This document shows, in pieces, positions 1-64,000 of a stretch of DNA of 64,000 bases; position 1 is the first letter of the stretch; the number at the start of each line of letters is the position of its first letter. The position numbers were made by a program, and so were the translations under genes. The notes beneath the pieces were generated by a model. That model ran no database searches. It was not told the origin of the DNA and saw nothing but the letters and a program-made list of their open reading frames with translations. This stretch comes from Pleomorphomonas carboxyditropha (GTDB lineage Bacteria; Pseudomonadota; Alphaproteobacteria; Rhizobiales; Pleomorphomonadaceae), in NCBI RefSeq assembly GCF_002770725.1, contig NZ_NQVN01000001.1, forward strand, positions 744,001-808,000, written 5' to 3'.

Positions 1-41
1 CCGGGCTTGGGCCGGAAGCGGTTCTCGTCGTCGGCGTTCAT
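1..41 (-). CDS. Relaxase, DUF3363/VirD2-like (N-terminal codons only)
   Basis: Only the first 13 codons lie in the window; the gene runs off the left edge. Reading leftward from the ATG at 41, the peptide begins MNADDENRFRPKP, which resembles the start of the large relaxases of alphaproteobacterial integrative elements. A GGAGG ribosome-binding site sits about 7 nt upstream. Position also fits, because the relaxase usually closes the operon that carries the TraF-type peptidase, DUF736 and lytic transglycosylase genes. The nicking and joining role at oriT is family knowledge. The assignment rests on a very short sequence. Confidence 0.5.
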   Translation of the reverse strand, partial: MNADDENRFRPKP

Positions 42-354
42 GGCTGCGCCTCCGGCCAAAACCCCGGGAAATCGCGCGATCGGCGGCCATGGTGCCAGTA
101 TAAACCAAGCAAAGCCAAGGCTTTGCGCAAGATCACGGCTCGCGCCATCCAAAAACAGGGTGCCGCTCGCGGCTCCCCTAACCAGTGTGCAGACAACAAC
201 AATTTCGAGAACATTGGCGACGTGGTGCCATGTTCCTTTATCTTGCCCTCCGCTCCTTCGATCCCTTCTGCCCTTTCGGCCCGGTATGCCGCTAAGCGCA
301 AACCTGCCTGCCTGCACACCGGAACGAGCGCCGCCGAACGCGGGAACGCCACCT
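42..354. other. Gene-free gap between transglycosylase and relaxase genes
   Basis: I see no convincing gene in these 313 bases, although open frames exist on both strands. A perfect inverted repeat lies at 110-125 (CAAAGCC, 2-nt spacer, GGCTTTG). Gaps next to relaxase genes often hold oriT, so this is a candidate place for it, but I recognise no nick-site consensus. Confidence 0.4.
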
Positions 355-1257
355 TCATGGCGTATCCCCGACGCTCGCGCGGGCAACAAAAATGCTGCCG
401 TCTTGCGGCTCCGTAGCGGTCTGATCGCGCACCGGAACGGTCGCGCGAGCATCACCGGATTGCGTCTCGGACAACGGCATGATGGCGGCCCAGCTGTCAT
501 TCGGGCGCACGATAAAGAGCGGTGCTTCGCGCCAGTCGGGCGGCGGTGCAGCCTGGCGAGCTGGTGCATCGGACGCCGCCACGCCGCCAAGGATCGGCGC
601 AAGCGTCGCGACATAGGCGCGGGTTTCGGCGGGCAGCGGGCGGCCGGTCGAACGGTGCTCGTCATAACGGCCGGGACCAGCGTTATAAGCGGCGAGCATG
701 GCCGGGACGTTGCCGTAGCGATCCCACATTTCACGCATGTAGGCCGTGCCTGCTAGGATGTTGTCACGCGGTTGGTAGGGATCGCGGCCGAGCCGATAGC
801 GGACGCGCAAGCTGGCCCATGTGTCGGGCATAACCTGCATCAATCCCATCGCCCCGGCTGACGAAACCGCGCGCACGTCGCCCGCGCTCTCGGCGCGCAG
901 CACGGCGCGAATCCAGCGTTCGGGGATGCCGAACCGCTGCGACGCCTCCGCGATGTGGTCCGCATGGGGATCGGCGGCAATCAGGAGCGCGACCGACGCG
1001 GATTGCGCGACCACGACGCCCGATCCCATGCAGACGAAAAGCGCCCCGGCGAGCAACAGAAAGGCACAACGCCATGCCGCCCTGTCTCCACCACGACGCC
1101 AGCCTGCCAGCGTGCTCGCTTCGGTAAAGGGTGCGCGCGAAGCGCCGGCCGGGGGCCGCCCTTGACCTTCGCTGCGCGCGCCGGCCGTCTGGTCGTCGAG
1201 CGGGACGAAGGGATGAGACGGATTTCCCGCGAACAAAGGGATGGGAGGAACGCGCAC
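355..1257 (-). CDS. Conjugation-associated lytic transglycosylase (VirB1-like SLT domain)
   Basis: This encodes a 300-residue murein lytic transglycosylase that would open peptidoglycan locally for the conjugation channel. A hydrophobic signal or anchor segment covers about residues 62-85. The SLT fold follows, with catalytic Glu in the RAES motif (E123), the GLMQ motif at 138-141 and the AYNAGPG motif near 190. The first possible start is a GTG with GGAG about 9 nt upstream, 3 nt after the DUF736 stop. The 60 residues before the signal segment are unusual, so the true start may be internal. It is the next-to-last gene of the operon, ahead of the relaxase. Confidence 0.85.
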   Translation of the reverse strand: MRVPPIPLFAGNPSHPFVPLDDQTAGARSEGQGRPPAGASRAPFTEASTLAGWRRGGDRAAWRCAFLLLAGALFVCMGSGVVVAQSASVALLIAADPHADHIAEASQRFGIPERWIRAVLRAESAGDVRAVSSAGAMGLMQVMPDTWASLRVRYRLGRDPYQPRDNILAGTAYMREMWDRYGNVPAMLAAYNAGPGRYDEHRSTGRPLPAETRAYVATLAPILGGVAASDAPARQAAPPPDWREAPLFIVRPNDSWAAIMPLSETQSGDARATVPVRDQTATEPQDGSIFVARASVGDTP

Positions 1258-1260
1258 CGA

Positions 1261-1593
1261 TCAGCTCCGGTCCTCGCGCGCCTTCGGTCGTTTCCACGCC
1301 AGCCGGAAGGTGCGCCCCTCGTCGTCGGCCTGGAACAGCGCCGGGCGAAACAGCGCGGGGAAAAGTGGGCTGTCGATCTCCAGGGCGATGTAGTCTCCGG
1401 CGCGTTCGCCGACACGTTTCCACGCGCCGCCAATGTCGGGGCCGTCCTCGTCGTCGAGGTGGATGCGATAGGCCGGCGCATTGTCGGCGTCGCTCGGTTC
1501 GGTTTCGACAAGCGTGATTGCCTCGTCGATTCCGAACAGCCTGACGCGGCCGGCGTAGCCGTTGGCGGTAGGTTCAAAGATATTGGCAGGCAT
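1261..1593 (-). CDS. DUF736 family protein (operon copy)
   Basis: This is a 110-residue DUF736 protein of unknown function, a family found mostly on alphaproteobacterial plasmids and integrative elements. The conserved core is visible: a GYAGRV-type opening, a DIGGAWKR stretch and an EIDSPLFPALFRPALF segment. The ATG at 1593 was chosen because AAGGAG lies 7 nt upstream; the longer open frame to 1674 has no such signal. It sits between the peptidase and transglycosylase genes in the putative transfer operon. A second DUF736 gene lies at 7966-8283. Confidence 0.85.
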   Translation of the reverse strand: MPANIFEPTANGYAGRVRLFGIDEAITLVETEPSDADNAPAYRIHLDDEDGPDIGGAWKRVGERAGDYIALEIDSPLFPALFRPALFQADDEGRTFRLAWKRPKAREDRS

Positions 1594-1627
1594 TGTCAGT
1601 CTCCTTGTTGGTGGGGGAAGCGCGAAG

Positions 1628-2173
1628 TCAGTGCGTCGGCGCGCGCCACTCGTAGCGGCCGACGCCTTCCTCATCGGTCCAGAGCGGGACTGCCCGACCG
1701 ATGACGGAAGCTGTGGGGATGGGTCCGAAGTAGCGGCCGTCGAGGCTGTCGCGGACCTCCCAATTCAGGAGGAAAATTTCGCCGGGAGCGACGGTGCGGC
1801 AGCCCTGCCAGACGGGCAGATCGCGGCCGATCCGGTCGCGCTCCAGCGCCTCGGCCATCTCGATCCCGTCAACCGTGATCGCGCGGCCGGCGCGGCAAAC
1901 CCGCTGCCCTGGCAGGCCGACGACGCGCTTCAACAGAGGCACACCGCGCCCGACATAGCCGCGCCCGACCATAAAGGTGGCGAGCGGGCCGGGTGGCATG
2001 ACGGCGACAAGATCGGGCACCTCGATCCGGGCGGCCGGCTCGACGGTGTAGAAGCCGACCGGCGCGCTGGCGGTTGCGTTCCAGATGAGTTTCGTCGGCG
2101 TCTCGACCGCGCTTGCGGTGGCGATGCCGAGAACGGCCAGCGCCGTGACGGCGACATAGCGGCGGCGCGTCAC
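1628..2173 (-). CDS. traF: TraF-type S26 family signal peptidase
   Basis: This encodes a membrane-anchored serine peptidase of the S26/TraF family, which in related conjugation systems processes pilin or other transfer proteins. One N-terminal membrane segment (about residues 6-22) precedes the catalytic Ser in SAPVGFY (S36). The general-base Lys lies in LLKRVVGLPG (K82), and a GPIP motif lies near the C terminus. I chose the GTG at 2173, which overlaps the DUF2840 stop as GTGA and has GGAGAA upstream. An ATG at 2200 is the alternative. At 181 residues it is normal for the family. Confidence 0.85.
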   Translation of the reverse strand: MTRRRYVAVTALAVLGIATASAVETPTKLIWNATASAPVGFYTVEPAARIEVPDLVAVMPPGPLATFMVGRGYVGRGVPLLKRVVGLPGQRVCRAGRAITVDGIEMAEALERDRIGRDLPVWQGCRTVAPGEIFLLNWEVRDSLDGRYFGPIPTASVIGRAVPLWTDEEGVGRYEWRAPTH

Positions 2174-2688
2174 GGGTCGATTCTCCGACGCCCGATCCAT
2201 GCCGCATGTCGCTCCGGCGTGTAGTCGCTCGGCTCCAGATTGGCAGTCAGGCGGTTGTGCGCGTGCCGCCAGTAGTCCGGCGATACGTCGACCGGATTGA
2301 GGCCGAGCGCTTCCACGGCGTCGATGACGGCAAGCGCGCGCTGCACCTTCGGCCAGCCGTCGAGCCGCAACAGGATGTCGCCGCCTGGCCGGACGAAGGG
2401 CAACGTCTGGAACGGCTCGCCGCGACCGATAGCGCGCACGATGTCGAGCCGGGAAATGATCGTGCCGTGCTCGCCAGCCGCCCAGCGGACGAAGGCGAAG
2501 ACGCTGTTCGGCGCGAAGCCGACGACGCTGCGGCGGCGGTCGATGATCTGTTCGTAGCTCTTGCGGCCGAACCGTATCCACTGCTCGACCTTGCGCTTAT
2601 CGAAGGTCAGCTCGACGAGTGTGGTGAATGGCGCGGGTCCGTCCAGCAGCGGACGCCCGTGCATGCGGCGGGGAGCACTGCCGGTCAT
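2170..2688 (-). CDS. DUF2840 family protein
   Basis: This is a 172-residue member of the DUF2840 family, whose function is not known. It is recognisable by the central stretch RRRSVVGFAPNSVFAFVRWA and by its fixed place between a ribbon-helix-helix gene and the TraF peptidase in alphaproteobacterial transfer operons. It overlaps both neighbours by 4 nt, so the genes are probably translationally coupled. No signal peptide or membrane segment is apparent, so a cytoplasmic protein is likely. Confidence 0.85.
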   Translation of the reverse strand: MTGSAPRRMHGRPLLDGPAPFTTLVELTFDKRKVEQWIRFGRKSYEQIIDRRRSVVGFAPNSVFAFVRWAAGEHGTIISRLDIVRAIGRGEPFQTLPFVRPGGDILLRLDGWPKVQRALAVIDAVEALGLNPVDVSPDYWRHAHNRLTANLEPSDYTPERHAAWIGRRRIDP

Positions 2689-2939
2689 GTCGGATCTCCT
2701 TCGGAGTGTGAAAACTCACGCGCGAGAAGGCCGCGCAGCATGTCGGTGACGGTGATGCCGCGCCGGAAGGCCGCGACCTTGATGCGGCCGCGTAGCCCCG
2801 GCGTGATGTCGATGGTCAGGCGGGCGGTGAACGCTTCGCCGGCGGCTTTGCTGTCCGGCGGCGCGTCGGCCGCCTTGATCCAGCTTTCGGGATCGCGCGG
2901 ACGCGAGGCGAAGCGAGACTTTCCGGGCGCACGGGTCAT
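2685..2939 (-). CDS. Ribbon-helix-helix protein downstream of ParA
   Basis: This small protein has 84 residues. Its C-terminal half (FTARLTIDITPGLRGRIK, then a helix with GITVTDMLRGLL) looks like a ribbon-helix-helix DNA-binding fold, with a beta strand followed by two helices. It overlaps the ParA stop as ATGA. Small RHH proteins next to ParA usually act as centromere-binding or repressor partners. That role is inferred from position here. The basic N-terminal 30 residues look disordered. Confidence 0.75.
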   Translation of the reverse strand: MTRAPGKSRFASRPRDPESWIKAADAPPDSKAAGEAFTARLTIDITPGLRGRIKVAAFRRGITVTDMLRGLLAREFSHSEGDPT

Positions 2940-3589
2940 GGCGCGGTCCTCCCGATGCGCAGCCGGCCAATCTCGGTGGCCAGCGCCGCGATCTCGCGTG
3001 CGGCGGGGCTGTCGCCATCGATCTCGCTGGCAAGCCGGCCGGACCGCGCGGCGTCGGCGAAGACGACGCGCTGGCCGATGGTCGTGGCGAGCAAAGGCGG
3101 GTCGTGTTCGGCCAACGTCTCGGCCGTCTCGCGAGCGATGACGGTGCGTGCGCCGCAACGGTTGAGGATGAACCGCGCCGCCAACTCGGGCCGATAGATC
3201 CGCGCGTCCCTGAGCAGCGCCAGCATCTCGGCCGAGGCCCAGCCGTCGAAGGGGGACGGCTGCACCGGGATCAGCACCAGATCGGCGGCGAGCAGCGCCG
3301 AGCGCATGAGACCGGCGACGCGGGGAGGCCCGTCGATGACGACGACATCGGCGTCACGCGCCAGCTCCGGGGCTTCGCGGTGCAAGGTGTCACGGGCTAG
3401 GCCGATGACACTGAACAGCCTCGGCAGGCCCTCATGGCTGCGCGTCTGCGACCAGTCGAGCGCGGAGCCTTGCGGGTCGGCGTCGATCAGGATGACGCGC
3501 CGTCCCTGAGCGGCCCAGGCTCCGGCGAGATGGAGCGCCAGCGTGGTCTTGCCGACGCCGCCCTTCTGGTTGAGGAGCGCGACGATCAT
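2936..3589 (-). CDS. parA: ParA family partition ATPase
   Basis: This 217-residue ParA/MinD-like ATPase has no N-terminal DNA-binding extension (type Ib size). The deviant Walker A motif KGGVGKTT covers residues 9-16, IDADPQGSALDW follows at about 39, and VVIDGPPRV provides the Walker B-like strand. It overlaps the replication-initiator gene by 4 nt upstream and the ribbon-helix-helix gene downstream, forming a rep-par cassette inside the transfer operon. It would stabilise a circular or replicating form of the element; that link is inferred. Confidence 0.92.
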   Translation of the reverse strand: MIVALLNQKGGVGKTTLALHLAGAWAAQGRRVILIDADPQGSALDWSQTRSHEGLPRLFSVIGLARDTLHREAPELARDADVVVIDGPPRVAGLMRSALLAADLVLIPVQPSPFDGWASAEMLALLRDARIYRPELAARFILNRCGARTVIARETAETLAEHDPPLLATTIGQRVVFADAARSGRLASEIDGDSPAAREIAALATEIGRLRIGRTAP

Positions 3590-4614
3590 GGCGCACCTCG
3601 CCGGGTGGCACCGGCACCACGGATCGCGTGCGCGCGCGTCAAAGAAGAAGAGTTAGATTCTCTGTTAGATTCTTCTATAGAGTCCCGCGCGAAATTTGCG
3701 CCTAATGTCCCGATACTGCGTGCGCCTAATGTCCCGATAGGATTCACATGCTTGTCCACAGGCACTGTGAATTGTTTTTCAGGGAGAAAGCGCAGCAATT
3801 CACGCCCGTCCTCCCATTCGATCTGAAGGCAATAGCCGGGTAGCGGCTGGCGGTTCGCGATCCGGCGCAAGTCGAGCGCGAAGTCGGACGGCCGTGCCGC
3901 GCTGCCGGATTTTTGGTGAAGGTGGGAAATCTCGAACGCCCAGCCCTCGGGCTGGCGACCGGCGTGCTTGCGGGCGACGCGATATAGCCAGCGCTCGATG
4001 CCGCCGGTCAGCCGGAAATAGGCCGGGTCGATGGTGAGCACCAGCGAGCGGTCGATGACGCTGTTGTAGAACCATTCCGGCAGGACGAATTCCATGCCTT
4101 CGACGCGGCCGCCGCGCGTCGTCATCTCCTCCCATTCGTTGATCCAGGAGAATTGACGGCGACGCCAATGCTTGCCGTTGCGGATGGTGGTGGCGATGAC
4201 GGTGGATTGCAGGCGCGCGAGCGCCGCCTTGAGCAACAGATAGTCGCGGTTGCCCGTCGCCCGCCCAACGGCGCGCAGGAGCTGATAGGGCATGAAACGA
4301 AAGAAGCGCGACGTGCGGAAGCCGTTGTTCTCGGCTGCGACAATCTGCGAGGCGGCCCAGATCAGGACATCGGCATCCCAGATCGTCGCCATGCCGTGCT
4401 CGGGCATGGCGAGCACCTGCACCTCGACATCGGCCGCTCGGTAGAGGATTGGCGCGGTGCGCGGCCGCTTCGCCAGCGAGAAGAAGGGCCGTTCCATCAA
4501 GTCGCGCTGGTCGCGCGGCGCGGCGTCGCCGGTCGCGACCACGAAGGGGTCAAGGCGCGTGCGTTCGCTGGCGTCGCTTGGCTGCGCCGGGACATGATCG
4601 TCGTCGCGCAGCAT
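3586..4614 (-). CDS. repA: Replication initiator protein A (RPA family)
   Basis: This encodes a 342-residue plasmid-type replication initiator. The family is recognisable from RPFFSLAKRPRTAPI near the N terminus, then WDADVLIWAASQ, RFMPYQLLRAVGR and WINEW in the winged-helix part. The C-terminal tail is low in complexity and holds a tandem IGTLGA repeat that comes from a DNA-level direct repeat (3697-3739). It lies directly after the rdfS-like gene and overlaps parA. Its presence suggests that the excised element can replicate, as for other integrative elements with Rep genes. That was not tested here. Confidence 0.88.
   Translation of the reverse strand: MLRDDDHVPAQPSDASERTRLDPFVVATGDAAPRDQRDLMERPFFSLAKRPRTAPILYRAADVEVQVLAMPEHGMATIWDADVLIWAASQIVAAENNGFRTSRFFRFMPYQLLRAVGRATGNRDYLLLKAALARLQSTVIATTIRNGKHWRRRQFSWINEWEEMTTRGGRVEGMEFVLPEWFYNSVIDRSLVLTIDPAYFRLTGGIERWLYRVARKHAGRQPEGWAFEISHLHQKSGSAARPSDFALDLRRIANRQPLPGYCLQIEWEDGRELLRFLPEKQFTVPVDKHVNPIGTLGARSIGTLGANFARDSIEESNRESNSSSLTRAHAIRGAGATRRGAP
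3652..3739. repeat. Iteron-like direct repeats inside the 3' end of repA
   Basis: A 19-bp unit (TGCGCCTAATGTCCCGATA on the plus strand) occurs identically at 3697-3715 and 3721-3739, one copy every 24 bp. Beside it, an AT-rich stretch holds GTTAGATTCT twice (3652-3661 and 3664-3673), one copy every 12 bp. Tandem long repeats next to short AT-rich repeats resemble iterons beside a DNA-unwinding element. The stretch is also coding sequence for the RepA tail. Confidence 0.5.
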
Positions 4615-4884
4615 TCAGAGTTCATCCCGCTCTGCGGGTGTCAGCGGGCGCGCGGGAAAGACCGTGCCGGCGCTCTTGTCGCGGGTGGATTTGCGCGTGC
4701 CGATTGCGCTCCAGGCTTCGAGATCGCGCACGGCGTAGAGGACGCGGCCGCCGATCTTGCGATAGAGCGGTCCGGTGCCATAGGTCCGGTGTTTCTCAAG
4801 GGTGCGGAGCGAAATACCGAGAAAGCGCGCGGCCTCCTTGGTGCGTAGAAGTCGCGGTGGTAGGTCCGCGTTGCGAATGGCCAT
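4615..4884 (-). CDS. AlpA/RdfS-like excisionase (MerR-type helix-turn-helix)
   Basis: This is an 89-residue DNA-binding protein. Residues 12-58 (LLRTKEAARFLGISLRTLEK, a short wing, then GGRVLYAVRDLEAW) form the winged helix-turn-helix of the AlpA/excisionase family. It is the first gene of the operon that ends in the relaxase. That matches rdfS, the recombination directionality factor of ICEMlSymR7A, which sits ahead of traF and the relaxase gene and is switched on by FseA. A good ribosome-binding site (GAGG) lies 7 nt before the ATG. A general transcription regulator is the alternative. Confidence 0.75.
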   Translation of the reverse strand: MAIRNADLPPRLLRTKEAARFLGISLRTLEKHRTYGTGPLYRKIGGRVLYAVRDLEAWSAIGTRKSTRDKSAGTVFPARPLTPAERDEL

Positions 4885-5115
4885 GGGATCACCTCGGATT
4901 CGTCAGACAGGCGGCTGTCGGAAGCGACAGCGGGCTGTGGCGAACCGTGGCGGAGGACCGGCGGCCTGTAGCGTGCCGCATTTAAGCCTATGCGCTGGCG
5001 GCACCCCTGCTAGGGCGACTATCAGGCCGAAAAAGCCGAGAGATTTCAGCGTGTGATTGCGCGTTGCGCGGAATTGGTCGAGACAATCGCGCGCGGGTCG
5101 GCTAAATGTGCCAAC
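4885..5115. promoter_or_regulatory. Leader and promoter region of the rdfS-like operon
   Basis: No gene is visible. A perfect hairpin at 4914-4931 (GCTGTCG, loop GAAG, CGACAGC) lies 30 nt ahead of the rdfS-like start codon. The gap must hold the minus-strand promoter of the transfer operon, but I find no clear -35/-10 pair, as expected for an activator-dependent promoter. Confidence 0.4.
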
Positions 5116-5345
5116 GGAGCAGACGCGCTGCTCCGGGGGCGTAGTAACCCCTGACTAGCGGTTGGTGCCGGCCGTGACGGCACCACACTCCTTGACCCTA
5201 TGGTCGGGGAGCCTGTGGCGTATACAACAGGCTCTCCGAGCTAAAGGCCATGGGGCCGTCTAGTCACGGTTACTAACTCCCCGATCACCAGGAGTCAGAG
5301 AGTCTTATCTGCGGGGGCGTACCGCAGGCGCTCTCCTGAAGGAAG
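5116..5345 (+). ncRNA. Multi-stem structured element ahead of the small DUF2285 gene
   Basis: A long-range stem pairs 5143-5149 with 5268-5274 and 5152-5158 with 5260-5266. It encloses four hairpins: 5163-5170/5178-5185 (8 bp), 5190-5197/5202-5209, 5210-5216/5227-5233 (7 bp) and 5246-5249/5254-5257. Outside it are a 7-bp hairpin at 5116-5122/5128-5134 and a 6-bp hairpin at 5309-5314/5322-5327. An alternative GGGG/CCCC pairing (5135-5139 with 5148-5151) would compete with the closing stem. The last stems reach the ribosome-binding site of the gene at 5356. I match it to no named RNA class. A DNA-level role such as a cruciform, operator array or oriT is equally possible. Confidence 0.5.
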
Positions 5346-5355
5346 GGGAATGACG

Positions 5356-5643
5356 ATGCGGGTTCCCGTTGAACTTGATCCCGATGTGGATGACGTGGCG
5401 CCGACGGGCGATGGGATCACCACATATGACGAGCGGCATTTCGTGACCTATCTGCGGCTCCTCGACGCCAAAGCTGAGGATGCGGAGTGGAAGGAAGTAG
5501 CTAAGATCGTGCTCCACCGCGATCCGGTCGCGGAGGAACTGCGCAGCTATCGGTGCTGGCAAAGCCATCTCGAACGTGCGCAATGGCTCTCGCGCGAGGG
5601 CTACAAGCGGATACTGGAACAGGCAGCCGCCAACAAGGCGTGA
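5356..5643 (+). CDS. Small stand-alone DUF2285 protein, QseM-like antiactivator candidate
   Basis: This 95-residue protein consists almost wholly of a DUF2285 domain (YDERHFVTYLRLLDAKAEDAEWKEVAKIVLHRDP). DUF2285 is a helix-turn-helix variant used in ICEMlSymR7A both by the activator FseA and by its antiactivator QseM, which is a short DUF2285-only protein. The present gene lies next to the split FseA-like gene, convergent with it and 10 nt apart. The ATG at 5356 is preferred over 5350 because GGAAGGGG is then 7 nt away. The antiactivator role is inferred from size and neighbours. Confidence 0.7.
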   Translation: MRVPVELDPDVDDVAPTGDGITTYDERHFVTYLRLLDAKAEDAEWKEVAKIVLHRDPVAEELRSYRCWQSHLERAQWLSREGYKRILEQAAANKA

Positions 5644-5653
5644 TGCCGTGGGG

Positions 5654-6248
5654 CTATCGCTTGCCGACTTTGACCGGATAGTGCAGCAGGAGCCGATAGC
5701 CGCCGCGCATCATCCTGATGCCATGCGCGACGAGGCGACGCGCCTTGTTCTTGCTCGGGTCACTTTCAAAATCCTCCTTGGTGCCGCGGAAACCGAGCAG
5801 GACTTCCGCGATAGTTCGGTAGCTCTCGCCTCGCAGGTTCGCATCCAGCGCGCGCAGGGACAGGATGTGCCATTCCCGGAGTTGCTCGGGCAGGATACCG
5901 ATGGGCAGGCCAGGTGGTCGCCGGGCCAGGGATCGCCAGAGCCGCCGCGTGGCGTGGATGCGAAGCTCCAGAAATGAATCCAACGGCAAAGTCACGGCAT
6001 AGAAAGCCGCCGTATTCGGCACCGCATCGGACAGCCAGAACTGGTGAGTGATGTCGTCTATCTGCCACACGCCGTGCCAGCCATCGGCCGCGCGGCGCAG
6101 GTTAAGGCCGGCGAGATGGGCGAGCGTGACCATCGGCTCAGTCTCTGCGTCCTCTTGTTCGGCAGGCGAGAGCTTGATCGCTTGTGGCTGGAGGCGTGGA
6201 GACCAGAACAGGGATAGTTGATCAGGCGATGCGTCGGGGTCGCTCGGG
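5654..6248 (-). CDS. FseA-like activator, C-terminal DUF2285 part (reached by +1 frameshift)
   Basis: This frame encodes the C-terminal part of a two-domain activator, about 197 residues from PSDPDASP onward. It includes a DUF2285 domain near the end (GESYRTIAEVLLGF, then AHGIRMMRGGYRLLL). The frame has no start codon with a ribosome-binding site. It continues the 6222-6437 frame after a +1 shift at TTT-CCC-G (plus-strand 6246-6251). The joined product would have about 260 residues, like unbroken family members. FseA in ICEMlSymR7A is made by exactly such a programmed +1 shift between a DUF6499 and a DUF2285 frame. A plain mutation or sequence error cannot be excluded. Confidence 0.75.
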
Positions 6249-6437
6249 AAATCGCAACCCCCAGCGTTGCGCAAATCTCTCCAACTGCCTTGCACCGGGT
6301 TTTCCGGTCAGGGCGATGGTCTGGAAATCATGCCGATATTCGTCATTGCGACGAAGATATTCCCAAGCGAAACCGGCAGCGGGAAGATGTCTGATGTCCC
6401 CATAGGCTGCCGGTGAACGCCAGTCGATGCGTAGCAT
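6222..6437 (-). CDS. FseA-like activator, N-terminal DUF6499 part
   Basis: This 71-residue open frame has a strong GGAGG site 8 nt before its ATG. It encodes the DUF6499 'transcriptional regulator' domain, recognisable from IDWRSPAAYGDIRHL, FAWEYLRRNDEYRHDF and RWGLRFP. In the family this domain leads directly into a linker and DUF2285. Here the frame instead ends after seven further codons, while the linker continues in the +1 frame. Translation without frameshifting would give this short protein alone, as Msi172 does in ICEMlSymR7A. Confidence 0.75.
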   Translation of the reverse strand: MLRIDWRSPAAYGDIRHLPAAGFAWEYLRRNDEYRHDFQTIALTGKPGARQLERFAQRWGLRFPERPRRIA

Positions 6438-6697
6438 GGCGTTTCCTCCGAATCGTGGGCATCCAGAAGAGGCCCGAAAGGGAAGCCTGCCGGATTTGGG
6501 GAGCTAACTGTAGTTGCTTTGATACGGAACCTTGTTCGAGTAACCCGATCAGTTTATTAGTTATTTTCTTCTTAACCGTGCTTAGCCTGCTTCGCGAGCC
6601 GGGCATAGCCCGGCGAGCGGCGGCTATGTTTTGGGCATGGCCGCGCCGCCGATCCGCAAAGCCGGATCGGCGGAAAAATGGTGGAAGCGCAAAGCCT
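6438..6697. promoter_or_regulatory. FseA-like promoter region with hairpins, no gene
   Basis: No convincing gene is present. An AT-rich stretch (about 6525-6590) probably holds the minus-strand promoter of the FseA-like gene. Two perfect hairpins follow at 6598-6614 (GCCGGGC, loop ATA, GCCCGGC) and 6646-6673 (11-bp stem CCGCCGATCCG). Neither has a T-run. Confidence 0.35.
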
Positions 6698-6739
6698 GAA
6701 AAGCGGAAAGCCGTAGAGCCGGTTTTCCGGCTCTACGGC
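6698..6739 (-). terminator. Probable terminator of the DUF932 gene
   Basis: A perfect 13-bp stem (GCCGTAGAGCCGG and its complement, 6710-6722/6727-6739) with a 4-nt loop lies 8 nt after the DUF932 stop. On the minus strand it is followed by TTTCCGCTTTTC, a broken T-run. The stem is strong but the tail is imperfect. Confidence 0.6.
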
Positions 6740-6746
6740 ATGACGG

Positions 6747-7592
6747 TCATCGCGTCTTCAATCGCTGCATGCCCTCGGCCAGCGTCCAGAGCGCGCGATT
6801 GAGGGTCACATTCTGGTCGATGCCGTTGATGGGGCGGGTCTGGCTGCGGCGGATGCGGCCTTCGGCATTGCGCCGCTGCCCATGCAAGCCGCCTCTTATC
6901 ATGTTCTCCTGAATGGTGTTGTAGGTCATCCAGAGGCTTTGTCCGGCATCCTCGCGGCGGCGCGGCTGGATGATCTGATCAGGGCGGACGGGGCTTTCCT
7001 CTTCGCCGTAGCGGGCGACAAGGCTGGCCTCGGCCAGAACGCGGCGCTCATCTTCGCCAAGCTGGATTTCCTTCATGGTTTCGCTGGCGTTGATCAGGCG
7101 CGGGAAGTCCTCGGCAACGGTATAGACGCCTTCGATAATGTCATGCTGGATATTGCCCTTGTGGGGGACGCGAACGTCCTCAAACCGCTCGCCCGCCACA
7201 AGGCTGTTGGTGCAGACGAAACGCAACATCCCGGCAAACATCTGGTAGCTGCTGGTTCCGTCATGGGAATTGACGATGATGACTTCCGCCGCCTCCTGCT
7301 TGCCAATGCCGTCATCGCGGCGCAGGCGCAGCATATGTTTGGCGTGGCCGTGGCGGCTGCCGTCACGCGGAACGGACTGCACGGCGAAGAACGGGAACCA
7401 TCCTTCCCGCCGCAACCCCTCCACGATGTCGATGGTGGGGACATAGACGTAACGCTCCGAGCGGCTGTCATGCGCCTCGCGGGCGAAGATGGACGGGACG
7501 TGTCGGTAAAGAGCTTCGTTGTCGAGCGCTTCCCGCCCGGTGATCTGATGGGAATTGCGGCCGAACCGGGTGGCAAGGTGATGATAGGTCAT
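6747..7592 (-). CDS. DUF932 domain protein
   Basis: This encodes a 281-residue DUF932 protein, a family common on plasmids, phages and integrative elements and without a settled biochemical role. Recognisable parts are YHHLATRFGRNSHQIT at the N terminus, YVYVPTIDIVEGLRREGW, and the central MFAGMLRFVCTNSLVAG followed by RVPHKGNIQHDIIEGVY. The ATG at 7592 follows an AAGGATCAAGATC ribosome-binding stretch that is also found before the ParB-like gene. The longer frame upstream is leader sequence. A duplicated leader (7613-7885) lies upstream and a hairpin terminator downstream. Confidence 0.85.
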   Translation of the reverse strand: MTYHHLATRFGRNSHQITGREALDNEALYRHVPSIFAREAHDSRSERYVYVPTIDIVEGLRREGWFPFFAVQSVPRDGSRHGHAKHMLRLRRDDGIGKQEAAEVIIVNSHDGTSSYQMFAGMLRFVCTNSLVAGERFEDVRVPHKGNIQHDIIEGVYTVAEDFPRLINASETMKEIQLGEDERRVLAEASLVARYGEEESPVRPDQIIQPRRREDAGQSLWMTYNTIQENMIRGGLHGQRRNAEGRIRRSQTRPINGIDQNVTLNRALWTLAEGMQRLKTR

Positions 7593-7612
7593 GATCTTGA
7601 TCCTTATGGGTC

Positions 7613-7885
7613 TGGGTTGGAGCGCAGCGCTGCGCTGCAACCCTGGCCGTCGCCGAGACCGGGGGGTGCAAGGCGCAAGGGGGCCGTGACGGAGGGGGAT
7701 CACCCGGCCTGCACGGAACGAGGAACGAAGTGGAGGAAGGCTGGGGATACCGTCACGGCTCCCTTGCGCCGCGCCAGGGGGCGGCGCCCCCAAGCAACAG
7801 CCCGGCCAGAGTGAAGCGGTAGCCGGGGAGAAGATCCGATCGGGATACGTCAAGTCTGAAAACCGGAGAGCCGTGAATCCCGATC
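7613..7885 (-). repeat. Duplicated leader, copy 1 (ahead of DUF932)
   Basis: A run of about 69 identical bases starting at 7613 recurs at 12678 ahead of the ParB-like gene. Shorter shared blocks follow at about 7691-7715 and 7735-7795. The distal end carries a 9-bp inverted repeat, 7838-7846 with 7877-7885 (GATCGGGAT/ATCCCGATC), that matches a covarying repeat in copy 2. The segment also holds a GGGGGC/GCCCCC hairpin near 7778-7792. It probably contains the promoter and 5' untranslated region. Confidence 0.7.
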
Positions 7886-7917
7886 TCCGTATTCCCTGAC
7901 AGGCGGCGGCCATGAGC

Positions 7918-7948
7918 AAAAAAGAAGCCCCGCTCGGGTGAGCGGGGC
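7918..7948 (-). terminator. Rho-independent terminator of the DUF736 gene
   Basis: A 9-bp stem GCCCCGCTC/GAGCGGGGC (7927-7935/7940-7948) with loop GGGT is followed on the minus strand by a T-rich run (plus-strand 7918-7926). It lies 17 nt after the stop codon of the DUF736 gene at 7966. Confidence 0.85.
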
Positions 7949-7965
7949 TGTTCCGGGGGCCGGTC

Positions 7966-8283
7966 TTAGTCGCCGTTGCGGCGGGACCAGATGAGGTTGT
8001 GACCGCTTCCGTCTTCGGCTTCGACCAGGCTGGCGTAGATCGGCGCCGGGAAGCTCGGATCGTCCAGCTTGACGGAGAGGTATTCGCGCTGCGTCTCGCG
8101 GGCGATCTTCTTCCAGGCCGCGCCGAACTCGGTGGCGCCGGCGAAGATGCGGAAGTCGGGGCCGCGCTCGCTGTCGCCCTCGGTGGCGGTGAACTTGGCC
8201 TTGACGTTGAGGGTCAGGGTCTTGACCGAGCCAGCGAAGCCCGCGCCGTTTTCGTTCTTGGTGAAGGTGCCGATGGTCGCCAT
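7966..8283 (-). CDS. DUF736 family protein (second copy)
   Basis: This 105-residue DUF736 protein has the canonical opening [20 protein letters not shown] and the closing [16 protein letters not shown] followed by LIWSR. The function of the family is unknown. It is typical of alphaproteobacterial mobile elements, where it is often expressed alone ahead of DUF932 and ParB-like genes. The ATG at 8283 has AAGGAA 8 nt upstream, and a clear terminator follows the stop. It is only moderately similar to the operon copy at 1261-1593, which has a different core, so the two are diverged paralogues. Confidence 0.9.
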
Positions 8284-9045
8284 TGTCGTATTCCTTTTCC
8301 TGTCGGGTCGCACCATTGCGACCTCGATGGTGGTCGTGAAACCGGGGACGATCGGCCCCGCACCCCTCGGGGCTGGAACGGAGTGGAGGGCGGCCGGCGA
8401 CGGCTTTTTTGCCTCGCGATGCAAAGCCGAAGGCGGCGGAAAAAAGTTGGCGACGGACGTTGCGGGAAGACGAGCGAGACGCCGCTTCAGCGGCGGCGGT
8501 CTTCGGTCAGACCGTGCCAATCGAGGACGCGGATGGAGCGCCCAAACAGGTAATCAAGGGGAATACGGCAATGGCGCCCGTCCCGCGCCTCGCCGGGATC
8601 GGGGATGCTTGCGTGGTTCTGTGGCCGCCGTCTTCCCTGACCCGACCGGCAAGGCCGTTCGCCTATCGCCAGCGGGGGCGACAGCGGGTGCGGCTTCGGC
8701 TGACCTTCGCCGATGCTGCCGTATCCGGTATGGCCGAAACATCGCGTGCGGGACGTCTGCCATGCCTGTGCCAAGCGGATGATCCGAGCTTCCCAGCGCT
8801 GATCCGGCTGCCAGTCGATGCGGACGGACAGCCCAACCCCATCATAGGCTTGCCATGGCGACCATGACCGGCCTTCCGATACAGCCTTGCTCAACCGGAT
8901 GGGGCTATCTGCGAAATGGCCGACGCCACCCTTCGCGTTATGGGATTGAAGCCGAATGGCGGAAACGCGCCGACGGCGTGGTTCCGGCGAAGCCGAAAGC
9001 CCGGCCCGAAGGGCAACGCCCAAACCTTATCGACATTTCCATGTA
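8284..9045. other. Long segment without a confident gene
   Basis: This 760-bp segment has open frames on both strands but none with homology, codon pattern or ribosome-binding site that I trust. One local resemblance stands out. Plus-strand 8783-8812 (encoding DDPSFPALI) is close at DNA level to the 3' part of the neighbouring DUF736 gene, which encodes DDPSFPAPI. This may be a decayed DUF736 fragment on the opposite strand. The start of the segment holds the promoter of the DUF736 gene. Confidence 0.3.
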
Positions 9046-9074
9046 TTGACACTGTAGATACGTTCACCCATATT
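9046..9074 (+). promoter_or_regulatory. Predicted promoter of the tacA-tacT operon
   Basis: TTGACA at 9046-9051 and CATATT at 9069-9074 are separated by 17 bp. Transcription would start at or very near the ATG at 9081, which has no ribosome-binding site, so the message may be leaderless or nearly so. Confidence 0.55.
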
Positions 9075-9080
9075 GCGGTC

Positions 9081-9422
9081 ATGGCAAAAACTCGTCTCGC
9101 CCCTTCCGAATCTACCCGCTCCGCGTCTCCTGCCGTCGCGGCCCGCGCATCTACGTCCGAGGCCAAGGGCAGCATCAACTTGCGGATCGAGACCGACACC
9201 CGCCAGCTCATCGACGATGCGGCGGCGGTCCTCGGCAAGACGCGCACCGAGTTCATGGTGGAGAGCGCGAGGCGACAGGCGGTCGATGTGCTGCTCGACC
9301 AGCGCCTGTTCACACTCGATCCGGAACGCTACGACGCCTTCATGCGGGCGCTCGACAATCCGCCTGCACCGGGGCCTAAGCTCAAGGCTCTGCTACGCCG
9401 GACCCCGGCATGGCAGAAATAG
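9081..9422 (+). CDS. tacA: TacA-like (DUF1778) antitoxin
   Basis: This 113-residue protein has a disordered Ala/Ser-rich N terminus followed by the DUF1778 ribbon-helix-helix (SINLRIETDTRQLIDDAAAVLGKTRTEFMVESARRQA). The C-terminal tail (LDPERYDAFMRALDNPP) is the part that wraps the toxin in this family. Antitoxins of this type bind the partner GNAT toxin and repress their own promoter. The gene overlaps the toxin by 13 nt. A consensus-like promoter lies immediately upstream, and the start at 9081 is favoured by position relative to it. Confidence 0.9.
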   Translation: MAKTRLAPSESTRSASPAVAARASTSEAKGSINLRIETDTRQLIDDAAAVLGKTRTEFMVESARRQAVDVLLDQRLFTLDPERYDAFMRALDNPPAPGPKLKALLRRTPAWQK

Positions 9423-9940
9423 ACGAAGCGGCGGACGATCCCGAATTGCCGCTATCGCCTCCTGTTCCCCTGGCTGCTGAACACGATCTTTCCGAGTTCG
9501 ACTGCGGCGAGCCGGTGCTGAATGACTGGCTGCGTCATCGGGCCTTGAAGAACGAAAGCCGGTTCTCGCGCACATACGTCGTGTGCGAGGGCAATCGGGT
9601 CGTCGGCTATTTCTGCATTTCAGCGGGATCGGTCGAACGGGGAGCGGCTCCCGGTAAGGTGAGGCGCAACGCCCCGGACGTGATTCCGGTTTCGATCATC
9701 GGTCGGCTGGCTGTCAGTCTTGACCATGCGCGCAAGGGTCTCGGCGCGGACCTGCTTTCGGACGCATTGCGCCGGATCGCGCTGGCCTCGCAAAGCATCG
9801 GCATTGGGGCTGTGATGGTCCAGGCCAAGGACGATGCCGCCAGACGCTTCTATCTGCGCTGCGCGGAGTTCATCGAATATCCCGAGGACAGCCGGACGCT
9901 GTTCCTGCCTATCGAAACGGTGGTCGCGGGCTTCGGCTAG
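9410..9940 (+). CDS. tacT: TacT-like GNAT acetyltransferase toxin
   Basis: This is a 176-residue GNAT-fold protein of the TacT family. Members acetylate the amino group of charged tRNA and so stop translation. Visible features are the N-terminal AEHDLSEFDCGEPVLNDWLRHRA stretch, the acetyl-CoA loop HARKGLG, and the C-terminal ARRFYLRCAEFIEYPEDSRTLFLPI typical of these toxins. It follows its DUF1778 antitoxin with overlapping frames. On a mobile element the pair probably acts as an addiction module; that role is inferred. Confidence 0.9.
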   Translation: MAEIDEAADDPELPLSPPVPLAAEHDLSEFDCGEPVLNDWLRHRALKNESRFSRTYVVCEGNRVVGYFCISAGSVERGAAPGKVRRNAPDVIPVSIIGRLAVSLDHARKGLGADLLSDALRRIALASQSIGIGAVMVQAKDDAARRFYLRCAEFIEYPEDSRTLFLPIETVVAGFG

Positions 9941-9948
9941 GTGCCCCT

Positions 9949-10365
9949 CTATCTGGCGGGCTGGCCGACGCCGCTCGCCAGCCGCGCCAAGGCGGACATG
10001 CCCGCGAAACCGCCTCCGACGACACAGAAGATTTGCCGCCAGATGTCGGACGGCACGGCTTCCTTGGTGACGCCATGGACCAGCGCATAGCCCGCAACGG
10101 CAGCGGGGGCGGCGAAGATCAGCGCGACGATCAGGCGGACGATGGGAATGCGAATCGTCTCGAACAGCACCGCCAGAACGCCGAAGGCAATGCCTGCGGC
10201 GAACAGGCCGACCAGTCCCGCGCCGATCAGGCCGGAGCCGGTCTGGTAGGCGAATTGCGCGGCGGTCAGACCAAGCATGAAAGGCAGCGCATAGACGGCG
10301 AGCGTATAAGCGATGACACAAAGAAGCGCGACCAGCGCTACGCTCATGAACATGACTGCGACCAT
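9949..10365 (-). CDS. Predicted inner-membrane protein, unknown function
   Basis: This 138-residue protein is mostly hydrophobic, with about four membrane segments (starting near residues 3, 26, 55 and 84). I do not recognise a family. The ATG at 10365 follows AAAGG by about 9 nt; the frame further upstream lacks a ribosome-binding site. It is convergent with tacT, 8 nt apart, and lies between tacT and the ParB-like gene in the mobile-element part, so it may be an accessory gene of the element. Confidence 0.65.
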   Translation of the reverse strand: MVAVMFMSVALVALLCVIAYTLAVYALPFMLGLTAAQFAYQTGSGLIGAGLVGLFAAGIAFGVLAVLFETIRIPIVRLIVALIFAAPAAVAGYALVHGVTKEAVPSDIWRQIFCVVGGGFAGMSALARLASGVGQPAR

Positions 10366-10466
10366 GATCTTTACCTTTGTCCTACTGCACCGCCTTTCGT
10401 GCAATCGTTACGAAAACTGCTGCGCGCTCTAAAGGTGCCTCTATGTCCTTCATCTGTCGAGGTCAT

Positions 10467-10503
10467 CCGGCCGCGCGGGGTAGCCGCGCGGCCGGATTTT
10501 TTT
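10467..10503 (+). terminator. Rho-independent terminator, plus strand
   Basis: A perfect 10-bp GC-rich stem (10467-10476/10486-10495) is followed by seven T residues at 10497-10503. It points rightward although the nearest plus-strand gene (tacT) ends at 9940. It could insulate the ParB-like gene from rightward transcripts. Confidence 0.65.
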
Positions 10504-10546
10504 CCAATTGAAGGCCGGGACCGCTGACGCGATCCCGGCCGGTGCT

Positions 10547-12658
10547 TCATTCCGCCGCGACGGTGAAAGGCTCGTCCTCCACGGTTTCGGCGTTGTCGGC
10601 CTCCGGCAGAACTTCGGCCTCCATGGCGGGTGCCTCCTGCTGCGCGTCGGCCAGCCACGCAGGCCGCTCGGTGCGCAACAGAGGCGGAAGCCATCCGGTT
10701 CCGGCCAGAAGCCGTTCGGCGGCTTCGGCCATCTCCGGCTTCTTCTTGCCCGCGATACGCTCGGCTGCCTCGTCGCCAAGGGGTTCGCGCACGGCGGCGA
10801 GGATATGAGCCTTGGTCACGCGACCGAGATAGGCCCGCACGGTGGGCGTCCAGTGCGCCGTCATGTCAAGCGCAACCGCCGTCGCCAGCCTGTCCGCCGT
10901 TTCGTGGGCGCGGCGCTTGTGCTGCTCCCACGGCACCTTGACCGCATTGACGGTCTGCGCGGCGCAATGGGCGAACAGCGCCATGACGCTGGCATGGTCC
11001 AGCCCGGCAATGAAGCCCCAAAGGTCCGACACGTCGCGCGGCATGTCCGCCGCCCATCCGGCATGACGATCCGCCAGCGCCTTCGCCGCTGCCGTGTCCT
11101 CGATCCCATCCGCATGCCCGCCAAGGCTGGCGCTGATCGGACGGATTTCGAGGCAATGCGCTTCCCCGCTACCACGATAGAAGGTCTGCGCGGCGAGCGC
11201 ATGGGTGACAGCGATCAAGGCCATGTCCGGCTGCTCACCAAGGGCGAGACGCAGGCCAAGCGTCCGGTGGGCGGTCAGGTCGCGGATGAGAAGGTCGGAA
11301 ATCGGCTTGCCGTCTTCCTCCGCTTCCTCGTCCTCGATGTCGAGCGCGGAAACATGGTTCCCGTCCTCGTCATACTCGCCGTCCTCTCCGATGATCTCGC
11401 CATCGCCGTTAACGCGAACGCCGTCGATGATGGTTTCGCCGTCCGCGCCTTCTTCTTCCTCCGGTTCCGGGGCCTCGTCCTCGGGTCGGATGAAACCGCG
11501 CTCGATGCGGACGGCGCCGTCATGGTTCAGAACCACGAAAACCCCGCCGCGCCCGATCTCGTCGGGATCATAGGCATGGCGCAGCCCGTCGATGCGCTCG
11601 ATCTCGGCTTCAAGCTCCGCAAGGCGCTGATCCACCTCGGGCGGCAGGTCCTCGTCCGCGTCCTGCCATTCCGCCGACAGGTGCTCAAGTTCCTCTTGCG
11701 CGGCATCGTAGGCGGCTTCCTGCTCCTCGGATAGCTCCACCCCCTGCGGATAGGTGCGGCGCATGCCATGGGCGTGGGGCCAGTCGATATAGGCCGAAAC
11801 CCATTTCCATCCCTCGGCCTCCTGAACCTCGGCGGCGATCCGTTCCAGCTTGTCGAGGGCAAGCCGGTCCAGAAGCGCTGCATCCTCGTAGAAGCCGCCG
11901 CGATCCTCGGTGAACAGGTCGCGGATGATGTAGCCGCCCGCCTCGGTATAGGCTTCCGGCCCGACAAACACCGCGCGCCGATCCGAAGCCGCCACGTTGC
12001 TCGCGGTCAGATCGCGGCGGATGATCCACGGTTCCTTGTTATAGGACAGGTTTTCGTAAACCTGTTCCTGCCGGTCGTGATCGTCGGTGATGGCGAACGC
12101 CTGCAACTGGTCCATGGTCAGCCCGCCGTCGCGGTAAATCTGAATGAGCTTGGGGCTGACGGCTCCAAGGCGAAGCCGCTGCTTCACCACATGCGCGCTC
12201 GTGCCGAACCGGGCCGCAATTTCCTCCGCGCCCCATCCGCGATCTTCGGAAAGCTCGCGGAACTTCTCGAACTCGTCGGCAGGGTGAAGGTTTTCGCGGT
12301 TGACGTTCTCGTCAAGGCTGATCTCGGCGGCATCATTCGCCGTGTCGATGACGCAGCGGACCGGCTCGGTCTTTTTGATCTCCTTGCGCTTGGCGCGCAG
12401 AAGCTGCGCCAGCCTGCGGCCTTCTCCGACGCTGACCAGATAGAAACCGGTCGGCTCGCCTTCCGCGTCAAGCTCCGGCTCCACCACAAGGTTTTGCAGG
12501 ATACCCTTGGCGGCGATGCTCGCCGCCTTCCCCTCGATAGACGCCTCGCTGTGCGGGGTCTTCCGGGCGTTCTTCGGGTGCTTCTTGAGCTTGTTGAGCG
12601 GGATGAAAACCGTTTCGCCATGTTCGGGAACGGTCGTGATCTGTGCATTGTTCGTCAT
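10547..12658 (-). CDS. Large ParB/RepB/Spo0J-domain protein of the mobile element
   Basis: This encodes a 703-residue protein with an N-terminal ParB nuclease-like domain (VFIPLNKLKKHPKNARK, then GEGRRLAQLL and ENVNRENLHPADEFEKF). A helix-turn-helix follows (GWGAEEIAARFGTSAHVVKQRLRL). The rest is a long family-specific C-terminal part with an acidic linker (EDEAPEPEEEEGADGE). It is far larger than chromosomal ParB and has no adjacent parA. Proteins of this type are usual companions of DUF932 and DUF736 genes on alphaproteobacterial elements and may control gene expression or DNA maintenance. The ATG at 12658 shares its leader with the DUF932 gene. Confidence 0.85.
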   Translation of the reverse strand: MTNNAQITTVPEHGETVFIPLNKLKKHPKNARKTPHSEASIEGKAASIAAKGILQNLVVEPELDAEGEPTGFYLVSVGEGRRLAQLLRAKRKEIKKTEPVRCVIDTANDAAEISLDENVNRENLHPADEFEKFRELSEDRGWGAEEIAARFGTSAHVVKQRLRLGAVSPKLIQIYRDGGLTMDQLQAFAITDDHDRQEQVYENLSYNKEPWIIRRDLTASNVAASDRRAVFVGPEAYTEAGGYIIRDLFTEDRGGFYEDAALLDRLALDKLERIAAEVQEAEGWKWVSAYIDWPHAHGMRRTYPQGVELSEEQEAAYDAAQEELEHLSAEWQDADEDLPPEVDQRLAELEAEIERIDGLRHAYDPDEIGRGGVFVVLNHDGAVRIERGFIRPEDEAPEPEEEEGADGETIIDGVRVNGDGEIIGEDGEYDEDGNHVSALDIEDEEAEEDGKPISDLLIRDLTAHRTLGLRLALGEQPDMALIAVTHALAAQTFYRGSGEAHCLEIRPISASLGGHADGIEDTAAAKALADRHAGWAADMPRDVSDLWGFIAGLDHASVMALFAHCAAQTVNAVKVPWEQHKRRAHETADRLATAVALDMTAHWTPTVRAYLGRVTKAHILAAVREPLGDEAAERIAGKKKPEMAEAAERLLAGTGWLPPLLRTERPAWLADAQQEAPAMEAEVLPEADNAETVEDEPFTVAAE

Positions 12659-12677
12659 GATCTTGATCCTTTTGGCT

Positions 12678-12978
12678 TGGGTTGGAGCGCAGCGCTGCGC
12701 TGCAACCCTGGCCGTCGCCGAGACCGGGGGGTGCAAGGCGCAAGGGTGGACGGGCGGAGGGGGATCACCCGGCCTGCACGAAGCGGATCGAAGTCATGAC
12801 GAAGGTGCGAGAGCAGGCATCCGCGCGGAAGGCTGGGGATACCGCCCGGCCGCCCTTGTGCCGCGCCAGGGGGCAGCGCCCCCAAGCGCTCGCCCGGCCA
12901 AAGCGAAGTGGAGGCCCGGCACAAGAATCGGATCAGGAGGTGAGAGGTCTGAAAGCCGGAAGTCCTGACTTCCTGATC
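12678..12978 (-). repeat. Duplicated leader, copy 2 (ahead of the ParB-like gene)
   Basis: This copy begins with the same run of about 69 bases as 7613 and shares later blocks, including GGAGGGGGATCACCCGG and the GGGGGC/GCCCCC hairpin. Its distal inverted repeat is GATCAGGA/TCCTGATC (12931-12938 with 12971-12978). It differs from copy 1 by one G:C to A:T pair change on both arms, so pairing is kept. There is no gene in 12659-13048. Confidence 0.7.
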
Positions 12979-13048
12979 GCAGCTTCATCTTGCGAGAGAA
13001 GAGAGTAGAATGTGAGCATCATCGGGTGATCGGCAGTGCGGCTTTGCC

Positions 13049-13477
13049 ATGACCGAGGAACGGAACCGGGAGATTTTGAAGCGTCGTCGAGCTGGCGAGA
13101 CCTTCGCCGCAATCGCGCGCGACCATAGTGTGTCCGTCCCACGCGTCCGCCAGATATTCGAACGCGAGGAAAGAAAGGATCTACGTCGGAAAGAGCTGGC
13201 GGAGGCCGACCGCCGTGCCGATCAGCCGAATCTGCTTCATCTCGACCCCTGGGTGCGGCAACTCTTGGCCGAGTTCTGCGGCAAGGCGGAGTTCACGCCG
13301 GATGATGTCGAGAGACGGGGCTTCTGGCGAAGCAACTTCTCCTGCGAGGAGCCGGTCTGGCGCGCGATCGTGAAATGGATGGCGCTCGCCGGCAAACAGC
13401 CGGCGAAACTGCCCTTTAGATGGACGATCGAGGAATGGCAGGAGCACGATTTCGGAGATGTGCCCAAGCGCCCCTGA
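13049..13477 (+). CDS. Hypothetical protein with sigma-70 region 4-like helix-turn-helix
   Basis: This 142-residue protein begins with a helix-turn-helix resembling sigma-70 region 4 (RRRAGETFAAIARDHSVSVPRVRQIFEREERK, residues about 12-43). The remainder is unrecognised (LLAEFCGKAEFTPDDVERRGF, then FRWTIEEWQEHDF). It is probably a DNA-binding accessory regulator of the element. No strong ribosome-binding site precedes the ATG. It lies divergently from the ParB-like leader. Confidence 0.6.
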   Translation: MTEERNREILKRRRAGETFAAIARDHSVSVPRVRQIFEREERKDLRRKELAEADRRADQPNLLHLDPWVRQLLAEFCGKAEFTPDDVERRGFWRSNFSCEEPVWRAIVKWMALAGKQPAKLPFRWTIEEWQEHDFGDVPKRP

Positions 13478-13546
13478 GCCGAAGCGTCTCACGCGCCTGC
13501 GGGGAAACGCGGGTCGGATACTTGGGCGCGAGGAAGGAACGGGCGC

Positions 13547-13777
13547 TTATTCGGGTTTGCAGAAGAGCGCCCGGAACAGGTGCTCCGATCGCTCAATGCC
13601 CTCATCGGTCAATATGACGGATTTCGCCTTGCTGATCGGATTGCTGATATATCCCTTTTCATGCAGCCGGTTCATGGCATCCCAATCGAAGCCCTTCCAT
13701 GAGCGGCCATCTCGGTCGAGTGAGAGGAAAAGCAACGCAAGGATTGCATCGTCTATTTTTTCTTTGTCGATCTCCAT
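13547..13777 (-). CDS. DUF6429 family protein
   Basis: This is a 76-residue DUF6429 protein, recognisable from MEIDKEKIDDAILALLFLSL, GFDWDAMNRLHEKGYISNP and KSVILTDEGIERSEHLFRALF. The family is small, of unknown function, and common in Rhizobiales, often near mobile elements. The ATG at 13777 begins the conserved family sequence; the frame upstream to 13855 does not look conserved. The C-terminal half resembles a winged-helix regulator, but I would not assign a function. Confidence 0.75.
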   Translation of the reverse strand: MEIDKEKIDDAILALLFLSLDRDGRSWKGFDWDAMNRLHEKGYISNPISKAKSVILTDEGIERSEHLFRALFCKPE

Positions 13778-14114
13778 GATTCGATACCCGCTGCGTTCCA
13801 TGGTGCGGTTGGTCGGTGAGAGAGCGGCCGCACCATGATGACCATCAACATTCATGCCTACGTCTATTTTATAGGGTCATGGAGGGCTATGGAGTAGACA
13901 TAGTTCTCATCGCTATCCCGCATGGCCCGCCAAACACCGCCGATTGCCCTCGATAGCCCGATATTTCCGCCGCTGCGCTCCCAACGGACGGCACTGAAAA
14001 CTCCTATTTTACGCTATATCTCGATATATCTTGAAGTTATGGCAGCAATCGACCCATCGCGGTCATTTAGAAGTTCCATCTCGCCGGTCGAAAGCAGCCA
14101 TTTTTATGAGGACG
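13778..14114. other. Gene-free gap near the right edge of the mobile-element region
   Basis: This 337-bp gap is partly AT-rich (about 13985-14050) and has no gene I trust. It separates the last gene with clear mobile-element character from the nucleotidyltransferase gene. I looked for a tRNA or a repeat that could mark an attachment site and found none. Confidence 0.35.
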
Positions 14115-14867
14115 CTACGTCTTTGATGAAATCCTCGCGTCTTGTGGTGCATCAACTCGGTAACCATCGAAGTAGCTTCCACCGTGATTAGCCAATTCCT
14201 GATCTGTCAGTGACAGGAGTGCGGTCTTGTTGCCTTGCACGGCGTCTGTGAACGCTTCGGCCGCGATGATCGCGAGTTTGGGATCATGCCGCTGCAAGAG
14301 ACGGGGGCCCCACTTTCCTTTCCCGGTCCATTGATTGCGCCCGAGCAGAATGAGATCGATCAGGCGGGGATAGAGTTGCGCCGCAATGGCAGCAATTTCG
14401 TTGGTGGGTCTTTCGGCACGAAGATCATCGGCAAGATCGCTCAGAACATATCGCATGGTGTCATACTGCATCCCAGTCAGCGGCTTGGGTCCCCGACCAA
14501 GGATACTTCGTGCATGTTGCTGCATGGCATTGGCATGCCCCGACGCGTTGCCGACAATCACGCCATTCGCAACCATGTCGACGATTACCGGTGCGCCGCC
14601 CTCTATGTCCTTTTCGATGAAGTAGGCCAGTGTCTCCGCATCGTGCACGAAAGCTTCAATGGGGAAGCCATCCAAGACGAAGGATTCTCGCCACGCTTGT
14701 TCCAGCTTCGGATAGACGACGACCAGATCGATGTCGGAGAAATCGTTTCCTTCACCGCGCATGATCGAGCCCGCCACAAACAAGTGCGATGCTCCATTGA
14801 ACCGCGTAGCAAAGCATTTCCGCGCTGCCGATAACGCGGCGTCGATGCGTCGTTGTTGGTGCCGCAT
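14115..14867 (-). CDS. Nucleotidyltransferase-domain protein
   Basis: This 250-residue protein has a Pol-beta-type nucleotidyltransferase domain. The GS motif is at residues 33-34 and the metal-binding acidic pair lies in SDIDLVVVY (D45 and D47), after a basic helix. The C-terminal 150 residues look helical, as in KNTase- and HI0074-like proteins. The substrate cannot be predicted; minimal antitoxin-type or aminoglycoside nucleotidyltransferases share the same core. The ATG at 14867 has GGAGG 8 nt upstream. It appears monocistronic. Confidence 0.75.
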   Translation of the reverse strand: MRHQQRRIDAALSAARKCFATRFNGASHLFVAGSIMRGEGNDFSDIDLVVVYPKLEQAWRESFVLDGFPIEAFVHDAETLAYFIEKDIEGGAPVIVDMVANGVIVGNASGHANAMQQHARSILGRGPKPLTGMQYDTMRYVLSDLADDLRAERPTNEIAAIAAQLYPRLIDLILLGRNQWTGKGKWGPRLLQRHDPKLAIIAAEAFTDAVQGNKTALLSLTDQELANHGGSYFDGYRVDAPQDARISSKT

Positions 14868-14903
14868 GCTGTCGTCCTCCTCGACGTGCGACGCGGCAGG
14901 CAC

Positions 14904-14931
14904 AAAAAAACCCGCTCGCATCCGGCGGGTT
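14904..14931 (-). terminator. Rho-independent terminator, minus strand
   Basis: The stem AACCCGC/GCGGGTT (14909-14915/14925-14931) is followed on the minus strand by seven T residues. It lies 215 nt beyond the manganese catalase stop and just before the nucleotidyltransferase gene. It would end a catalase transcript with a long 3' untranslated region. Confidence 0.75.
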
Positions 14932-15145
14932 GATCATTCTCGTCTGAAGCGGCTCTAGCTCATGACGTGACCAAGCACCGCGTGGCGGTGGTAGTGGAGG
15001 TCGAAACTGAGAGCATCCCATTCATGAGCACACGCTATCGCTTAAGCCGGAATTGTCAATCACTCCCCAGAGCTACCATGCCTGCTTTCCGAGAGGACTC
15101 CATGAAACCGGCGGGCGGGAGCCGGAGCCCCCGCGCGCCGTTGGC

Positions 15146-16054
15146 TCAATTGGCCTTGGCGTAGAGCTTTCGCGCGATTTCGAGGATTTCCTCGGGGTGA
15201 TAGTCGGGGATGAAGGCGCTGGCGACACCCTCGGCCTCGTATTGCGGGCCACCCGTCGGCGGGCCGTCGATGATCTCCAGCGGTCCGGAGCCGTCGAGCG
15301 CCTCGCCCTGCCAGATATCGCCGATCTCGCGATAGTCGTCCGGGCTGAAGCGGTAGAGCCGCCGGTGCATGCCCTCGGCGAGGAAGGGCTGGCTTTCCGG
15401 GATCTCGACGCCCTCGATATTGGGGATCGGCAGCATCTTCTTCATGTCGACGCCGGTCAGCTTTTCGAGCGCCAGCGCATAGGCATGGGCATGCACGCCG
15501 CCGCGCGTGAACAGATAGCCGAGCATGTGGCGCGCGGCGGGGTTCTTGGTCATCTCGTAGACGCGCAGCTTCACGGTGCGCGCGCCGTTCTCCAGGAAGA
15601 AGTTGTGCAGCAGATCGAGAACGAGATTACCGGAGTTGAAGATGTAGTCGCCGCGCCACGGCTGTCCAAGCGCATTCGTCGCCATCACGCCATGCGGGCC
15701 GTTGATGTGAAAATTCGGGCCGGCACCGGCCGCGCCTCCGAACAGGTCCTTGAAAATGGCGTCGCCCTTCGACACGTCTCCCTTGGGCTCGGCGCCGTGC
15801 AGCAGCCCGTTCACCGCCGCCCCCACCAGCTCGATATGGCCGAGCTCTTCCGTCGCGATATTGGCGATCAGGGCGTAGAACGGCCTCAGCTTCTCGCGCT
15901 GCCGGAAATTGAAGCTCTGGTACATGTAGGTGTTGAGCGTCGTCATCTCGCCGAAACGGCCGCCCATCAGCTCGTTGACGGCGGCGGCGGCCGACGGATC
16001 GGGCTCCTTCGGCAGCGGCATCTCGACCTGAAGCTTGTCGATTCTCAGGAACAT
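15146..16054 (-). CDS. Manganese catalase
   Basis: This 302-residue protein matches the non-haem dimanganese catalase family, which converts hydrogen peroxide to water and oxygen in the cytoplasm. The four-helix core carries the metal ligands: Glu in the N-terminal helices (MGGRFGEMTTLNTYMYQSFNF, then ATEELGHIELV with its EExxH motif), and a later helical pair around GGVHAHAYALALEKLTG. A near-ideal AAGGAGGTG site precedes the ATG. The gene is divergent from oxyR across a 121-bp gap that holds an OxyR operator, so peroxide induction is expected. Confidence 0.93.
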   Translation of the reverse strand: MFLRIDKLQVEMPLPKEPDPSAAAAVNELMGGRFGEMTTLNTYMYQSFNFRQREKLRPFYALIANIATEELGHIELVGAAVNGLLHGAEPKGDVSKGDAIFKDLFGGAAGAGPNFHINGPHGVMATNALGQPWRGDYIFNSGNLVLDLLHNFFLENGARTVKLRVYEMTKNPAARHMLGYLFTRGGVHAHAYALALEKLTGVDMKKMLPIPNIEGVEIPESQPFLAEGMHRRLYRFSPDDYREIGDIWQGEALDGSGPLEIIDGPPTGGPQYEAEGVASAFIPDYHPEEILEIARKLYAKAN

Positions 16055-16118
16055 GGCGCACCTCCTTAATCACGCTGTTGCGCCCGAAAATCTTGACTCC
16101 TTTCATCAAGAAATGGAA

Positions 16119-16155
16119 AGATATGGTTGCTATTCCTTCGATAGGCGTTGCCTAT
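16119..16155. promoter_or_regulatory. OxyR operator between manganese catalase and oxyR
   Basis: The spacing matches the tetrameric OxyR site, four 4-bp elements separated by 7 bp each. The elements are AGAT (16119-16122), CTAT (16130-16133), ATAG (16141-16144) and CTAT (16152-16155); three are exact and the first is degenerate. The right half is a perfect palindrome (GATAGGC, 3 nt, GCCTATC). Confidence 0.8.
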
Positions 16156-16175
16156 CATTGAGACTGGAGCAGCCC

Positions 16176-17078
16176 TTGTCCTTCAGCGGTCTGTCGCTTC
16201 GCGATCTGGAATATCTCGACGCGGTCGCGCGGCAGCGCCACTTCGGGCGCGCCGCCGCCGAGTGCGGCGTGTCGCAACCGGCCCTGAGCGCCCAGATCAA
16301 GAAGCTCGAGGCGATCATCGGCGTGACCGTGTTCGAGCGGTCTCCGCGGCGCGTGCTGATCACCGCCAAGGGCGAGGAAGTGCTCGTCCGCACGCGCAAC
16401 ATCCTGCGGGAGGCCCGCGCGCTGCTCAACGAGGGGCGCGAGCGCCCGCCGCTGGCCGGCCCGCTTCGGATCGGAGCGCTGCCCACGCTCGGCCCCTATC
16501 TCCTGCCCAGCCTGATCGAGCCTTTCAGGCGGGAGTGGCCGGACGTCGAGTTGCTGATTTCCGAGGACCTCACCGACGCGTTGCTGAAAGGCGTCAAGTC
16601 GGGCGAGTTCGACGCGGTGCTTCTCTGCCGCTACGCGGACGACGGCGGAATCCTCGTTCAGCATCTCTTCTTCGAGCCGTTCCTGATCCTGCATGCGCGC
16701 GACCGGCATGTCGAATGGCCGATCGAGGGGCTGTCGGCCCAGGTCATCCTGCTGCGCGAAGGCCATTGCCTGCGCGACCAGGTGCACGAAGCCTGCGGTC
16801 AGGACGTCGCCTATTGCGGGCGCCGGGCGCAAAGCCTGGAGATGCTGCGCTCCATGGTCGCGGTCGGCGAGGGATGCTCCCTCGTGCCGGCCCTGGCGGC
16901 GCAGTCGCTGGATCGTCCCGACGGCCTCACTCGCTGCGCCGCCATACCGGACCCGGCGATCGGCCGCGATGTGGTGCTTGCCACCCGCCGCTCGGACGGC
17001 CGCACCCGCGAGCTTGCCGCCATCCGGGCGCTGATCGGCGGCATCGCCGCCAACCTCTTGTCGGACGCGCCGCGGTGA
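16176..17078 (+). CDS. oxyR: OxyR, peroxide-sensing LysR-family regulator
   Basis: With the TTG start at 16176 (GGAG 6 nt upstream) the protein has 300 residues, normal for OxyR. The LysR winged helix covers residues 7-66 (SLRDLEYLDAVARQRHFGRAAAECGVSQPALS). The redox pair is present: C198 in LLREGHCLRDQ and C207, nine residues later, equivalent to Cys199 and Cys208 of Escherichia coli OxyR. Oxidation to a disulphide would activate transcription of the divergent manganese catalase. The operator at 16119-16155 overlaps its own promoter region, so autoregulation is likely. Confidence 0.93.
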   Translation: MSFSGLSLRDLEYLDAVARQRHFGRAAAECGVSQPALSAQIKKLEAIIGVTVFERSPRRVLITAKGEEVLVRTRNILREARALLNEGRERPPLAGPLRIGALPTLGPYLLPSLIEPFRREWPDVELLISEDLTDALLKGVKSGEFDAVLLCRYADDGGILVQHLFFEPFLILHARDRHVEWPIEGLSAQVILLREGHCLRDQVHEACGQDVAYCGRRAQSLEMLRSMVAVGEGCSLVPALAAQSLDRPDGLTRCAAIPDPAIGRDVVLATRRSDGRTRELAAIRALIGGIAANLLSDAPR

Positions 17079-17131
17079 CGCTTGGCGCCGTAAACATCTT
17101 TGATTATATTGAAGGCAACAAAAGGTTCATC

Positions 17132-17386
17132 ATGTCTCGACCTACGGCCATGACGGTCCGCATCAGCGGTACCTTGAGCGATTTCGTGGCAGCGAACGTT
17201 GGTGAGAACGGCTCCTACGAGAATATCAGCGAGTATGTTCGTGATCTGATCCGTCGCGACAAGGAGCGAGTGGAGAAGGAATCGTTTGACCGGTTGAAAG
17301 CCGAGCTCCCCCATGCTTTCGCAGCACCAGAATCCGCATACAGGCCGCTAACTGCGGCCGAAGTCATCGCGCGGAACCGGATTTAG
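17132..17386 (+). CDS. parD: ParD-family antitoxin (toxin partner broken)
   Basis: This 84-residue ribbon-helix-helix antitoxin begins with MTVRISGTLSDFVAANV and continues with SYENISEYVRDLIRRDKER, typical of ParD. The C-terminal tail (FAAPESAYRPLTAAEVIARN) is the toxin-binding part in this family. AAAGG lies 6 nt before the ATG. Only the last codons of a ParE toxin follow, so this antitoxin appears orphaned. Confidence 0.85.
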   Translation: MSRPTAMTVRISGTLSDFVAANVGENGSYENISEYVRDLIRRDKERVEKESFDRLKAELPHAFAAPESAYRPLTAAEVIARNRI

Positions 17387-17485
17387 CTGGATGGCCGTCT
17401 GTCGGATGGTGACATCGGCATCGTCACCATCCTGCGTGAGCGCGTGCACCAGATCGATCGCTTTTGCGAGGATTTCGGTTTGTGA
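17387..17485 (+). pseudogene. parE: Remnant of ParE toxin (C-terminal end only)
   Basis: Immediately after the parD stop, an open stretch of 32 codons without a start encodes GDIGIVTILRERVHQIDRFCEDFGL and then a stop. This matches the ending of ParE/RelE-fold toxins (IVTILHERM-type strand, then the short tail). The roughly 70 N-terminal residues that carry most of the fold are missing, so an internal deletion fused the remnant directly to the antitoxin gene. Confidence 0.65.
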
Positions 17486-17532
17486 GGCTGCGCTAGAACG
17501 CATCCGGTCGGCCACTCCCGACGCTGCGATGT

Positions 17533-17976
17533 CTACTCGGTGATTTCGGGCTCGACGAGTTTTGCGAGCTTGTGCAGGGAGTCCTGCCAGCCAAGATAGC
17601 AGGCCTCGGCGGGGATCACGTCGGGCACGCCCTGCTGCTCGATGTTCACTTCCGTACCGACGGACACGGCCTTCAGGTTCACGGTGACCTTCATCTCGCC
17701 CGGCAGGCCGGCGTCGTCGAAGCTGTCGGTGTAGACGAGGCGCTCGCCTGGGACGAGCTCCAGATAGGTTCCGCCGAAAGAGTGGCTGTGGCCGGTGGTG
17801 AAGTTCCGGAACGACATGCGGTGATGGCCGCCGACCTTGGCGTCCAGCTCATGAACGGTGCAGACGAACCCATATGGCGGAAGCCAGCTCGCAACCGCAT
17901 CGGCTTCGAGGAACGCGCGATAGAGCTTCTCCGGCTTGGCGGCGACGACGCGATGCAGACGGATCGTGCTGGGCAT
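17533..17976 (-). CDS. SRPBCC (START-like/AHSA1) domain protein
   Basis: This 147-residue protein covers one SRPBCC fold. Visible are the opening STIRLHRVVAAKPEKLYRAFLEADAVASWLPPYGF, the strand DAKVGGHHRMSFRNF, and YLELVPGERLVYTDSF before the final helix (LGWQDSLHKLAKLVEPEI). Proteins of this group bind hydrophobic ligands, and many serve as stress or polyketide-related accessory proteins. The ligand is unknown. The ATG at 17976 opens the conserved domain. It lies downstream of a membrane-anchored DJ-1-like gene, in the same direction with 113 bp between. Confidence 0.8.
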   Translation of the reverse strand: MPSTIRLHRVVAAKPEKLYRAFLEADAVASWLPPYGFVCTVHELDAKVGGHHRMSFRNFTTGHSHSFGGTYLELVPGERLVYTDSFDDAGLPGEMKVTVNLKAVSVGTEVNIEQQGVPDVIPAEACYLGWQDSLHKLAKLVEPEITE

Positions 17977-18089
17977 GGATCTTCTCCCTGTGGTTCGGTT
18001 GCCTTCGGCGGGCAGCCATTGGCTGCCTGGATACGATAACGACGAACGGACGTGCGGGATCCGGCATCGCACCGGGCTGAATGGATCCG

Positions 18090-19229
18090 CTATTGCCGCG
18101 GATATTCGAGCTGCATGGCGACCACGTTGCTGGTGCGCGCTCCATAGCGGGCGGCGATCGCGTCGAGCGCATGGTCGAGAGCGTTGGCCGGCTTCCGGTC
18201 GGGAAATGTCGGCACGCGCCGGTCGGCCGGCCAGTCTATGCCGGATCGGTCGGGAATGATACGGATGCCGTTGCAGCTCTCCACCGCACCCGGCGAGGCG
18301 GCGTAGGTCGTCGCATTCGATCGATAGGTTCGCGACCAGGCATCGGCGACCAGGGCAAGCGATACCTCGTCCATGCCCGGCTCGAGACGGACGCCGAGTT
18401 CCTCCCGGTTCCAGACGGCGAGCCTGTTGGCGAAAACGGTCGTCGCAAACGGACGGGTGAGCCCGAACGCGCCGCTTGCATGCCGCGTATCCCACGTTTC
18501 GAGGCCGAGGTCGCGTGCGACCACCTCCGCCCTGGCCCGGCCGGCGATCGCCTCGATTAGCGTCAGCATCATCGGCATGGACGCGGTGATGCCGGTCGTC
18601 GTCGTCACGCCGGCGTCCGAGACCAGGCGCCGGTCCGCCACGTATTCGATCGTCGGGCTGCGCTTCAGCATCTCGTCGAGATAGTACCAATGGGTCGTCG
18701 CGCGCTTGCCGTCCAGCAGTCCGGCGGCGGCGACGACTTTCGCGCCGGCGCATATGCCGATGATCGTCGCCCCCTTTCTCGCCTGGTCTCGGAGCCAGGC
18801 GATCGCCGCCGGATCGTCGTCGCGGCTCATGGCCGGCACGATGACATAGTCCGCTCCTTCGGGGTGCGCCGCGTCGAACGCCGCGATGGTCGCATCGGGT
18901 TGCACGACGAGCGCCGGGAAAAGCCGCACCGGTCCCGGCCCGGTCGCGAGCGACACCACGTCGGCGACATTGGCGCGTTTCAGGACGCCGTAGGGCAGCA
19001 GATAGTCGGTCGTCTCGGTGGCATCGTTGAGGCCGACGATGGCGGCCAGCGGCCGCTGGCGCTTCGGCGGCTTCAGCGCGGCGAGCGTGGCCGCGATCTC
19101 CTCCTGCGGAACGGGCGGCGGGATCGAGGCGACCGGGGCAGGCGGCAACGTGGCGAGCCACACGCCGAAACCCGCCGCGGAGAGGGCGGCCAGCCCGAGA
19201 ACGCCCCACACTATGGACCGAGGGTTCAT
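18090..19229 (-). CDS. DJ-1/PfpI-domain protein with N-terminal membrane anchor
   Basis: This 379-residue protein has an N-terminal signal or anchor segment (about residues 8-26) and a proline-rich linker. A DJ-1/PfpI domain follows, with the nucleophile elbow GICAGAKVVAAAGLLDGKRATTHW near residue 155. A second, unrecognised part fills residues about 245-379. It has no AraC-type helix-turn-helix, unlike the neighbouring gene, so it is probably periplasmic or membrane-tethered. The ATG at 19229 has GAGGAA about 6 nt upstream. It is divergent from the GlxA-type regulator. Confidence 0.8.
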   Translation of the reverse strand: MNPRSIVWGVLGLAALSAAGFGVWLATLPPAPVASIPPPVPQEEIAATLAALKPPKRQRPLAAIVGLNDATETTDYLLPYGVLKRANVADVVSLATGPGPVRLFPALVVQPDATIAAFDAAHPEGADYVIVPAMSRDDDPAAIAWLRDQARKGATIIGICAGAKVVAAAGLLDGKRATTHWYYLDEMLKRSPTIEYVADRRLVSDAGVTTTTGITASMPMMLTLIEAIAGRARAEVVARDLGLETWDTRHASGAFGLTRPFATTVFANRLAVWNREELGVRLEPGMDEVSLALVADAWSRTYRSNATTYAASPGAVESCNGIRIIPDRSGIDWPADRRVPTFPDRKPANALDHALDAIAARYGARTSNVVAMQLEYPRQ

Positions 19230-19307
19230 GGCTTCCTCACGATAGCGGTCGTCTTCCGACGGTCGATGCAGGATAGCGAGACGGCCGGCTGGCAGGAATG
19301 ACAAAAG

Positions 19308-20297
19308 GTGGCTATTTTCTGCCAAATGCATCACGTCGCCTTCATCGTCTATCCGGGTTTCGAACTGCTCGACGTCTCGGGACCGGCATCGGTCTTCAAC
19401 GGCGCCAATCGCGCCCTGCGCCAGCGCAGGAAGCCGGCGTTCTACAAGGTCGTGCTCGCGTCGGCCCAAGGCGGTGCCGTCGAAAGCAGCAGCGGCATTG
19501 CGCTGGAAACACGTCCGATCGCCGACCTCCGGCCGGATGAAGCGCAGACGCTTTTGGTCGCGGGAGCCGAGCGGGAACCCCTCCTGCCGGCAATGGCCGA
19601 TCCGGCCTTGCGGGCAACCCTCCCGGCGCTGGCCGGGAAGGCCGAGCGGTTCGGCTCGGTCTGCTCCGGCGGCTTCGTCCTGGCCGCGCTCGGGCTGCTC
19701 GACGGCCGCCGCGTCGCGACGCACTGGGATGCCTGCAAACCGCTGGCCGAGGCCTTTCCGAAGATCTCGGTCGATCCCGAAGCCCTCTACGTGGTCGACG
19801 GCGCGCTCTGGACCTCGGCCGGGGTGACCACCGGCATCGACATGGCGCTGGCGATGATCACGCACGACCTCGATGCGTCGATCGCCGGCGAGGTCGCCAA
19901 GCGGCTGGTGCTCTATGCCCGGAGGCCCGGCTACCAGTCGCAGTTCAGCCCGGTTCTCCAGGCGCAGGCAAAAGGCGACAGCCCTTTTGCCGAGCTGATC
20001 GGCTGGATGCAGACGAACCTCGACGCAGCCCTGGACGTGCCGTCGCTGGCAGCCCGCGCCGGGCTGTCCGAACGCACCTTCCATCGCAAGTTCGTGGCGG
20101 CGACCGGCGAGACGCCGGCCCGCTTCGTCGAGATCCTCCGGCTCGACGCCGCGCGCCTGCTGCTCTCGCGGGGCGGTTCGCTGAAATCGGTCGCGGCGCA
20201 AGTGGGGCTTTTCCCGCCCGCGCGCCTCGCGGAGGCCTTCGAGCGCCGCTTCGGCGTCGCCCCGCGACTGTTCCGCGACATGCACGCGGAACTGTAG
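19308..20297 (+). CDS. GlxA-family transcriptional regulator (DJ-1 domain plus AraC helix-turn-helix)
   Basis: This protein has up to 329 residues. The N-terminal DJ-1/PfpI-like domain opens with HHVAFIVYPGFELLDVSGP and has the nucleophile-like Cys in GSVCSGGFVLAALGLLDG. Two AraC-type helix-turn-helix motifs lie at the C terminus (DVPSLAARAGLSERTFHRKF, then LKSVAAQVGLFPPARLAEAFERRFG). The first start is a GTG at 19308; an ATG at 19326 begins the conserved sequence and is the alternative. It is divergent from the membrane-anchored DJ-1 gene and probably regulates it. Confidence 0.88.
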   Translation: MAIFCQMHHVAFIVYPGFELLDVSGPASVFNGANRALRQRRKPAFYKVVLASAQGGAVESSSGIALETRPIADLRPDEAQTLLVAGAEREPLLPAMADPALRATLPALAGKAERFGSVCSGGFVLAALGLLDGRRVATHWDACKPLAEAFPKISVDPEALYVVDGALWTSAGVTTGIDMALAMITHDLDASIAGEVAKRLVLYARRPGYQSQFSPVLQAQAKGDSPFAELIGWMQTNLDAALDVPSLAARAGLSERTFHRKFVAATGETPARFVEILRLDAARLLLSRGGSLKSVAAQVGLFPPARLAEAFERRFGVAPRLFRDMHAEL

Positions 20298-20396
20298 GCG
20301 CTGAAAGGCAACTTCGGGCATAAAGCCGGAAATCGCTATTGCGGGCTTCGGTACGTGCGTGGTCAAACCCTTAGTCCGTCACGGGAGCTAAAGCGG

Positions 20397-20771
20397 TCAG
20401 TCCTGTCCGAGCACTTTCATGCGTTCTTTATGTGCGTCGATACGCCGGCGCCGGGCCCGTTCAAGGACGTAGCCCATCAAGACGAATAGCGCGCCGGGAA
20501 GGCCGAACTCTATGCCGGATTCCAACATGAACGCGCTCCCCCCTTGCGGGTCGGAAATGAAGGCGCTTACAGCTCGCCCATTTGTAAACAGGGTATAGAA
20601 TCCTCCGACTACCAGAGCGCAGATAAGGAATATTAGCGGTATGGCGACTATAAATCCTGCAATAGCATTCAATCTTCTTGTCATGGAAACTATAAGTAGG
20701 AAGCCTATTACAATGATAATGGCGTTTATCGCCAGGTAATTTCTCATCATATACATATAATAGTCTTGCAT
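20397..20771 (-). CDS. Small membrane protein, unknown
   Basis: This 124-residue protein has about three hydrophobic segments (residues 11-30, 36-58 and 82-101) and ends in a basic, charged tail (ERARRRRIDAHKERMK) that is probably cytoplasmic. I recognise no family. Its DNA is clearly more AT-rich than the flanking genes, which suggests a different origin or weak selection. AGGA lies about 9 nt before the ATG. It stands alone between the GlxA-type gene and the flagellar locus. Confidence 0.55.
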   Translation of the reverse strand: MQDYYMYMMRNYLAINAIIIVIGFLLIVSMTRRLNAIAGFIVAIPLIFLICALVVGGFYTLFTNGRAVSAFISDPQGGSAFMLESGIEFGLPGALFVLMGYVLERARRRRIDAHKERMKVLGQD

Positions 20772-21106
20772 TTGCAGTTTTCCTATATGAGTATGGGAGT
20801 ATTCTATACAACTTATGAAATACAGAAAGATGATTTTTTTACTTACATTGGTCAGATCACGTAATGGGCGTTTTTATGAGGTCCGGACCGGTATTCCGAG
20901 CAACGCCTCGTCCGGAAGAAGTGAGCCGACTTGCATCCAGATCGGTAAATAAGGGGGCAATCAAAAACCCGGCATACGTCGGCACTTCGTCCGTTGCCAG
21001 CAGCGCGAAGGCAGGTCAATAAACCATGTGGTGAGCCGTGTATTCACTGCTCGAAGGTTGATGAGGAACCATGCCGGCTGATTTTCCAAGCTTATGTTGG
21101 TCTCGA
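20772..21106. other. AT-rich gene-free gap downstream of ftcR
   Basis: No gene is apparent in this 335-bp stretch. It contains runs such as seven T residues near 20834-20840 and is unlike the GC-rich surroundings. It separates the accessory region from the flagellar locus. Confidence 0.35.
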
Positions 21107-21138
21107 CCGGCGACGGACCTATTGCGGACCGTCGCCGG
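21107..21138 (-). terminator. Strong hairpin after ftcR
   Basis: A perfect 10-bp stem (CCGGCGACGG with its complement, 21107-21116/21129-21138) with a 12-nt loop begins 13 nt after the ftcR stop. There is no T-run, so it may protect the 3' end rather than terminate intrinsically. Confidence 0.5.
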
Positions 21139-21151
21139 AGATGTTGTCCGC

Positions 21152-21826
21152 TCAGCCGTTTTCCAGCATGTAGCCGACGTAGCGCTTGGAATCGATCGGA
21201 TCGAAGCCGAGGCGAGCTCGCAATTTCTTGCGTAGCTTGCTGATGTGACTCTCGATCACGCTCTCCTCGACCTCTTCGTTGCAGAAGCCATAAACGAAGC
21301 CAAAGATCTTTTCCTTGGTAACGCGCTTGTTCTGGTTGCGAACCAGGTATTCCAGAATCCGGCGTTCGCGGCGCGGCAGCACAAAGGGCTCGCCGTTCAC
21401 TTCCGGGTCGCGGCCGTCGAAGAAGACGCGCATCGACCCGATGATCTTGCAATCGTCGGTCTGGCTGCCGGCCCGGCGCTGGATGGCGCCGGCCCGGGCA
21501 ATAATCTCTCGGACGTGAACCGGCTGTCGGACGACGTCATCGACGCCGACGGCAAACAGATTCAACGTCTGCTCGAGGCTGGGAACATCGCTGAAGGCAA
21601 TCAGAGGAGCACCGCATCTCTCACGGATGATTTTCGGCACCGACTGACGATCTTCGCAACTGCCCAGCAGAAAGCCCTCGATGGTTAACAGGTCGCTGTC
21701 AGGTGCGGCCCCCATCCAGTCGCGGAACTCCGGCGATCGGAAGCCGATCGAGGAAACCCCTTCCCGTTCAAATCCTGACGTGTATCCGGAAGTAACAATC
21801 TTCCGGTCATCAATGATGACGAACAT
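21152..21826 (-). CDS. ftcR: FtcR/Rem-type flagellar transcriptional activator
   Basis: This 224-residue orphan response regulator of the OmpR class matches Brucella FtcR and Sinorhizobium Rem, which activate flagellar genes. The receiver domain opens with MFVIIDDRKIV. At the end of the third strand, where the phospho-accepting Asp is expected, the sequence reads LLTIEGFLL, with Glu at about residue 50. The C-terminal winged helix (FVLPRRERRILEYLVRNQNKRVTKEKIF, then SVIESHISKLRKKL) is complete. No histidine kinase is adjacent. It lies downstream of the motC-fliK-SLT operon but is separated by 311 bp, so it probably has its own promoter. Confidence 0.9.
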   Translation of the reverse strand: MFVIIDDRKIVTSGYTSGFEREGVSSIGFRSPEFRDWMGAAPDSDLLTIEGFLLGSCEDRQSVPKIIRERCGAPLIAFSDVPSLEQTLNLFAVGVDDVVRQPVHVREIIARAGAIQRRAGSQTDDCKIIGSMRVFFDGRDPEVNGEPFVLPRRERRILEYLVRNQNKRVTKEKIFGFVYGFCNEEVEESVIESHISKLRKKLRARLGFDPIDSKRYVGYMLENG

Positions 21827-22137
21827 AGCTCACATTCCCCGTCAATCGACCTTTTTTTGTATTGATCAACGTCGGAGTAAGCTAGGTTGAGAAATGTAGT
21901 TCGGTCAACTTGTTGCAGCATGTATCTGGCATGCTTCTGAGTTTGTCATTATGTATATGGAAACGCTACCATTCGAATTTGTATGACAAACGCCGCAATT
22001 AAGTATCGAAAAATTCCATAAAATTATGCAATATTTTCAATGTAGTTCATTTTGTATTCATAATGTGATTCATGTATACGCCGATCGGTTTTCCGGTCAA
22101 GCCTGTCGCGCGATCCGTCTGGGGATTTACTTATTTC
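21827..22137. promoter_or_regulatory. AT-rich upstream region of ftcR
   Basis: No gene is visible in this 311-bp gap. It is distinctly AT-rich and ought to hold the ftcR promoter. I find no clear copy of the 15-bp flagellar box here, consistent with ftcR sitting above the other flagellar genes in the hierarchy. Confidence 0.4.
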
Positions 22138-22713
22138 TCAGCTCGGCTTCCGGCCGCAAAAAGCGGCCGAGTTGGCTGTCCATTCACCGAAGCCGGCGCG
22201 CACCATGTTGCCGATAACAAGGCAGACGTATTGTTTCTGTGCCGGATTGTTGTTCGGTCCCGCGTGATAGCGGGCGACGGCCATGGTCCAGGTGTCGTGA
22301 CGGTCGTGGAGCTCGTTGAGGAAGCGGGCAGCGTATTGGACGTTCTTGTGCGGATCGAACATCTCGGTCACCGAGGCGAAGCGTCCACCATGGTAATGGT
22401 GGTTGATCTGCATGCAGCCGAGATCGATGAGCCTGACGCCGCGTGCCCGTTCCGTTTCGAAGCGGTCGAGAGCATCGGAAAGACTTGAAGCCACATAGGG
22501 CTTGCCGGCAATGTTCATAGCCAAGGGCTGCAGGCCTTTCTTTCCCCCGCTCTCGGTCATGCCGACGGCATAGAGGACGCCGAGCGGAATGCCGAATTCG
22601 TCGGCGGCCGCCCGCATCTCACGCTCGCAGATGGTCAGTTCCTCGGCTGCCGCGCGGGCGAGGGAGCTACAGATAAAGATCGCCGCTAGAACCGCCAGCG
22701 CTGCTTTCTTCAT
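22138..22713 (-). CDS. Periplasmic lytic transglycosylase of the flagellar locus
   Basis: This 191-residue protein has a signal peptide (residues 1-23, ending ARAAAEE) and an SLT-like domain. The catalytic Glu is E54 in AVGMTESGG, with IDLGCMQINHHYHGG and VARYHAGPNN downstream. A short transglycosylase at this point, between the fliK/motD-type gene and the regulator, recurs in rhizobial flagellar loci. It probably opens peptidoglycan for rod assembly, since the FlgJ here has no muramidase domain. AAGGAG precedes the ATG. The gene overlaps the 3' end of fliK by 47 nt. Confidence 0.85.
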   Translation of the reverse strand: MKKAALAVLAAIFICSSLARAAAEELTICEREMRAAADEFGIPLGVLYAVGMTESGGKKGLQPLAMNIAGKPYVASSLSDALDRFETERARGVRLIDLGCMQINHHYHGGRFASVTEMFDPHKNVQYAARFLNELHDRHDTWTMAVARYHAGPNNNPAQKQYVCLVIGNMVRAGFGEWTANSAAFCGRKPS

Positions 22714-23899
22714 GGATTGCTCCTTCCATCGGCTGCGAACGGGCAGGCATCTTGCCGCCACCGCTCGCGGGATCGTTTGAGCCTCGATCGCCGCCCGTCT
22801 GTGAGCCGGTCTGGCCGGACGACGCCTGGGTGCCGCTCCGGTTATCGCCGGTCATCTGGCCGGCGTCGGGTGCAGTCGAGGTGGTAATGGCGATGACGTC
22901 GGCCGTGTAGCCGGCCCCCCTCAGTGTCCGCGTCAACATGTCGCGGTCCTTGGCCAGGAGATCGGCGGTTTCCTGGCGGGAAGCCACCACTTCGAGTTCC
23001 AGCGACTTGTCGACGAGCCGCATCTTGAGCACGACAGCCCCGAGGTCTTCCGGTTCGAGCTTGATATGCAGCACCTTGAGCGGTCCGGCGGAATGCCGCG
23101 ATGGCTCGGCCGCCTGTGACGCGGTTTCCGCTGGGGCTGGTTCGGCAACCGTAACCAGCTCTTCACCAACGGCCGTGGCGATCTGCTGTATGGGCGACAG
23201 GCGTGCCACCGGTTCGAAATGCGTCTCGCGGGTAACGATCGACATCTTGATGGGGGCAAGATCCGTCGTTTCCGGTTCGGTGGCGGTGGTGTCGCTCGCC
23301 CGGTCCAGTAGCGAAGACAACGCAGCAAAGGGATCTACTGCGTCGCCGGCCGCGGGATCGACCGCGTTGCTGCGAGCGAGGTCGAGGCTGGTGGTGGTGG
23401 GCAGCTCGACGCTCGACGGCCGACCGAGGCGGTCAGCGAGGTGAACAGGCTTCTCCGGCGAGGTGACCGGCATGTCGCCATCTTCCGTAGGGGGCGAAAC
23501 GAGCGCCGAGAGATCCATGGGCGCGACAGGCTGTGCCGGATGGTCGGACGCGCCGCTTCCGAAAATGGTCTGCCAGGCAAGCACCGGCTCGGTGCCTGCC
23601 GAGGGCTCCGTGCCTTGCAAAGCATCACCAGCCTCCGGCATTGCGTTCGCCTTGTCATCCTTGGACCCGGCTCGGTTGCGAATGCCCGGCAGGTCATGCT
23701 TGGCGGCAGCGCCAGGAAGCGCTTTTGCTTCCTTGTCGGATGCGCCGCAGGCGGTTTTCTCGTGATTGCCGAGCTGCTTCAACAGGGAGCGGAAAGCGGC
23801 CTGCCGGCTGTCGCCATCCTTTGGTGCGGCTTTGCTGACGGTCTTGTCGCCCGATTTGTCGGGGAGCGAGGCTGCGAGCGGAGTATCTATCCTGGTCAT
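22667..23899 (-). CDS. fliK: FliK, flagellar hook-length control protein
   Basis: This 410-residue protein has a long low-complexity N-terminal part, as expected for a molecular ruler. The conserved C-terminal hook-length control domain follows (LKVLHIKLEPEDLGAVVLKMRLVDKSLELEVVASR, about residues 285-320). A Gly/Ser-rich tail ends the protein. In rhizobia this gene was first called motD and lies after motC, exactly as here, with a 4-nt overlap. It senses hook length and switches export specificity through FlhB. Confidence 0.9.
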   Translation of the reverse strand: MTRIDTPLAASLPDKSGDKTVSKAAPKDGDSRQAAFRSLLKQLGNHEKTACGASDKEAKALPGAAAKHDLPGIRNRAGSKDDKANAMPEAGDALQGTEPSAGTEPVLAWQTIFGSGASDHPAQPVAPMDLSALVSPPTEDGDMPVTSPEKPVHLADRLGRPSSVELPTTTSLDLARSNAVDPAAGDAVDPFAALSSLLDRASDTTATEPETTDLAPIKMSIVTRETHFEPVARLSPIQQIATAVGEELVTVAEPAPAETASQAAEPSRHSAGPLKVLHIKLEPEDLGAVVLKMRLVDKSLELEVVASRQETADLLAKDRDMLTRTLRGAGYTADVIAITTSTAPDAGQMTGDNRSGTQASSGQTGSQTGGDRGSNDPASGGGKMPARSQPMEGAIHEESSAGGSSGDLYL

Positions 23900-25080
23900 G
23901 GGCCGTTTGCCTTTTCGAGGAGGTCATCTGCGATCGAAAGGTCCGTTTCGGCGGTGCGCATGGTGCCGGTTACCCAGTTGTCACCGCGCTTTGTATCGGC
24001 AGCGACGACGGTCACCGGCTCAAGTGGGATTGGCGCCACGGGCCTCTCGCCGACGGCGGCAGCAACTGCGATGGCAGCATCCAGAAGGTCGGCGTCACGC
24101 CGGCCGAGCTGACGGTGATTGAGGCTGGTCAGGCGCTTTTGTACCTCGTCGATGTCCTTGCCGACGGTGATCGATGCCGCTGCGTCGTAAAGGCTGGCTC
24201 GCATGGCGTCACCGCCGCCCAATGGCGCCAGCTTCGCCGCGTCGGCCGCTGCCGAACGCGCCGTGCCGAGCTTGCCATGTACGACGGCGGCCTGGGCGAG
24301 CTGAAGGAACAGCGCTCGCTGGTTCTCCGGATCGGAAGACTTCAGGATCGCCTCAAGGCGAGGAAAGCGATCGTCACCATCGGCAATGCCGAGCCTGGCG
24401 ATGGCCGTGGCAAAGCGCTGGCGAAAATCCTCAGCATAGATGGAGGTGCCGAAACGGCGCAGATACTGGCGAGACAGAAACTCGAAACGATCGAGATTGC
24501 CGGTCTGCGCAACCAGGAACACCTCGCGGCGCAAGGCTGCCTCTTCCACCAGGGTGCCGGGCATCAGCAGGCGAGCATCGTCGAGCAGGTGGATGGCCTT
24601 ATTGAGATCCTCGCGGGCGACAAGACCGGCCTGAACCAGAGCCACCTGCCCCCCAAGCGACATGGGCAGGGTGCGAGCGTCAAGCGGCAGCAACCGTTTG
24701 CGGGCCTCGTCTTCCCGGTTTTCGATATAGGCGAGCGCCCCGGCGGCGAGATCGGCATCGACGGCGATTGGCGGCGTCAGGGCGAGGAGGCCGCGCATCA
24801 GTCTGGGGCTGCCACCGGAAAGCGTGAAGGTGACAGCCGCGCGTGCATTGCGCCCGTCGCGCCAGACGGCGGGATCGTCGGCCAGGAACTTTTCCTCCAT
24901 GACCCGGAGCAACTCGCGCTGAGCGGCAACGGCGGTGGCGTTGCCGGTGGCGATCTGCGCTTGCAACGTCTGAAGTGCGCGCACCATTTCGAAGGGAGCA
25001 ATGTCATCGGCCGTCAGGTCAGCGGCGGCGACGGGGCCGGTGGCCAGCAGAGAAACGAGGAGAAGGACGCGGCAGATCAT
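23896..25080 (-). CDS. motC: MotC, periplasmic motility protein
   Basis: This 394-residue secreted protein is specific to rhizobia and their relatives, where it works with MotB in the periplasm to keep the motor running. A signal peptide covers residues 1-20 (MICRVLLLVSLLATGPVAAA). The body is helical and repeat-like, rich in Ala and Leu. The ATG at 25080 overlaps the motB stop as ATGA; the longer open frame lies inside motB and is not needed. It is followed by fliK. Its chaperone MotE is encoded at 32162-32722. Confidence 0.88.
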   Translation of the reverse strand: MICRVLLLVSLLATGPVAAADLTADDIAPFEMVRALQTLQAQIATGNATAVAAQRELLRVMEEKFLADDPAVWRDGRNARAAVTFTLSGGSPRLMRGLLALTPPIAVDADLAAGALAYIENREDEARKRLLPLDARTLPMSLGGQVALVQAGLVAREDLNKAIHLLDDARLLMPGTLVEEAALRREVFLVAQTGNLDRFEFLSRQYLRRFGTSIYAEDFRQRFATAIARLGIADGDDRFPRLEAILKSSDPENQRALFLQLAQAAVVHGKLGTARSAAADAAKLAPLGGGDAMRASLYDAAASITVGKDIDEVQKRLTSLNHRQLGRRDADLLDAAIAVAAAVGERPVAPIPLEPVTVVAADTKRGDNWVTGTMRTAETDLSIADDLLEKANGP

Positions 25081-26513
25081 GTTGGCGTCTCCCGGATCAG
25101 GATCTCGATGCGGCGGTTCTCCGGCGCTTCGGGGTCGCTGGCGTTTTTCAACCAATGATCCGCATAGCCCTCGATCTTCTCGAAGCGCGCTTCGGGCACG
25201 CCGCCACGGACCAGCATGTAATAGGCCATGTGGGCACGTGCGGTGGACAGGCGCCAGTTGTCATAGTCCTTGCTGTGGAACGGCCGGGCATCGGTATGGC
25301 CGCGCACGACGATCCTGCCGGGCCGCTCTTCGATGAGTTTTCCGATGGCGTCGATGGTGCGGATGAGTTCGGGTTCCGGTTCGGCCGAGCCGACGGCGAA
25401 CATGCCGAATTTCCGTTCGTCCATCAGCGTCACCAGGAGCCCCTCTGGAGCGGCACTGACTTCGATGCCCGGTGTTGGACCGATGTTGCCGACGGCGGTC
25501 TGGATGTCGCGGCCGAGCGCTTTCGCGTCGGCGCCTCCCTTGGTCCCGGCGACCACAACCGAAGCCGGAGGCGGAGCGGATACAGGCTTCTCCGAGTCGA
25601 TATCCATCGGTTTTTCGGAGCCGACAACCGCCGGTTTGTCCGGCTCGCTGACAGTCGACGATTTATCCGGTTTGCTGACGGCCGGCGAGGTCCGGTCAGG
25701 CGTGGACGGTTTGGCCACGGCTTGACTGTCTTTGGTCTCGGCAGGAGAGGCTGTAGGCGTCTGAGGCGCCGCCGCCACGGCTTCCGCGGGTTTTTCCAGA
25801 CTGTCGACGGGCGGCTTGGCGATGGGAATGGGTGGGATGGTTTGTTTGGCCTCGATCTTTGCGACGGCGGCGGGCGGCGCTTCGGCCGGCGTATCAGAGG
25901 CTTTATCGGCCACGATATCGCTGCCGCCGGTCTCGTCGCCATCCTGCGGTACCGGTTTGTGCGACATTTTCCAATAGACCGGGTCGAAGGGATCTCGCTG
26001 GGCATTGCCGCCATTCAGGCCTGGTTCGCCTGACTGGCCGAGCGTCTCGAAGGCACCGACATTGTCGGCTGACTGATCGGGTTCCGAGCCGGCGACCAGG
26101 GCGGCCAATACCGCATAGGGATCTTCGAACAGCGCAGCCTCCGAGTAGCGCGGCTTTCGCTCGTTCGGTCTGTCGAGCGTCTGGCTATATCCCTCAAGGG
26201 TGTCGTCGACGCTTTTGACGGACGACCGCTGGTCCTTGCCGCTGGGATCCCCCTCTTTTTCCGTTTCGAGGGGGTCGCGCAGGCCTTTCTTGTCGACGGT
26301 CGCCTCCGCAAGCTTGATCGGATTGAAGTAGCTGGCGACCGCCTCGCGTGTCTTCTGATCCGTTGCGTTGATCAGCCACATCACCAGAAAGAAAGCCATC
26401 ATCGCCGTCATGAAGTCGGCGTAAGCGATCTTCCAGACGCCGTGTTGGGGCGCCTCGGTTCTGCGATGCAGCGACCGACGGACGAAAATGATTTCCTGGG
26501 GCTCGGCACTCAT
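25077..26513 (-). CDS. motB: MotB, flagellar stator protein
   Basis: This encodes a 478-residue stator subunit. One membrane segment holds the proton-carrying Asp (D33, in KIAYADFMTAMMAFFLVMWLI). The C-terminal OmpA-like peptidoglycan-binding domain includes RIVVRGHTDARPFHSKDYDNWRLSTARAHMAYYMLVRGG. Between them is a long linker rich in Pro, Ser, Lys and Asp that makes the protein larger than enteric MotB, as in other rhizobia. It lies between fliH and motC, while motA is in a separate operon at 41157-42056. Confidence 0.93.
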   Translation of the reverse strand: MSAEPQEIIFVRRSLHRRTEAPQHGVWKIAYADFMTAMMAFFLVMWLINATDQKTREAVASYFNPIKLAEATVDKKGLRDPLETEKEGDPSGKDQRSSVKSVDDTLEGYSQTLDRPNERKPRYSEAALFEDPYAVLAALVAGSEPDQSADNVGAFETLGQSGEPGLNGGNAQRDPFDPVYWKMSHKPVPQDGDETGGSDIVADKASDTPAEAPPAAVAKIEAKQTIPPIPIAKPPVDSLEKPAEAVAAAPQTPTASPAETKDSQAVAKPSTPDRTSPAVSKPDKSSTVSEPDKPAVVGSEKPMDIDSEKPVSAPPPASVVVAGTKGGADAKALGRDIQTAVGNIGPTPGIEVSAAPEGLLVTLMDERKFGMFAVGSAEPEPELIRTIDAIGKLIEERPGRIVVRGHTDARPFHSKDYDNWRLSTARAHMAYYMLVRGGVPEARFEKIEGYADHWLKNASDPEAPENRRIEILIRETPT

Positions 26514-26518
26514 GGTGC

Positions 26519-27142
26519 TTACTCTTCAATGGGAAGGAGACGTGCAACCCATTCCCGGAGGCGGGTTTCGATCAGTGTCTCGCCCGCCGTCACGACGATA
26601 TCGGAGCGGTCATCGGGGCGAAAAGTGATGGCAGCGGCGTGTTGGTCCAGTCTTTCGGCCAATCGATCGAGCAGGTCGGCTGGACCTGTGATCTCAAGGG
26701 ACGGCGCGGTGCCGTCGGACAACAGACGCTCGATGCAGTCGTTAAGGTCGGCGACCGATCGGTCGACCATTCGTTCGACGAGAAACGGCCTGAGGGCGCG
26801 GGCCGCCGCGACGCCGAGCTGTTCGCCAAGCGATACGAACCGCCCGTCGATAGCCGCCGCGATCCGTTCGGACTGCTCTTCGACCCAGGCTTTCCGAGAA
26901 GCCTCGTGTTCGGCTTGCAGCGTTCTTGCCTGTTCGGCGAGTGCCTCGGTCAATTGCCACTCGGCGTCGGCTCGCTCTTCAGCTCTTACAGCGGCAACCG
27001 CCTCAGCCACCCGGCGCTCGATTTCTTCGGCAATGGAGTAGCCGAGTGGTTCGATCGGCGGTTCGGCTTCAAGCTTCACCGGCGGCGGATCTGGCCTTTC
27101 GAGATCGAAGATGGCGAGGACGTCGATGGCCGAGCGGAGCAT
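26519..27142 (-). CDS. fliH: FliH-like flagellar export ATPase regulator
   Basis: This 207-residue protein has a long charged helix (about residues 36-90, Glu- and Ala-rich coiled coil) and a C-terminal segment (DIVVTAGETLIETRLREWVARLLP) that fits FliH/YscL-type stator proteins of the export ATPase. Similarity is weak, as is usual for alphaproteobacterial FliH. Its place right after fliF and its size support the call. It would bind FliI (44039-45388) and tether it to the C-ring. It overlaps the fliF stop by one base. Confidence 0.72.
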   Translation of the reverse strand: MLRSAIDVLAIFDLERPDPPPVKLEAEPPIEPLGYSIAEEIERRVAEAVAAVRAEERADAEWQLTEALAEQARTLQAEHEASRKAWVEEQSERIAAAIDGRFVSLGEQLGVAAARALRPFLVERMVDRSVADLNDCIERLLSDGTAPSLEITGPADLLDRLAERLDQHAAAITFRPDDRSDIVVTAGETLIETRLREWVARLLPIEE

Positions 27143-28806
27143 CAGGCAGCCTCCTCTTCACTCATCCACTGCCGGAGGATGCTGGCTGCCTGTTCCTCGT
27201 CCATCTCGACGAGCTGTTCCAGCACCTTGAGCGGCGAGTTGCGCATGCGGGCGTTCATGTCTTCGATCAGGTGCTGCATGTTCCCGGCACCTTCGCCGCT
27301 TGGAAGCGCCGCCTGGCTGGCACCGGCGAGGGAGGCAACCGCCTCGCTGGAAGCGTCGGCCAGCGCAGCCGTTGCTTCCGTCTCCTCGGTCTTGGTCTCG
27401 AGACGCGGAAGAAGAGCGTTCATCGCCGGCCGCAGGCCGAACCAGATGAGCAGCAATGCGACGGCAAGGATGGCGACCGCGTTAACGACGGTTCCAGCCT
27501 GACGCAGCAACACGTCCTTGAAGGTCAGCGGCGGTACCGGCTGCATGTCGGCATAATTGTCAGTGAAGTCGACGGCCGTCACCTGGATGTGGTCGCCACG
27601 ACCTTGGTTAAGGCCCGCGGCAGAGGCAGCGAGGTTGCTCATTTCCTTCACGCGGGCGTCGATCGCCTCGGCGGTGGGGTTTTCACCGAGCGACTGGGCG
27701 ATACGGGCGCGGTTGACTATGAGGGCAACCGACAGCGATTTCACCTGATAGCCGTCACTGATCACTTCCTTGGTGGTAGTGGAGATCTCGTAGTTGGTCA
27801 GCTCTTCGCGGCGCTGGTTTTCCTCGGTGGAGTGATCGCCGCCGTCGGCAGATTGGACGGTCTCCTCCGGCAGATTTTGTTCGACCGTGGTCGGTGGATT
27901 CTGACTGGAGTTTTGCGAATTGCCGCTCTCTCGCACGGTGCGTACCGAGCGTTCGACACGCGATTCCGGATCGAACAGGGTCTGGTTGGTGTGCGTGCGG
28001 TCGGTGTTGAGCTCGGCGGCGACGCTGATCTGGAAATTCTCCGAACCGAGGTAGGGCGTCAGCGCATGACGAATGTTGGCCTCGATGCCGGTGGCCACGG
28101 TGCGCTCCAGGCGGTTGGTCTTGCTGCCGGGCAGCGTCGTTGCGTCCTCACCGGAGGCGAGCACGCTGCCTTCGGTATCGAGGACGGTAATGTGATCGAC
28201 TCCAAGTCCGGGTACGCCGCCGGCGACCAATTGGCGGATCGCCTCGGCCATCCGCACGTCGTCAGGCACGTCGGTCCGGATGATCACCGAGGCCGACGGT
28301 GGCTGCTGGTCGCGGCGGAAGGATCCGCGATCGGGCAGGACGATATGGACTCGGGCCGCCTTGACACCCTTCATGGTCTGGATGGTGCGGGCGAGTTCGC
28401 CTTCGAGTGCCCGTACGCGCGTCACCTCCTGCATGAAGGACGTGAGACCGAGAGAACCGAGCTCGTTGAACAACTCGTAGCCGGCGGCAGCGCTCCGCGG
28501 CAGCCCTTTCTCGGCCAGCAGCATGCGCGCCTGCGAGGTCTGGGCCGGCGTTACGTAGACGGTGCCGCCATCGGCGCTGACATCGAAGGAAATGCCGGCA
28601 TCAGTCAGTGCCGAACCGATCCGCGACGCGTCACCGTTCTCAAGGCCGGTATAAAGCACGGTGAATTGCGGGCGGCTCAGGTAATAGGCCGAGCCGGCGA
28701 CCAGCGCCATCATGGTGACTGCGACCATCGCAAGCGCGGCGAGTCGCCGCGGCCCGAGGTCGAGGAGGTTGATCCAGAGGGTTTCGGCGTGTTCGCGAGC
28801 GGTCAT
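27142..28806 (-). CDS. fliF: FliF, flagellar MS-ring protein
   Basis: This 554-residue MS-ring protein is typical in length. It has an N-terminal membrane segment (ALAMVAVTMMALVAGSAYYL), then ring-building motifs including YVTPAQTSQARMLLAEKGLP and ARVHIVLPDRGSFRRDQQPPSASV. A second membrane segment (AVAILAVALLLIWFGLRPAM) lies near residue 450, before the FliG-binding tail that ends the protein. A 15-bp flagellar box lies 85 bp upstream. It heads the operon fliF-fliH-motB-motC-fliK-SLT. Confidence 0.95.
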   Translation of the reverse strand: MTAREHAETLWINLLDLGPRRLAALAMVAVTMMALVAGSAYYLSRPQFTVLYTGLENGDASRIGSALTDAGISFDVSADGGTVYVTPAQTSQARMLLAEKGLPRSAAAGYELFNELGSLGLTSFMQEVTRVRALEGELARTIQTMKGVKAARVHIVLPDRGSFRRDQQPPSASVIIRTDVPDDVRMAEAIRQLVAGGVPGLGVDHITVLDTEGSVLASGEDATTLPGSKTNRLERTVATGIEANIRHALTPYLGSENFQISVAAELNTDRTHTNQTLFDPESRVERSVRTVRESGNSQNSSQNPPTTVEQNLPEETVQSADGGDHSTEENQRREELTNYEISTTTKEVISDGYQVKSLSVALIVNRARIAQSLGENPTAEAIDARVKEMSNLAASAAGLNQGRGDHIQVTAVDFTDNYADMQPVPPLTFKDVLLRQAGTVVNAVAILAVALLLIWFGLRPAMNALLPRLETKTEETEATAALADASSEAVASLAGASQAALPSGEGAGNMQHLIEDMNARMRNSPLKVLEQLVEMDEEQAASILRQWMSEEEAA

Positions 28807-28891
28807 CTGTCGATCTCGATGCGGTCCGTTGCGTCAGGGGGCGAAGCCGGCGAGCGGCTGGGTCGTCTAGGACTCAGTGTCGTTCGGCAAA

Positions 28892-28906
28892 CTTGCGCGA
28901 GCATTG
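28892..28906 (-). promoter_or_regulatory. Flagellar box ahead of fliF
   Basis: In the direction of transcription the box reads CAATGCTCGCGCAAG, matching the consensus CCAGCCTCGCGCAAG at 11 of 15 positions. It ends 85 bp before the fliF start codon. Confidence 0.6.
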
Positions 28907-28911
28907 CCTCT

Positions 28912-28941
28912 AAAGAAAAAACCACGCCCCGGAGGGCGTGG
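28912..28941 (-). terminator. Rho-independent terminator of the flagellin gene
   Basis: The 8-bp stem CCACGCCC/GGGCGTGG (28922-28929/28934-28941) with a 4-nt loop is followed on the minus strand by TTTTTTCTTT. It begins 32 nt after the flagellin stop and insulates the flagellin message from the fliF operon. Confidence 0.9.
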
Positions 28942-28973
28942 CTTCCTTGCGACTTCGAGCGGGTGGTGTTCGC

Positions 28974-29915
28974 TCAGCCGCGGAACAGCGACAGAATGTT
29001 CTGGCTGTTGGAGTTGGCGATCGACAGCGCCTGGATGCCGAGCTGCTGCTGAGTCTGCAGCGCCTGGAGGCGCGTCGATTCAGCGTTCATGTCGGCGTCA
29101 ACGAGCTGGCCGACACCGCGGTCGATGGCATCGGTGAGCGCCTTCACGAAGTCCTTCTGCGTGTCGAGACGGGTCTTGAGGGCGCCGAGGTTGGAGGCGG
29201 CGTCGGTCAGGCCGTTCAACTGCGTGTTGACAGCAGTGATAAGCTTCGTCAGGTCACCCTGGCGGTCGGCTTCGGTCGCGGCTGTCAGAGCGGAGATGTC
29301 GATCTTGGCGATCGAGTTATCGGAGCTCGCGCCGGCCGTGGTCAGGCCGACGATGGAAGCCTTGTCCATGATGCCAGTGGCGCCAGCGGCGGCCGTATCA
29401 TACAGCAGGCTGCCCGCGATGTCGTAGTTGACGGTCTCGATCGTGATGGCCGAGCCAACGCGCGAGAAGGATGCCACCAACTGCTTCTGGGTACCAGCGG
29501 CCGGATCGGCGGCCAGCCAGTTCTCGCTGTTGAACACCGAGGACGAGGCAACCGACTGGATCTGGTCGAGGCGGGTCTTGATTTCTTTCTGGATCTTGCC
29601 CAGGTCGACGCCCGGCTCCTTGGCGGAAACCAGCAGCTTGCCGATCTCGGTCAGCTGATCAACCGTCGATGTGAGAGCGGTGTACTGCACGTCGACAGTC
29701 GCAGCGGCAAGACCAAGGCTGTCCTGCACGGCCGACAGCGACTTGTTGTCGGAGCGCATGGTCGTGGCGATCGACCAGTAGGCGGCGCCATCGGAGGCGG
29801 TCGAGATACGCATACCCGTGGAAATGCGGTTCTGCGTCGTGTCGAGCGACTTGCTGGTGTTCGAGAGGGTCTGGAGGGCGGTCATTGCCGCAGCATTGGT
29901 CAGAAGGCTGGCCAT
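28974..29915 (-). CDS. Flagellin
   Basis: This 313-residue flagellin has the two conserved terminal domains. The N-terminal part is MASLLTNAAAMTALQTLSNTSKSLDTTQNRISTGMRISTASDGAAYWSIATTMRSD. The C-terminal part ends IQALSIANSNSQNILSLFRG, with the usual terminal Arg-Gly. The variable centre is short, giving the small flagellin usual in rhizobia. The ATG at 29915 has AAGGGA upstream; an in-frame ATG at 29954 is not needed. It is a single-gene unit with its own box, a leader of up to 140 nt and a terminator. Confidence 0.95.
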   Translation of the reverse strand: MASLLTNAAAMTALQTLSNTSKSLDTTQNRISTGMRISTASDGAAYWSIATTMRSDNKSLSAVQDSLGLAAATVDVQYTALTSTVDQLTEIGKLLVSAKEPGVDLGKIQKEIKTRLDQIQSVASSSVFNSENWLAADPAAGTQKQLVASFSRVGSAITIETVNYDIAGSLLYDTAAAGATGIMDKASIVGLTTAGASSDNSIAKIDISALTAATEADRQGDLTKLITAVNTQLNGLTDAASNLGALKTRLDTQKDFVKALTDAIDRGVGQLVDADMNAESTRLQALQTQQQLGIQALSIANSNSQNILSLFRG

Positions 29916-30055
29916 TTTCGTATGTCCCTTTTGTGGATTAGTGAGATGGGACATTCCGGGTTTTCACCGGGATGGCAGGAGCGGCATCATGCCCTTGGAT
30001 CCTCTTGGTTCGCTGAGCGATCCAACCTGCCATGGCTTCACTCTGGCCGATGAGG

Positions 30056-30070
30056 CTTGCGCGAAGCTGA
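30056..30070 (-). promoter_or_regulatory. Flagellar box ahead of flagellin
   Basis: In the direction of transcription it reads TCAGCTTCGCGCAAG, 12 of 15 to the consensus. It ends 140 bp before the start codon, much farther than at the other units, so a long untranslated leader is implied. Confidence 0.6.
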
Positions 30071-30129
30071 CGCGCCGCGAGGTGGCTTTTGGACCGCTTT
30101 CCAGGGCGGAAATGCTTGTGCCGAAATGC

Positions 30130-30157
30130 AAAAGCCCGCTCCGAGAGTGGAGCGGGC
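30130..30157 (-). terminator. Rho-independent terminator of the fliP operon
   Basis: A perfect 9-bp stem (GCCCGCTCC/GGAGCGGGC, 30134-30142/30149-30157) with a 6-nt loop is followed on the minus strand by TTTTGCATTT. It begins 25 nt after the fliP stop. Confidence 0.85.
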
Positions 30158-30181
30158 CTTACTGGCCGAAAACGAATCTGG

Positions 30182-30952
30182 CTAGAAGAACGAACGGACC
30201 AAGCCGCCGATCAGCATGTTCCATCCATCGATCAGCACGAAAAACAGAACCTTGAAGGGGAGCGACAGCACGGTCGGCGGCAACATCATCATGCCCATGG
30301 ACATGGTGAGCGTCGCCACGATCATGTCGATCACCAGGAAGGGCAGGGCGATCAGGAAGCCGATTTCAAAACCGCGCCGAAGTTCGGAGATCATGAAGGC
30401 AGGGATCAATACCCTGAGTGGTGTCACACCGCCGTCCGACTTGATACCGAGATGCTCGGCGGCGAGGTCGTCGAACAGCTTTAGATCCTTGTCTCGGACG
30501 CGCTGGGCCATGAAGTCGCGGAAAGGGTTCGAGATCTTTTCGAAAGCGACCTCTTCGGAAATCTCGTTGCGGGTCAGTGGCAGCACGCCGTCGGTCCAGG
30601 CCCGGTCGAAAGTCGGTGCCATGACGTAGAAGGTCATGAAAAGCGCCAAGCTGATCAGGATCAGGTTGGCCGGCGTCGTTTGCAGACCGATACCCGAGCG
30701 CAGGAAGGACAGGGCGACGACGATGCGGGTGAAGCTCGTCACCATGATCAACAGGCCAGGCGCCACCGACAGGACCGTCAGGAGCGCAACCAGTTGGACA
30801 ATGCGACCGGAAGCCGTTCCCTCGCCAGAGGGGATCAGCGAACTGAGGTCGGGAATCCCGGCGTCGAGACCGGGGATCTGGGCGAGTGCCGGCGCGCTCA
30901 TGACGAGCAAGGGAGCGATCGACAGAAGACCGACGAGCAGAGGTTTCTTCAC
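30182..30952 (-). CDS. fliP: FliP, flagellar export gate protein
   Basis: This is a 256-residue core subunit of the flagellar type III export gate. A signal peptide (residues 1-24) precedes four membrane segments. Family motifs include MVTSFTRIVVALSFLRSGIG, PANLILISLALFMTFYVMAPTF and the closing FKVLFFVLIDGWNMLIGGLVRSF. The start is a GTG overlapping the fliL stop (GTGA). FliO, which helps FliP assemble in enterics, is not present here, as is usual in alphaproteobacteria. Confidence 0.95.
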   Translation of the reverse strand: MKKPLLVGLLSIAPLLVMSAPALAQIPGLDAGIPDLSSLIPSGEGTASGRIVQLVALLTVLSVAPGLLIMVTSFTRIVVALSFLRSGIGLQTTPANLILISLALFMTFYVMAPTFDRAWTDGVLPLTRNEISEEVAFEKISNPFRDFMAQRVRDKDLKLFDDLAAEHLGIKSDGGVTPLRVLIPAFMISELRRGFEIGFLIALPFLVIDMIVATLTMSMGMMMLPPTVLSLPFKVLFFVLIDGWNMLIGGLVRSFF

Positions 30953-31473
30953 TGGACGACCAGACTTTCGATGATGAGATCCTTCACATCGCCTCCCGAA
31001 CGGATGGCAACGCGATCCTTGAGGTCTTCGCGCAAGTGCTGAAGCTGTGTGGCGCCATCGAGCTGCCCGATCTTCAGCGTCTTCAGAAAGGCGAGGAGAT
31101 CTTCCGAGATTTTCGCAGAGATGATCTCAGAGTTGGGCATTTCGTCCGCGAAGACGATCGCGGCGTCGAGACGCAACCACACGTTGGCAGGCTCGGTGAG
31201 ATTGGTGACGATCGGCTTCAGGCGATAGAGCCGGGATGTCCGTGGATCGCTTTCGCCGGTCGTGACCGTGCCCTGCTGTTTGGCAGCGTCGGCGATCTGG
31301 GCGTAGTGGACGAGATGGGTGCCGAGGCCGAGGCCGGCTGCCATAGCCAGCACCGTCAGGAAGAGTGCCGGCTTCAGCACGAGGCCGCGTTCGGGCCGCG
31401 GCAGTCGGCGCACCTCGGTATCGACCTCGGGTGGTGCCGGCTCGCGGGTAGGGGGGGACGGAAGCTTGACCAT
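30949..31473 (-). CDS. fliL: FliL, flagellar basal body-associated protein
   Basis: This 174-residue protein has a proline-rich cytoplasmic N terminus, one membrane segment (about residues 34-55) and a periplasmic domain with RLYRLKPIVTNLTEPANVWLRLDAAIVF and a C-terminal IIESLVVQ. FliL surrounds the stator and supports torque at high load. It is coupled to fliP by a 4-nt overlap and follows flgH by 8 nt. Confidence 0.88.
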   Translation of the reverse strand: MVKLPSPPTREPAPPEVDTEVRRLPRPERGLVLKPALFLTVLAMAAGLGLGTHLVHYAQIADAAKQQGTVTTGESDPRTSRLYRLKPIVTNLTEPANVWLRLDAAIVFADEMPNSEIISAKISEDLLAFLKTLKIGQLDGATQLQHLREDLKDRVAIRSGGDVKDLIIESLVVQ

Positions 31474-31481
31474 GCTGTCTC

Positions 31482-32165
31482 TCAGAAGGGAGCTACGCGA
31501 TCGTAAAGCTGATGGAGAACACCTGGCTGCTGCACTTCGGTCAGCCGGCCACGGCCACCATAGGAAATGCGTGCCTCGGCAATCTTCTCGTAGGGCACGA
31601 CGTTGTTGCCGGAAATGTCCCGCTGACGAACGATGCCCTGGATATTGACGACCCGCATCTCGAAGTTGACACGCATTTCCTGCGAACCGGAGATGATCAG
31701 GTTGCCGTTGGGCAGAACGCTGGTGACCACGGCCGCGAGCGTCACGTTGATCTCTTCGGAGCGTTCGACGGCGCCTTTGCCTGTCGAGCGGGAGTCCGAA
31801 TTGACGCTGCCGTCGAAGCTGGCGTCCGAGCCGTCGCCGTCGACGGAAAAGCCGAAGCCGGCGCCGATGCCGGCGCTGGACACGCGGGAACGCTCCGATG
31901 AATTGTCGAGCTCGGCCTTGTCGTCCATCCGGATGACGACGGTGAGGACATCGCCGACCTGGTGGGCGCGGGAATCGCGGAAAAGACTTTCCCCGCCACG
32001 AACGTAGGTGGAGTTGGGGTCGCGGAACATGACCGGCTCCGGCGCCAGCGCGTTGAGCGGCAGCGCGGCGCCGACCCGCGACATGGTCGGTTCCGTATTG
32101 AGGTCGTTGGTCGTATTGCAGCCGGCGAGTGCCAGGCCGGCAATGAGAAGCAGGGCGCGCTTCAA
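31482..32165 (-). CDS. flgH: FlgH, flagellar L-ring lipoprotein
   Basis: This 227-residue outer-membrane lipoprotein has a lipobox LAGC with the lipidated Cys at position 16 (MKRALLLIAGLALAGCNTTND). It carries the family stretches LFRDSRAHQVGDVLTVVIRMDDKA, ANLSG-type NGNLIISGSQEMRVNFEMRVVNIQGIVRQRDI and ARISYGGRGRLTEVQQPGVLHQLYDRVAPF. The start codon is TTG, with AAGGAG 8 nt upstream, and it overlaps the motE stop. Confidence 0.94.
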   Translation of the reverse strand: MKRALLLIAGLALAGCNTTNDLNTEPTMSRVGAALPLNALAPEPVMFRDPNSTYVRGGESLFRDSRAHQVGDVLTVVIRMDDKAELDNSSERSRVSSAGIGAGFGFSVDGDGSDASFDGSVNSDSRSTGKGAVERSEEINVTLAAVVTSVLPNGNLIISGSQEMRVNFEMRVVNIQGIVRQRDISGNNVVPYEKIAEARISYGGRGRLTEVQQPGVLHQLYDRVAPF

Positions 32166-32722
32166 GGGGTATCTCCTTTGGCGGACAGCTCGGTCATGCC
32201 GGCGAGTGCGCTGGCGAGCTGGGAGGCGCGGGCGGGCTCCATCTCGTTGAGAATGGCGCTGGAGACGCGCGCGTTGAGCCTTGCGAGCACGGCGGCGGCC
32301 ATATCGTCGTCAAGGGCGGTGAGCTGGCCGGCTGCGGCCTCCGGCCGCATCTTGGCGTAGATCGCCACCACGTCGTCGCGGGCGGCGGCGAGGAAATCCT
32401 CGCGCTTCTTGAGCCAGGCCTCGTATTCGGCCCGCTTCGCCTCGAGGGCGGCGATCCGCTCGGCGAGGCGTTTGTCGAGCGCTTCCAGGGTCGATTTCTG
32501 CCAGGCGTAGCGGGCATCGGCGGCGACGTCGCGGATGTTGACGCAATACTGGCGTGCCTCTTCGGTGAGCGCCCGCATTTCGAGACCCGAGTGGCTGGTG
32601 GCCGCGGTTTCGACGGGCGATACCGTCTTCGTCTCCGTCTCCGCCGCGATCACCGGGCAAAGCTGGACCGTCATGGCCGTAGCGAGCAGGCGAAACAGAA
32701 TGCGCCGTCGGATCGACGTCAT
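32162..32722 (-). CDS. motE: MotE, periplasmic chaperone of MotC
   Basis: This is a 186-residue secreted protein. A signal peptide (about residues 1-27) precedes a coiled coil (about 70-110, KSTLEALDKRLAERIAALEAKRAEYEAWLKKRE). An MgtE_N-like domain follows (IYAKMRPEAAAGQLTALDDDMAAAVLARLNARVSSAILNEM). In Sinorhizobium, MotE is a dimeric chaperone that stabilises MotC, which is encoded here at 23896-25080. It heads the operon motE-flgH-fliL-fliP and is preceded by a flagellar box. Confidence 0.85.
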   Translation of the reverse strand: MTSIRRRILFRLLATAMTVQLCPVIAAETETKTVSPVETAATSHSGLEMRALTEEARQYCVNIRDVAADARYAWQKSTLEALDKRLAERIAALEAKRAEYEAWLKKREDFLAAARDDVVAIYAKMRPEAAAGQLTALDDDMAAAVLARLNARVSSAILNEMEPARASQLASALAGMTELSAKGDTP

Positions 32723-32774
32723 GCCGAAACCCCTTCAGTGCTTGATTTCATGTCCCGGAGGATCGCACCGCAGT

Positions 32775-32789
32775 CTTGCGCGGGGCTGG
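32775..32789 (-). promoter_or_regulatory. Flagellar box ahead of motE
   Basis: In the direction of transcription it reads CCAGCCCCGCGCAAG, 14 of 15 to the consensus. It ends 52 bp before the motE ATG, in the gap between flgI and motE. Confidence 0.65.
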
Positions 32790-32930
32790 TCGCCGCCGGA
32801 CGATCTCATATCAATTCGCGGAGATACCGACGCATCCGCTCATCGAGGTCTTTGCCGATGTCTCATCTGCATCGAGGGCATGAGAAACCGGCAAGCGGAA
32901 TGCCGGGAGGCATTTCGATGCCTTCTGGCA

Positions 32931-34268
32931 TCACTGCACCACCAGGTCCGCCTGGAGCGCGCCGGCGGTCTTCATCGCCTGGACGATGGCGATGACGCCG
33001 GTCGGCTTGAGGCCGATCTGGTTGAGGCCGCGCACCAGCGTCTGCAGGTCGGTGCCGCCGACGATGGCGAGCTTGCCGCCGCTTTCGCTGGCGTCGACCA
33101 TGGTGCGCGGCAGCACCACCGTCTCGCCGTCCGAGAACGGTTCCGGCTGCGAGACCACCGGCGTTTCGGTGACGCGGATGCTGAGGTTGCCGTGGGTGAT
33201 GGCCACCGTCGAGATGCGCACGTCGGCGCCCATCACCACCGTGCCCGAGCGCTCGTCGATGACGACGCGGGCCGGCGTGTCCGGCCGCACCGGCAGGCCT
33301 TCGATCTCGGCGATGAAGCGGGCCGCCGACATGCCGCGCGGCTTGACGAGCGCAACGGTGCGGTAGTCGCGCTCCTCGGCGACGGCGGCGCCATAGCGGC
33401 GGCGGCTGTAGCTGTTGATGGCGTCGGTGATGCGGACGGCCGTGCGAAAATCCGGGTTGCGCAACTTGAAGGTCAGCGTGCCGAGACCGTCGAGGCTGGT
33501 CTGGAGCTCGCGCTCGATCAAGGCGCCGTTCGGGATGCGGCCGGCGGTCGGGGTGCCCTTCTGGACGCTCTCCGCCATGCCGGCCGCGGTGTAGCCGGTG
33601 ACGGCGACCGGTCCCTGCGCTACGGCATAGACCTCGCCGTCGGCGCCGGCGAGCTGGGTGATGATCAGCGTGCCGCCCTGCAGCGAGCTGGCGTCGCCGA
33701 GCGAGGCGACGTTGACGTCGATGCGCGAGCCGGTGCCGGCAAAGGCCGGCAGCTCGGCGGTGGCGATCACCGCGGCGATGTTGCGGGTGCGGAGCGCGCT
33801 GTCGCGCACGTTGACGCCCAGCCGTTCCAGCATCGATTGCAGCGATTGCTCGGAGAAGGCGGCGTTGCGCAGCGTGTCGCCGGTGCCCTGGAGGCCGACG
33901 ACGAGGCCGTAGCCGACGAGCTGGTTCTCGCGGACGCCTTCGACGGCGGCGATGTCCTTGATGCGTACGTCGCCCGGCGACAGCGCGTGCACCATGGTGT
34001 CGGGCGTGCTGGGCGCCCTCGGCTCCGGTCCGCTTCGCGGCACGACCGGCGCCACGGTGGGAGGCGGCGGCAGGGGCGAATTCGGCGCCATGTCGGCGGC
34101 GAGCAGCGTCGGTCCGTCCCGGCCGGCAAAGGGCAGGGGACCGTCGACGACGCTGACCACCTCGCCGGTCTGCGGATCGAGGGTAATCGGCATCCGCGAG
34201 CCGTCCTGGGCGGCGGCCGGCTGGAGGGCGAGAAAGCCGGCGGCGAGGCCGGCGAGAAGGAGACGCAT
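32931..34268 (-). CDS. flgI: FlgI, flagellar P-ring protein
   Basis: This 445-residue periplasmic P-ring protein has a signal peptide (residues 1-20) and an unusually long Pro-rich spacer (to about residue 90) before the conserved body. The body begins VRIKDIAAVEGVRENQLVGYGLVVGLQGTGDTLRN. Other family parts are SIDVNVASLGDASSLQGGTLI and the closing GLNQIGLKPTGVIAIVQAMKTAGALQADLVV. The spacer makes it some 70 residues longer than enteric FlgI. It overlaps the flgA stop. Confidence 0.94.
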   Translation of the reverse strand: MRLLLAGLAAGFLALQPAAAQDGSRMPITLDPQTGEVVSVVDGPLPFAGRDGPTLLAADMAPNSPLPPPPTVAPVVPRSGPEPRAPSTPDTMVHALSPGDVRIKDIAAVEGVRENQLVGYGLVVGLQGTGDTLRNAAFSEQSLQSMLERLGVNVRDSALRTRNIAAVIATAELPAFAGTGSRIDVNVASLGDASSLQGGTLIITQLAGADGEVYAVAQGPVAVTGYTAAGMAESVQKGTPTAGRIPNGALIERELQTSLDGLGTLTFKLRNPDFRTAVRITDAINSYSRRRYGAAVAEERDYRTVALVKPRGMSAARFIAEIEGLPVRPDTPARVVIDERSGTVVMGADVRISTVAITHGNLSIRVTETPVVSQPEPFSDGETVVLPRTMVDASESGGKLAIVGGTDLQTLVRGLNQIGLKPTGVIAIVQAMKTAGALQADLVVQ

Positions 34269-34726
34269 CAGCTCTTTCCTACGACGATGCTGCCGTCGGC
34301 CTGGACGACGCCGACGATGACGGTGCCGGATTCGGTATTGCGGACGCGGATCACCTCGCCGGCGCTGCCGGACTGCATCGGCTCGGCATAGGTGATGATG
34401 GTCAGCCCGCCCTCGACGAAGACGAGCCGCACCGGCACGCCGCGCCGCACCAGCTTGGGATTTTCCACGGCGTTGACGGTGATCGGCTGGCCGGGCAGCA
34501 ACGTGCGCCGCGCCACCTTGCCGACCAGCATCTCGCGACCGGCGATGATCGCTTCGAGAGAGGCGCGCGTCAGGCGGAAGCGCCGCTCCGTCAGCATGTC
34601 CTCGGTGATCGGATCGCCGGGGTAGATGGTGATGCCGGGCACCGGCAACGTCGACACCATCTGGGCGCCGGCCGGCAGCGCGGCGGCGAGGAAGGCAAAC
34701 GTGGCGAGCAGCAGCAGGCGTTTCAT
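34268..34726 (-). CDS. flgA: FlgA, P-ring assembly chaperone
   Basis: This 152-residue protein has a signal peptide (residues 1-21). The SAF-like C-terminal domain includes GREMLVGKVARRTLLPGQPI, the strand VPVRLVFVEGGLTIITYAEPM, and GEVIRVRNTESGTVIVGVVQADGSIVV. It lacks the N-terminal domain of longer FlgA proteins, as is common in alphaproteobacteria. It helps FlgI fold into the P ring in the periplasm, and flgI follows directly. Confidence 0.92.
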   Translation of the reverse strand: MKRLLLLATFAFLAAALPAGAQMVSTLPVPGITIYPGDPITEDMLTERRFRLTRASLEAIIAGREMLVGKVARRTLLPGQPITVNAVENPKLVRRGVPVRLVFVEGGLTIITYAEPMQSGSAGEVIRVRNTESGTVIVGVVQADGSIVVGKS

Positions 34727-34744
34727 GGAAAAGCCTTTCCGGCG

Positions 34745-35533
34745 TCAGCGCAGCCCGTTCGAGACGGTGCCGGCCATCGAGTCGGCCGCCTGGATGACCT
34801 GGGAATTCATCTCGTAGGCGCGCTGGGCGGAGATGAGCTCGGTGATCTCGGTGACGGGATCGACGTTGGAGGCTTCGAGATACTTCTGGTGGATCTTGCC
34901 GAAGCCGGGATCGGTCGGGACGCCGACGACCGGCGTGCCGGAGGCGAGCGTCTCGCGATAGAGATTGCCGCCGATCGGTTCGAGGCCGACGTCGTTGGTG
35001 AAGTTGGCAAGCGATAGCTGGCCGAGCGACTGCGGCGCCGCCTGGCCGGGCACGGTGGCGAAGATTTCGCCGGATTCGTTGACCGTCAGGTCGGTGGCGT
35101 CGGTCGGCACGATGATCGCCGGCTGCACGGCGTAGCCGTCGAGCGTGACCAGTTGGCCGTCGGCGTCCTTGTTGAAGGCACCGGCGCGTGTATAGAGCGT
35201 TTCGCCGTTCGGCCCGTCGACCTGGAACCAGCCGCGGCCGTCGATCGCCATGTCGTAGGTGTTGCCGGTGAGCGTCAGGCCGCCCTGCAGATGCAGGTTG
35301 CGGATGGCGGCGGCGCGGACGCCCAGCCCCTGCCGCACGCCCTCGGGGATCACCGACTGGCCGCCCTGGTTGGGCACGCCCTGCATGCGCTGGGTCTGGT
35401 AGAGCAGGTCGGTGAATTCGGCGCGCGACCGCTTGAAGGCGGTGGTGTTGATGTTGGCGATGTTGTTGGCGATGACTTCGACGTTGAGCTGCTGGGCAGT
35501 CATGCCGGTGGCGGCGATGGCGAGCGCTTTCAT
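34745..35533 (-). CDS. flgG: FlgG, distal rod protein
   Basis: This is a 262-residue rod protein. It carries the N-terminal rod signature ([46 protein letters not shown]), the FlgG motif [23 protein letters not shown], and the C-terminal [33 protein letters not shown]. Length and motifs are standard. It sits between fliE and flgA in the rod operon. Confidence 0.96.
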
Positions 35534-35543
35534 CTCTGGTTCC

Positions 35544-35879
35544 TCAAATGGCCATGCGGCCGATTTCCTGGTAGGCGGACACGACCTTGTCGCGGACGGC
35601 GAGGGCGGTCTGCAGCGACTTCTCGGCCGACATCACCGCCTCGACGACCTGCTGCACGCTCATCTTGCCCTCCATGCCGGCGATCGAGGCGGCCTCGCCG
35701 GCCCTGAGATCGGCGACGGCCGAACCGGACACCTGGGCCAGCACGTCCATGAAGTCGACCGGCGCGGCGGCGGCCGACGTCGCGGCCTGGGCCGGCGCAG
35801 CGGTGCGGACGGCCGAGGTGGCGGTCGGCGGCGACAGCCGGTCGAGGTTGAAGTCGAGCGAGGAGATGGGGTTCAGCAT
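35544..35879 (-). CDS. fliE: FliE, MS-ring/rod junction protein
   Basis: This 111-residue protein has a variable Ala-rich N terminus and the FliE core [26 protein letters not shown], then [38 protein letters not shown] use the ATG at 35879, which overlaps the flgC stop and has GAGG 8 nt upstream; a GTG one codon earlier is possible. It links the MS ring to the rod. Confidence 0.93.
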
Positions 35880-36295
35880 CACGAATTCCTCAGGAGGTCG
35901 ATGTTCATCGTCAGCATGGAGCGGGCCTGGGTGATCGCCTCGACGTTGGCCGAGTAGGAGCGATTGGCCTGGCGGAGGTCGCTGAGCTCGATGAGCACGT
36001 TGACGTTGGGCATCTTGACGTTGCCGTTGGCGTCGGCGGCGGGGTTGCCGGGGTCGTGGCGCACCTCGAACGGGCTGCGGTCGGCGCCGATGTCCTTGAC
36101 GACGACGGCCGGCGTTCCCATGGCGTGGTCGATTTCCTCGGCGAAGGTCACCGTTTTGCGGCGATAGGGATCGGCGCCGGGGGTGCGGCCGGTCGACTGG
36201 GCGTTGGCGAGGTTTTCGGAGACGACGCGCATGCGCGTCGACTGGGCCTGCATGCCCGATCCGGAAATCCTGAGAGCGGCGGTCAGCTGGTCCAT
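35879..36295 (-). CDS. flgC: FlgC, proximal rod protein
   Basis: This 138-residue rod protein has the N-terminal signature ISGSGMQAQSTRMRVVSENLANAQSTG and the C-terminal MPNVNVLIELSDLRQANRSYSANVEAITQARSMLTMNIDLLRN. Both are characteristic of FlgC. It follows flgB by 4 nt and overlaps fliE, so the rod genes are tightly coupled. Confidence 0.95.
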   Translation of the reverse strand: MDQLTAALRISGSGMQAQSTRMRVVSENLANAQSTGRTPGADPYRRKTVTFAEEIDHAMGTPAVVVKDIGADRSPFEVRHDPGNPAADANGNVKMPNVNVLIELSDLRQANRSYSANVEAITQARSMLTMNIDLLRNS

Positions 36296-36299
36296 CGGG

Positions 36300-36680
36300 T
36301 CAGCCCTTCACGGCGGAGGTCAGCATGCGGCCGAAAGCGGCGACGATGCTGCGGTTGAGGGAGAAGCTGGTGTGGATGTCGCCGGCCTTGATCATCTCCT
36401 GTTCGAGGCTGACCGAGTTGCCGGAATGGCTGATCTCCCAGGCCTTCTCGCGGCGAACGTCGGTCGCGGCGGCGTCGAGGCCGGACGGCGCCATATGGCC
36501 GGGATTGGTGGCGGCGAGTTCGAGGCGGGTCTGGGAAAGGACGTCGCTGAACGGCTCGACGTCGACGGCGCGGTATTTCGGCGTGTCGGCGTTGGCGACG
36601 TTCTGCGCGACGGTCGTCTGGCGGACGGACAGCCAGTCGGCCTGCCGCGAGGCGAGAGCGAAGAGGTGGATGGGTTGCAA
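36300..36680 (-). CDS. flgB: FlgB, proximal rod protein
   Basis: This 126-residue rod protein begins MQPIHLFALASRQADWLSVRQTTVAQNVANADTPKYRA, the usual FlgB opening, when started at the TTG at 36680. A perfect GGAGG lies 8 nt before this TTG. The upstream ATG at 36713 would place that site inside the coding region, so TTG is preferred. The C-terminal half (KAGDIHTSFSLNRSIVAAFGRMLTSAVKG) matches rod proteins. It heads flgB-flgC-fliE-flgG-flgA-flgI. Confidence 0.92.
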   Translation of the reverse strand: MQPIHLFALASRQADWLSVRQTTVAQNVANADTPKYRAVDVEPFSDVLSQTRLELAATNPGHMAPSGLDAAATDVRREKAWEISHSGNSVSLEQEMIKAGDIHTSFSLNRSIVAAFGRMLTSAVKG

Positions 36681-36724
36681 GGGCGATCCCTCCGAATGTT
36701 CGAGAGGGATCATGAGGGTGAAAT

Positions 36725-36739
36725 CTTGCCTGAGGCTGG
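36725..36739 (-). promoter_or_regulatory. Flagellar box ahead of flgB
   Basis: In the direction of transcription it reads CCAGCCTCAGGCAAG, 13 of 15 to the consensus. It ends 44 bp before the TTG start of flgB. Confidence 0.62.
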
Positions 36740-36844
36740 TCTTAGAGCATTTTCGGGCGAAGCGGGCGGCGGATCGCGTGGAGAAAATGCGTCAATTCAA
36801 CGGGATGGAAATGCCGGGATAAAACCGCCAGCCGGCTTGCCGGA

Positions 36845-37276
36845 TCAGCCGATCGGAACGAGGCGGGCGTCGGCGATGGCGTCGACGAGGCGACGGGTGT
36901 TCTCTTCCGGGTCGCCCGAAGAGCCCGAGACCGCGAAATAGTGGATGTCGACGCCGGCGTTCAGCGGACCGAGGATCAGGCTGAAGAACACCGTGACGCC
37001 CTGGTTCTGGAATTCCATGTCGAGCGTCACCGTGGTCGGCCCCGACCAGTCGGTGTCGACGGCGGCGCGCCAGCCGTAGCGGAGCGTGTCGGGCTTGAAA
37101 TAAAGCTCGACCGAGGAGGCGACGAGGTCGTCGAGATTGCCGTGCTTTTCGAGCTGGATGTAGACCACCAGATTGACAATGTCGATCAGACGCAGCTCGG
37201 CGGCGACGTCTTTCACGCCTTCGGCGATCGCCTTCTCCCGGGCGAGGGAACGGTGGTCGTTGCGCGTATCCGTCAT
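36845..37276 (-). CDS. Conserved hypothetical protein between flhB and flgB
   Basis: This 143-residue protein has no signal peptide. An N-terminal charged helix (residues about 8-30) is followed by AELRLIDIVNLVVYIQLEKHGNLDDLVASSVELYFKPDTL and a beta-rich half (TTVTLDMEFQNQGVTVFFSLILGPLNAGVDIHYF). I recognise no named family. It overlaps flhB by 4 nt and closes the motA-fliM-fliN-fliG-flhB operon. This suggests a conserved motility or export-related role, which is inference from position only. Confidence 0.6.
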   Translation of the reverse strand: MTDTRNDHRSLAREKAIAEGVKDVAAELRLIDIVNLVVYIQLEKHGNLDDLVASSVELYFKPDTLRYGWRAAVDTDWSGPTTVTLDMEFQNQGVTVFFSLILGPLNAGVDIHYFAVSGSSGDPEENTRRLVDAIADARLVPIG

Positions 37277-38373
37277 GGGTGGCCGTTGACGATGGCAGGC
37301 AGGTGACTGTCGGAAGACCGAACCTGAAGCAGATAGATGATCTCCGCCACGGCCCGGTAGAACTCGACGGGGATCATCTGGTCGAGTTCCACCTTACCGT
37401 ACATTGCCCGGGTTAGCAATTTGTCCTCGACCACCGGGATGCCGTTCTGCTCGGCGATCTCGCGGATCTTCAGGGCGACGAGGTCCTGGCCCTTGGCCAG
37501 CACCACCGGCGCGCCGCCCTCCTCGTAGACGTAGCGCAGCGCGATGGCATAGTGGGTGGGGTTGGCAAGCACCAGCGTGGCGCGCGGCACGTTCGCCATC
37601 ATGCGGTGGCGGATGCGGTCGCGGGCCAGCGAGCGCATCCGCGCCTTGACCAGCGGATCGCCCTCGGTGTTCTTGAACTCGTCCTTCACCTCCTGCTTGG
37701 TCATGCGCAGGTTGCGCCGCCATTGCAGGCGGGCCCAGACGAGATCGGCGGCCACCAGCAGCACCGTGGCGATGCAGACGGCGGAGAGCAAGTGGATGGC
37801 GATGCCGACGGTGGAGTCGACGAGGGTGCCGGGGTCGGAGAACATGGCGTTCACCATCCGATGCTGTTCGGTTTTGAGAATGATCGAAACCACGAGGGCG
37901 GTCGCGCCGAACTTGAACAGCGCCTTGCCGAATTCGACGACGCTCTGCAGGCCGAAGACGCGCTTCCAGCCCTTGGCGATCGACAGGCGGCTGAGCTCGG
38001 GCTTGATGCGGTCGAACACCACCTGCGGCACGTTCTGGACGAAGGAGCCGGCAAGGCCGGCGACGGCGAACATGATGATGGCCGGCACCAGGAAGCGGCC
38101 CATCTCGAGACCGACGGCGTCGAGCAGCAGAACGGCATCCTGACCTTGTTCAAGGCGGACGTCTCCGGGGTTGTCGAGGAAGCCGCGAAGGGTCGCCGCC
38201 AGCCGGGCGGCGCCGCTGCCGATCACCCAGACCATGACGATCAGCATGGCGCCGAGCGAGAACAGCACGGGCAGCTCGCGCGAGGTGGCGATGTTGCCCT
38301 TTTCGATGGCGTCCTGGGTCTTCTTTGGGGTGGCTTCCTCGGTTTTACTGTCTTGTTCCGGCTCGTCGCTCAT
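37273..38373 (-). CDS. flhB: FlhB, flagellar export gate and specificity switch
   Basis: This is a 366-residue export gate protein with four membrane segments (near residues 34-55, 92-112, 152-168 and 188-212) and a cytoplasmic C-terminal domain. The autocleavage motif NPTH lies at residues 271-274 (LVLANPTHYAIALRY). Cleavage there lets FliK switch export from hook to filament substrates. The N terminus is charged, DEPEQDSKTEEATPKK. It follows fliG by 8 nt. Confidence 0.96.
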   Translation of the reverse strand: MSDEPEQDSKTEEATPKKTQDAIEKGNIATSRELPVLFSLGAMLIVMVWVIGSGAARLAATLRGFLDNPGDVRLEQGQDAVLLLDAVGLEMGRFLVPAIIMFAVAGLAGSFVQNVPQVVFDRIKPELSRLSIAKGWKRVFGLQSVVEFGKALFKFGATALVVSIILKTEQHRMVNAMFSDPGTLVDSTVGIAIHLLSAVCIATVLLVAADLVWARLQWRRNLRMTKQEVKDEFKNTEGDPLVKARMRSLARDRIRHRMMANVPRATLVLANPTHYAIALRYVYEEGGAPVVLAKGQDLVALKIREIAEQNGIPVVEDKLLTRAMYGKVELDQMIPVEFYRAVAEIIYLLQVRSSDSHLPAIVNGHP

Positions 38374-38381
38374 GACGCACC

Positions 38382-39413
38382 TCAGCGTATGTAGGTGTCG
38401 TCATCCTGGTCGGAATTGAGCTCGATCTCGCCGCGGCCGGCCATGTCGAGCGCCAGGTCGGCGATGACGCGCCGCGCCTCCAGCACGTCGCGCTGCGGCG
38501 AGGGCTCGCTGGTGGCGAGTTCGTTCTCGACGATGCGGCGGGCGCGGGTGGCCAGCGACGACAGGATGGCGTCGCGGAAGTCGAGGTCGGTGCCCTTGAG
38601 GGCGAGCACCACCCGTTCGGTCGGAATCTGGTCGAAGATGGCCTGGCGGGCGCGTGGCGCCAGATTGATGATGTCGTCGAAGGTGAACAGCAGGCCCTTC
38701 AGCATTTCCGCCGATTCCGGCTTGACCTTCTTGATGCCCTCGAGCGCGTCCTCCATGTCCTGCCGCTCCATCTTGTTCAGGATGTCGGCCATGCGGGCAT
38801 GGGTATCGGCGCCCATGTTGCGCGAGAAATTCAGCATGAAGTCCTCGTGCAGCGTGCGCTCGGCGATGGCCACCGTATCCTCGACGATCGGCTTGAGGTT
38901 CAGCATGCGGCGCATCAGCTCGTGGCGCAGCGGCTGCGGCAGGTGGCTCATGGTGCGCGCGGCGAAGGTCGGGCGCACTTTCGACAGGATGAGCGCCGCC
39001 GTCTGCGGATGCTCCTTCTGGAGATAGTTGGCGAAGATCGCCTCGGAAACCGAGGATATCCGGTCCCAGATGGAGCGGTTGGCGTAACCGAGCACGTCCG
39101 ACATGATGTCGGACACCTGGTCGGGCGGCAGGATGCCGGTCAGCATCTTCTCGACGTCGCTGACGGTGCCGAGCAGGTTGCCGCCGGTGAAGCGGGTGGC
39201 GAACTCCTCGACGATGTCGGAGATCTGCTTGGCCGTCACGGCGCCGAGATCGGCGATCGACCGGGTGACCTGCTTGATCTCGCCGGTGTCGAAATGGGAG
39301 AGCAGCCGGCCCGACAGCGGCTGGCCGAGGGCCAGCAGCAGGACCGCCGCCTTGTCGGGGCCTTGGAGGGTGCGATCGCCCTTGTTCTTTTTTGCCGTAG
39401 CCGAGGCTGCCAT
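38382..39413 (-). CDS. fliG: FliG, motor switch protein
   Basis: This 343-residue C-ring protein has the three FliG domains. The N-terminal MS-ring binding part is AAVLLLALGQPLSGRLLSHFDTGEIKQVTRS. The middle part includes EHPQTAALILSKVRPTFAARTMSHLP. The C-terminal torque helix is rich in charged residues (IPTERVVLALKGTDLDFRDAILSSLATRARRIVENEL). It transmits force from the MotA/MotB stators. It lies between fliN and flhB. Confidence 0.96.
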   Translation of the reverse strand: MAASATAKKNKGDRTLQGPDKAAVLLLALGQPLSGRLLSHFDTGEIKQVTRSIADLGAVTAKQISDIVEEFATRFTGGNLLGTVSDVEKMLTGILPPDQVSDIMSDVLGYANRSIWDRISSVSEAIFANYLQKEHPQTAALILSKVRPTFAARTMSHLPQPLRHELMRRMLNLKPIVEDTVAIAERTLHEDFMLNFSRNMGADTHARMADILNKMERQDMEDALEGIKKVKPESAEMLKGLLFTFDDIINLAPRARQAIFDQIPTERVVLALKGTDLDFRDAILSSLATRARRIVENELATSEPSPQRDVLEARRVIADLALDMAGRGEIELNSDQDDDTYIR

Positions 39414-39430
39414 GATCTCCGGTCCGCTAT

Positions 39431-39877
39431 TCAGGCGTTGGAGGCGTTGCCGCCGACGATCTCGGTGAGCGAGATGCCGAAGCGCGAGGTGTCGTCCTCG
39501 ACGACGACCACCTCGCCGCGGGCGACGGTGCGGCCGTTGACCACGACGTCGACGGGCTCGCCGACGCGATGGTCGAGCGGAATGGCCGAGCCGCGCCGGA
39601 GCTTCATCAGGTTGGCGACCGGCATGATCGCCGAACCGAGAACCACCTGGATGGTGACGGGAATGCGCATCACCGCCTCGAGGTTACGCACGGCGCCGAA
39701 GCTCTCTTCTAGGCTGGGGCCGCTCTCGACCTCGGCGCTCTCGGCGGGGTCGTGGCCGGCCGTGGTTTCGACGGCGACCGCTTCCAGAACGTCGCCGGCC
39801 GGCGTCGGGGCGGACGGGCCGTCCATCTCGGCCATGATTTCATCGATGTCGCGCTGGGTCTTGGAACTGCGGGCCAT
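39431..39877 (-). CDS. fliN: FliN, C-ring switch protein
   Basis: This 148-residue protein has an acidic, variable N-terminal half and the conserved SpoA domain at the C terminus (VMRIPVTIQVVLGSAIMPVANLMKLRRGSAIPLDHRVGEPVDVVVNGRTVARGEVVVVEDDTSRFGISLTEIV). It forms the base of the C ring with FliM. The gene between it and fliM (39924-40241) is an insertion relative to enteric operons. Confidence 0.95.
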   Translation of the reverse strand: MARSSKTQRDIDEIMAEMDGPSAPTPAGDVLEAVAVETTAGHDPAESAEVESGPSLEESFGAVRNLEAVMRIPVTIQVVLGSAIMPVANLMKLRRGSAIPLDHRVGEPVDVVVNGRTVARGEVVVVEDDTSRFGISLTEIVGGNASNA

Positions 39878-39923
39878 GATCCTATCCTTTTCCTGGAACT
39901 TGCGTGGGGGACGGGCCTGCCGC

Positions 39924-40241
39924 TCAGCGGCCGGCGGCGCGGGTGCCGCTCCTCAGCAGCGCCGACGGCGCGAGATTGGCGGCCTTTTCCAGCTCGTCGA
40001 GCATGGCCCAGGCCCGTTCGATCTCGACGATCAGGTTCTGCAGCGTCGTCAGGCCCTGCATGTTGATCTCACGGATGGCGTTGCCGACCGTCATCAGGGC
40101 GACGCCGGTCTCGTCGAGCGAGGTGGCGTAGTTCGCCTGATTGGACTTGAGCTCCCGCAGTTCGCGCCGGAAGACGAGCAGGCCGACGATGGTGCCGATC
40201 AGAGCGACCAGCAGGATGCTTTCAACGAGAAAGGATGTCAT
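39924..40241 (-). CDS. Small membrane-anchored hypothetical protein between fliM and fliN
   Basis: This 105-residue protein has one N-terminal membrane segment (residues 4-23, FLVESILLVALIGTIVGLLV). A basic turn, a long helix and a charged coiled-coil-like region follow (REINMQGLTTLQNLIVEIERAWAMLDELEKAA). I do not recognise a named family. It overlaps the fliM 3' end by 20 nt and is embedded among C-ring genes, so a motor-associated role is plausible but unproven. Confidence 0.6.
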   Translation of the reverse strand: MTSFLVESILLVALIGTIVGLLVFRRELRELKSNQANYATSLDETGVALMTVGNAIREINMQGLTTLQNLIVEIERAWAMLDELEKAANLAPSALLRSGTRAAGR

Positions 40242-41157
40242 TGAGGAACTCCTGATCGGTATCGACGTGTTCGTCGATCTTGATGGTGTAGAGGCCGTTG
40301 CTTTGGCCGAGCTGGCACCAGAACAAAGGCTCGCCGCGGCAGGTCAGCTTGACGCGGCTGCGCGGCGTCGCCTGCAGTTCGAGCACCTGTCCGACCTCGA
40401 AGTTGGAGACGTCCGAAAGGTCGATCAGCCGCTCCTCGAGGATGGCGTCGACGCGCATCTCGGTGCGCTGCACCTCGCTCTGGATCTGGCGCGCCCAGCG
40501 CGGATCGCGCGGCGCCGCCTCGCCGGCCATGGTGTTGGCCAGCGTTTCGCGCACCGGGTTGAGGACCGACTGCGGCAGGACGACGAACATCTCGCCGCCG
40601 CGGTTGAGCGCCTGCAGCAGGAATTTGGCGACCAGCGCCTGGCTGTTGCGCCGGCCGATGATCGCGAAGTCCATGCGCGTCTCAATGCGCTCGAACCTGA
40701 AGACGGTGTCGTGCGGGGCGCCGAAGGCGAGTGGCAGCACCTTGGCCATGCGCTCGAAGATCGCCTGGGCGATGTTGATCTCGATGTTGGAGAACGGCCG
40801 CTCGACGTCGATCGGCGGTTCGCTGCCGTCGGCGCCGAACAGCACCTCGACCATGGAGAAAACGAAGTCCCGGTCGAAGCCGACGAGAATGCGCGAGTCC
40901 CAGGCCGGCACGTGGAAGATGCCGGCGACGGCGTTGGAGTCGTATTCGTCCAGCACGTCGTCGATGCGCGACGGCGCGATGTTGGAGAGCGAGAAGTAGG
41001 CCGGCGAGGCCGACATCTGGCGAAGGCTATCGGCGCAATGCGTCGCCAGGCGATCGAAGGCGACGTGCAGCATCGGGATGCGGTCGACCGAGATGCCGCT
41101 CGCGTCGAGGAGCTTGTCGGACACGGGACGGGTGGTGGTATGCAGGCTGGCCATCAT
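40222..41157 (-). CDS. fliM: FliM, motor switch protein
   Basis: This 311-residue protein carries the CheC-like middle domain (PAYFSLSNIAPSRIDDVLDEYDSNAVAGIFHVPAWDSRILVGFDRDFVFSMVEVLFGADG) and a C-terminal SpoA domain (LSDVSNFEVGQVLELQATPRSRVKLTCRGEPLFWCQLGQSNGLYTIKI). The N-terminal CheY-binding motif is divergent, as in other rhizobia. It overlaps motA by one base upstream and the small membrane protein downstream. Confidence 0.94.
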   Translation of the reverse strand: MMASLHTTTRPVSDKLLDASGISVDRIPMLHVAFDRLATHCADSLRQMSASPAYFSLSNIAPSRIDDVLDEYDSNAVAGIFHVPAWDSRILVGFDRDFVFSMVEVLFGADGSEPPIDVERPFSNIEINIAQAIFERMAKVLPLAFGAPHDTVFRFERIETRMDFAIIGRRNSQALVAKFLLQALNRGGEMFVVLPQSVLNPVRETLANTMAGEAAPRDPRWARQIQSEVQRTEMRVDAILEERLIDLSDVSNFEVGQVLELQATPRSRVKLTCRGEPLFWCQLGQSNGLYTIKIDEHVDTDQEFLNDILSR

Positions 41158-42056
41158 CAGGCGGCGCTCCGCTGGCTGGTCTCACCGGCCTTGGCGGCCG
41201 GCACGGGCGAGGAGATGACTTCGTCCTCGACGTCGTCGATGGTCGGCCGCTGGTGGGCGGGGATGGTCTTGCGTCCGTATTCCAGGGCGATCTGCGGCAC
41301 GGCGCCGTTCATGGAGGCGATCAGCGTCTGCTTGATCAGGATATAGGGGGCGAGCTGGCGTTCGCGCGTCACCTTGATCTTGCCGGCGATCGGCGCCACG
41401 ACGCCGTAGGACAGGAAGATGCCGCCGAAGGTGCCGACCAGGGCGGCACCGATCAGCGCGCCGAGGATCTGCGGCGACTGGTCGATCGCCCCCATCGCCT
41501 TGATGACGCCGAGCACGGCGGCGACGATGCCGAGCGCCGGCAACGCCTCGGCGATCGCCCCGAGGGCCAGGTAGGGCATCAGCCGCTCGTGGGCGATGGT
41601 CTGGATTTCCTCGTCCATCAGTTGCTCGACCTCGTGCGGCCGGGCGTTGCCGACGATGATCAGGCGGAAGTAGTCGCAAATGAAGGCCCGCATTTCCAGG
41701 TCTCTGGTGACATAGGGCACCTTCTGGAAAATCTCGGAATTCTCTGGATCCTCGATGTGCTTCTCGACATCGCTGCGGCCCTTGGACCGCAACTCGCGCA
41801 TCAGGGCGTAGAGCACCTCGAGCACGCCGAGATAGTGCTGCCGCCGCGGTACGTTGCCGGACACGGCGTCGAGGATGCCGCGGCCGGTGTCGCGCACGGT
41901 GCGCAGCGTATTGCCAACGATGAAAATGCCGAGGGCGGTGCCGCCGATGATCACGAACTCCCACGGCTGCCACAACACGGTGAGATGTCCACCAAGCGCC
42001 GCGTAGCCGCCGAGCAAGGAGCCGATCGCGATGATGAAGCCGATCAAACTACCCAA
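41157..42056 (-). CDS. motA: MotA, flagellar stator protein
   Basis: This 299-residue stator protein has four membrane segments. It opens MGSLIGFIIAIGSLLGGYAALGGHLTVLWQPWEFVIIGGTALG and has the later pair near residues 170-225 (LGIVAAVLGVIKAMGAIDQSPQ, then AALVGTFGGIFLSYGVVAPIAGKI). A charged cytoplasmic loop contacts FliG. The start codon is TTG with AAGGAA upstream. It begins the operon motA-fliM-orf-fliN-fliG-flhB-orf. It is divergent from the DUF1217 gene across 132 bp with two facing boxes. Confidence 0.96.
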   Translation of the reverse strand: MGSLIGFIIAIGSLLGGYAALGGHLTVLWQPWEFVIIGGTALGIFIVGNTLRTVRDTGRGILDAVSGNVPRRQHYLGVLEVLYALMRELRSKGRSDVEKHIEDPENSEIFQKVPYVTRDLEMRAFICDYFRLIIVGNARPHEVEQLMDEEIQTIAHERLMPYLALGAIAEALPALGIVAAVLGVIKAMGAIDQSPQILGALIGAALVGTFGGIFLSYGVVAPIAGKIKVTRERQLAPYILIKQTLIASMNGAVPQIALEYGRKTIPAHQRPTIDDVEDEVISSPVPAAKAGETSQRSAA

Positions 42057-42105
42057 GGCCCTGTTCCTTCTCGTGATTGCCTGCCGTCGGGTCTAGGCGG
42101 CGAGG

Positions 42106-42120
42106 CTTGTGCGAGGCTTG
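42106..42120 (-). promoter_or_regulatory. Flagellar box ahead of motA
   Basis: In the direction of transcription it reads CAAGCCTCGCACAAG, 13 of 15 to the consensus, ending 49 bp before the motA TTG. It holds two CAAG half-sites at an 11-bp period. Confidence 0.65.
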
Positions 42121-42132
42121 GGACGCCGCGCG

Positions 42133-42147
42133 CCAGCCACGAGCAAG
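42133..42147 (+). promoter_or_regulatory. Flagellar box ahead of the DUF1217 gene
   Basis: On the plus strand it reads CCAGCCACGAGCAAG, 13 of 15 to the consensus, ending 41 bp before the ATG at 42189. It faces the opposite way from the motA box, as the divergent gene arrangement requires. Confidence 0.65.
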
Positions 42148-42188
42148 CTTCGGCCGGCAATCATCGGGAACGGATAAGGAGAAAGGCC

Positions 42189-43313
42189 ATGCTGTCGACG
42201 CCGCTCAGCTTTCAGATGATCACGCGCGACATGTCGGCGACGCTGAAGCGCACGGCGGCCCAGCCGGACGTCAAGCGGGCGACCGAATATTATCAGGAGA
42301 ATATCGGCAAGGTTACCAGCATCGACGGGTTCCTCGACGATCAGCGGCTCTATTCCTACGCGATGAAAGCCTTCGGTCTCGAGGACATGACCTATGCCAA
42401 GGCATTCATGCGCAAGGTGCTGGAAAGCGACCTCAGCGACAGCGCCAGCTTCGCCAACAAGCTGGTCGACAAGCGCTACCAGGAGTTCGCCAAGGCCTTC
42501 TCCTTCCTGACGCCATCGGCGCAGAGCGAGGACGCGCTGGCCGACATCGAAAAGAAATACACCGAGAACGCCACCAAGCAGGGCGACTCGCAGTCGCTGA
42601 TCAGGCTCGGCACGCTCGCCTACGAAAAGTCGCTGTCGGCCGTGAAGACCGTCGACGACTTCCTCGCCGACGATGCGCTGGTCGCCTACGCCACCACGGC
42701 CTTCGGCGTCGATCCGCCGGGCACGGCGGCCAACGCCAAGATCTTCCTCAAGCGCATCCTGACCTCCGACCCCGCCGACGCCGACAGCTTCGCCGCCAGC
42801 CAGACCAAGTCGGCCTGGAAGGACTTCGCCGCCGCCTTCAACTTCTCCGAAGACGGCAACGTCCGCATCCAGACGAGCGACCAGGCGACGGACACCGTAT
42901 CGAGCTACCTGCGGCAGACCGTCGAGGTGCAGGCCGGCGAGGAGAACGAAGGCGTGCGCCTCGCGCTTTACTTCGAGCGCAAGGCATCGACCATCACCTC
43001 CGGCTACAGCATCCTCGCCGACACCGCGCTGCTGACGGTGGTGCAGACGGCGCTTGGGCTGTCGTCGCAGACCAGCAATGCCGACATCGACGTCCAGGCG
43101 TCCTACATCGAGAGCCGGCTCGATATCAAAAGCCTGTCCGATCCCGCCGAGCTCAAGAAGTTTCTCACCCGCTTCACGGCCTTGTGGGAGGCCGCCAACC
43201 CCAGCAGCACGGCGACGACTTCGGTCGCCACCCTGATCACCGGCCAGAGCAGCTCGGTGATGAGCGCGGACATGCTGATGAGCCTGCAAGGGCTGAAGCT
43301 CGGAGGTCTTTGA
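42189..43313 (+). CDS. DUF1217 family flagellar-locus protein
   Basis: This 374-residue protein matches DUF1217, a family seen almost only in alphaproteobacterial flagellar loci ahead of flgF and fliI. The domain repeats: YYQENIGKVTSIDGFLDDQRLYSYAMKAFGLEDMTYAKAFMRKVLESD and, further on, VDDFLADDALVAYATTAFGVDP with LKRILTSDPAD. A third, weaker copy follows in the C-terminal part (ILADTALLTVVQTALGLS). The three-fold repeat suggests an elongated helical protein. It could be an export chaperone or an exported component; its role is not known. The ATG at 42189 was chosen over the longer frame, which runs into the motA promoter. Confidence 0.85.
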   Translation: MLSTPLSFQMITRDMSATLKRTAAQPDVKRATEYYQENIGKVTSIDGFLDDQRLYSYAMKAFGLEDMTYAKAFMRKVLESDLSDSASFANKLVDKRYQEFAKAFSFLTPSAQSEDALADIEKKYTENATKQGDSQSLIRLGTLAYEKSLSAVKTVDDFLADDALVAYATTAFGVDPPGTAANAKIFLKRILTSDPADADSFAASQTKSAWKDFAAAFNFSEDGNVRIQTSDQATDTVSSYLRQTVEVQAGEENEGVRLALYFERKASTITSGYSILADTALLTVVQTALGLSSQTSNADIDVQASYIESRLDIKSLSDPAELKKFLTRFTALWEAANPSSTATTSVATLITGQSSSVMSADMLMSLQGLKLGGL

Positions 43314-43316
43314 ACA

Positions 43317-44042
43317 GTGCAGAGTTCTCTCTACGTCTCCCTGTCGGCCCAGGTGGCGCTCGCCAACCGGCTCGACACGCTGGCCACCAACGTCGCCAAT
43401 CTGTCCACCGCCGCCTATCGCGCCGACGAGGTGAAGTTCGACACCTATCTGTCGCGGGCCGGCAGCGATCCCGTCGCCTATTCGTCGACCGGCGAGACCT
43501 TCATCTCCCGCGCCAAGGGCGGCCTGCGCCAGACCGGCAACGATCTCGACGTCGCGGTCGACGGCGAGGGCTGGCTGGCCGTGCAGACGCCGACCGGCAA
43601 CGTCTATACCCGCGACGGCCGTCTGCAGATCTCGGCGGACGGCGTGCTCCAGACCGTGGCGGGCAACCCCATCCTGGATCCGGGCGGCGCCTCGATCCTC
43701 GTCGATACCGACGCCGGGCGCCTGACGATCGGCCAGGACGGCATGATTTCCCAGAATGGCCGGGCGATCGGCGCCATCGGCCTGTTTTCGATCCCCGACG
43801 AGGCGAAGCTGTCGCGCGGCACCAATTCCGGCGTCATTCCCGATCGGCCGGCCGTGCCGGTGGTCGACTTCGTCGGCCAGGGCGTCGCGCAGGGCTTCGT
43901 CGAGGAAGCCAACGTCAATCCCGTGCTCGAGATGACCCGCCTCATCGAGGTGACGCGGGCCTTCGAGCAGGTCACCGCCGCGTCGTCCAAGTCGGAGCAG
44001 TCGATGCAGGACGCCATCAAGAGGCTCGGGCAGGTCACGTGA
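43317..44042 (+). CDS. flgF: FlgF, proximal rod protein
   Basis: This 241-residue rod protein has the start MQSSLYVSLSAQVALANRLDTLATNVANLSTAAYRADEVKF, the motif GEGWLAVQTPTGNVYTRDGRLQIS and the C-terminal EANVNPVLEMTRLIEVTRAFEQVTAASSKSEQSMQDAI. The start codon is GTG, 3 nt after the DUF1217 stop. It overlaps fliI by 4 nt. Confidence 0.93.
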   Translation: MQSSLYVSLSAQVALANRLDTLATNVANLSTAAYRADEVKFDTYLSRAGSDPVAYSSTGETFISRAKGGLRQTGNDLDVAVDGEGWLAVQTPTGNVYTRDGRLQISADGVLQTVAGNPILDPGGASILVDTDAGRLTIGQDGMISQNGRAIGAIGLFSIPDEAKLSRGTNSGVIPDRPAVPVVDFVGQGVAQGFVEEANVNPVLEMTRLIEVTRAFEQVTAASSKSEQSMQDAIKRLGQVT

Positions 44043-45388
44043 CAAAATCTCCCGGCCTCGAAGAACTCGCCGACCGCGTCGCCACCGCCGCCCACGAGCT
44101 CGGCTATGTCCGGGTCGGCGGCCGGGTGTCGGCCGTGGCGCCCGACGCCTTTCGCCTGCGCGGCCTGTCGCGGCACGTCCGCCTGGGCGACCGCATCGAG
44201 ATCGCCACCGCCGACGGGCCGGGCCTCGCCGAGGTGCTGCGCATCGACGGCGACGGCGTCACCGTCAAACCCTTCGCGCCGCGTCTCGACGTCGGCCTCG
44301 GCGCTGCCGCCTGGCACGCCGGACCGGTGGTGCTCGCCCCGCATCCGTCCTGGAAGGGACGCGTCATCGACGCCATGGCGGCGCCGGTCGACGGGCTCGG
44401 ACCGCTCACGCCCGGTACCGCCACGGTGCCCGTCGACGGCCGGCCGCCCAACGCGCTGCGTCGGGCCCGCGTCAAGAAGCCGATCCGCACCGGCGTGCGC
44501 GCCTTCGACCTGTTCACGCCGATCTGCGCCGGCCAGCGCATCGGCATCTTCGCGGGCTCCGGCGTCGGCAAGTCGACGACGCTCTCGATGATCGCCCGCT
44601 CGCGCGCCTTCGACACGGTGGTGATCGCCCTGGTCGGCGAACGCGGCCGCGAGGTGCGCGAGTTCCTCGACGATTCCCTCGGCGACAACCGCGCCCGCTC
44701 GGTCACCGTGGTGGCGACCGGCGACGAGAGCCCGATGATGCGTCGCCTGGCGCCGCGCACGGCCATGGCGGTCGCCGAATATTTCCGCGACCGCGGCGAG
44801 GAAGTGCTGCTGATCGTCGATTCGGTGACCCGCTATGCCCACGCCGCCCGCGACGTGGCGCTCGCCGCCGGCGAGCCGGCGGTGGCGCGCGGCTACGCGC
44901 CGAGCGTCTTCACCACCCTGCCGGAGCTGCTGGAGCGGGCGGGGCCCGGCGAGGAAGGCGGCGGCTCGATCACCGGCGTGTTCGCCGTCCTCGTCGACGG
45001 CGACGACCACAACGACCCCGTCGCCGACAACATTCGCGGCACGCTCGACGGCCATATCGTGCTCGACCGGGCGATCGCCGATCAGGGCCGATATCCGGCC
45101 GTCAACGTGCTGGCGTCGATCTCGCGTCTTGCCCAGCACGTCTGGAGCCGCGAGGAGCGCGATCTCGTGTTGCGGCTCCGCAGCCTGATCGCCCGCTTCG
45201 AGGACACGCGCGACCTGCGCCTGATGGGCGGCTACCAGGCCGGACAGGATTCCGAGCTCGACCAGGCGGTGTCGCTGGTGCCGCGCATCTACGACGGCCT
45301 GCGCCAGAACCCGACCGATCCGCTCAGCCAGGATGCCTTCCGCGAGCTCGCCGAGAAGATGCAGCCGCCGCCGGCGACGACGGGTTGA
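44039..45388 (+). CDS. fliI: FliI, flagellar export ATPase
   Basis: This 449-residue F1-beta-like ATPase energises the flagellar type III export system. Walker A (AGSGVGKST) is at residues 172-180, Walker B is in EEVLLIVDSVTRYA, and the T3SS ATPase segment GEEGGGSITGVFAVLVDGDDHNDPVADNIRGTLDGHIVLDR follows. The GTG start overlaps the flgF stop (GTGA). Its partner FliH is encoded in another operon. A bidirectional terminator follows. Confidence 0.96.
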   Translation: MTKSPGLEELADRVATAAHELGYVRVGGRVSAVAPDAFRLRGLSRHVRLGDRIEIATADGPGLAEVLRIDGDGVTVKPFAPRLDVGLGAAAWHAGPVVLAPHPSWKGRVIDAMAAPVDGLGPLTPGTATVPVDGRPPNALRRARVKKPIRTGVRAFDLFTPICAGQRIGIFAGSGVGKSTTLSMIARSRAFDTVVIALVGERGREVREFLDDSLGDNRARSVTVVATGDESPMMRRLAPRTAMAVAEYFRDRGEEVLLIVDSVTRYAHAARDVALAAGEPAVARGYAPSVFTTLPELLERAGPGEEGGGSITGVFAVLVDGDDHNDPVADNIRGTLDGHIVLDRAIADQGRYPAVNVLASISRLAQHVWSREERDLVLRLRSLIARFEDTRDLRLMGGYQAGQDSELDQAVSLVPRIYDGLRQNPTDPLSQDAFRELAEKMQPPPATTG

Positions 45389-45411
45389 CCGGCGGCGCCA
45401 TTGTGGCAAGG

Positions 45412-45447
45412 AAAAAGGCGGCCCTCCGCGAAGGAGAGCCGCCTTTT
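45412..45447. terminator. Bidirectional terminator between fliI and the flgJ operon
   Basis: A long stem, AAAAGGCGGC paired with GCCGCCTTTT plus an inner CCTCC/GGAG helix, lies between the convergent fliI (ends 45388) and the gene ending at 45480. It has A-runs and T-runs on both sides, so it can serve both strands. Confidence 0.88.
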
Positions 45448-45479
45448 CCGTTGGGCGCTTTACAGGTTGACGGCGGACG

Positions 45480-45935
45480 TCACTGTTTCATGGCGTCGCG
45501 CGAGAAATAGCCGATCTGGTCGACCAGGACCTCCTGGACGATGTCGCTCTTCAGGCGGACGTTGACCCTCTGGCGGATGCCGTCGGCGAAGGCCTTGAGG
45601 TCGTAGCGCTGGATGTGATCGAGATCGACGCTGTCGTCGCCGTAGATCGTCCGGAAGGCCTCGTCGGTGACGAACAGTTCCGGCGGCACCGGCGCCTCCT
45701 TGAGGCGGGTGCTGTCGGCAGTGAATACGAGCTCGAGGACGCTGTAGCCCATGAGCTTGCCGTCGCGGATCATCGGCACGTTGATCGGCTCGGTCTTGAC
45801 GTATTGCAGGCCCTCCCAGGTCGGCTCGCCGGCCGGCTTGGCTATGCTGCCGTTGACCAGCCACCAGGCGGCGCCATAGGCCGACAGGAGCGTGACGACG
45901 CAGACCCAGAGGCCCGTCAGGAAAATGCGGCTCAT
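45480..45935 (-). CDS. Membrane-anchored hypothetical protein of the flagellar locus
   Basis: This 151-residue protein has one N-terminal membrane segment (about residues 3-25) and a periplasmic domain. The domain includes YSVLELVFTADSTRLKEAPVPPELFVTDEAFRTIYGD and a C-terminal helix region FADGIRQRVNVRLKSDIVQEVLVDQIGYFSRDAM. The layout (one anchor plus a small periplasmic domain ending in a conserved strand) recalls FliL, but motif similarity is too weak to name it. It overlaps the FlgN-like gene by 4 nt, and the operon ends here. Confidence 0.62.
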   Translation of the reverse strand: MSRIFLTGLWVCVVTLLSAYGAAWWLVNGSIAKPAGEPTWEGLQYVKTEPINVPMIRDGKLMGYSVLELVFTADSTRLKEAPVPPELFVTDEAFRTIYGDDSVDLDHIQRYDLKAFADGIRQRVNVRLKSDIVQEVLVDQIGYFSRDAMKQ

Positions 45936-46393
45936 TGCGGCAGCGTCCACAGGCGCTGCGGCGGCGCGTAGGTGCCGTCGGACTCGGCGTCGCGGATGGC
46001 GGCGGTGAGGATGGCCGAGATTTCGCGCGTGGCGTCGAGATGGGTCTTGAGCAGCAGCCGGTTGCGCTCGAGCTGGTCGCGGAAGCTTTCGAGCCGATCG
46101 CGCAGGTCGTCGCCGATGCTCAGCGGATCGACGAGGCGCATGGCGCGCGTCAGTTCCAGGAGGCCGTGGCTCTTGCGATAGTTGAGGTCTTCGAAGGCCG
46201 GCGTCTCGCCGGCCCGGAGCGACTGCGTCTCCTGGTCCACCACCTGCTCGAGGCGGGCGATGGCCTTGAGGAGCGCCAGCACCTCGATCGGCGTGCTGCC
46301 GTCCGGGTTGCTCCAGGCGTCGAGGGTCACGGGCAGGGCCGTCGGGGCGGCGGCTTCGGTTGGAGGGGCGACGGCGGCGAACGGTTCGTCCAT
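45932..46393 (-). CDS. FlgN-like flagellar chaperone
   Basis: This 153-residue, mostly helical protein has VLALLKAIARLEQVVDQETQSLRAGETPAFEDLNYRKSHGLLELTRAM followed by a long helical C-terminal part (LRDRLESFRDQLERNRLLLKTHLDATREIS). Size, helical pattern and place next to flgJ suggest FlgN, the export chaperone for the hook-filament junction proteins FlgK and FlgL. Sequence similarity is modest. The ATG at 46393 has GGAG 7 nt upstream; a TTG at 46408 is the alternative. Confidence 0.6.
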   Translation of the reverse strand: MDEPFAAVAPPTEAAAPTALPVTLDAWSNPDGSTPIEVLALLKAIARLEQVVDQETQSLRAGETPAFEDLNYRKSHGLLELTRAMRLVDPLSIGDDLRDRLESFRDQLERNRLLLKTHLDATREISAILTAAIRDAESDGTYAPPQRLWTLPQ

Positions 46394-46420
46394 CAGGAAA
46401 CTCCGCAATAAGGTCGGACG

Positions 46421-47002
46421 TCAGATACGCGGGACGGTTGACAGAAGCGCCGCGAGGCGCAGCGGGGGGGCGCCGGCGGTGCCGGCGTCGAGATTGGCGA
46501 CATGGCCGGCAACGAGGTGGTCGGCGATGCCGATGCCGCCGGCCTTGGCCATCTGCTTGCCGAGTTGATCGGACAGCATGGATTTCCAGACGTCGCCGGC
46601 CGTGCCGGAGCCGTAGACGTTCTCGGCGCCTTCGGGAAGCATCGAGCCGATGAAGGTGCTGAGCACCATCGCCTCGAAGCTTTCGAGCGCCTTGGAACGG
46701 CGGTCGCCGGCGGCGGCCGCGGCGTCATCGACGCGGCTCGCCAGGGCGGTTTCGTTCTGAAGGCGCAGACGGGCGCGATGAAGATCGAAGGGGGCCGACG
46801 GCGCCGGGTCGACCACCGGCGTGGCGTCGGCCAGGGCCGTCAGGGCGGCGCCGGTCTCGGAAGCCTTGGGCATCAGATCGGCAAAGGCGGTGCCGGCGGT
46901 GCCGGCCAGTTGGTCGAGCTTGGCTGTCGCCACCTTGAGCCGCTCGGGATCGGCGGCGCGGGCAACGTCGAGAATGATATCCGATGGGGGAGAGATGGCC
47001 AT
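46421..47002 (-). CDS. flgJ: FlgJ/CheL-type rod-binding protein
   Basis: This 193-residue protein carries the rod-binding domain at the C terminus (KALESFEAMVLSTFIGSMLPEGAENVYGSGTAGDVWKSMLSDQLGKQMAKAGGIGIADHLV). It has no muramidase domain, as in other alphaproteobacteria, where the protein is also called CheL. Peptidoglycan opening is probably done by the separate transglycosylase at 22138-22713. A flagellar box lies 43 bp upstream. It heads a three-gene operon. Confidence 0.88.
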   Translation of the reverse strand: MAISPPSDIILDVARAADPERLKVATAKLDQLAGTAGTAFADLMPKASETGAALTALADATPVVDPAPSAPFDLHRARLRLQNETALASRVDDAAAAAGDRRSKALESFEAMVLSTFIGSMLPEGAENVYGSGTAGDVWKSMLSDQLGKQMAKAGGIGIADHLVAGHVANLDAGTAGAPPLRLAALLSTVPRI

Positions 47003-47045
47003 CAGCGTCCTCCGGAAACGTCGCGAAACAGATTAGCCGACCGAG

Positions 47046-47060
47046 CTTAAGCGAGGCTGG
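47046..47060 (-). promoter_or_regulatory. Flagellar box ahead of flgJ
   Basis: In the direction of transcription it reads CCAGCCTCGCTTAAG, 13 of 15 to the consensus, ending 43 bp before the flgJ ATG. It overlaps the last codons of the upstream FliJ-like gene, so flgJ has its own control point. Confidence 0.6.
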
Positions 47061-47460
47061 CGTGTCGGCGCCGGGCGAGCGCGCCTTCGACGAGGCTTTC
47101 GAGCTGGCGCTTCTCGTCGTCCGCCGCGACGCCGGCCTCCAGCCGGCCGATCACCGTTTCGGCAAAGCGGGTGTTGCGCGCCTCGGTCAGCACGGCGGCG
47201 ATCTGCTGCGCCTTCAAGGGCTCCAGCAACGCCTTGCGCTCGGTGAGCCGCCTGAGGCGGGCCGCCATGTGGCCGGCGAACAGGCCGTGCAGCGGTGTGT
47301 CGTCGTTGAGGGTGGCGATCAGGGCGGTGCATTTCTCGTCGATGTCGGCCTCCTCGCGCATCACGCGGGCAAGGCGCAGTTCCTCGACCTGCTTGAGCTG
47401 CCGGCGGAGGTCGGCGATGCGGCGCATGGTGTCGAGGCGCTTCTTGTCGGGTGCGCTCAT
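47047..47460 (-). CDS. FliJ-like coiled-coil protein
   Basis: This 137-residue protein is almost wholly helical and charged (MRRIADLRRQLKQVEELRLARVMREEADIDEKCTALIATL, then ARLRRLTERKALLEPLKAQQIAAVLTEARNTRFAETVIGRL). This is the pattern of FliJ, the coiled-coil stalk of the export ATPase. Sequence motifs are not diagnostic. It overlaps fliR by 4 nt and ends the flgE operon. A locus-specific helical protein of other function remains possible. Confidence 0.55.
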   Translation of the reverse strand: MSAPDKKRLDTMRRIADLRRQLKQVEELRLARVMREEADIDEKCTALIATLNDDTPLHGLFAGHMAARLRRLTERKALLEPLKAQQIAAVLTEARNTRFAETVIGRLEAGVAADDEKRQLESLVEGALARRRHASLA

Positions 47461-48212
47461 TGGGAGGCCAGCCAATCGGAAAAGCCGAGCACGAACAGTT
47501 GCTGGAACTCGACGGCGGTGACGTAGAACAGCATCAGCCCGCCGAACAGCACGAAGGGCATCGAGATGAAGTAGACCGGGATCGCCGGCGTCATCTTGTT
47601 GACGAGGCCGAGGGTGAAGTTGACCACCAGGCCGTAGATGATGAAGGGGCTGGCAAGGCGCAGCGCCAGCCAGAAGGCGGTCGACAGCGTGTCGGTCACC
47701 TCGATCAGGCTGCCCTGCGGGTCGAAGGCGCCGGCCACCGGCAGCACCTTGTAGGAGGAGACGACCGCTTCCAGCACCTTGGCGTGCTGATCGGTCAGGA
47801 AGAACATCAGCGTCGCCGTCAGCATGATCAGCGCCGTCATGGCCGGCAGGGCCTCCTGATCCTCGATCGCCGTATCGGGCATCGAAAAGCCGACGGTCAT
47901 CGCCATGGCGTGCGACAGCATCTGCAGGGCGAGGAAGAACAGGCGGCCGAGGAAGCCGATGAACAGGCCGGTGAACGTCTCGGCGGCGATGAGGCGCAGC
48001 AGCGTCACCGGCGCATCGTCGGTGATGGCGGCGGCGGCCTCGTCGACCAGCATCGGCGCCACGGCGAGCGTCAGGCCGAAGGCGAGAAACAGGCGGACCT
48101 GCATGGGAACGCGGGCGCTGGAGATGCCGACCATCACCATCATCGCGCCGCCGATGCGGCAAAACAGCAGGCAGACGGCCAGAATGGTGGTCGAGCCGAT
48201 GATGCCGGTCAT
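47457..48212 (-). CDS. fliR: FliR, flagellar export gate protein
   Basis: This 251-residue polytopic protein has about six membrane segments. It opens [55 protein letters not shown]. It shows the family pattern around [32 protein letters not shown] and [43 protein letters not shown]. It forms the export gate with FliP and FliQ. It overlaps flhA upstream (ATGA). Confidence 0.94.
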
Positions 48213-50302
48213 GAAATGGTTCCGAGCGCTTCCACCTCGACGCCACGGGCGATTTCGACGTGGCTCAGCACCGGCAGCGACGGGAACAGCCGCTCGACGA
48301 TGAGGCGCACGTAGGGACGCGCCTCGGGCGCGGTGACCACGGCGAAGCTGTGGCCCTGCGACAGGCGGCTGCGGACGGCCTCCGACACTTCGGTGCCGAA
48401 CTGCTCGACGAGGCGCGGATCGATGTCGAACTCGATGACGTCGCCCTTGCCGTCGCGCTTCAGCCCCTGATGGAAGGTGAGGTCCCAGCGGTTGCCGAGG
48501 CGCAGCACCTTGAGCGTGCCGCCGTCGGCCAGGTCGCCGCAGATCTGTTGGGCGATGCGCATGCGGACGTGCTCGGCGATCTGCTCGGCGCGGCGGACGT
48601 GCGGGGCGATTTCGGCGACCGCCTCGAGGATGAGGTGGAGGTTGCGGATCGACACGCGCTCGGCGAGCAAGAGCTTCAACACCGCCTGCAGGCCGGAGAA
48701 GGAGATCTGCGACGGGCAAATGTCGTCGACGAGGCGCCTGTACTCGGGATCGAGCCGGTCGATCAGGATGCGCATGTCCTTGTAGGAGAGGAGCTGCGGC
48801 AGGTTGTTGCGCAGCACTTCCGAGAGATGGGTGAGCATCACCGACATGCTGTCGATCGGCGAGAAGCCCTCGCGCGTCACCTCGTTCACGTAGTCCTGCG
48901 ACACCCACATCGCCTTCATGCCGAAGGCCGGCTCGCGCGTCTCGTCGCCGGGAACGTCCGGTCCCGAGGTGTCGCCGGTGATCACCATCACCTCGCCGAG
49001 CCTCAGCTCCTGGGCGGCGATGACGGTGCCGTGGATCTTGATGCGATATTCCTTCTGCGGCATGGCGAGGCTGTCGCCGAGCTTGATGTCGGGAACCACG
49101 AAGCCGTACTGCTGGGCGAACTTGCGGCGCATCTTGCCGACGCGGTGGGCCAGCTCGCCGTGGTTGTTCATCATGCGGGCGGCGATCTGCTTGCCGAGGC
49201 AAAGCTCGATCTCGTTGGTGCGGAGCTGTTCCTTGACCGAGTCCTTGGCTTCCGACTTGGTCGCCTGCTCGATGCGCGTCTTTTCGGCCGCCTCGGCGGC
49301 GGCGCGTTCGGCGCGGCGCTTGGGGATCGCCCGGGCGACGAAGCCCATCAGGGCGGCCGGAATGAGGAAGGGCAGGAGGGGCAGGCCGGGCACCAGCGAC
49401 AGGCCGGCCAGGAGACCGGCGGCCACCAGGAGGGCGCGGGGATAGCCGCCGAGCTGCCCCATCACGGCCTGCTCGGCCGAGCCGCGCGTGCCGCCCTTGG
49501 AGACCAGCAGGCCGGCGGCCAGCGAGACGATCAGCGCCGGGATCTGGGTGACCAGGCCGTCGCCGACGGCGAGCTTGACGAAGGCGTCGGCGGCCTCCGA
49601 CAGCGGCAGGCCGTGGCGGGTGGAGCCGATGACGATGCCGCCGAAGATGTTGACGGCGGTGATGATGATGCCGGCGATGGCGTCGCCGCGCACGAACTTG
49701 GAGGCGCCGTCCATCGAGCCGAAGAAGGTGCTTTCCTCCTCCAGCTCGCGTCGCCGCTGCTGCGCTTCCTTGTCGGTGATCAGGCCGGCCGACAGGTCGG
49801 CGTCGATGGCCATCTGCTTGCCGGGGATGGCGTCGAGGGTGAAGCGGGCGCCGACCTCGGCGATGCGGGTGGCGCCCTTGGTGATCACCACGAAGTTGAC
49901 GATGATCAGGATGGCGAAGATGACCAGGCCGATCACGAAGTCGCCGCTCATCACCAGGCGCGAGAAGCCCTGGATGATGTGGCCGGCGGCGCCGTCGCCG
50001 GCGTGACCGCCCGACAGGATCTGGCGCGTCGTCGCCACGTTGAGGGCGAGGCGCAGCAGCGTGGCGATCAGCAGGACGGTGGGGAAGGAGGAGAAGTCGA
50101 GCGGCCGCTGAATCCACAAAGAGACCATCAGGATCAGCACCGACAGGGCGATCGACAGGGCAAGGCCGGTGTCGATCAGGATCGGCGGGATCGGCAGGAA
50201 CAGCACGGCCAGGATGGCGACGATGCCGATGGCGAACCCGATGTCGCGCGAGCCGGAGGCGCTCTTGGCGCCGGTAGGAGCCGACAGGCTGACGTTCGAC
50301 AT
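48209..50302 (-). CDS. flhA: FlhA, flagellar export gate protein
   Basis: This is a 697-residue export gate protein. The N-terminal half holds eight predicted membrane segments and the FHIPEP-type signature region ([39 protein letters not shown]). The C-terminal half is the cytosolic nonameric ring domain. Length and motifs are standard. It follows fliQ by 33 nt and overlaps fliR. Confidence 0.96.
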
Positions 50303-50335
50303 GCAATGCGCTCCTGAATGCGGTCGGCGAGCGTC

Positions 50336-50602
50336 CTAGAAACCGCTCTCGATGCGGCCGTAGACGATTTCCGTGAAGGCGTAGATCTGGGCACCGATGA
50401 ACGGACCGGTGGCCACGATGGTCAGCAGGATGGCGACGATCTTCGGAATGAAGGTCAGCGTGATCTCCTGTACCTGCGTCAGCGCCTGCAGGAGAGCGAT
50501 GACCACGCCCACCGTCATGGCCGCGAGAACGGCCGGTCCGGAGCCGATGATGATGGTCCAGATGGCATCGCGGACCAGGTCGAGGGCGTCGAACTCGTTC
50601 AT
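50336..50602 (-). CDS. fliQ: FliQ, flagellar export gate protein
   Basis: This 88-residue protein has two membrane hairpin segments (IWTIIIGSGPAVLAAMTVGVVIALLQALTQVQEITLTFIPKIVAILLTIVATGPFIGAQ) and the FliQ core QALTQVQEITLTFIPK. It is the small subunit of the FliPQR gate. It overlaps flgD by one base. Confidence 0.95.
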   Translation of the reverse strand: MNEFDALDLVRDAIWTIIIGSGPAVLAAMTVGVVIALLQALTQVQEITLTFIPKIVAILLTIVATGPFIGAQIYAFTEIVYGRIESGF

Positions 50603-51000
50603 CAGGTGATGATCACGCCGGGGCCGAGCACCACCGACTTGCCGGTGTCGAGATCGGCCAGCGCGCCGCCGTTGACGATGCGCACCGCCGTGACCTGGCC
50701 GGAGAGGCTGCCGTCCTCGGTGGTGAGCGTCCGGCCGATGATGCCGTCGGCCTGCGACAGGGCGAGCGACGACAGGAGGCCGTCGAGCTTGGTGTTGGTC
50801 TGCATCGACTGCTCGACCTGCGAGAAGGTGGCGAACTGGGCGATGTATTCCGTCGAGCTGGTCGGTGCCGTCGGATCCTGGTTCTTCATCTCGGCCATGA
50901 ACAGCTTCAGGAAGGCGTCGTAGTCGAGCGAACTGCCGGCGCTGGACGTCGACGACGACGACGAGGCCGAATACTGGCTGGTTGTGGTGTTGACCTGCAT
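50602..51000 (-). CDS. flgD: FlgD, hook-capping protein
   Basis: This short FlgD has 132 residues. A Ser-rich N terminus leads into DYDAFLKLFMAEMKNQDPTAPTSSTEYIAQFATFSQVEQSMQTNTKLDGLL, the conserved hook-cap domain. The Tudor and FnIII-like parts of enteric FlgD are largely missing, as is typical of rhizobial FlgD. It scaffolds hook polymerisation by FlgE. Confidence 0.94.
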   Translation of the reverse strand: MQVNTTTSQYSASSSSSTSSAGSSLDYDAFLKLFMAEMKNQDPTAPTSSTEYIAQFATFSQVEQSMQTNTKLDGLLSSLALSQADGIIGRTLTTEDGSLSGQVTAVRIVNGGALADLDTGKSVVLGPGVIIT

Positions 51001-51016
51001 GGCGTGTTCTCCTGGG

Positions 51017-51424
51017 TCAGGCGGCGATGAGACCGCCCAGCACGCCGGCCTCGACCGGAAACAGCGAGCGGATGGTCTTGAGGGCGTCGAACGGCCGCTC
51101 GGCGGCGAGCTGCGCCTCCACCGCCCGGAGACCGGAGCGGATGTCGGCGTTGATCAGCGTCCGGTCGAGCGAGGCGATCAGCCCGGCGGCGATCGAGCGG
51201 GCGCTGCGGTTGTCGGCGCCGTCGATCATGATCATCTGGACGGCGAAATAGAGCTGCCGCAGCGGCGTCGTCGTCTCTTCGGGCTGCATGACGTGGGCCT
51301 CGAGCAGGAAGCTCACGTCGTTCAGCAGCTCGATCGACACTTTGCGGTCGACGCGGATCACCGCGCCGTTGATGTAGAGGCGCTCATGAGCGCGAAGGCC
51401 GAGGTGCATCGAACGGCTGCTCAT
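51017..51424 (-). CDS. flbT: FlbT, post-transcriptional regulator of flagellin
   Basis: This 135-residue protein has the FlbT opening LGLRAHERLYINGAVIRVDRKVSIELLNDVSFLLEAHVMQPEETTTPLRQLYFAVQMIMI. In Caulobacter, FlbT binds the 5' leader of flagellin mRNA and promotes its decay until the hook is complete. In Brucella and rhizobia it supports flagellin production. It overlaps flaF by 4 nt. The long leader of the flagellin gene (140 nt after its box) is a possible target. Confidence 0.93.
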   Translation of the reverse strand: MSSRSMHLGLRAHERLYINGAVIRVDRKVSIELLNDVSFLLEAHVMQPEETTTPLRQLYFAVQMIMIDGADNRSARSIAAGLIASLDRTLINADIRSGLRAVEAQLAAERPFDALKTIRSLFPVEAGVLGGLIAA

Positions 51425-51768
51425 GCGAGACCCGCCCGGATGATGCCGTTGATCTCGATCAGCCCGTCGAAATTCTCGGACTCGTTGCGGCGGATCTGCT
51501 CGGCTTCCTTGATGATCCACAGGCCGATGGAGATCAGATCGGCGCGCAGCCGGTCCGGCAGGTCGTTGTCGGGGCTGGCGAGATCCTCGATCAGGTAGCT
51601 CCACAGACGGCGGAGATACAGGATGGCGTCAGTCGCCTCCCGCGACCGGCTGCCCTTGGCCTTTGCCCGTTGGAGCAGTTCTACGGCATGGTCCATGGCC
51701 TCGGCCTCGTGCTGGCGCGCGAGGTTGACGGCATCGCCGACGATGTCGGCGTAGGAAAACTGATGCAT
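51421..51768 (-). CDS. flaF: FlaF, flagellin biosynthesis regulator
   Basis: This 115-residue helical protein matches FlaF (FSYADIVGDAVNLARQHEAEAMDHAVELLQRAKAKGSRSREATDAILYLRRLWSYLIEDLASPDNDLPDRLRADLISIGLWIIKEAEQIR). In Caulobacter, FlaF works opposite FlbT to allow flagellin translation and secretion. It lies between flgL and flbT, the standard order. Confidence 0.93.
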   Translation of the reverse strand: MHQFSYADIVGDAVNLARQHEAEAMDHAVELLQRAKAKGSRSREATDAILYLRRLWSYLIEDLASPDNDLPDRLRADLISIGLWIIKEAEQIRRNESENFDGLIEINGIIRAGLA

Positions 51769-51820
51769 GAAACACCCTGCGGGTTGAGGTGAAACGAACT
51801 GCCCGGCGGACCGGGAGGGA

Positions 51821-52876
51821 TCAGAGATAGTTGAGCAGGCTGAGCTGCTGCATGCGGCTGGTCAGCGCGAACGCCATGTCGAGCTGGGTCTCCAGCGCCG
51901 AAATGCGCGTCTGGGCTTCGATCGGGTCGACCTGCTCGAAGTCGTTGATGTTGCGGTTGAGGATATCCATCTGCGCTTCGATGCGGCTGTTGGCGTTGCT
52001 GAGCCGCTCCTGCGCGGTGCCGAGGCGGGCCTTGACGACGGTGACGTCGACCGTGGCGTTGCCGACGATCTGGGTCGTCTTGTCGATGAGGGTCTGGTAA
52101 GCCTTCTCCGACAGGCCGGCGTCGGCGAGCTCGCTGACCATCGTGTAGGCCATGGCCAGCTTGCGGAAGGCCGCCTCGTTGGCGTTGGTCGAGGTCTCGA
52201 TCAGCTCGGAGGTGGAGATCCGGCTCTTGACGTTCTGGCTGGACGCCGACGACCAGCCGGTGGTCGGGTCCGACCAGCTCGCCGCGTCGAACATGTTGGT
52301 CATGTTGACGTCGATGAAAGTCTCGAGATCGGCGGCCGACAGATCGGCGGGGCTGGCGGCGCCGACGCTGGTGCAGAAATTGGCGAGTTCGGTGTCGAAG
52401 GCGGTCTTGGTGGCCGAGGCCGGCGTCGAATAGTAGTCGGTGACCGGCCGGACGTCGGTGTTGATGCCGGCGAACAGGTACTCGCCGTTGATCGACGTAT
52501 TGAGCGAGGCGATCAGCGACTGAAGGTTGTTCTTGGCATCGTCGGCGATCACTTCGGCGCCGACGTTGCCGGAGCGGACGGCGATCAGCGAGGCCGCGAA
52601 GTCCTGGGCGTTCTTCAGCACGCCGTCGAGCGCCGCCTGGCTGGTGTCGAGACGCGAGGCGACGAGGCCGTTGGTGTCGCGGATGGCGTCGAGACGCTGG
52701 TAGTCCTGGCGCAGCGAGATGGTGCGCCCGGTCTTGTTGCCGAGCTCGAGACCGACGTCGGCCCAGCGGCCGGAGCTCAGTTCCTTGGTATTCTTGGCGA
52801 GCTCGGTCTGCATCTTGAGGATGGAAAGGCGGGACGCGGTGGACGCCGCCTGGGTCGAGATATAGGTGGTCTTCAT
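51821..52876 (-). CDS. flgL: FlgL, hook-filament junction protein
   Basis: This is a 351-residue flagellin-like junction protein. The N-terminal domain is YISTQAASTASRLSILKMQTELAKNTKELSSGRWADVGLELGNKTGRTISLRQDY. The C-terminal domain contains VDPIEAQTRISALETQLDMAFALTSRMQQLSLLNYL. The rhizobial FlgL class has this shorter, flagellin-like form. It follows flgK by 14 nt. Confidence 0.9.
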   Translation of the reverse strand: MKTTYISTQAASTASRLSILKMQTELAKNTKELSSGRWADVGLELGNKTGRTISLRQDYQRLDAIRDTNGLVASRLDTSQAALDGVLKNAQDFAASLIAVRSGNVGAEVIADDAKNNLQSLIASLNTSINGEYLFAGINTDVRPVTDYYSTPASATKTAFDTELANFCTSVGAASPADLSAADLETFIDVNMTNMFDAASWSDPTTGWSSASSQNVKSRISTSELIETSTNANEAAFRKLAMAYTMVSELADAGLSEKAYQTLIDKTTQIVGNATVDVTVVKARLGTAQERLSNANSRIEAQMDILNRNINDFEQVDPIEAQTRISALETQLDMAFALTSRMQQLSLLNYL

Positions 52877-52890
52877 GTCTCACTCCTCTC

Positions 52891-54336
52891 TCAGACGGCG
52901 TTGAGCAGATCCTGAAGCATTTCGTCGACCGCCGAGATGAGCTTGGCGGAAGCCGCGTAAGTGCGCTCGATCTCGAGCTGCTTGGACAGCTCGTCGTCGA
53001 GGTTGACGCCGGTGTTGTTGGACAGCGCCTCCGAGGCGCGCTGCAGCATGGTCGACTGATAGGTCGCCGAGGTATCGACCTGCTGCCGGTTGAATTCCAG
53101 CCAGCTTGCCGAGGACGTGGCGTAGTCGGCGAGCGTGTTGGTGGGGTCGGCGCCCGAGGCCGCGTCGAAGACCCGCGCCTCGCCCAGTTCCGTCACCAGC
53201 GCGTTCAGCCGCTCGGCGAAGCCGGCCTCGTCGGTGGTGTTGTAGTCGTAGGTGATGCCGTCGCGGATCAGATCGAGGTTGCCGCCGGCCGTCGGATCGA
53301 TGGCCGGGTTGACGGCGATGAGGCCGGCAAGGCCGGTCTCGATCGTCGCGGTGGCGGGTATGGTGCCGGTCGGCCAGGTGAACAGGCCCGGCACGTCCGG
53401 TCCGGTGCCCGACGGATCGCTTTCGGCGAAGGCTTCGATCAGGCCGCGGGCGATTTCGTCGAGCTGGCTCTGGTAGGTGACGCCCGCCTCGTCGCGCAGC
53501 GTGGCGAGACCGGCGAGGCGGCCGGAGGTGCTGGCCATCGACGATGTGCCGCCGACCACGGCGACGCCGTCGACATAGACGGCGTTGCCGACGGTGGCGG
53601 CGTTGAAGATGTTGGTCGCCTGAAAGCTGACCTCGCGCGGATGGGTCTCGAACAGCGCCACGCCGCCGTCCGTGTAGATGGCGACGTCGTTGTTGTCGCG
53701 CGACACCACCGAAATGCCGATCTCCTCGGAGAGCTGCGAGATCAGGTTGTCGCGGCTGTCCAGGCTGTCGGTGACGTCGGCGCCGGTCACCGTGCCGTGG
53801 ACGATGGTGGTGTTGAGGGTGTCGATCTTGACGAGCAGGTCGTTGATGCGCTGCACCGATGTGGCCATGTCGGCGTCGGCGAGCGCGCGGGTGGCCTGCA
53901 CCGTCGTCGTCGCCTCGTTCAGCGTGGTCGCCAGGGCGGTGGCCGAACTCTGTACCGCCTGGGCGAGGATGGTGTTGCTCGGGTTGGCGGCATACTGCTG
54001 CAGCTTGTTGTTGAGGTCGCCCAGCTTGGCGGCCGGGCTCTGGTTGAGCTCGGGATCGTCGATCGTCTGGGCCATCTTGGTCAGGCCGTCGAGCAGCGCG
54101 TCCTGCTTGGCCGAGGCCGAGGTGGCCTTCAGCATGGTCTTGTAGAGGGCGGTGTTGGTGGCGCGCTCTATCGACACCACCTGGACGGTGCCGCCGATAC
54201 CGGTGATCACCGTCGCCGATTTGCGGGAGTAGGACGACTCCGCGCCGCCGGCGATGTTGCGCGACGTCGTCGCCGTCTGCACGCCGGAGGTCTGCAGCGA
54301 GGACTTGGCGACGTTGAGGGCCATCGAGAGGGACAT
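52891..54336 (-). CDS. flgK: FlgK, hook-filament junction protein
   Basis: This 481-residue junction protein begins MSLSMALNVAKSSLQTSGVQTATTSRNIAGGAESSYSRKSATVITG. The C-terminal helix is VNLDDELSKQLEIERTYAASAKLISAVDEMLQDLLNAV, with the terminal motif shared by rod and hook proteins. The ATG at 54336 opens the conserved domain; the longer open frame reads into flgE. It lies 26 nt after flgE. Confidence 0.93.
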   Translation of the reverse strand: MSLSMALNVAKSSLQTSGVQTATTSRNIAGGAESSYSRKSATVITGIGGTVQVVSIERATNTALYKTMLKATSASAKQDALLDGLTKMAQTIDDPELNQSPAAKLGDLNNKLQQYAANPSNTILAQAVQSSATALATTLNEATTTVQATRALADADMATSVQRINDLLVKIDTLNTTIVHGTVTGADVTDSLDSRDNLISQLSEEIGISVVSRDNNDVAIYTDGGVALFETHPREVSFQATNIFNAATVGNAVYVDGVAVVGGTSSMASTSGRLAGLATLRDEAGVTYQSQLDEIARGLIEAFAESDPSGTGPDVPGLFTWPTGTIPATATIETGLAGLIAVNPAIDPTAGGNLDLIRDGITYDYNTTDEAGFAERLNALVTELGEARVFDAASGADPTNTLADYATSSASWLEFNRQQVDTSATYQSTMLQRASEALSNNTGVNLDDELSKQLEIERTYAASAKLISAVDEMLQDLLNAV

Positions 54337-54362
54337 CGGAGCAATCCGTTTGAGGTTGGAGG

Positions 54363-55646
54363 TCAGCGCTTCAGGTTGACGAGCACGTCGAGCAGGTCGG
54401 AGCCGGTCTGAAACACCTTGGAATTGGCCGTGTAGCCGCGCTGCGCCTCGATCATGGCGGTGAGTTCGGTCGCCATGTCGGCGTTGGACTGTTCCAGCGA
54501 TCCCGAACTGATGACGCCGAAGCTCGACGAACCGGCGAAGCCGAGGCTGGGATCGCCCGAATCCATCGAGATGGAGTAGGCGTTGCCGGCGACCGGCGTC
54601 AGGTTGTCGGGGCTCGGCACGTTGGCGAGCGGGATCTGGAAGGTGGCCTTGCGGGTGCCGTCGCCGAAGATGGCGTAGACGATGCCCTCGTTGCTGATCT
54701 CGATGCTGTCGACCGACTGGGCGGCGTTGCCGTCGGTGTCGCCGGTCGGCGTGAACTCGGTGGTGCCGAGCTGGGTCATGCCCGACAAATCGAGCGTCAT
54801 CGTCTGCGTCGAGCCGTCGTTCGGCACCGAGAAGGAGGCGATCATCGGCCCGGTCAGCTTGCCGTTGGTCGGATCGAAATTGAGGGTGCCGGTACTGAGG
54901 ACCGGGCCGACGGCCGGCGTTCCGGTTGCCGCGTAGGGGAAGCCGCCGCCGGTGGAGCCGGCGCGGTCGAACACCGCGTATTCCCACTCATTGGAGCCGG
55001 TCTTGGTGAAGTAGACGTCGAGCATCACCTGGTTGCCGAGGTTGTCGTAGGCCGTCAGCGAGGTCTTGTTGGTGTATTCCGCGCCGGCGGCATTGGCGCT
55101 GGGGGCGTCGGCGGCGGCGATGACGTCGGCATTGGAATTGAGCGTCGCGGTGATGTAGCCGCTGGTGGTCGGCGACGCCGTCATGCCCAGGGCGTTGACG
55201 TTGACCGGCACGAGGCCGGTCAGGCTGTTGGCGGAGGGGGAGGGCGTGCCGGCGGAAAGGTCGTAGCCGAGCAGCGTGAAGCCGCCGGCATTTTTCAGCG
55301 TGCCGTCCGGCTGCTCGACGAACGAGCCGGCGCGCGTGAGATAGGGCGTGCCGCCGGCGTCCTGTACCACGAAGAAGCCGGAACCGGTGATGGCGAGGTC
55401 GAGGCCGCTGGTGGTGGAAAGATAGGAGCCGGCCTCGCCGATGGCATAGCGGGTCTGGGTGGTGACGCCGGCCGGCTGATAGGAGCCGGAGCGGCTGTTG
55501 CCGATGACCATCGACGAGAATTCGGTCGAGGCGCGCTTGTAGCCGACGGTATTGGCGTTGGCGATGTTGTCGGCGGTGGTGGCCAATCGGCTACCTTGGG
55601 CGTTCATTCCAGAAACGCCGCTGCGCAAGACGCCATAAAGACTCAT
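54363..55646 (-). CDS. flgE: FlgE, flagellar hook protein
   Basis: This 427-residue hook protein opens with GVLRSGVSGMNAQGSRLATTADNIANANTVGYKRASTEFSSMV. It has the motif GSGFFVVQDAGGTPYLTRAGSFVEQPDGTLKNAGGFTLLGYDL and the C-terminal NADMATELTAMIEAQRGYTANSKVFQTGSDLLDVLVNLKR. AGGAGATC precedes the ATG. It heads the ten-gene operon that runs to the fliJ-like gene. A flagellar box ends 48 bp upstream. Confidence 0.95.
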   Translation of the reverse strand: MSLYGVLRSGVSGMNAQGSRLATTADNIANANTVGYKRASTEFSSMVIGNSRSGSYQPAGVTTQTRYAIGEAGSYLSTTSGLDLAITGSGFFVVQDAGGTPYLTRAGSFVEQPDGTLKNAGGFTLLGYDLSAGTPSPSANSLTGLVPVNVNALGMTASPTTSGYITATLNSNADVIAAADAPSANAAGAEYTNKTSLTAYDNLGNQVMLDVYFTKTGSNEWEYAVFDRAGSTGGGFPYAATGTPAVGPVLSTGTLNFDPTNGKLTGPMIASFSVPNDGSTQTMTLDLSGMTQLGTTEFTPTGDTDGNAAQSVDSIEISNEGIVYAIFGDGTRKATFQIPLANVPSPDNLTPVAGNAYSISMDSGDPSLGFAGSSSFGVISSGSLEQSNADMATELTAMIEAQRGYTANSKVFQTGSDLLDVLVNLKR

Positions 55647-55694
55647 CGCTGATCTCCTGAAGCACTGTCATTGCTTGCAGGAAACACCGCCACC

Positions 55695-55709
55695 CTTGCG
55701 CGAAGCTTG
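55695..55709 (-). promoter_or_regulatory. Flagellar box ahead of flgE
   Basis: In the direction of transcription it reads CAAGCTTCGCGCAAG, 13 of 15 to the consensus, with perfect CAAG half-sites at an 11-bp period. It ends 48 bp before the flgE ATG. Confidence 0.65.
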
Positions 55710-56094
55710 TCGTTCGAAAGCTAAAATTGAAAGTAAAACTCTATCAAAACTGAGGCTATTTCAGCTTCTTCTGCCATCATAGATGGCGTTAAAACGGTAC
55801 TCATGATCTCTGCTGTCCCTGGCAAAAATATCAGGGAGCTTGAGGGGGCATTTACGGCATGAAGGCCAAATGGCGTTCCGTCGATCCGTTTGACGGGCGG
55901 GAGCCTGAAATGTGTACCGGATTGGAACGGCCGCCGGCATCTCCAAGCGTTCGGCCTAAATGCAACCTTTGATATGTGTCGTCGGATGGACCGGTTCGGC
56001 TCGAAAGCTGGGTGGAGAGCCTCGGCGAAGGTTCAGGCCTGCCGTTTCCTCGGAACGGCAAAATCGACTTCTGCCGCAAAAATTTTGCCCGGCC
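55710..56094. other. Gene-free gap between flgE and the ECF41 locus
   Basis: No gene is convincing in these 385 bases. The first part is AT-rich (about 55715-55790) and lies upstream of flgE. Small frames on both strands lack ribosome-binding sites and homology. Confidence 0.35.
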
Positions 56095-56121
56095 TGTCAC
56101 ATTGCCGGCGGTCCGCTTGTC
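56095..56121 (+). promoter_or_regulatory. Predicted ECF41 promoter
   Basis: TGTCACA at 56095-56101 and TGTC at 56118-56121 are separated by 16 bp. This fits the published ECF41 promoter pattern TGTCACA-N16-CGTC with one mismatch in the -10. It lies 33 bp before the monooxygenase ATG, so the sigma factor probably drives its own operon. Confidence 0.75.
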
Positions 56122-56154
56122 ATGAGGGGTGCAATCCCGCACCAGGAGACGACC

Positions 56155-56496
56155 ATGGCTCACCGAACAATCGCCACCATCGCAGCCGAGGAACAGCGCC
56201 TGACGCTGATCAATCTTTACGAGGTGGCGCCGGAGAAGCAGGCGGATCTCGCCCGTCTTCTTTCCGAGATCACGGAAACGACCATCCGGCACGAGCCAGG
56301 GTTCGTGTCCGTCAGCGTCCACAGCAGCCTCGACGGCACGAAGGTGGTAAATTACGCTCAATGGGCGTCGAAGGCGCACTTCGAGGCTTTCATGAAAAAG
56401 CCGGAGACCGGAGAGCAGCTGAAGCGATTTGCGGCGCTGGCGAAGTCCGTGTCGCCCGCGCTCTACAAGGTGAATTCCGTTCATTCCGCAAGGTGA
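56155..56496 (+). CDS. ABM-family (antibiotic biosynthesis monooxygenase fold) protein
   Basis: This 113-residue protein has a single ABM dimeric alpha-beta barrel domain (LTLINLYEVAPEKQADLARLLSEITETTIRHEPGFVSVSVHSSLDGTKVVNYAQWASKAHFEAFMK). Such proteins include small cofactor-free monooxygenases and haem-degrading enzymes; the substrate is unknown. GGAG lies 7 nt before the ATG. It is the first gene after the ECF41-type promoter and is followed 17 nt later by the sigma factor gene. It thus holds the place that a COE-type partner (carboxymuconolactone decarboxylase, oxidoreductase or epimerase) has in other ECF41 operons. Confidence 0.85.
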   Translation: MAHRTIATIAAEEQRLTLINLYEVAPEKQADLARLLSEITETTIRHEPGFVSVSVHSSLDGTKVVNYAQWASKAHFEAFMKKPETGEQLKRFAALAKSVSPALYKVNSVHSAR

Positions 56497-56513
56497 CGGA
56501 GGAGGCCGGCCCC

Positions 56514-57389
56514 GTGGCAACCGAAACTTCCGCCGAGCGGGTCCTGTCGGACCTGCGCCCGGGCCTGATCCGGATCGCCTACCGCATGCTGGGGTCGGTG
56601 GCGGAGGCGGAGGATACGGTTCAGGAGGCATCGATCCGCTGGCTCGCCACCGACCACCAGGCGGTGCGCGAACCGGCGGCGTTCCTGCGCCGGATCGTTA
56701 CCAGGCTCTGCCTCAACGAGCTGAAATCCGCCCGGCGCCGGCGCGAAACCTACGTCGGCCCGTGGTTGCCGGAACCGATCTTCGATCCGGAGGATCGGGA
56801 GACGCCCGACGACATCACGCTGCCGCTGATGATCGTGCTGGAGCGCTTGTCGCCCCTGGAAAGGGCGGCGTTTCTGCTGCACGACATTTTCGGCATGAGC
56901 TTCGAGGAGGTGGCGGAGGCCATCGGCCGCGAGGCAGCGGCTTGCCGAAAGCTTGCCAGCCGGGCGCGCGCCCATGTCCGCGAGGCGCGTCCGCGCTTCA
57001 CCATCGCCAGGGATCGCGGGCGCGAGCTGGCAGAGGCGTTCTTCGCCGCCTCGCGGAGCGGCGACATGGGCGCCCTGCGGGCGCTGCTCGCCGAAGATGT
57101 CGTGGCGGTGGCCGATGGCGGCGGCAAGGTTTCCTCCTCGCCGGCGCCGCTCGTCGGCCTCGAAGCCGTCCTCGCCCGGCACGCCGACATGGCGCGTGAT
57201 TTCGTTGGGGAGCCGTCGCAGCTCATCCGCTACGCCGTCATCGACGGCTTGCCGGGCTTCGTCACCATCGAGGCGGGCGGCATCGTGCAGACCACTGCGC
57301 TCCATATCGAGGACCGGTTGATCGTCGCCATCTACGTGACGCGCAATCCCGACAAGCTGCGGCACCTGCCCGAAGCGCACCTTCACTAA
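56514..57389 (+). CDS. ECF41 family RNA polymerase sigma factor with SnoaL-like extension
   Basis: This is a 291-residue sigma factor. Region 2 covers about residues 11-77 (RIAYRMLGSVAEAEDTVQEASIRWL) and region 4 about 104-155 (LSPLERAAFLLHDIFGMSFEEVAEAIG). A C-terminal SnoaL-like domain fills residues 168-291. The three ECF41 hallmarks are visible: WLPEP (84-88), DGGGK (201-205) and NPDKL (278-282). In this family the extension regulates activity in place of an anti-sigma factor. The GTG at 56514 has GGAGGAGG upstream; a GTG at 56493 is the alternative. Confidence 0.93.
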   Translation: MATETSAERVLSDLRPGLIRIAYRMLGSVAEAEDTVQEASIRWLATDHQAVREPAAFLRRIVTRLCLNELKSARRRRETYVGPWLPEPIFDPEDRETPDDITLPLMIVLERLSPLERAAFLLHDIFGMSFEEVAEAIGREAAACRKLASRARAHVREARPRFTIARDRGRELAEAFFAASRSGDMGALRALLAEDVVAVADGGGKVSSSPAPLVGLEAVLARHADMARDFVGEPSQLIRYAVIDGLPGFVTIEAGGIVQTTALHIEDRLIVAIYVTRNPDKLRHLPEAHLH

Positions 57390-58483
57390 GCGTGCGGCGC
57401 AGGGCCGGAGCTTGCTTCATACAGGGCGGAAATCGCCCGCCGCGCCCGTTCCGGCGCGACGACCAGCGGTGTGGCGTCGGTGATCTGGTCGATCGAGCCG
57501 ATGATCGGCAGGCCGCGCAGAAGCGGGTCGGCGATGGCGCCGGCGAGGTCGGCGCCGATCGCCTCGGCGTTGATCGTCAGGAACGGGCGGTCGAAAAAGG
57601 GGCCGATCCGCGGCACGACCGACAGCGGAAAGCCAGCCGGCGCGTGCATCTCGGCCACCGCCAGGCTGGCTTGCGCAAGCTGCTTCTGGCGTTGCTGCCA
57701 TGTGTCGGCCGCAAGCGCCGCCGCAAGCAGCGGCAACAGCGTTGTCGCGCCGGCGAGCCGAGCGAAAGCGGAGCCGAACCATTTGGCATAAGGCGGATAG
57801 CGGCCTTCGAGCAGGAATCCGATCCGCATGATGTCGCGGGCAAGCCGCGCGGCGATGATGCGCGAGCCGAGATCGTCGCCGGCAAGGCCGGCCCGGCCGA
57901 TAAAGGCCTGTTCGTCGTCGATGCGACGCCACTGGGTGGCCAGCTTGTAGAGGGTCACGTCGCGCGGGCTGCGGCCGAGGGTTTCCCTGAGGCGCGCGAG
58001 TTCGCCGAGATCGCTATGGAAAACCTCGCCGGCCGTCAGTTCCACCAGCCTTTGTTCGGGCAGCGACAGCCAGGTCAGGGCATCGAGCGGCGCGGTTGGA
58101 TCGAGATCCAGCCGTGTTCTCAGGATTCCGGCGGCGGTGAAGACCTCGACGCCATGGCTGGGACGTCCCAGCGCATCGTCCGCGACGATGGGAGGGTGGG
58201 GACGGGAGCGGTAGCCGATGGGCTCGCCGAGGAAGCTCGCCGGCTTCACCGCGTCGAAACCGTCGACGATCGCCGCGGCATGGGCCGGGAAGTCGGCCGG
58301 CCGGATCACCAGTTGGACGCGCGGTCCCCAGTTGTGGTCGCGCGATATGTCGTCGTCGAAGCCGAGGAGCTCGGAGCCATAGCCGAAAATGCCCGCGTCG
58401 TGCCGCAGGTCCGGAAAAGCCTTGTTCAGCCAGGGACGGACGACGTCCCGGTAGAACAGCCTCGAAAGCTCGATGCCTTTCAT
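57386..58483 (-). CDS. DUF4037 nucleotidyltransferase-like protein
   Basis: This 365-residue protein matches the DUF4037 layout. An N-terminal nucleotidyltransferase-like core (AGIFGYGSELLGFDDDISRDHNWGPRVQLVI, with GSE and the acidic DD-D cluster near residue 42) is followed by a large helical domain (PRDVTLYKLATQWRRIDDEQAFIGRAGLAGDDLGSRIIAARLARDIMRIGFLLEGRYPPYAKWFGSAF). The reaction and substrate are unknown. Its 3' end overlaps the ECF41 gene tail-to-tail by 4 nt. Confidence 0.85.
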   Translation of the reverse strand: MKGIELSRLFYRDVVRPWLNKAFPDLRHDAGIFGYGSELLGFDDDISRDHNWGPRVQLVIRPADFPAHAAAIVDGFDAVKPASFLGEPIGYRSRPHPPIVADDALGRPSHGVEVFTAAGILRTRLDLDPTAPLDALTWLSLPEQRLVELTAGEVFHSDLGELARLRETLGRSPRDVTLYKLATQWRRIDDEQAFIGRAGLAGDDLGSRIIAARLARDIMRIGFLLEGRYPPYAKWFGSAFARLAGATTLLPLLAAALAADTWQQRQKQLAQASLAVAEMHAPAGFPLSVVPRIGPFFDRPFLTINAEAIGADLAGAIADPLLRGLPIIGSIDQITDATPLVVAPERARRAISALYEASSGPAPHA

Positions 58484-58518
58484 TGCCGGCTCCCCCGCCT
58501 CAATGAGTGAAGCGCGCC

Positions 58519-59490
58519 TCAGCCGAGCGAGCGGATGGCGGCCTTGTAGCTCTCGACGATGCCGGCGCAGTCGGCCTCGGCGGCCACCAGCTTCGACGGG
58601 TGGCCATCCCAGGCGTTGGGGCCGAACGCGTGCCCGTCGAGCTTCTGGATGGTCTGGCCGATGGCGATCCCCTCGGTGACGACGCGCACCGGCCCCGAGC
58701 GGAGCGTGAACAGCTCCGGGGCCACCAGGTAGGCGGCAGCCGCCACGTCGTGCAGGCAGCAGCCGTCGACCTGATTGCGTCGCCGGTAGAGCGCTTCGTA
58801 GCCGCGGGAAATATCCCAGAGGAAACGTCCGGCCTCGCCGCCCCCGGCGAGCTCTGCCGCGTCGTCATGGCTCGCCACGCAATGGCTGGTGACGTCGAGG
58901 CCGATGGCGGTCACTGGCCAGGCGGCGGTGAACACCATGTCGGCGGCATGCGGGTCGTTGTGGACGTTGGCCTCGGCCGCCGGCGTGGCGTTGCCGCGCC
59001 GGCCGTTCCAGCCAAAGGCGCCGCCCATGATCACCACGTCCTTCACCAGCGTGGCGATGCCGGGGTCGCGCTCGAGGGCAAGGGCGAGGTTGGTCAACGG
59101 GGCGACGGCGAGTAGGGTCACCCTGCCGGGATTGGCGCGGACGATCTCGACGATCCGGTCCGCCGCGTGGCCCTCGGCCGGTTCGGCGGCAAAGCCGTCG
59201 ATGACGCCGGCATCGCCGAGGCCGTCGTCGCCGTGGATGAAGGTCGGCGCTTGTCGGCGTTCAATGGTCAGCGGCCGGGGCGCGCCGGCGTAGACGGGCG
59301 CGTCGATGCCGAAGCGCTGCGCGAGATAGAGGGCGTTGCGGGTGGTGATCTCGACTTCCGCGTTGCCGAACACCGTGGTGACGGCGGCGAGCCTCAGGCT
59401 CGGCTGTGCCTTCAGGAACAAAAGAGCCATGGCGTCGTCGATCCCCGGATCGGTATCGAAGATGACGAGATTTTCCCCGGTGTCGGCCAT
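58519..59490 (-). CDS. Nucleoside hydrolase (inosine-uridine preferring type)
   Basis: This 323-residue enzyme is of the nucleoside N-ribohydrolase family, which cleaves nucleosides to base and ribose using calcium. The calcium-binding signature DTDPGIDDA is at residues 12-20. Other family parts are VTLLAVAPLTNLALALERDP, VVIMGGAFGWNGR and EANVHNDPHAADMVF, and the active-site Cys/His stretch DGCCLHDVAAAAYL is present. It is the last gene of the carbohydrate operon. Substrate preference cannot be read from the sequence. Confidence 0.92.
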   Translation of the reverse strand: MADTGENLVIFDTDPGIDDAMALLFLKAQPSLRLAAVTTVFGNAEVEITTRNALYLAQRFGIDAPVYAGAPRPLTIERRQAPTFIHGDDGLGDAGVIDGFAAEPAEGHAADRIVEIVRANPGRVTLLAVAPLTNLALALERDPGIATLVKDVVIMGGAFGWNGRRGNATPAAEANVHNDPHAADMVFTAAWPVTAIGLDVTSHCVASHDDAAELAGGGEAGRFLWDISRGYEALYRRRNQVDGCCLHDVAAAAYLVAPELFTLRSGPVRVVTEGIAIGQTIQKLDGHAFGPNAWDGHPSKLVAAEADCAGIVESYKAAIRSLG

Positions 59491-59578
59491 TACCCGTTCC
59501 CTTTAGCGCAAGTCTGCAAGCAAAGCCGCCGTGGCGGCTTCGCATTTTGTCATCGGACATGATCCGGGAATACGCCGC

Positions 59579-60703
59579 TCAGCCTATCTCGGTCCAGAGG
59601 TTGCCGGCGGCGTTGGATTTGAGGCAGGCTTCGACGAACCTGGAGCCGCTGACGCCGTCGCGGGCCGACGGCAGCACGCCGGCGGCGGCCTGGCCGGCGA
59701 TCAGGTCGGCGGCGTCGCGATAGAGGTTGGCGAAGGCCTCGAGGTAGCCCTCCGGATGGGCGGCCGGCACGCGGCTGCCGGCGATGGCGGCGGCCGTGGC
59801 GCCGGCGCCGTTGCGGCGGAGCATCTGGCGCGGCTCGCCGAGCCGGGTGAACCACAGCTCCTCGGGCTTCTCCTGCCACCATTCGAGGCCGGCCCTGTCG
59901 CCGTAGATGCGGAACGACACGTTGTTGCCGTTGCCCGGCAGCACCTGGCTGGCCAGGATCGAGCCCTTGGCGCCGGAGGCGTAGCGCAGCAGGATGGCCG
60001 CGTCGTCGTCGACCCGCCGGCCCTCGACCAGCGTGCTGAGCTCGGCCAGAAGATGCGTCGGCTCCTCGCCGGCGACGAAGGCGGCGAGGTTCCAGGCGTG
60101 GGTGCCGACGTCGCCGATGGCGCCGCCGGCGCCGGCCTTCCTGGGATCGGTGCGCCAGACGGCGCCCTCGGCGCCGGTGGTCTCCACCGGCGAGGCCAGC
60201 CAGTCCTGCAGGTACTCGACCTCGACGCGCCTGAGCTTGCCGAGCTCGCCGGCCGCCACCATCTGGCGCGCCTGCCGCACCATCGGATAGCCGGTGTAGG
60301 TGTGGGTCAGGACAAAGCGGCGGCCGGTGGTCTCGACCAGCTTGGCCAGCGCCTCGGCGTCTTCGAGCGTCGTGGTCATCGGCTTCTCGCAGATGACGTC
60401 GAAGCCGGCTTCGAGCGCCGCCTTGGCGACGGGATAGTGCAGGAAGTTGGGGGTGACGATCACCACCGCGTCGACGCGGTCGGGACGCAACGCCTCCCTG
60501 TCGATCAGCTCCTGATAGCTGGCGTAGGCGCGATCGGGGGCGATGCCGAGCGTTGCGGCGAAGGCGCGGCCGCGTGTCGCGTCGACGTCGAGGGCGCCGG
60601 CTACCAGTTCGAAGCGGTCGTCCATGCGCATGGCGATGCGGTGGACGGCGCCGATGAAGGCGGTGGGGCCGCCACCGACCATGGCGAGTTTGATCTTGCT
60701 CAT
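59579..60703 (-). CDS. Gfo/Idh/MocA family dehydrogenase
   Basis: This 374-residue NAD(P)-dependent sugar or polyol dehydrogenase has an N-terminal Rossmann domain with the cofactor loop KLAMVGGGPTAFIGAVHR. The conserved EKP motif (VICEKPMTTTLEDA) lies near residue 110, and a C-terminal alpha-beta domain completes the protein. It probably oxidises an inositol, hexose or related polyol, judging by the adjoining isomerase and ABC transporter genes. It follows the first TIM-barrel gene by 9 nt. Confidence 0.9.
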   Translation of the reverse strand: MSKIKLAMVGGGPTAFIGAVHRIAMRMDDRFELVAGALDVDATRGRAFAATLGIAPDRAYASYQELIDREALRPDRVDAVVIVTPNFLHYPVAKAALEAGFDVICEKPMTTTLEDAEALAKLVETTGRRFVLTHTYTGYPMVRQARQMVAAGELGKLRRVEVEYLQDWLASPVETTGAEGAVWRTDPRKAGAGGAIGDVGTHAWNLAAFVAGEEPTHLLAELSTLVEGRRVDDDAAILLRYASGAKGSILASQVLPGNGNNVSFRIYGDRAGLEWWQEKPEELWFTRLGEPRQMLRRNGAGATAAAIAGSRVPAAHPEGYLEAFANLYRDAADLIAGQAAAGVLPSARDGVSGSRFVEACLKSNAAGNLWTEIG

Positions 60704-60712
60704 ATCCTGTCC

Positions 60713-61777
60713 TCAGCCGATGCCGAGCAGCCGGCGGTTCATGGCGGCCCGATCTCCTTCACCGGGGCCGCTCTGGGCGAAATCGTCGAAGGCATGCTCG
60801 GTGACGCGGATGATGTGGTCGCGGATGAACGGCGCGCCCTCGGCGGCGCCGTCCTCGGGATGCTTCAGCGCGCATTCCCATTCGAGCACCGCCCAGCCGG
60901 GGAAGTCGTATTGCGCCATCCTGGAGAAGATCGACGAGAAATCGACCTCTCCGTCGCCGAGCGAGCGGAAGCGGCCGGGCCGATCGACCCAGGACTGGTA
61001 GCCGCCGTAGACGCCGGAACGGCCGGTGGGGTTGAGCTCGGCGTCCTTGACGTGGAAGGCGCGGATGCGCTCATGGTAGATGTCGATAAAGGCGAGGTAG
61101 TCGAGCGCCTGAAGCACGAAGTGCGAGGGATCGTAGAGGATGTTGGCGCGAGGATGGTTGCCGACGGCTTCGAGGAAGCGCTCGAAGGTGGCGCCGTCGT
61201 GCAGGTCCTCGCCGGGATGCAGCTCGAAGCAGGCATCGACGCCGGCCTCCTCGAAGGCGTCGAGGATCGGCGTCCAGCGGCGGGCGAGCTCGGCGAAGGC
61301 CTCCTCGACGAGGCCGGCCGGCCGCTGCGGCCAGGGATAGACGTAGGGCCAGGCAAGGGCGCCGGAGAAGGTGGCATGCGCGGCAAGGCCGAGGCGGCGC
61401 GACGCCTGGGCGGCAAGCTTCAATTGGCGCACCGCCCATTCGGTGCGGGCGGCGGGACGCCCACGCACCGCTTCCGGCGCGAAGCCGTCGAACAGCGCAT
61501 CATAGGCCGGATGGACGGCGACGAGCTGGCCCTGGATATGGGTGGAGAGCTCGGTGATCTCGACGCCGGCCTCGCCGAGGCGGCCCTTCAACTCGTCGGC
61601 GTAGGTCTGCGACGTCGCTGCCTTCTCGAGGTCGAACAGGCCGGCGGTGGTCGGCAGTTGCAAGCCGACGTAGCCGAGGCCGGCCGCCCAGCGCGCCAGC
61701 CCGTCCAGGCTGTCGAACGGCGGCGCCCCGCCCACGAACTGCGCCAGGAACAGGCCCGGTCCCTTGATCGTCTTCAT
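60713..61777 (-). CDS. Sugar phosphate isomerase/epimerase (xylose isomerase-like TIM barrel)
   Basis: This 354-residue AP endonuclease 2-type TIM barrel begins KGPGLFLAQFVGGAPPFDSLDGLARWAAGLGYVGLQLPTT. Metal-binding residues include the Glu and His in ACFELHPGEDLHDG, the Asp and His in NILYDPSHFVLQALD and RIRAFHVKDAELNPTG, and the C-terminal Glu in WAVLEWECALKHPE. It is a typical partner of Gfo/Idh/MocA dehydrogenases in sugar or inositol catabolic operons. The exact substrate is unknown. Confidence 0.9.
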   Translation of the reverse strand: MKTIKGPGLFLAQFVGGAPPFDSLDGLARWAAGLGYVGLQLPTTAGLFDLEKAATSQTYADELKGRLGEAGVEITELSTHIQGQLVAVHPAYDALFDGFAPEAVRGRPAARTEWAVRQLKLAAQASRRLGLAAHATFSGALAWPYVYPWPQRPAGLVEEAFAELARRWTPILDAFEEAGVDACFELHPGEDLHDGATFERFLEAVGNHPRANILYDPSHFVLQALDYLAFIDIYHERIRAFHVKDAELNPTGRSGVYGGYQSWVDRPGRFRSLGDGEVDFSSIFSRMAQYDFPGWAVLEWECALKHPEDGAAEGAPFIRDHIIRVTEHAFDDFAQSGPGEGDRAAMNRRLLGIG

Positions 61778-61835
61778 GGCCGTAATGTCTTTCCTACTAA
61801 TGGACGGCGCGGCGGCTCAGCGGATGTCGCACCGG

Positions 61836-62594
61836 TTACTTCAAGCCGGCGGCCTCCGAGAGATTGCGAAAGCTCTCCATCCAACGGCGGAGGAAGCGGC
61901 TGAAGTCAGCGGGGTCGTCATGCTCGGCGACACAGTAGTCGAGCTTCGGCAGGTACGCCAGCTTGTCGAAGATCGGCGCGTAGGCGGTCGGACCGTGACC
62001 GAGGTCGGCCCAGCCGTCCTCGCTGTCGCCGCCGACATAGTCTTTGAGGTGTACTGCCACGATACGGTCGGCATAGCGATCGAGCCAGGCGAGTGGTTCC
62101 TCACCGGCGCGAATCAGCCAGCCGACGTCCGCCTCCCACAGGAGAGCCGGCTCAGCGGCCAGCAGCACATCCATCAGCCGGCTGCCGTCCTCGAGCGTTA
62201 CGAACTCGAAGTCATGATTGTGATAGGCGAGCCGGAAACCGGATACAGCGGCACGCTGCCGCAAGGTGGCGAGGCGGCGGCCGAGGTTGTCGGAGGCGGC
62301 GCGCGTGGTCGGACGCTTTTCTTCCGGCAGCCAGGGAACCACGATCAGTTCCACCCCCAGCGTCCGACACACTGCAAAGGCCTTGTCAGGTTCCTCTTCC
62401 AGCAGCTTGAGCGGCACGTGCGCCGACGGCAGCTTGAGGCCTTGGCGGTCGGCCAGCGCCCGGAAGGCATTGGCGTCGTCGAAGACGGCGGCGAAAGGCT
62501 CGACACCGGTGAAGCCCGTGGCCGCCGTCTGGGCGAGCACGCCGTCCCAAGGCTGGTAGTTTCTGGCCGAATAGAGCTGAAGCAGCGTTTTCAT
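61836..62594 (-). CDS. Second sugar phosphate isomerase/epimerase (TIM barrel)
   Basis: This smaller TIM-barrel protein (252 residues) of the same superfamily has RLAYHNHDFEFVTLEDGSRLMDVLLA, LLWEADVGWLIRAGEEPLAWLDRY and RIVAVHLKDYVGGDS carrying the metal ligands, and a final DYCVAEHDDPADFSRFLRRW. It resembles inosose isomerase or dehydratase-like enzymes. GGGAGG lies 6 nt before the ATG, and 58 nt separate it from the next gene. Confidence 0.88.
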   Translation of the reverse strand: MKTLLQLYSARNYQPWDGVLAQTAATGFTGVEPFAAVFDDANAFRALADRQGLKLPSAHVPLKLLEEEPDKAFAVCRTLGVELIVVPWLPEEKRPTTRAASDNLGRRLATLRQRAAVSGFRLAYHNHDFEFVTLEDGSRLMDVLLAAEPALLWEADVGWLIRAGEEPLAWLDRYADRIVAVHLKDYVGGDSEDGWADLGHGPTAYAPIFDKLAYLPKLDYCVAEHDDPADFSRFLRRWMESFRNLSEAAGLK

Positions 62595-62609
62595 GGGTTC
62601 CTCCCGAAG

Positions 62610-63683
<1,074 letters not shown>

Positions 63684-63732
63684 GGATCCAACCCTCCCTT
63701 GCGAAGCCTCTTCCGGAGCATTCTCGAAAACG

Positions 63733-63765
63733 CTGCCAGTCGCTCGCCTCTCCGGCGACTGGCAG
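63733..63765 (-). terminator. Intercistronic hairpin between hyi-like and ABC ATPase genes
   Basis: A perfect 11-bp stem (CTGCCAGTCGC with its complement, 63733-63743/63755-63765) with an 11-nt loop lies in the 99-bp gap. On the minus strand CGTTTTCG follows. It could be a weak terminator or a processing and stability element that lowers downstream expression. Confidence 0.5.
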
Positions 63766-63782
63766 TTCATGTCGGATCGCCG

Positions 63783-64000
63783 TCAGCCGGCGAGAAGACG
63801 CTTTGCGACCGCAAAGGATTCGGAACTCGGCATCTTCGGCTGATATTCGAGGCCGACCGCTCCTCCATAGCCATTGGCGAGCAGCCAGCCGAGCCGTCGC
63901 CTGAGATCGACACCGCCACTGCCGGGATCGTTGCGGCCGGGATGGTCGGCTACGTGAACATGGAAGACCCGGTCGATCCGGCCGGCAACCACCTCTTCGG
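63783..64000 (-). CDS. Hydroxypyruvate isomerase-like protein (C-terminal part)
   Basis: The gene enters from the right edge; 71 codons and a stop are visible. The peptide RVFHVHVADHPGRNDPGSGGVDLRRRLGWLLANGYGGAVGLEYQP carries the conserved ending of hydroxypyruvate isomerases, another xylose isomerase-like TIM barrel. The H-x-A-D-x-P-G-R motif and the final catalytic Glu in GLEYQP are present. It is upstream of the ABC ATPase gene in the same direction. Confidence 0.85.
   Translation of the reverse strand, partial: EEVVAGRIDRVFHVHVADHPGRNDPGSGGVDLRRRLGWLLANGYGGAVGLEYQPKMPSSESFAVAKRLLAG

Follow-up and report, generated by a model that had tools for sequence, protein, structure and literature searches.

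Evidence from codon comparison for a conserved +1 frameshift site in the fseA gene of a 47-kb ICE

Sequence comparison supports a conserved programmed +1 frameshift site, understood as a sequence rather than as an event, in the fseA gene of a 47-kb ICE of Pleomorphomonas carboxyditropha. The gene lies in a stretch of 64,000 nucleotides (positions 744001-808000 of contig C11 in genome G000), which is called the window in the following. FseA +1 frameshifting as such has already been published; the available text of that study lists 4709 FseA homologues, about 61% of them with a +1 site, and notes the sequence UGGGGG (PMC10359603). The frameshift is therefore known and the gene of the window is a further example. 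What the present comparison adds is threefold. A comparison of codons, in which single-frame homologues serve as the control, puts selection on the nucleotides of the FseA joint; UUU-C, preceded by a preferred codon in the E site, emerges as the likely slip; and the switch is found in an ICE that lacks its own detectable quorum-sensing genes and of which near-identical copies occur in assemblies from two bacterial families. No codon analysis of the FseA joint was found in the available portions of PMC10359603, PMC5009743, PMC8627217, PMC5882170, PMC9601964 and PMC11963761, a literature sample in which subscription journals are mostly uncovered.

Results

The two reading frames of fseA

The elements of fseA and of its joint in the window are as follows.

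6222..6437, minus strand: zero frame with the DUF6499 (PF20109) half of fseA; 71-aa product without the shift
6445..6449, minus strand: GGAGG, likely fseA ribosome-binding site, assigned from the sequence
6258..6263, minus strand: TGGGGG, proposed Shine-Dalgarno (SD)-like stimulator, assigned from codon bias and anti-SD pairing
6249..6254, minus strand: CGA_TTT, proposed E-site codon and P-site slip codon, assigned from codon bias and the single-frame comparison
6246..6248, minus strand: CCC, zero-frame A-site codon, the first C of which completes UUC for the shifted tRNA-Phe
5654..6247, minus strand: +1 frame with the middle region and the DUF2285 (PF10074) half of fseA, in which reading would continue at CCG once the slip has taken place

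The zero frame starts with an ATG at 6437, comprises 71 codons for amino acids and is closed by a TGA ending at 6222. It matches PF20109 with an E-value of 5.7e-25 and contains AWEYLRRN, which corresponds to the AWEFLRRN-like motif of FseA-family DUF6499 domains. The +1 frame, which ends at 5654, matches PF10074 (DUF2285/RovC) with an E-value of 3.1e-27. On the minus strand the joint reads TGG GGG TTG CGA TTT CCC G, with CGA at 6254-6252 and TTT at 6251-6249; on the frameshift reading, the predicted full FseA consists of 260 aa. A single-sequence search gave no solved structure similar to the +1 half, and no NCBIfam names were found for the two halves.

An earlier reading made from the letters of the window alone (the sequence-only reading) had described a DUF6499 frame at 6222-6437 with a good ribosome-binding site and a DUF2285 part that continues in the +1 frame after TTT-CCC-G. 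Both descriptions are confirmed: the coordinates are correct, GGAGG lies at 6449-6445, and behind the TTT and the CCC at 6248-6246 the frame with the PF10074 match runs to 5654. Its further statement that the downstream frame has no usable start is nearly right, but a GTG at 6295 falls in the +1 frame; such starts are not conserved in position.

Conservation of the +1 offset

In order to compare the joint among homologues, 10 loci, then 24 more, 80 named loci and 90 further stretches were gathered, the first three sets by resemblance to DUF6499, the 80 named loci by resemblance to the window's own copy. After removal of the duplicates L117 and L118, 203 loci were scored with profiles for both halves; 20 of these are identical in 150 nt to another locus, which leaves 183 distinct ones. 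The +1 offset was found in 186 of the 203 loci (zero offset, 11; no C-terminal half, 5; other, 1) and in 166 of the 183 distinct loci (11, 5 and 1, respectively), a frequency that, given this choice of loci, is no census; both scoring profiles were built from window-like loci. The offset, the conservation of which among homologous loci the sequence-only reading had proposed to check, is kept in most of them. Note that a phylum-wide sample lists many long single-frame homologues; in a plasmid collection, 35 records have a DUF6499 match, the best with 78.9%.

Among the 80 named loci, 78 have the +1 offset; the exceptions are L072 and L110. In L072 (Neomegalonema perideroedes; DUF6499 74% identical), the protein is encoded in one unbroken frame; the interval from the G run to CGA is shortened by one base, and the AWE motif has Arg instead of its conserved Trp. 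L110 has offset 0, an altered W codon and a second indel restoring the frame, with the zero-frame stop still in place. L026 and L106 contain an extra frame change in mid gene. L072, L110, L026 and L106 look like decayed or altered copies, although a sequencing error may account for any of them. In L047, the DUF2285 profile was matched in part only. The remaining nine zero-offset loci are remote single-frame homologues.

Of the 186 +1 loci, 170 pass a WGxxF filter, and 152 are left once identical 150-nt stretches are removed. The 16 loci that fail the filter as scored are 15 remote partial matches, among which at least L197 and L199 nevertheless have TTT-C in place, and L154, which has TGT at the expected TTT position. 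In L179, of which L182 is an identical copy, no stop interrupts the DUF6499 frame for 283 codons beyond the AWE motif, yet the DUF2285 half is found in +1.

Codon selection at the joint

Without exception, TTT is the slip codon in the 152 distinct loci with WGxxF, a filter that would admit TTC and that, where two W codons are possible, prefers the one with TTT; among the other Phe codons of the same genes, TTT makes up 28%. The result is the same for representatives (one per 80%-identity cluster of the N domain; TTT in 75/75) and for all 46 clusters at 60% identity. Further codons of the joint are biased in the 75 representatives: the Gly codon is GGG in 77% (background 12%), the Leu codon TTG in 65% (12%), the Arg codon CGA in 51/56 (9%) and the Pro codon CCC in 96% of 47 (26%). 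Most upstream codons resemble the background, although an Ala and an Asp position were flagged too, and no bias run comparable to the joint was found among the downstream codons. Pairing with the anti-SD sequence is maximal at the G run (-8.6, versus roughly 0 to -2.7 elsewhere), which is the sole strong match near the joint.

As a control, 47 loci were considered for a single-frame comparison; 9 of them are unclassifiable, and 7 of the remaining 38 have no readable W codon. Of the 12 single-frame homologues whose WG joint is readable, none has GGG or CGA there and three have TTT at W+4, followed by C in two, which are the near-copies L190 and L191; L202 and L203 are a further pair of near-copies in this comparison. 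Because GGG and CGA are missing from these homologues and TTT is not, the G run together with CGA, rather than UUU-C alone, marks the frameshifting genes. The codon comparisons show that the joint is under selection at the level of nucleotides, as deduced from synonymous choices. RNA structure on the 3' side was considered as a stimulator and rejected: the folding energy of the 60 nt downstream is -15.5 versus -15.7 kcal/mol for the shuffled sequence (one mononucleotide shuffle each).

The slipping codon

In the 152 distinct loci, TTT is followed by C (147) or T (5), and the next codon is CCC in 114, CGC in 25 and TCC, CGT, CCT, CGG, TGC, CTT or CAC in 13. A slip on UUU-C appears more likely than one on CCC-G, because pairing rules bar a slip of the next tRNA at CGC or TCC, while tRNA-Phe could move from UUU to UUC or UUU at all 152 loci. 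That tRNA-Pro on CCC-G makes the +1 slip instead is quite unlikely. CCC is the commonest next codon, CCC-G occurs in 79 of the 152 distinct loci, and in the available text on the RF2 setting CCC and UUU are the next most slippery codons (PMC10885494), which backs both readings. Against a slip of tRNA-Pro, the other 38 of the 152 loci (CGC, CGT, TCC etc.) should not slip by re-pairing yet retain the +1 offset, and it is TTT that is constant throughout. Of the TTTCCCG context, the conservation of which the sequence-only reading had asked about, TTT is constant in these 152 loci and CCC-G is present in 79. That reading is right in outline; the slip by CCC-G implied by its wording is less probable than UUU-C.

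For the preferred slip of tRNA-Phe on UUU-C, the E-site codon deserves attention. CGA is paired only weakly by an inosine anticodon. A related site is known from influenza A PA-X, where a slip on UUU-C was concluded at UCC_UUU_CGU, where a change of the E-site codon lowered frameshifting, and which led to the prediction of a wider class of UUU_C stimulators whose A- and E-site codons are restricted (PMC3498833, available text). The two sites share a +1 slip at a P-site UUU_C and restricted neighbouring codons. The influenza site differs in that it is read by a eukaryotic ribosome and has UCC in the E site versus CGA here; UCC_UUU_C is found, however, in three distinct remote FseA loci (L179 with its identical copy L182, L195 and L196). 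CGA_UUU_C of the FseA genes fits the class predicted in PMC3498833.

The gene for release factor 2 (prfB) resembles the FseA joint in having an upstream SD-like G run and a P-site +1 slip. In RF2 the spacing from the SD-like run to the slip codon is 3 nt, whereas the G run of the window lies 6 nt ahead of the slip codon. Because of this spacing, the G run may pause the ribosome rather than push it. Combining these features, we tentatively propose, as an idea with somewhat less than even chances, that the FseA genes use a compact bacterial class of +1 stimulators of the form (SD-like G run)-CGA_UUU_C. Here, the E-site codon would be chosen for weak pairing, tRNA-Phe would gain pairing at UUC, a 3' stimulator would be dispensed with, and the remote UCC_UUU_C loci would signify convergence with PA-X. 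In the ICE of the window, where a second rdfS-type promoter block precedes the recombinase operon, one rare shift could then switch excisionase and recombinase jointly.

The QseM homologue and the rdfS region

The genes and sites surrounding fseA in the window are as follows.

6747..7919, minus strand: DUF932 gene, upstream of fseA (Pfam)
5350..5643, plus strand: predicted QseM-like antiactivator with DUF2285 as its sole domain and a calculated pI of 5.1; convergent with fseA (homology)
4973..5004, minus strand: perfect 7-bp inverted repeat GTGCCGC-N18-GCGGCAC, candidate FseA box, upstream of rdfS at -89 to -120
4615..4884, minus strand: rdfS-like excisionase (HTH_17; weak TIGR01764 match under its cut-off)
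3586..4614, minus strand: repA-like gene (PF10134), downstream of rdfS (Pfam)
2936..3589, minus strand: parA-like gene (Pfam)
2170..2688, minus strand: DUF2840 gene (Pfam)
1628..2581, minus strand: ORF with provisional start, ending in a traF-like S26 peptidase domain (PF10502, residues 144-301; Pfam)

The QseM homologue matches R7A QseM (7uqt_A) with an E-value of 5.8e-18 and possesses a DUF2285 without a DUF6499 domain; its PF10074 score of 25.3 bits is just below the cut-off of 26.4. The predicted pI is 5.1 versus 11.4 for the DUF2285 part of FseA; the net charge of the QseM homologue is -5 for the whole protein and 0 for its DUF2285 part. A charge contrast between QseM and the DUF2285 domain of FseA is described in the available text of PMC10359603. 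In a survey of 114 loci, many of which have only about 1.5 kb of flank, a qseM gene is convergent and adjacent in 44, convergent with an insert in 32, on the same strand upstream in 19 and was not found in 15; in 4 the contig ends too soon. The inserts between fseA and qseM (e.g. L040, L084, L110) measure roughly 0.4 to 4 kb and resemble a cargo hotspot. Guessed from first residues, they contain arsenite efflux in L084 and SIR2-like and HerA-like genes in L110.

Genes similar to rdfS, repA, DUF2840 and traF lie downstream of fseA in many loci with enough flank. Perfect 7-mer pairs with a spacing of 13-20 bp precede rdfS in 24 of 72 representatives, compared to 2.2 in mononucleotide shuffles, with spacing that varies. 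The published FseA box consists of two inverted hexamers spaced by 15-16 bp upstream of rdfS (PMC10359603, available text); the repeat in the window, with a spacing of 18-20 bp, is an inexact match.

A model for the fseA switch and its alternatives

A closely related known system is ICEMlSymR7A of Mesorhizobium. Its FseA (msi172-msi171) likewise consists of DUF6499 and DUF2285 in two frames joined by a +1 shift, a TGGGGG-like sequence encodes WGL, and rdfS and the antiactivator QseM are present (PMC10359603, available text). The suggestion of the sequence-only reading that the window encodes an FseA-like activator with a programmed +1 frameshift is supported by the two domains, the conserved offset and codons, the QseM homologue beside fseA and the rdfS-, repA-, DUF2840- and traF-like genes downstream. 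Very probably, fseA of the 47-kb ICE is expressed by a +1 slip, the resulting FseA activates rdfS, and the QseM homologue blocks it. In this model, ribosomes would begin at 6437 and produce DUF6499. At TGGGGG-TTG-CGA-UUU-C, the SD-like run would pair with 16S rRNA and hold the ribosome; with CGA held weakly in the E site, the P-site tRNA-Phe would slip from UUU to UUC. A minority of ribosomes would go on in the +1 frame and make full FseA, the rest stopping after 71 aa. Acting via the inverted repeat at 4973-5004, FseA would then activate rdfS; binding of DUF6499 by the convergent QseM homologue would block FseA. Slippage in this gene, its low rate and the codon on which it takes place are inferences, as are activation of the promoter, antiactivation and the consequence for transfer; by analogy with ICEMlSymR7A, the frameshift would keep transfer rare.

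Three other explanations of the split gene were weighed. The sequence-only reading had named a chance single-base mutation as the rival and an extra base due to sequence error as a further concern. A close relative in one frame does exist, but it occurs once (L072), in a copy altered elsewhere too. The offset and the codons of the joint are conserved across distant relatives and the codons are under selection; moreover, a sequencing error is unlikely because a 99.9%-identical stretch in the separate assembly of another family has the same joint. That either accident split an intact gene is therefore scarcely conceivable. Each frame might also yield its own protein, with translation of the DUF2285 half beginning at an internal codon, as was argued for the Azorhizobium homologues rihF1b/rihF1a, described as separate genes without frameshifting in the available text of PMC9601964. 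Such a start could be the GTG in the +1 frame of the window, and an ATG, GTG or TTG start-like codon occurs in 102 of 152 distinct loci. Its position is not conserved, however, the commonest single one being a TTG in 34/152, and synonymous selection falls on the slip site, which makes independent translation very unlikely.

Finally, the 71-aa zero-frame product may itself be selected, for example as a decoy soaking up QseM. QseM is reported to bind DUF6499 (PMC10359603, available text), and in 66 of 152 distinct loci the zero-frame stop lies 8 codons past the slip. On the other hand, zero-frame stops come no earlier than in synonymous resampling (46 clusters, mean percentile 0.468, p 0.42), a test that addresses length and not function, and we regard selection of this product as unlikely.

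The 47-kb ICE and its distribution

One feature of the window delimits the element.

1..13932, no strand: right portion of the ICE, which is ~47 kb long (C11 about 711005-757932) and has its right junction after 13932

Over 46,960 bp, C11:710976-757932 aligns at 99.76% identity with a contig of an Aurantimonadaceae metagenome assembly, and the alignment stops on both sides before that contig does. In this assembly (L035), the fseA joint is identical, and the DNA is 99.93% identical over positions 225-12436 of the window. The host is placed close to Pleomorphomonas by its DnaB-like protein, so called on the basis of sequence, which shares 99% identity with its counterpart in P. koreensis DSM 23070 and 75% or less with those of the other 16 genomes searched; DnaB of the Aurantimonadaceae assembly is only 67% identical to that of the ICE host. 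If the bin is right, these identities signify a recent transfer between families.

The left end of the ICE lies at the 3' end of a tRNA-Ser gene (L116 6915-7004), and the left junction in the Aurantimonadaceae contig adjoins the 3' part of a tRNA-Ser-like sequence, which is not called by ARAGORN. In other Pleomorphomonas genomes, the similarity of the loci to the left flank extends approximately to the end of the tRNA; for the right flank, no match was found in the 13 short stretches compared. Among the matches listed for the ICE ends, short direct repeats are weak (14-27 bp), with no clear att core.

The ICE carries a serine recombinase, trb-type genes, a coupling protein, a DUF3363 protein and rdfS; trb conjugation genes, coupling protein and rdfS are shared with ICEMlSymR7A. 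It differs from ICEMlSymR7A in that qseM is convergent with fseA, in the serine recombinase at one end beside tRNA-Ser, in the 18-20 bp spacing of the candidate FseA box, and in having no match to LuxR or LuxI that would point to TraR/TraI quorum-sensing control on the element. Matches to LuxR (PF03472) or LuxI (PF00765) were absent within C11:711005-757932, three and one, respectively, being found elsewhere in the genome; therefore, it would be premature to ascribe the quorum-sensing input of ICEMlSymR7A to this element. Among 79 elements of Mesorhizobium, a serine recombinase is reported for five IMEs and a single ICE, and tRNA-Ser adjoins some of the ICESyms (PMC8627217, available text).

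As cargo, the ICE contains an RND-type efflux pump (L116 15322-20000 and L115 35-1805), with an AcrB/AcrD/AcrF domain (E 1.1e-115) in L116 17464-20000; the other pump ORFs are named from sequence only. A second rdfS-type promoter block, 84% identical over 68 bp, is located at L116 9397-9464, with the repeat GTGCCGC-N18-GCGGCAC at 9430-9461 (C11 about 713430). It precedes a 104-aa ORF at 9031-9345 that matches no Pfam family, a MarR-like gene and the serine recombinase; in L096, an ORF with a similar start likewise follows such a block. The 104-aa ORF may encode a directionality factor.

A second DUF6499 gene of the genome lies in G000:C44:64001-84000 (L118; L002), with TTTCCCC and the +1 offset. 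It is accompanied by a separate repA-like gene and an ORF that apparently encodes a coupling protein, and the locus probably belongs to a second element. Within the 47-kb ICE, two pairs of repeated blocks were observed, the partner positions of which were worked out from the L035 alignment: window positions 12654-12958 are repeated directly at about 7587-7864 (about 78% identical), and 8635-8906 in inverted orientation at about 7925-8219 (about 68% identical).
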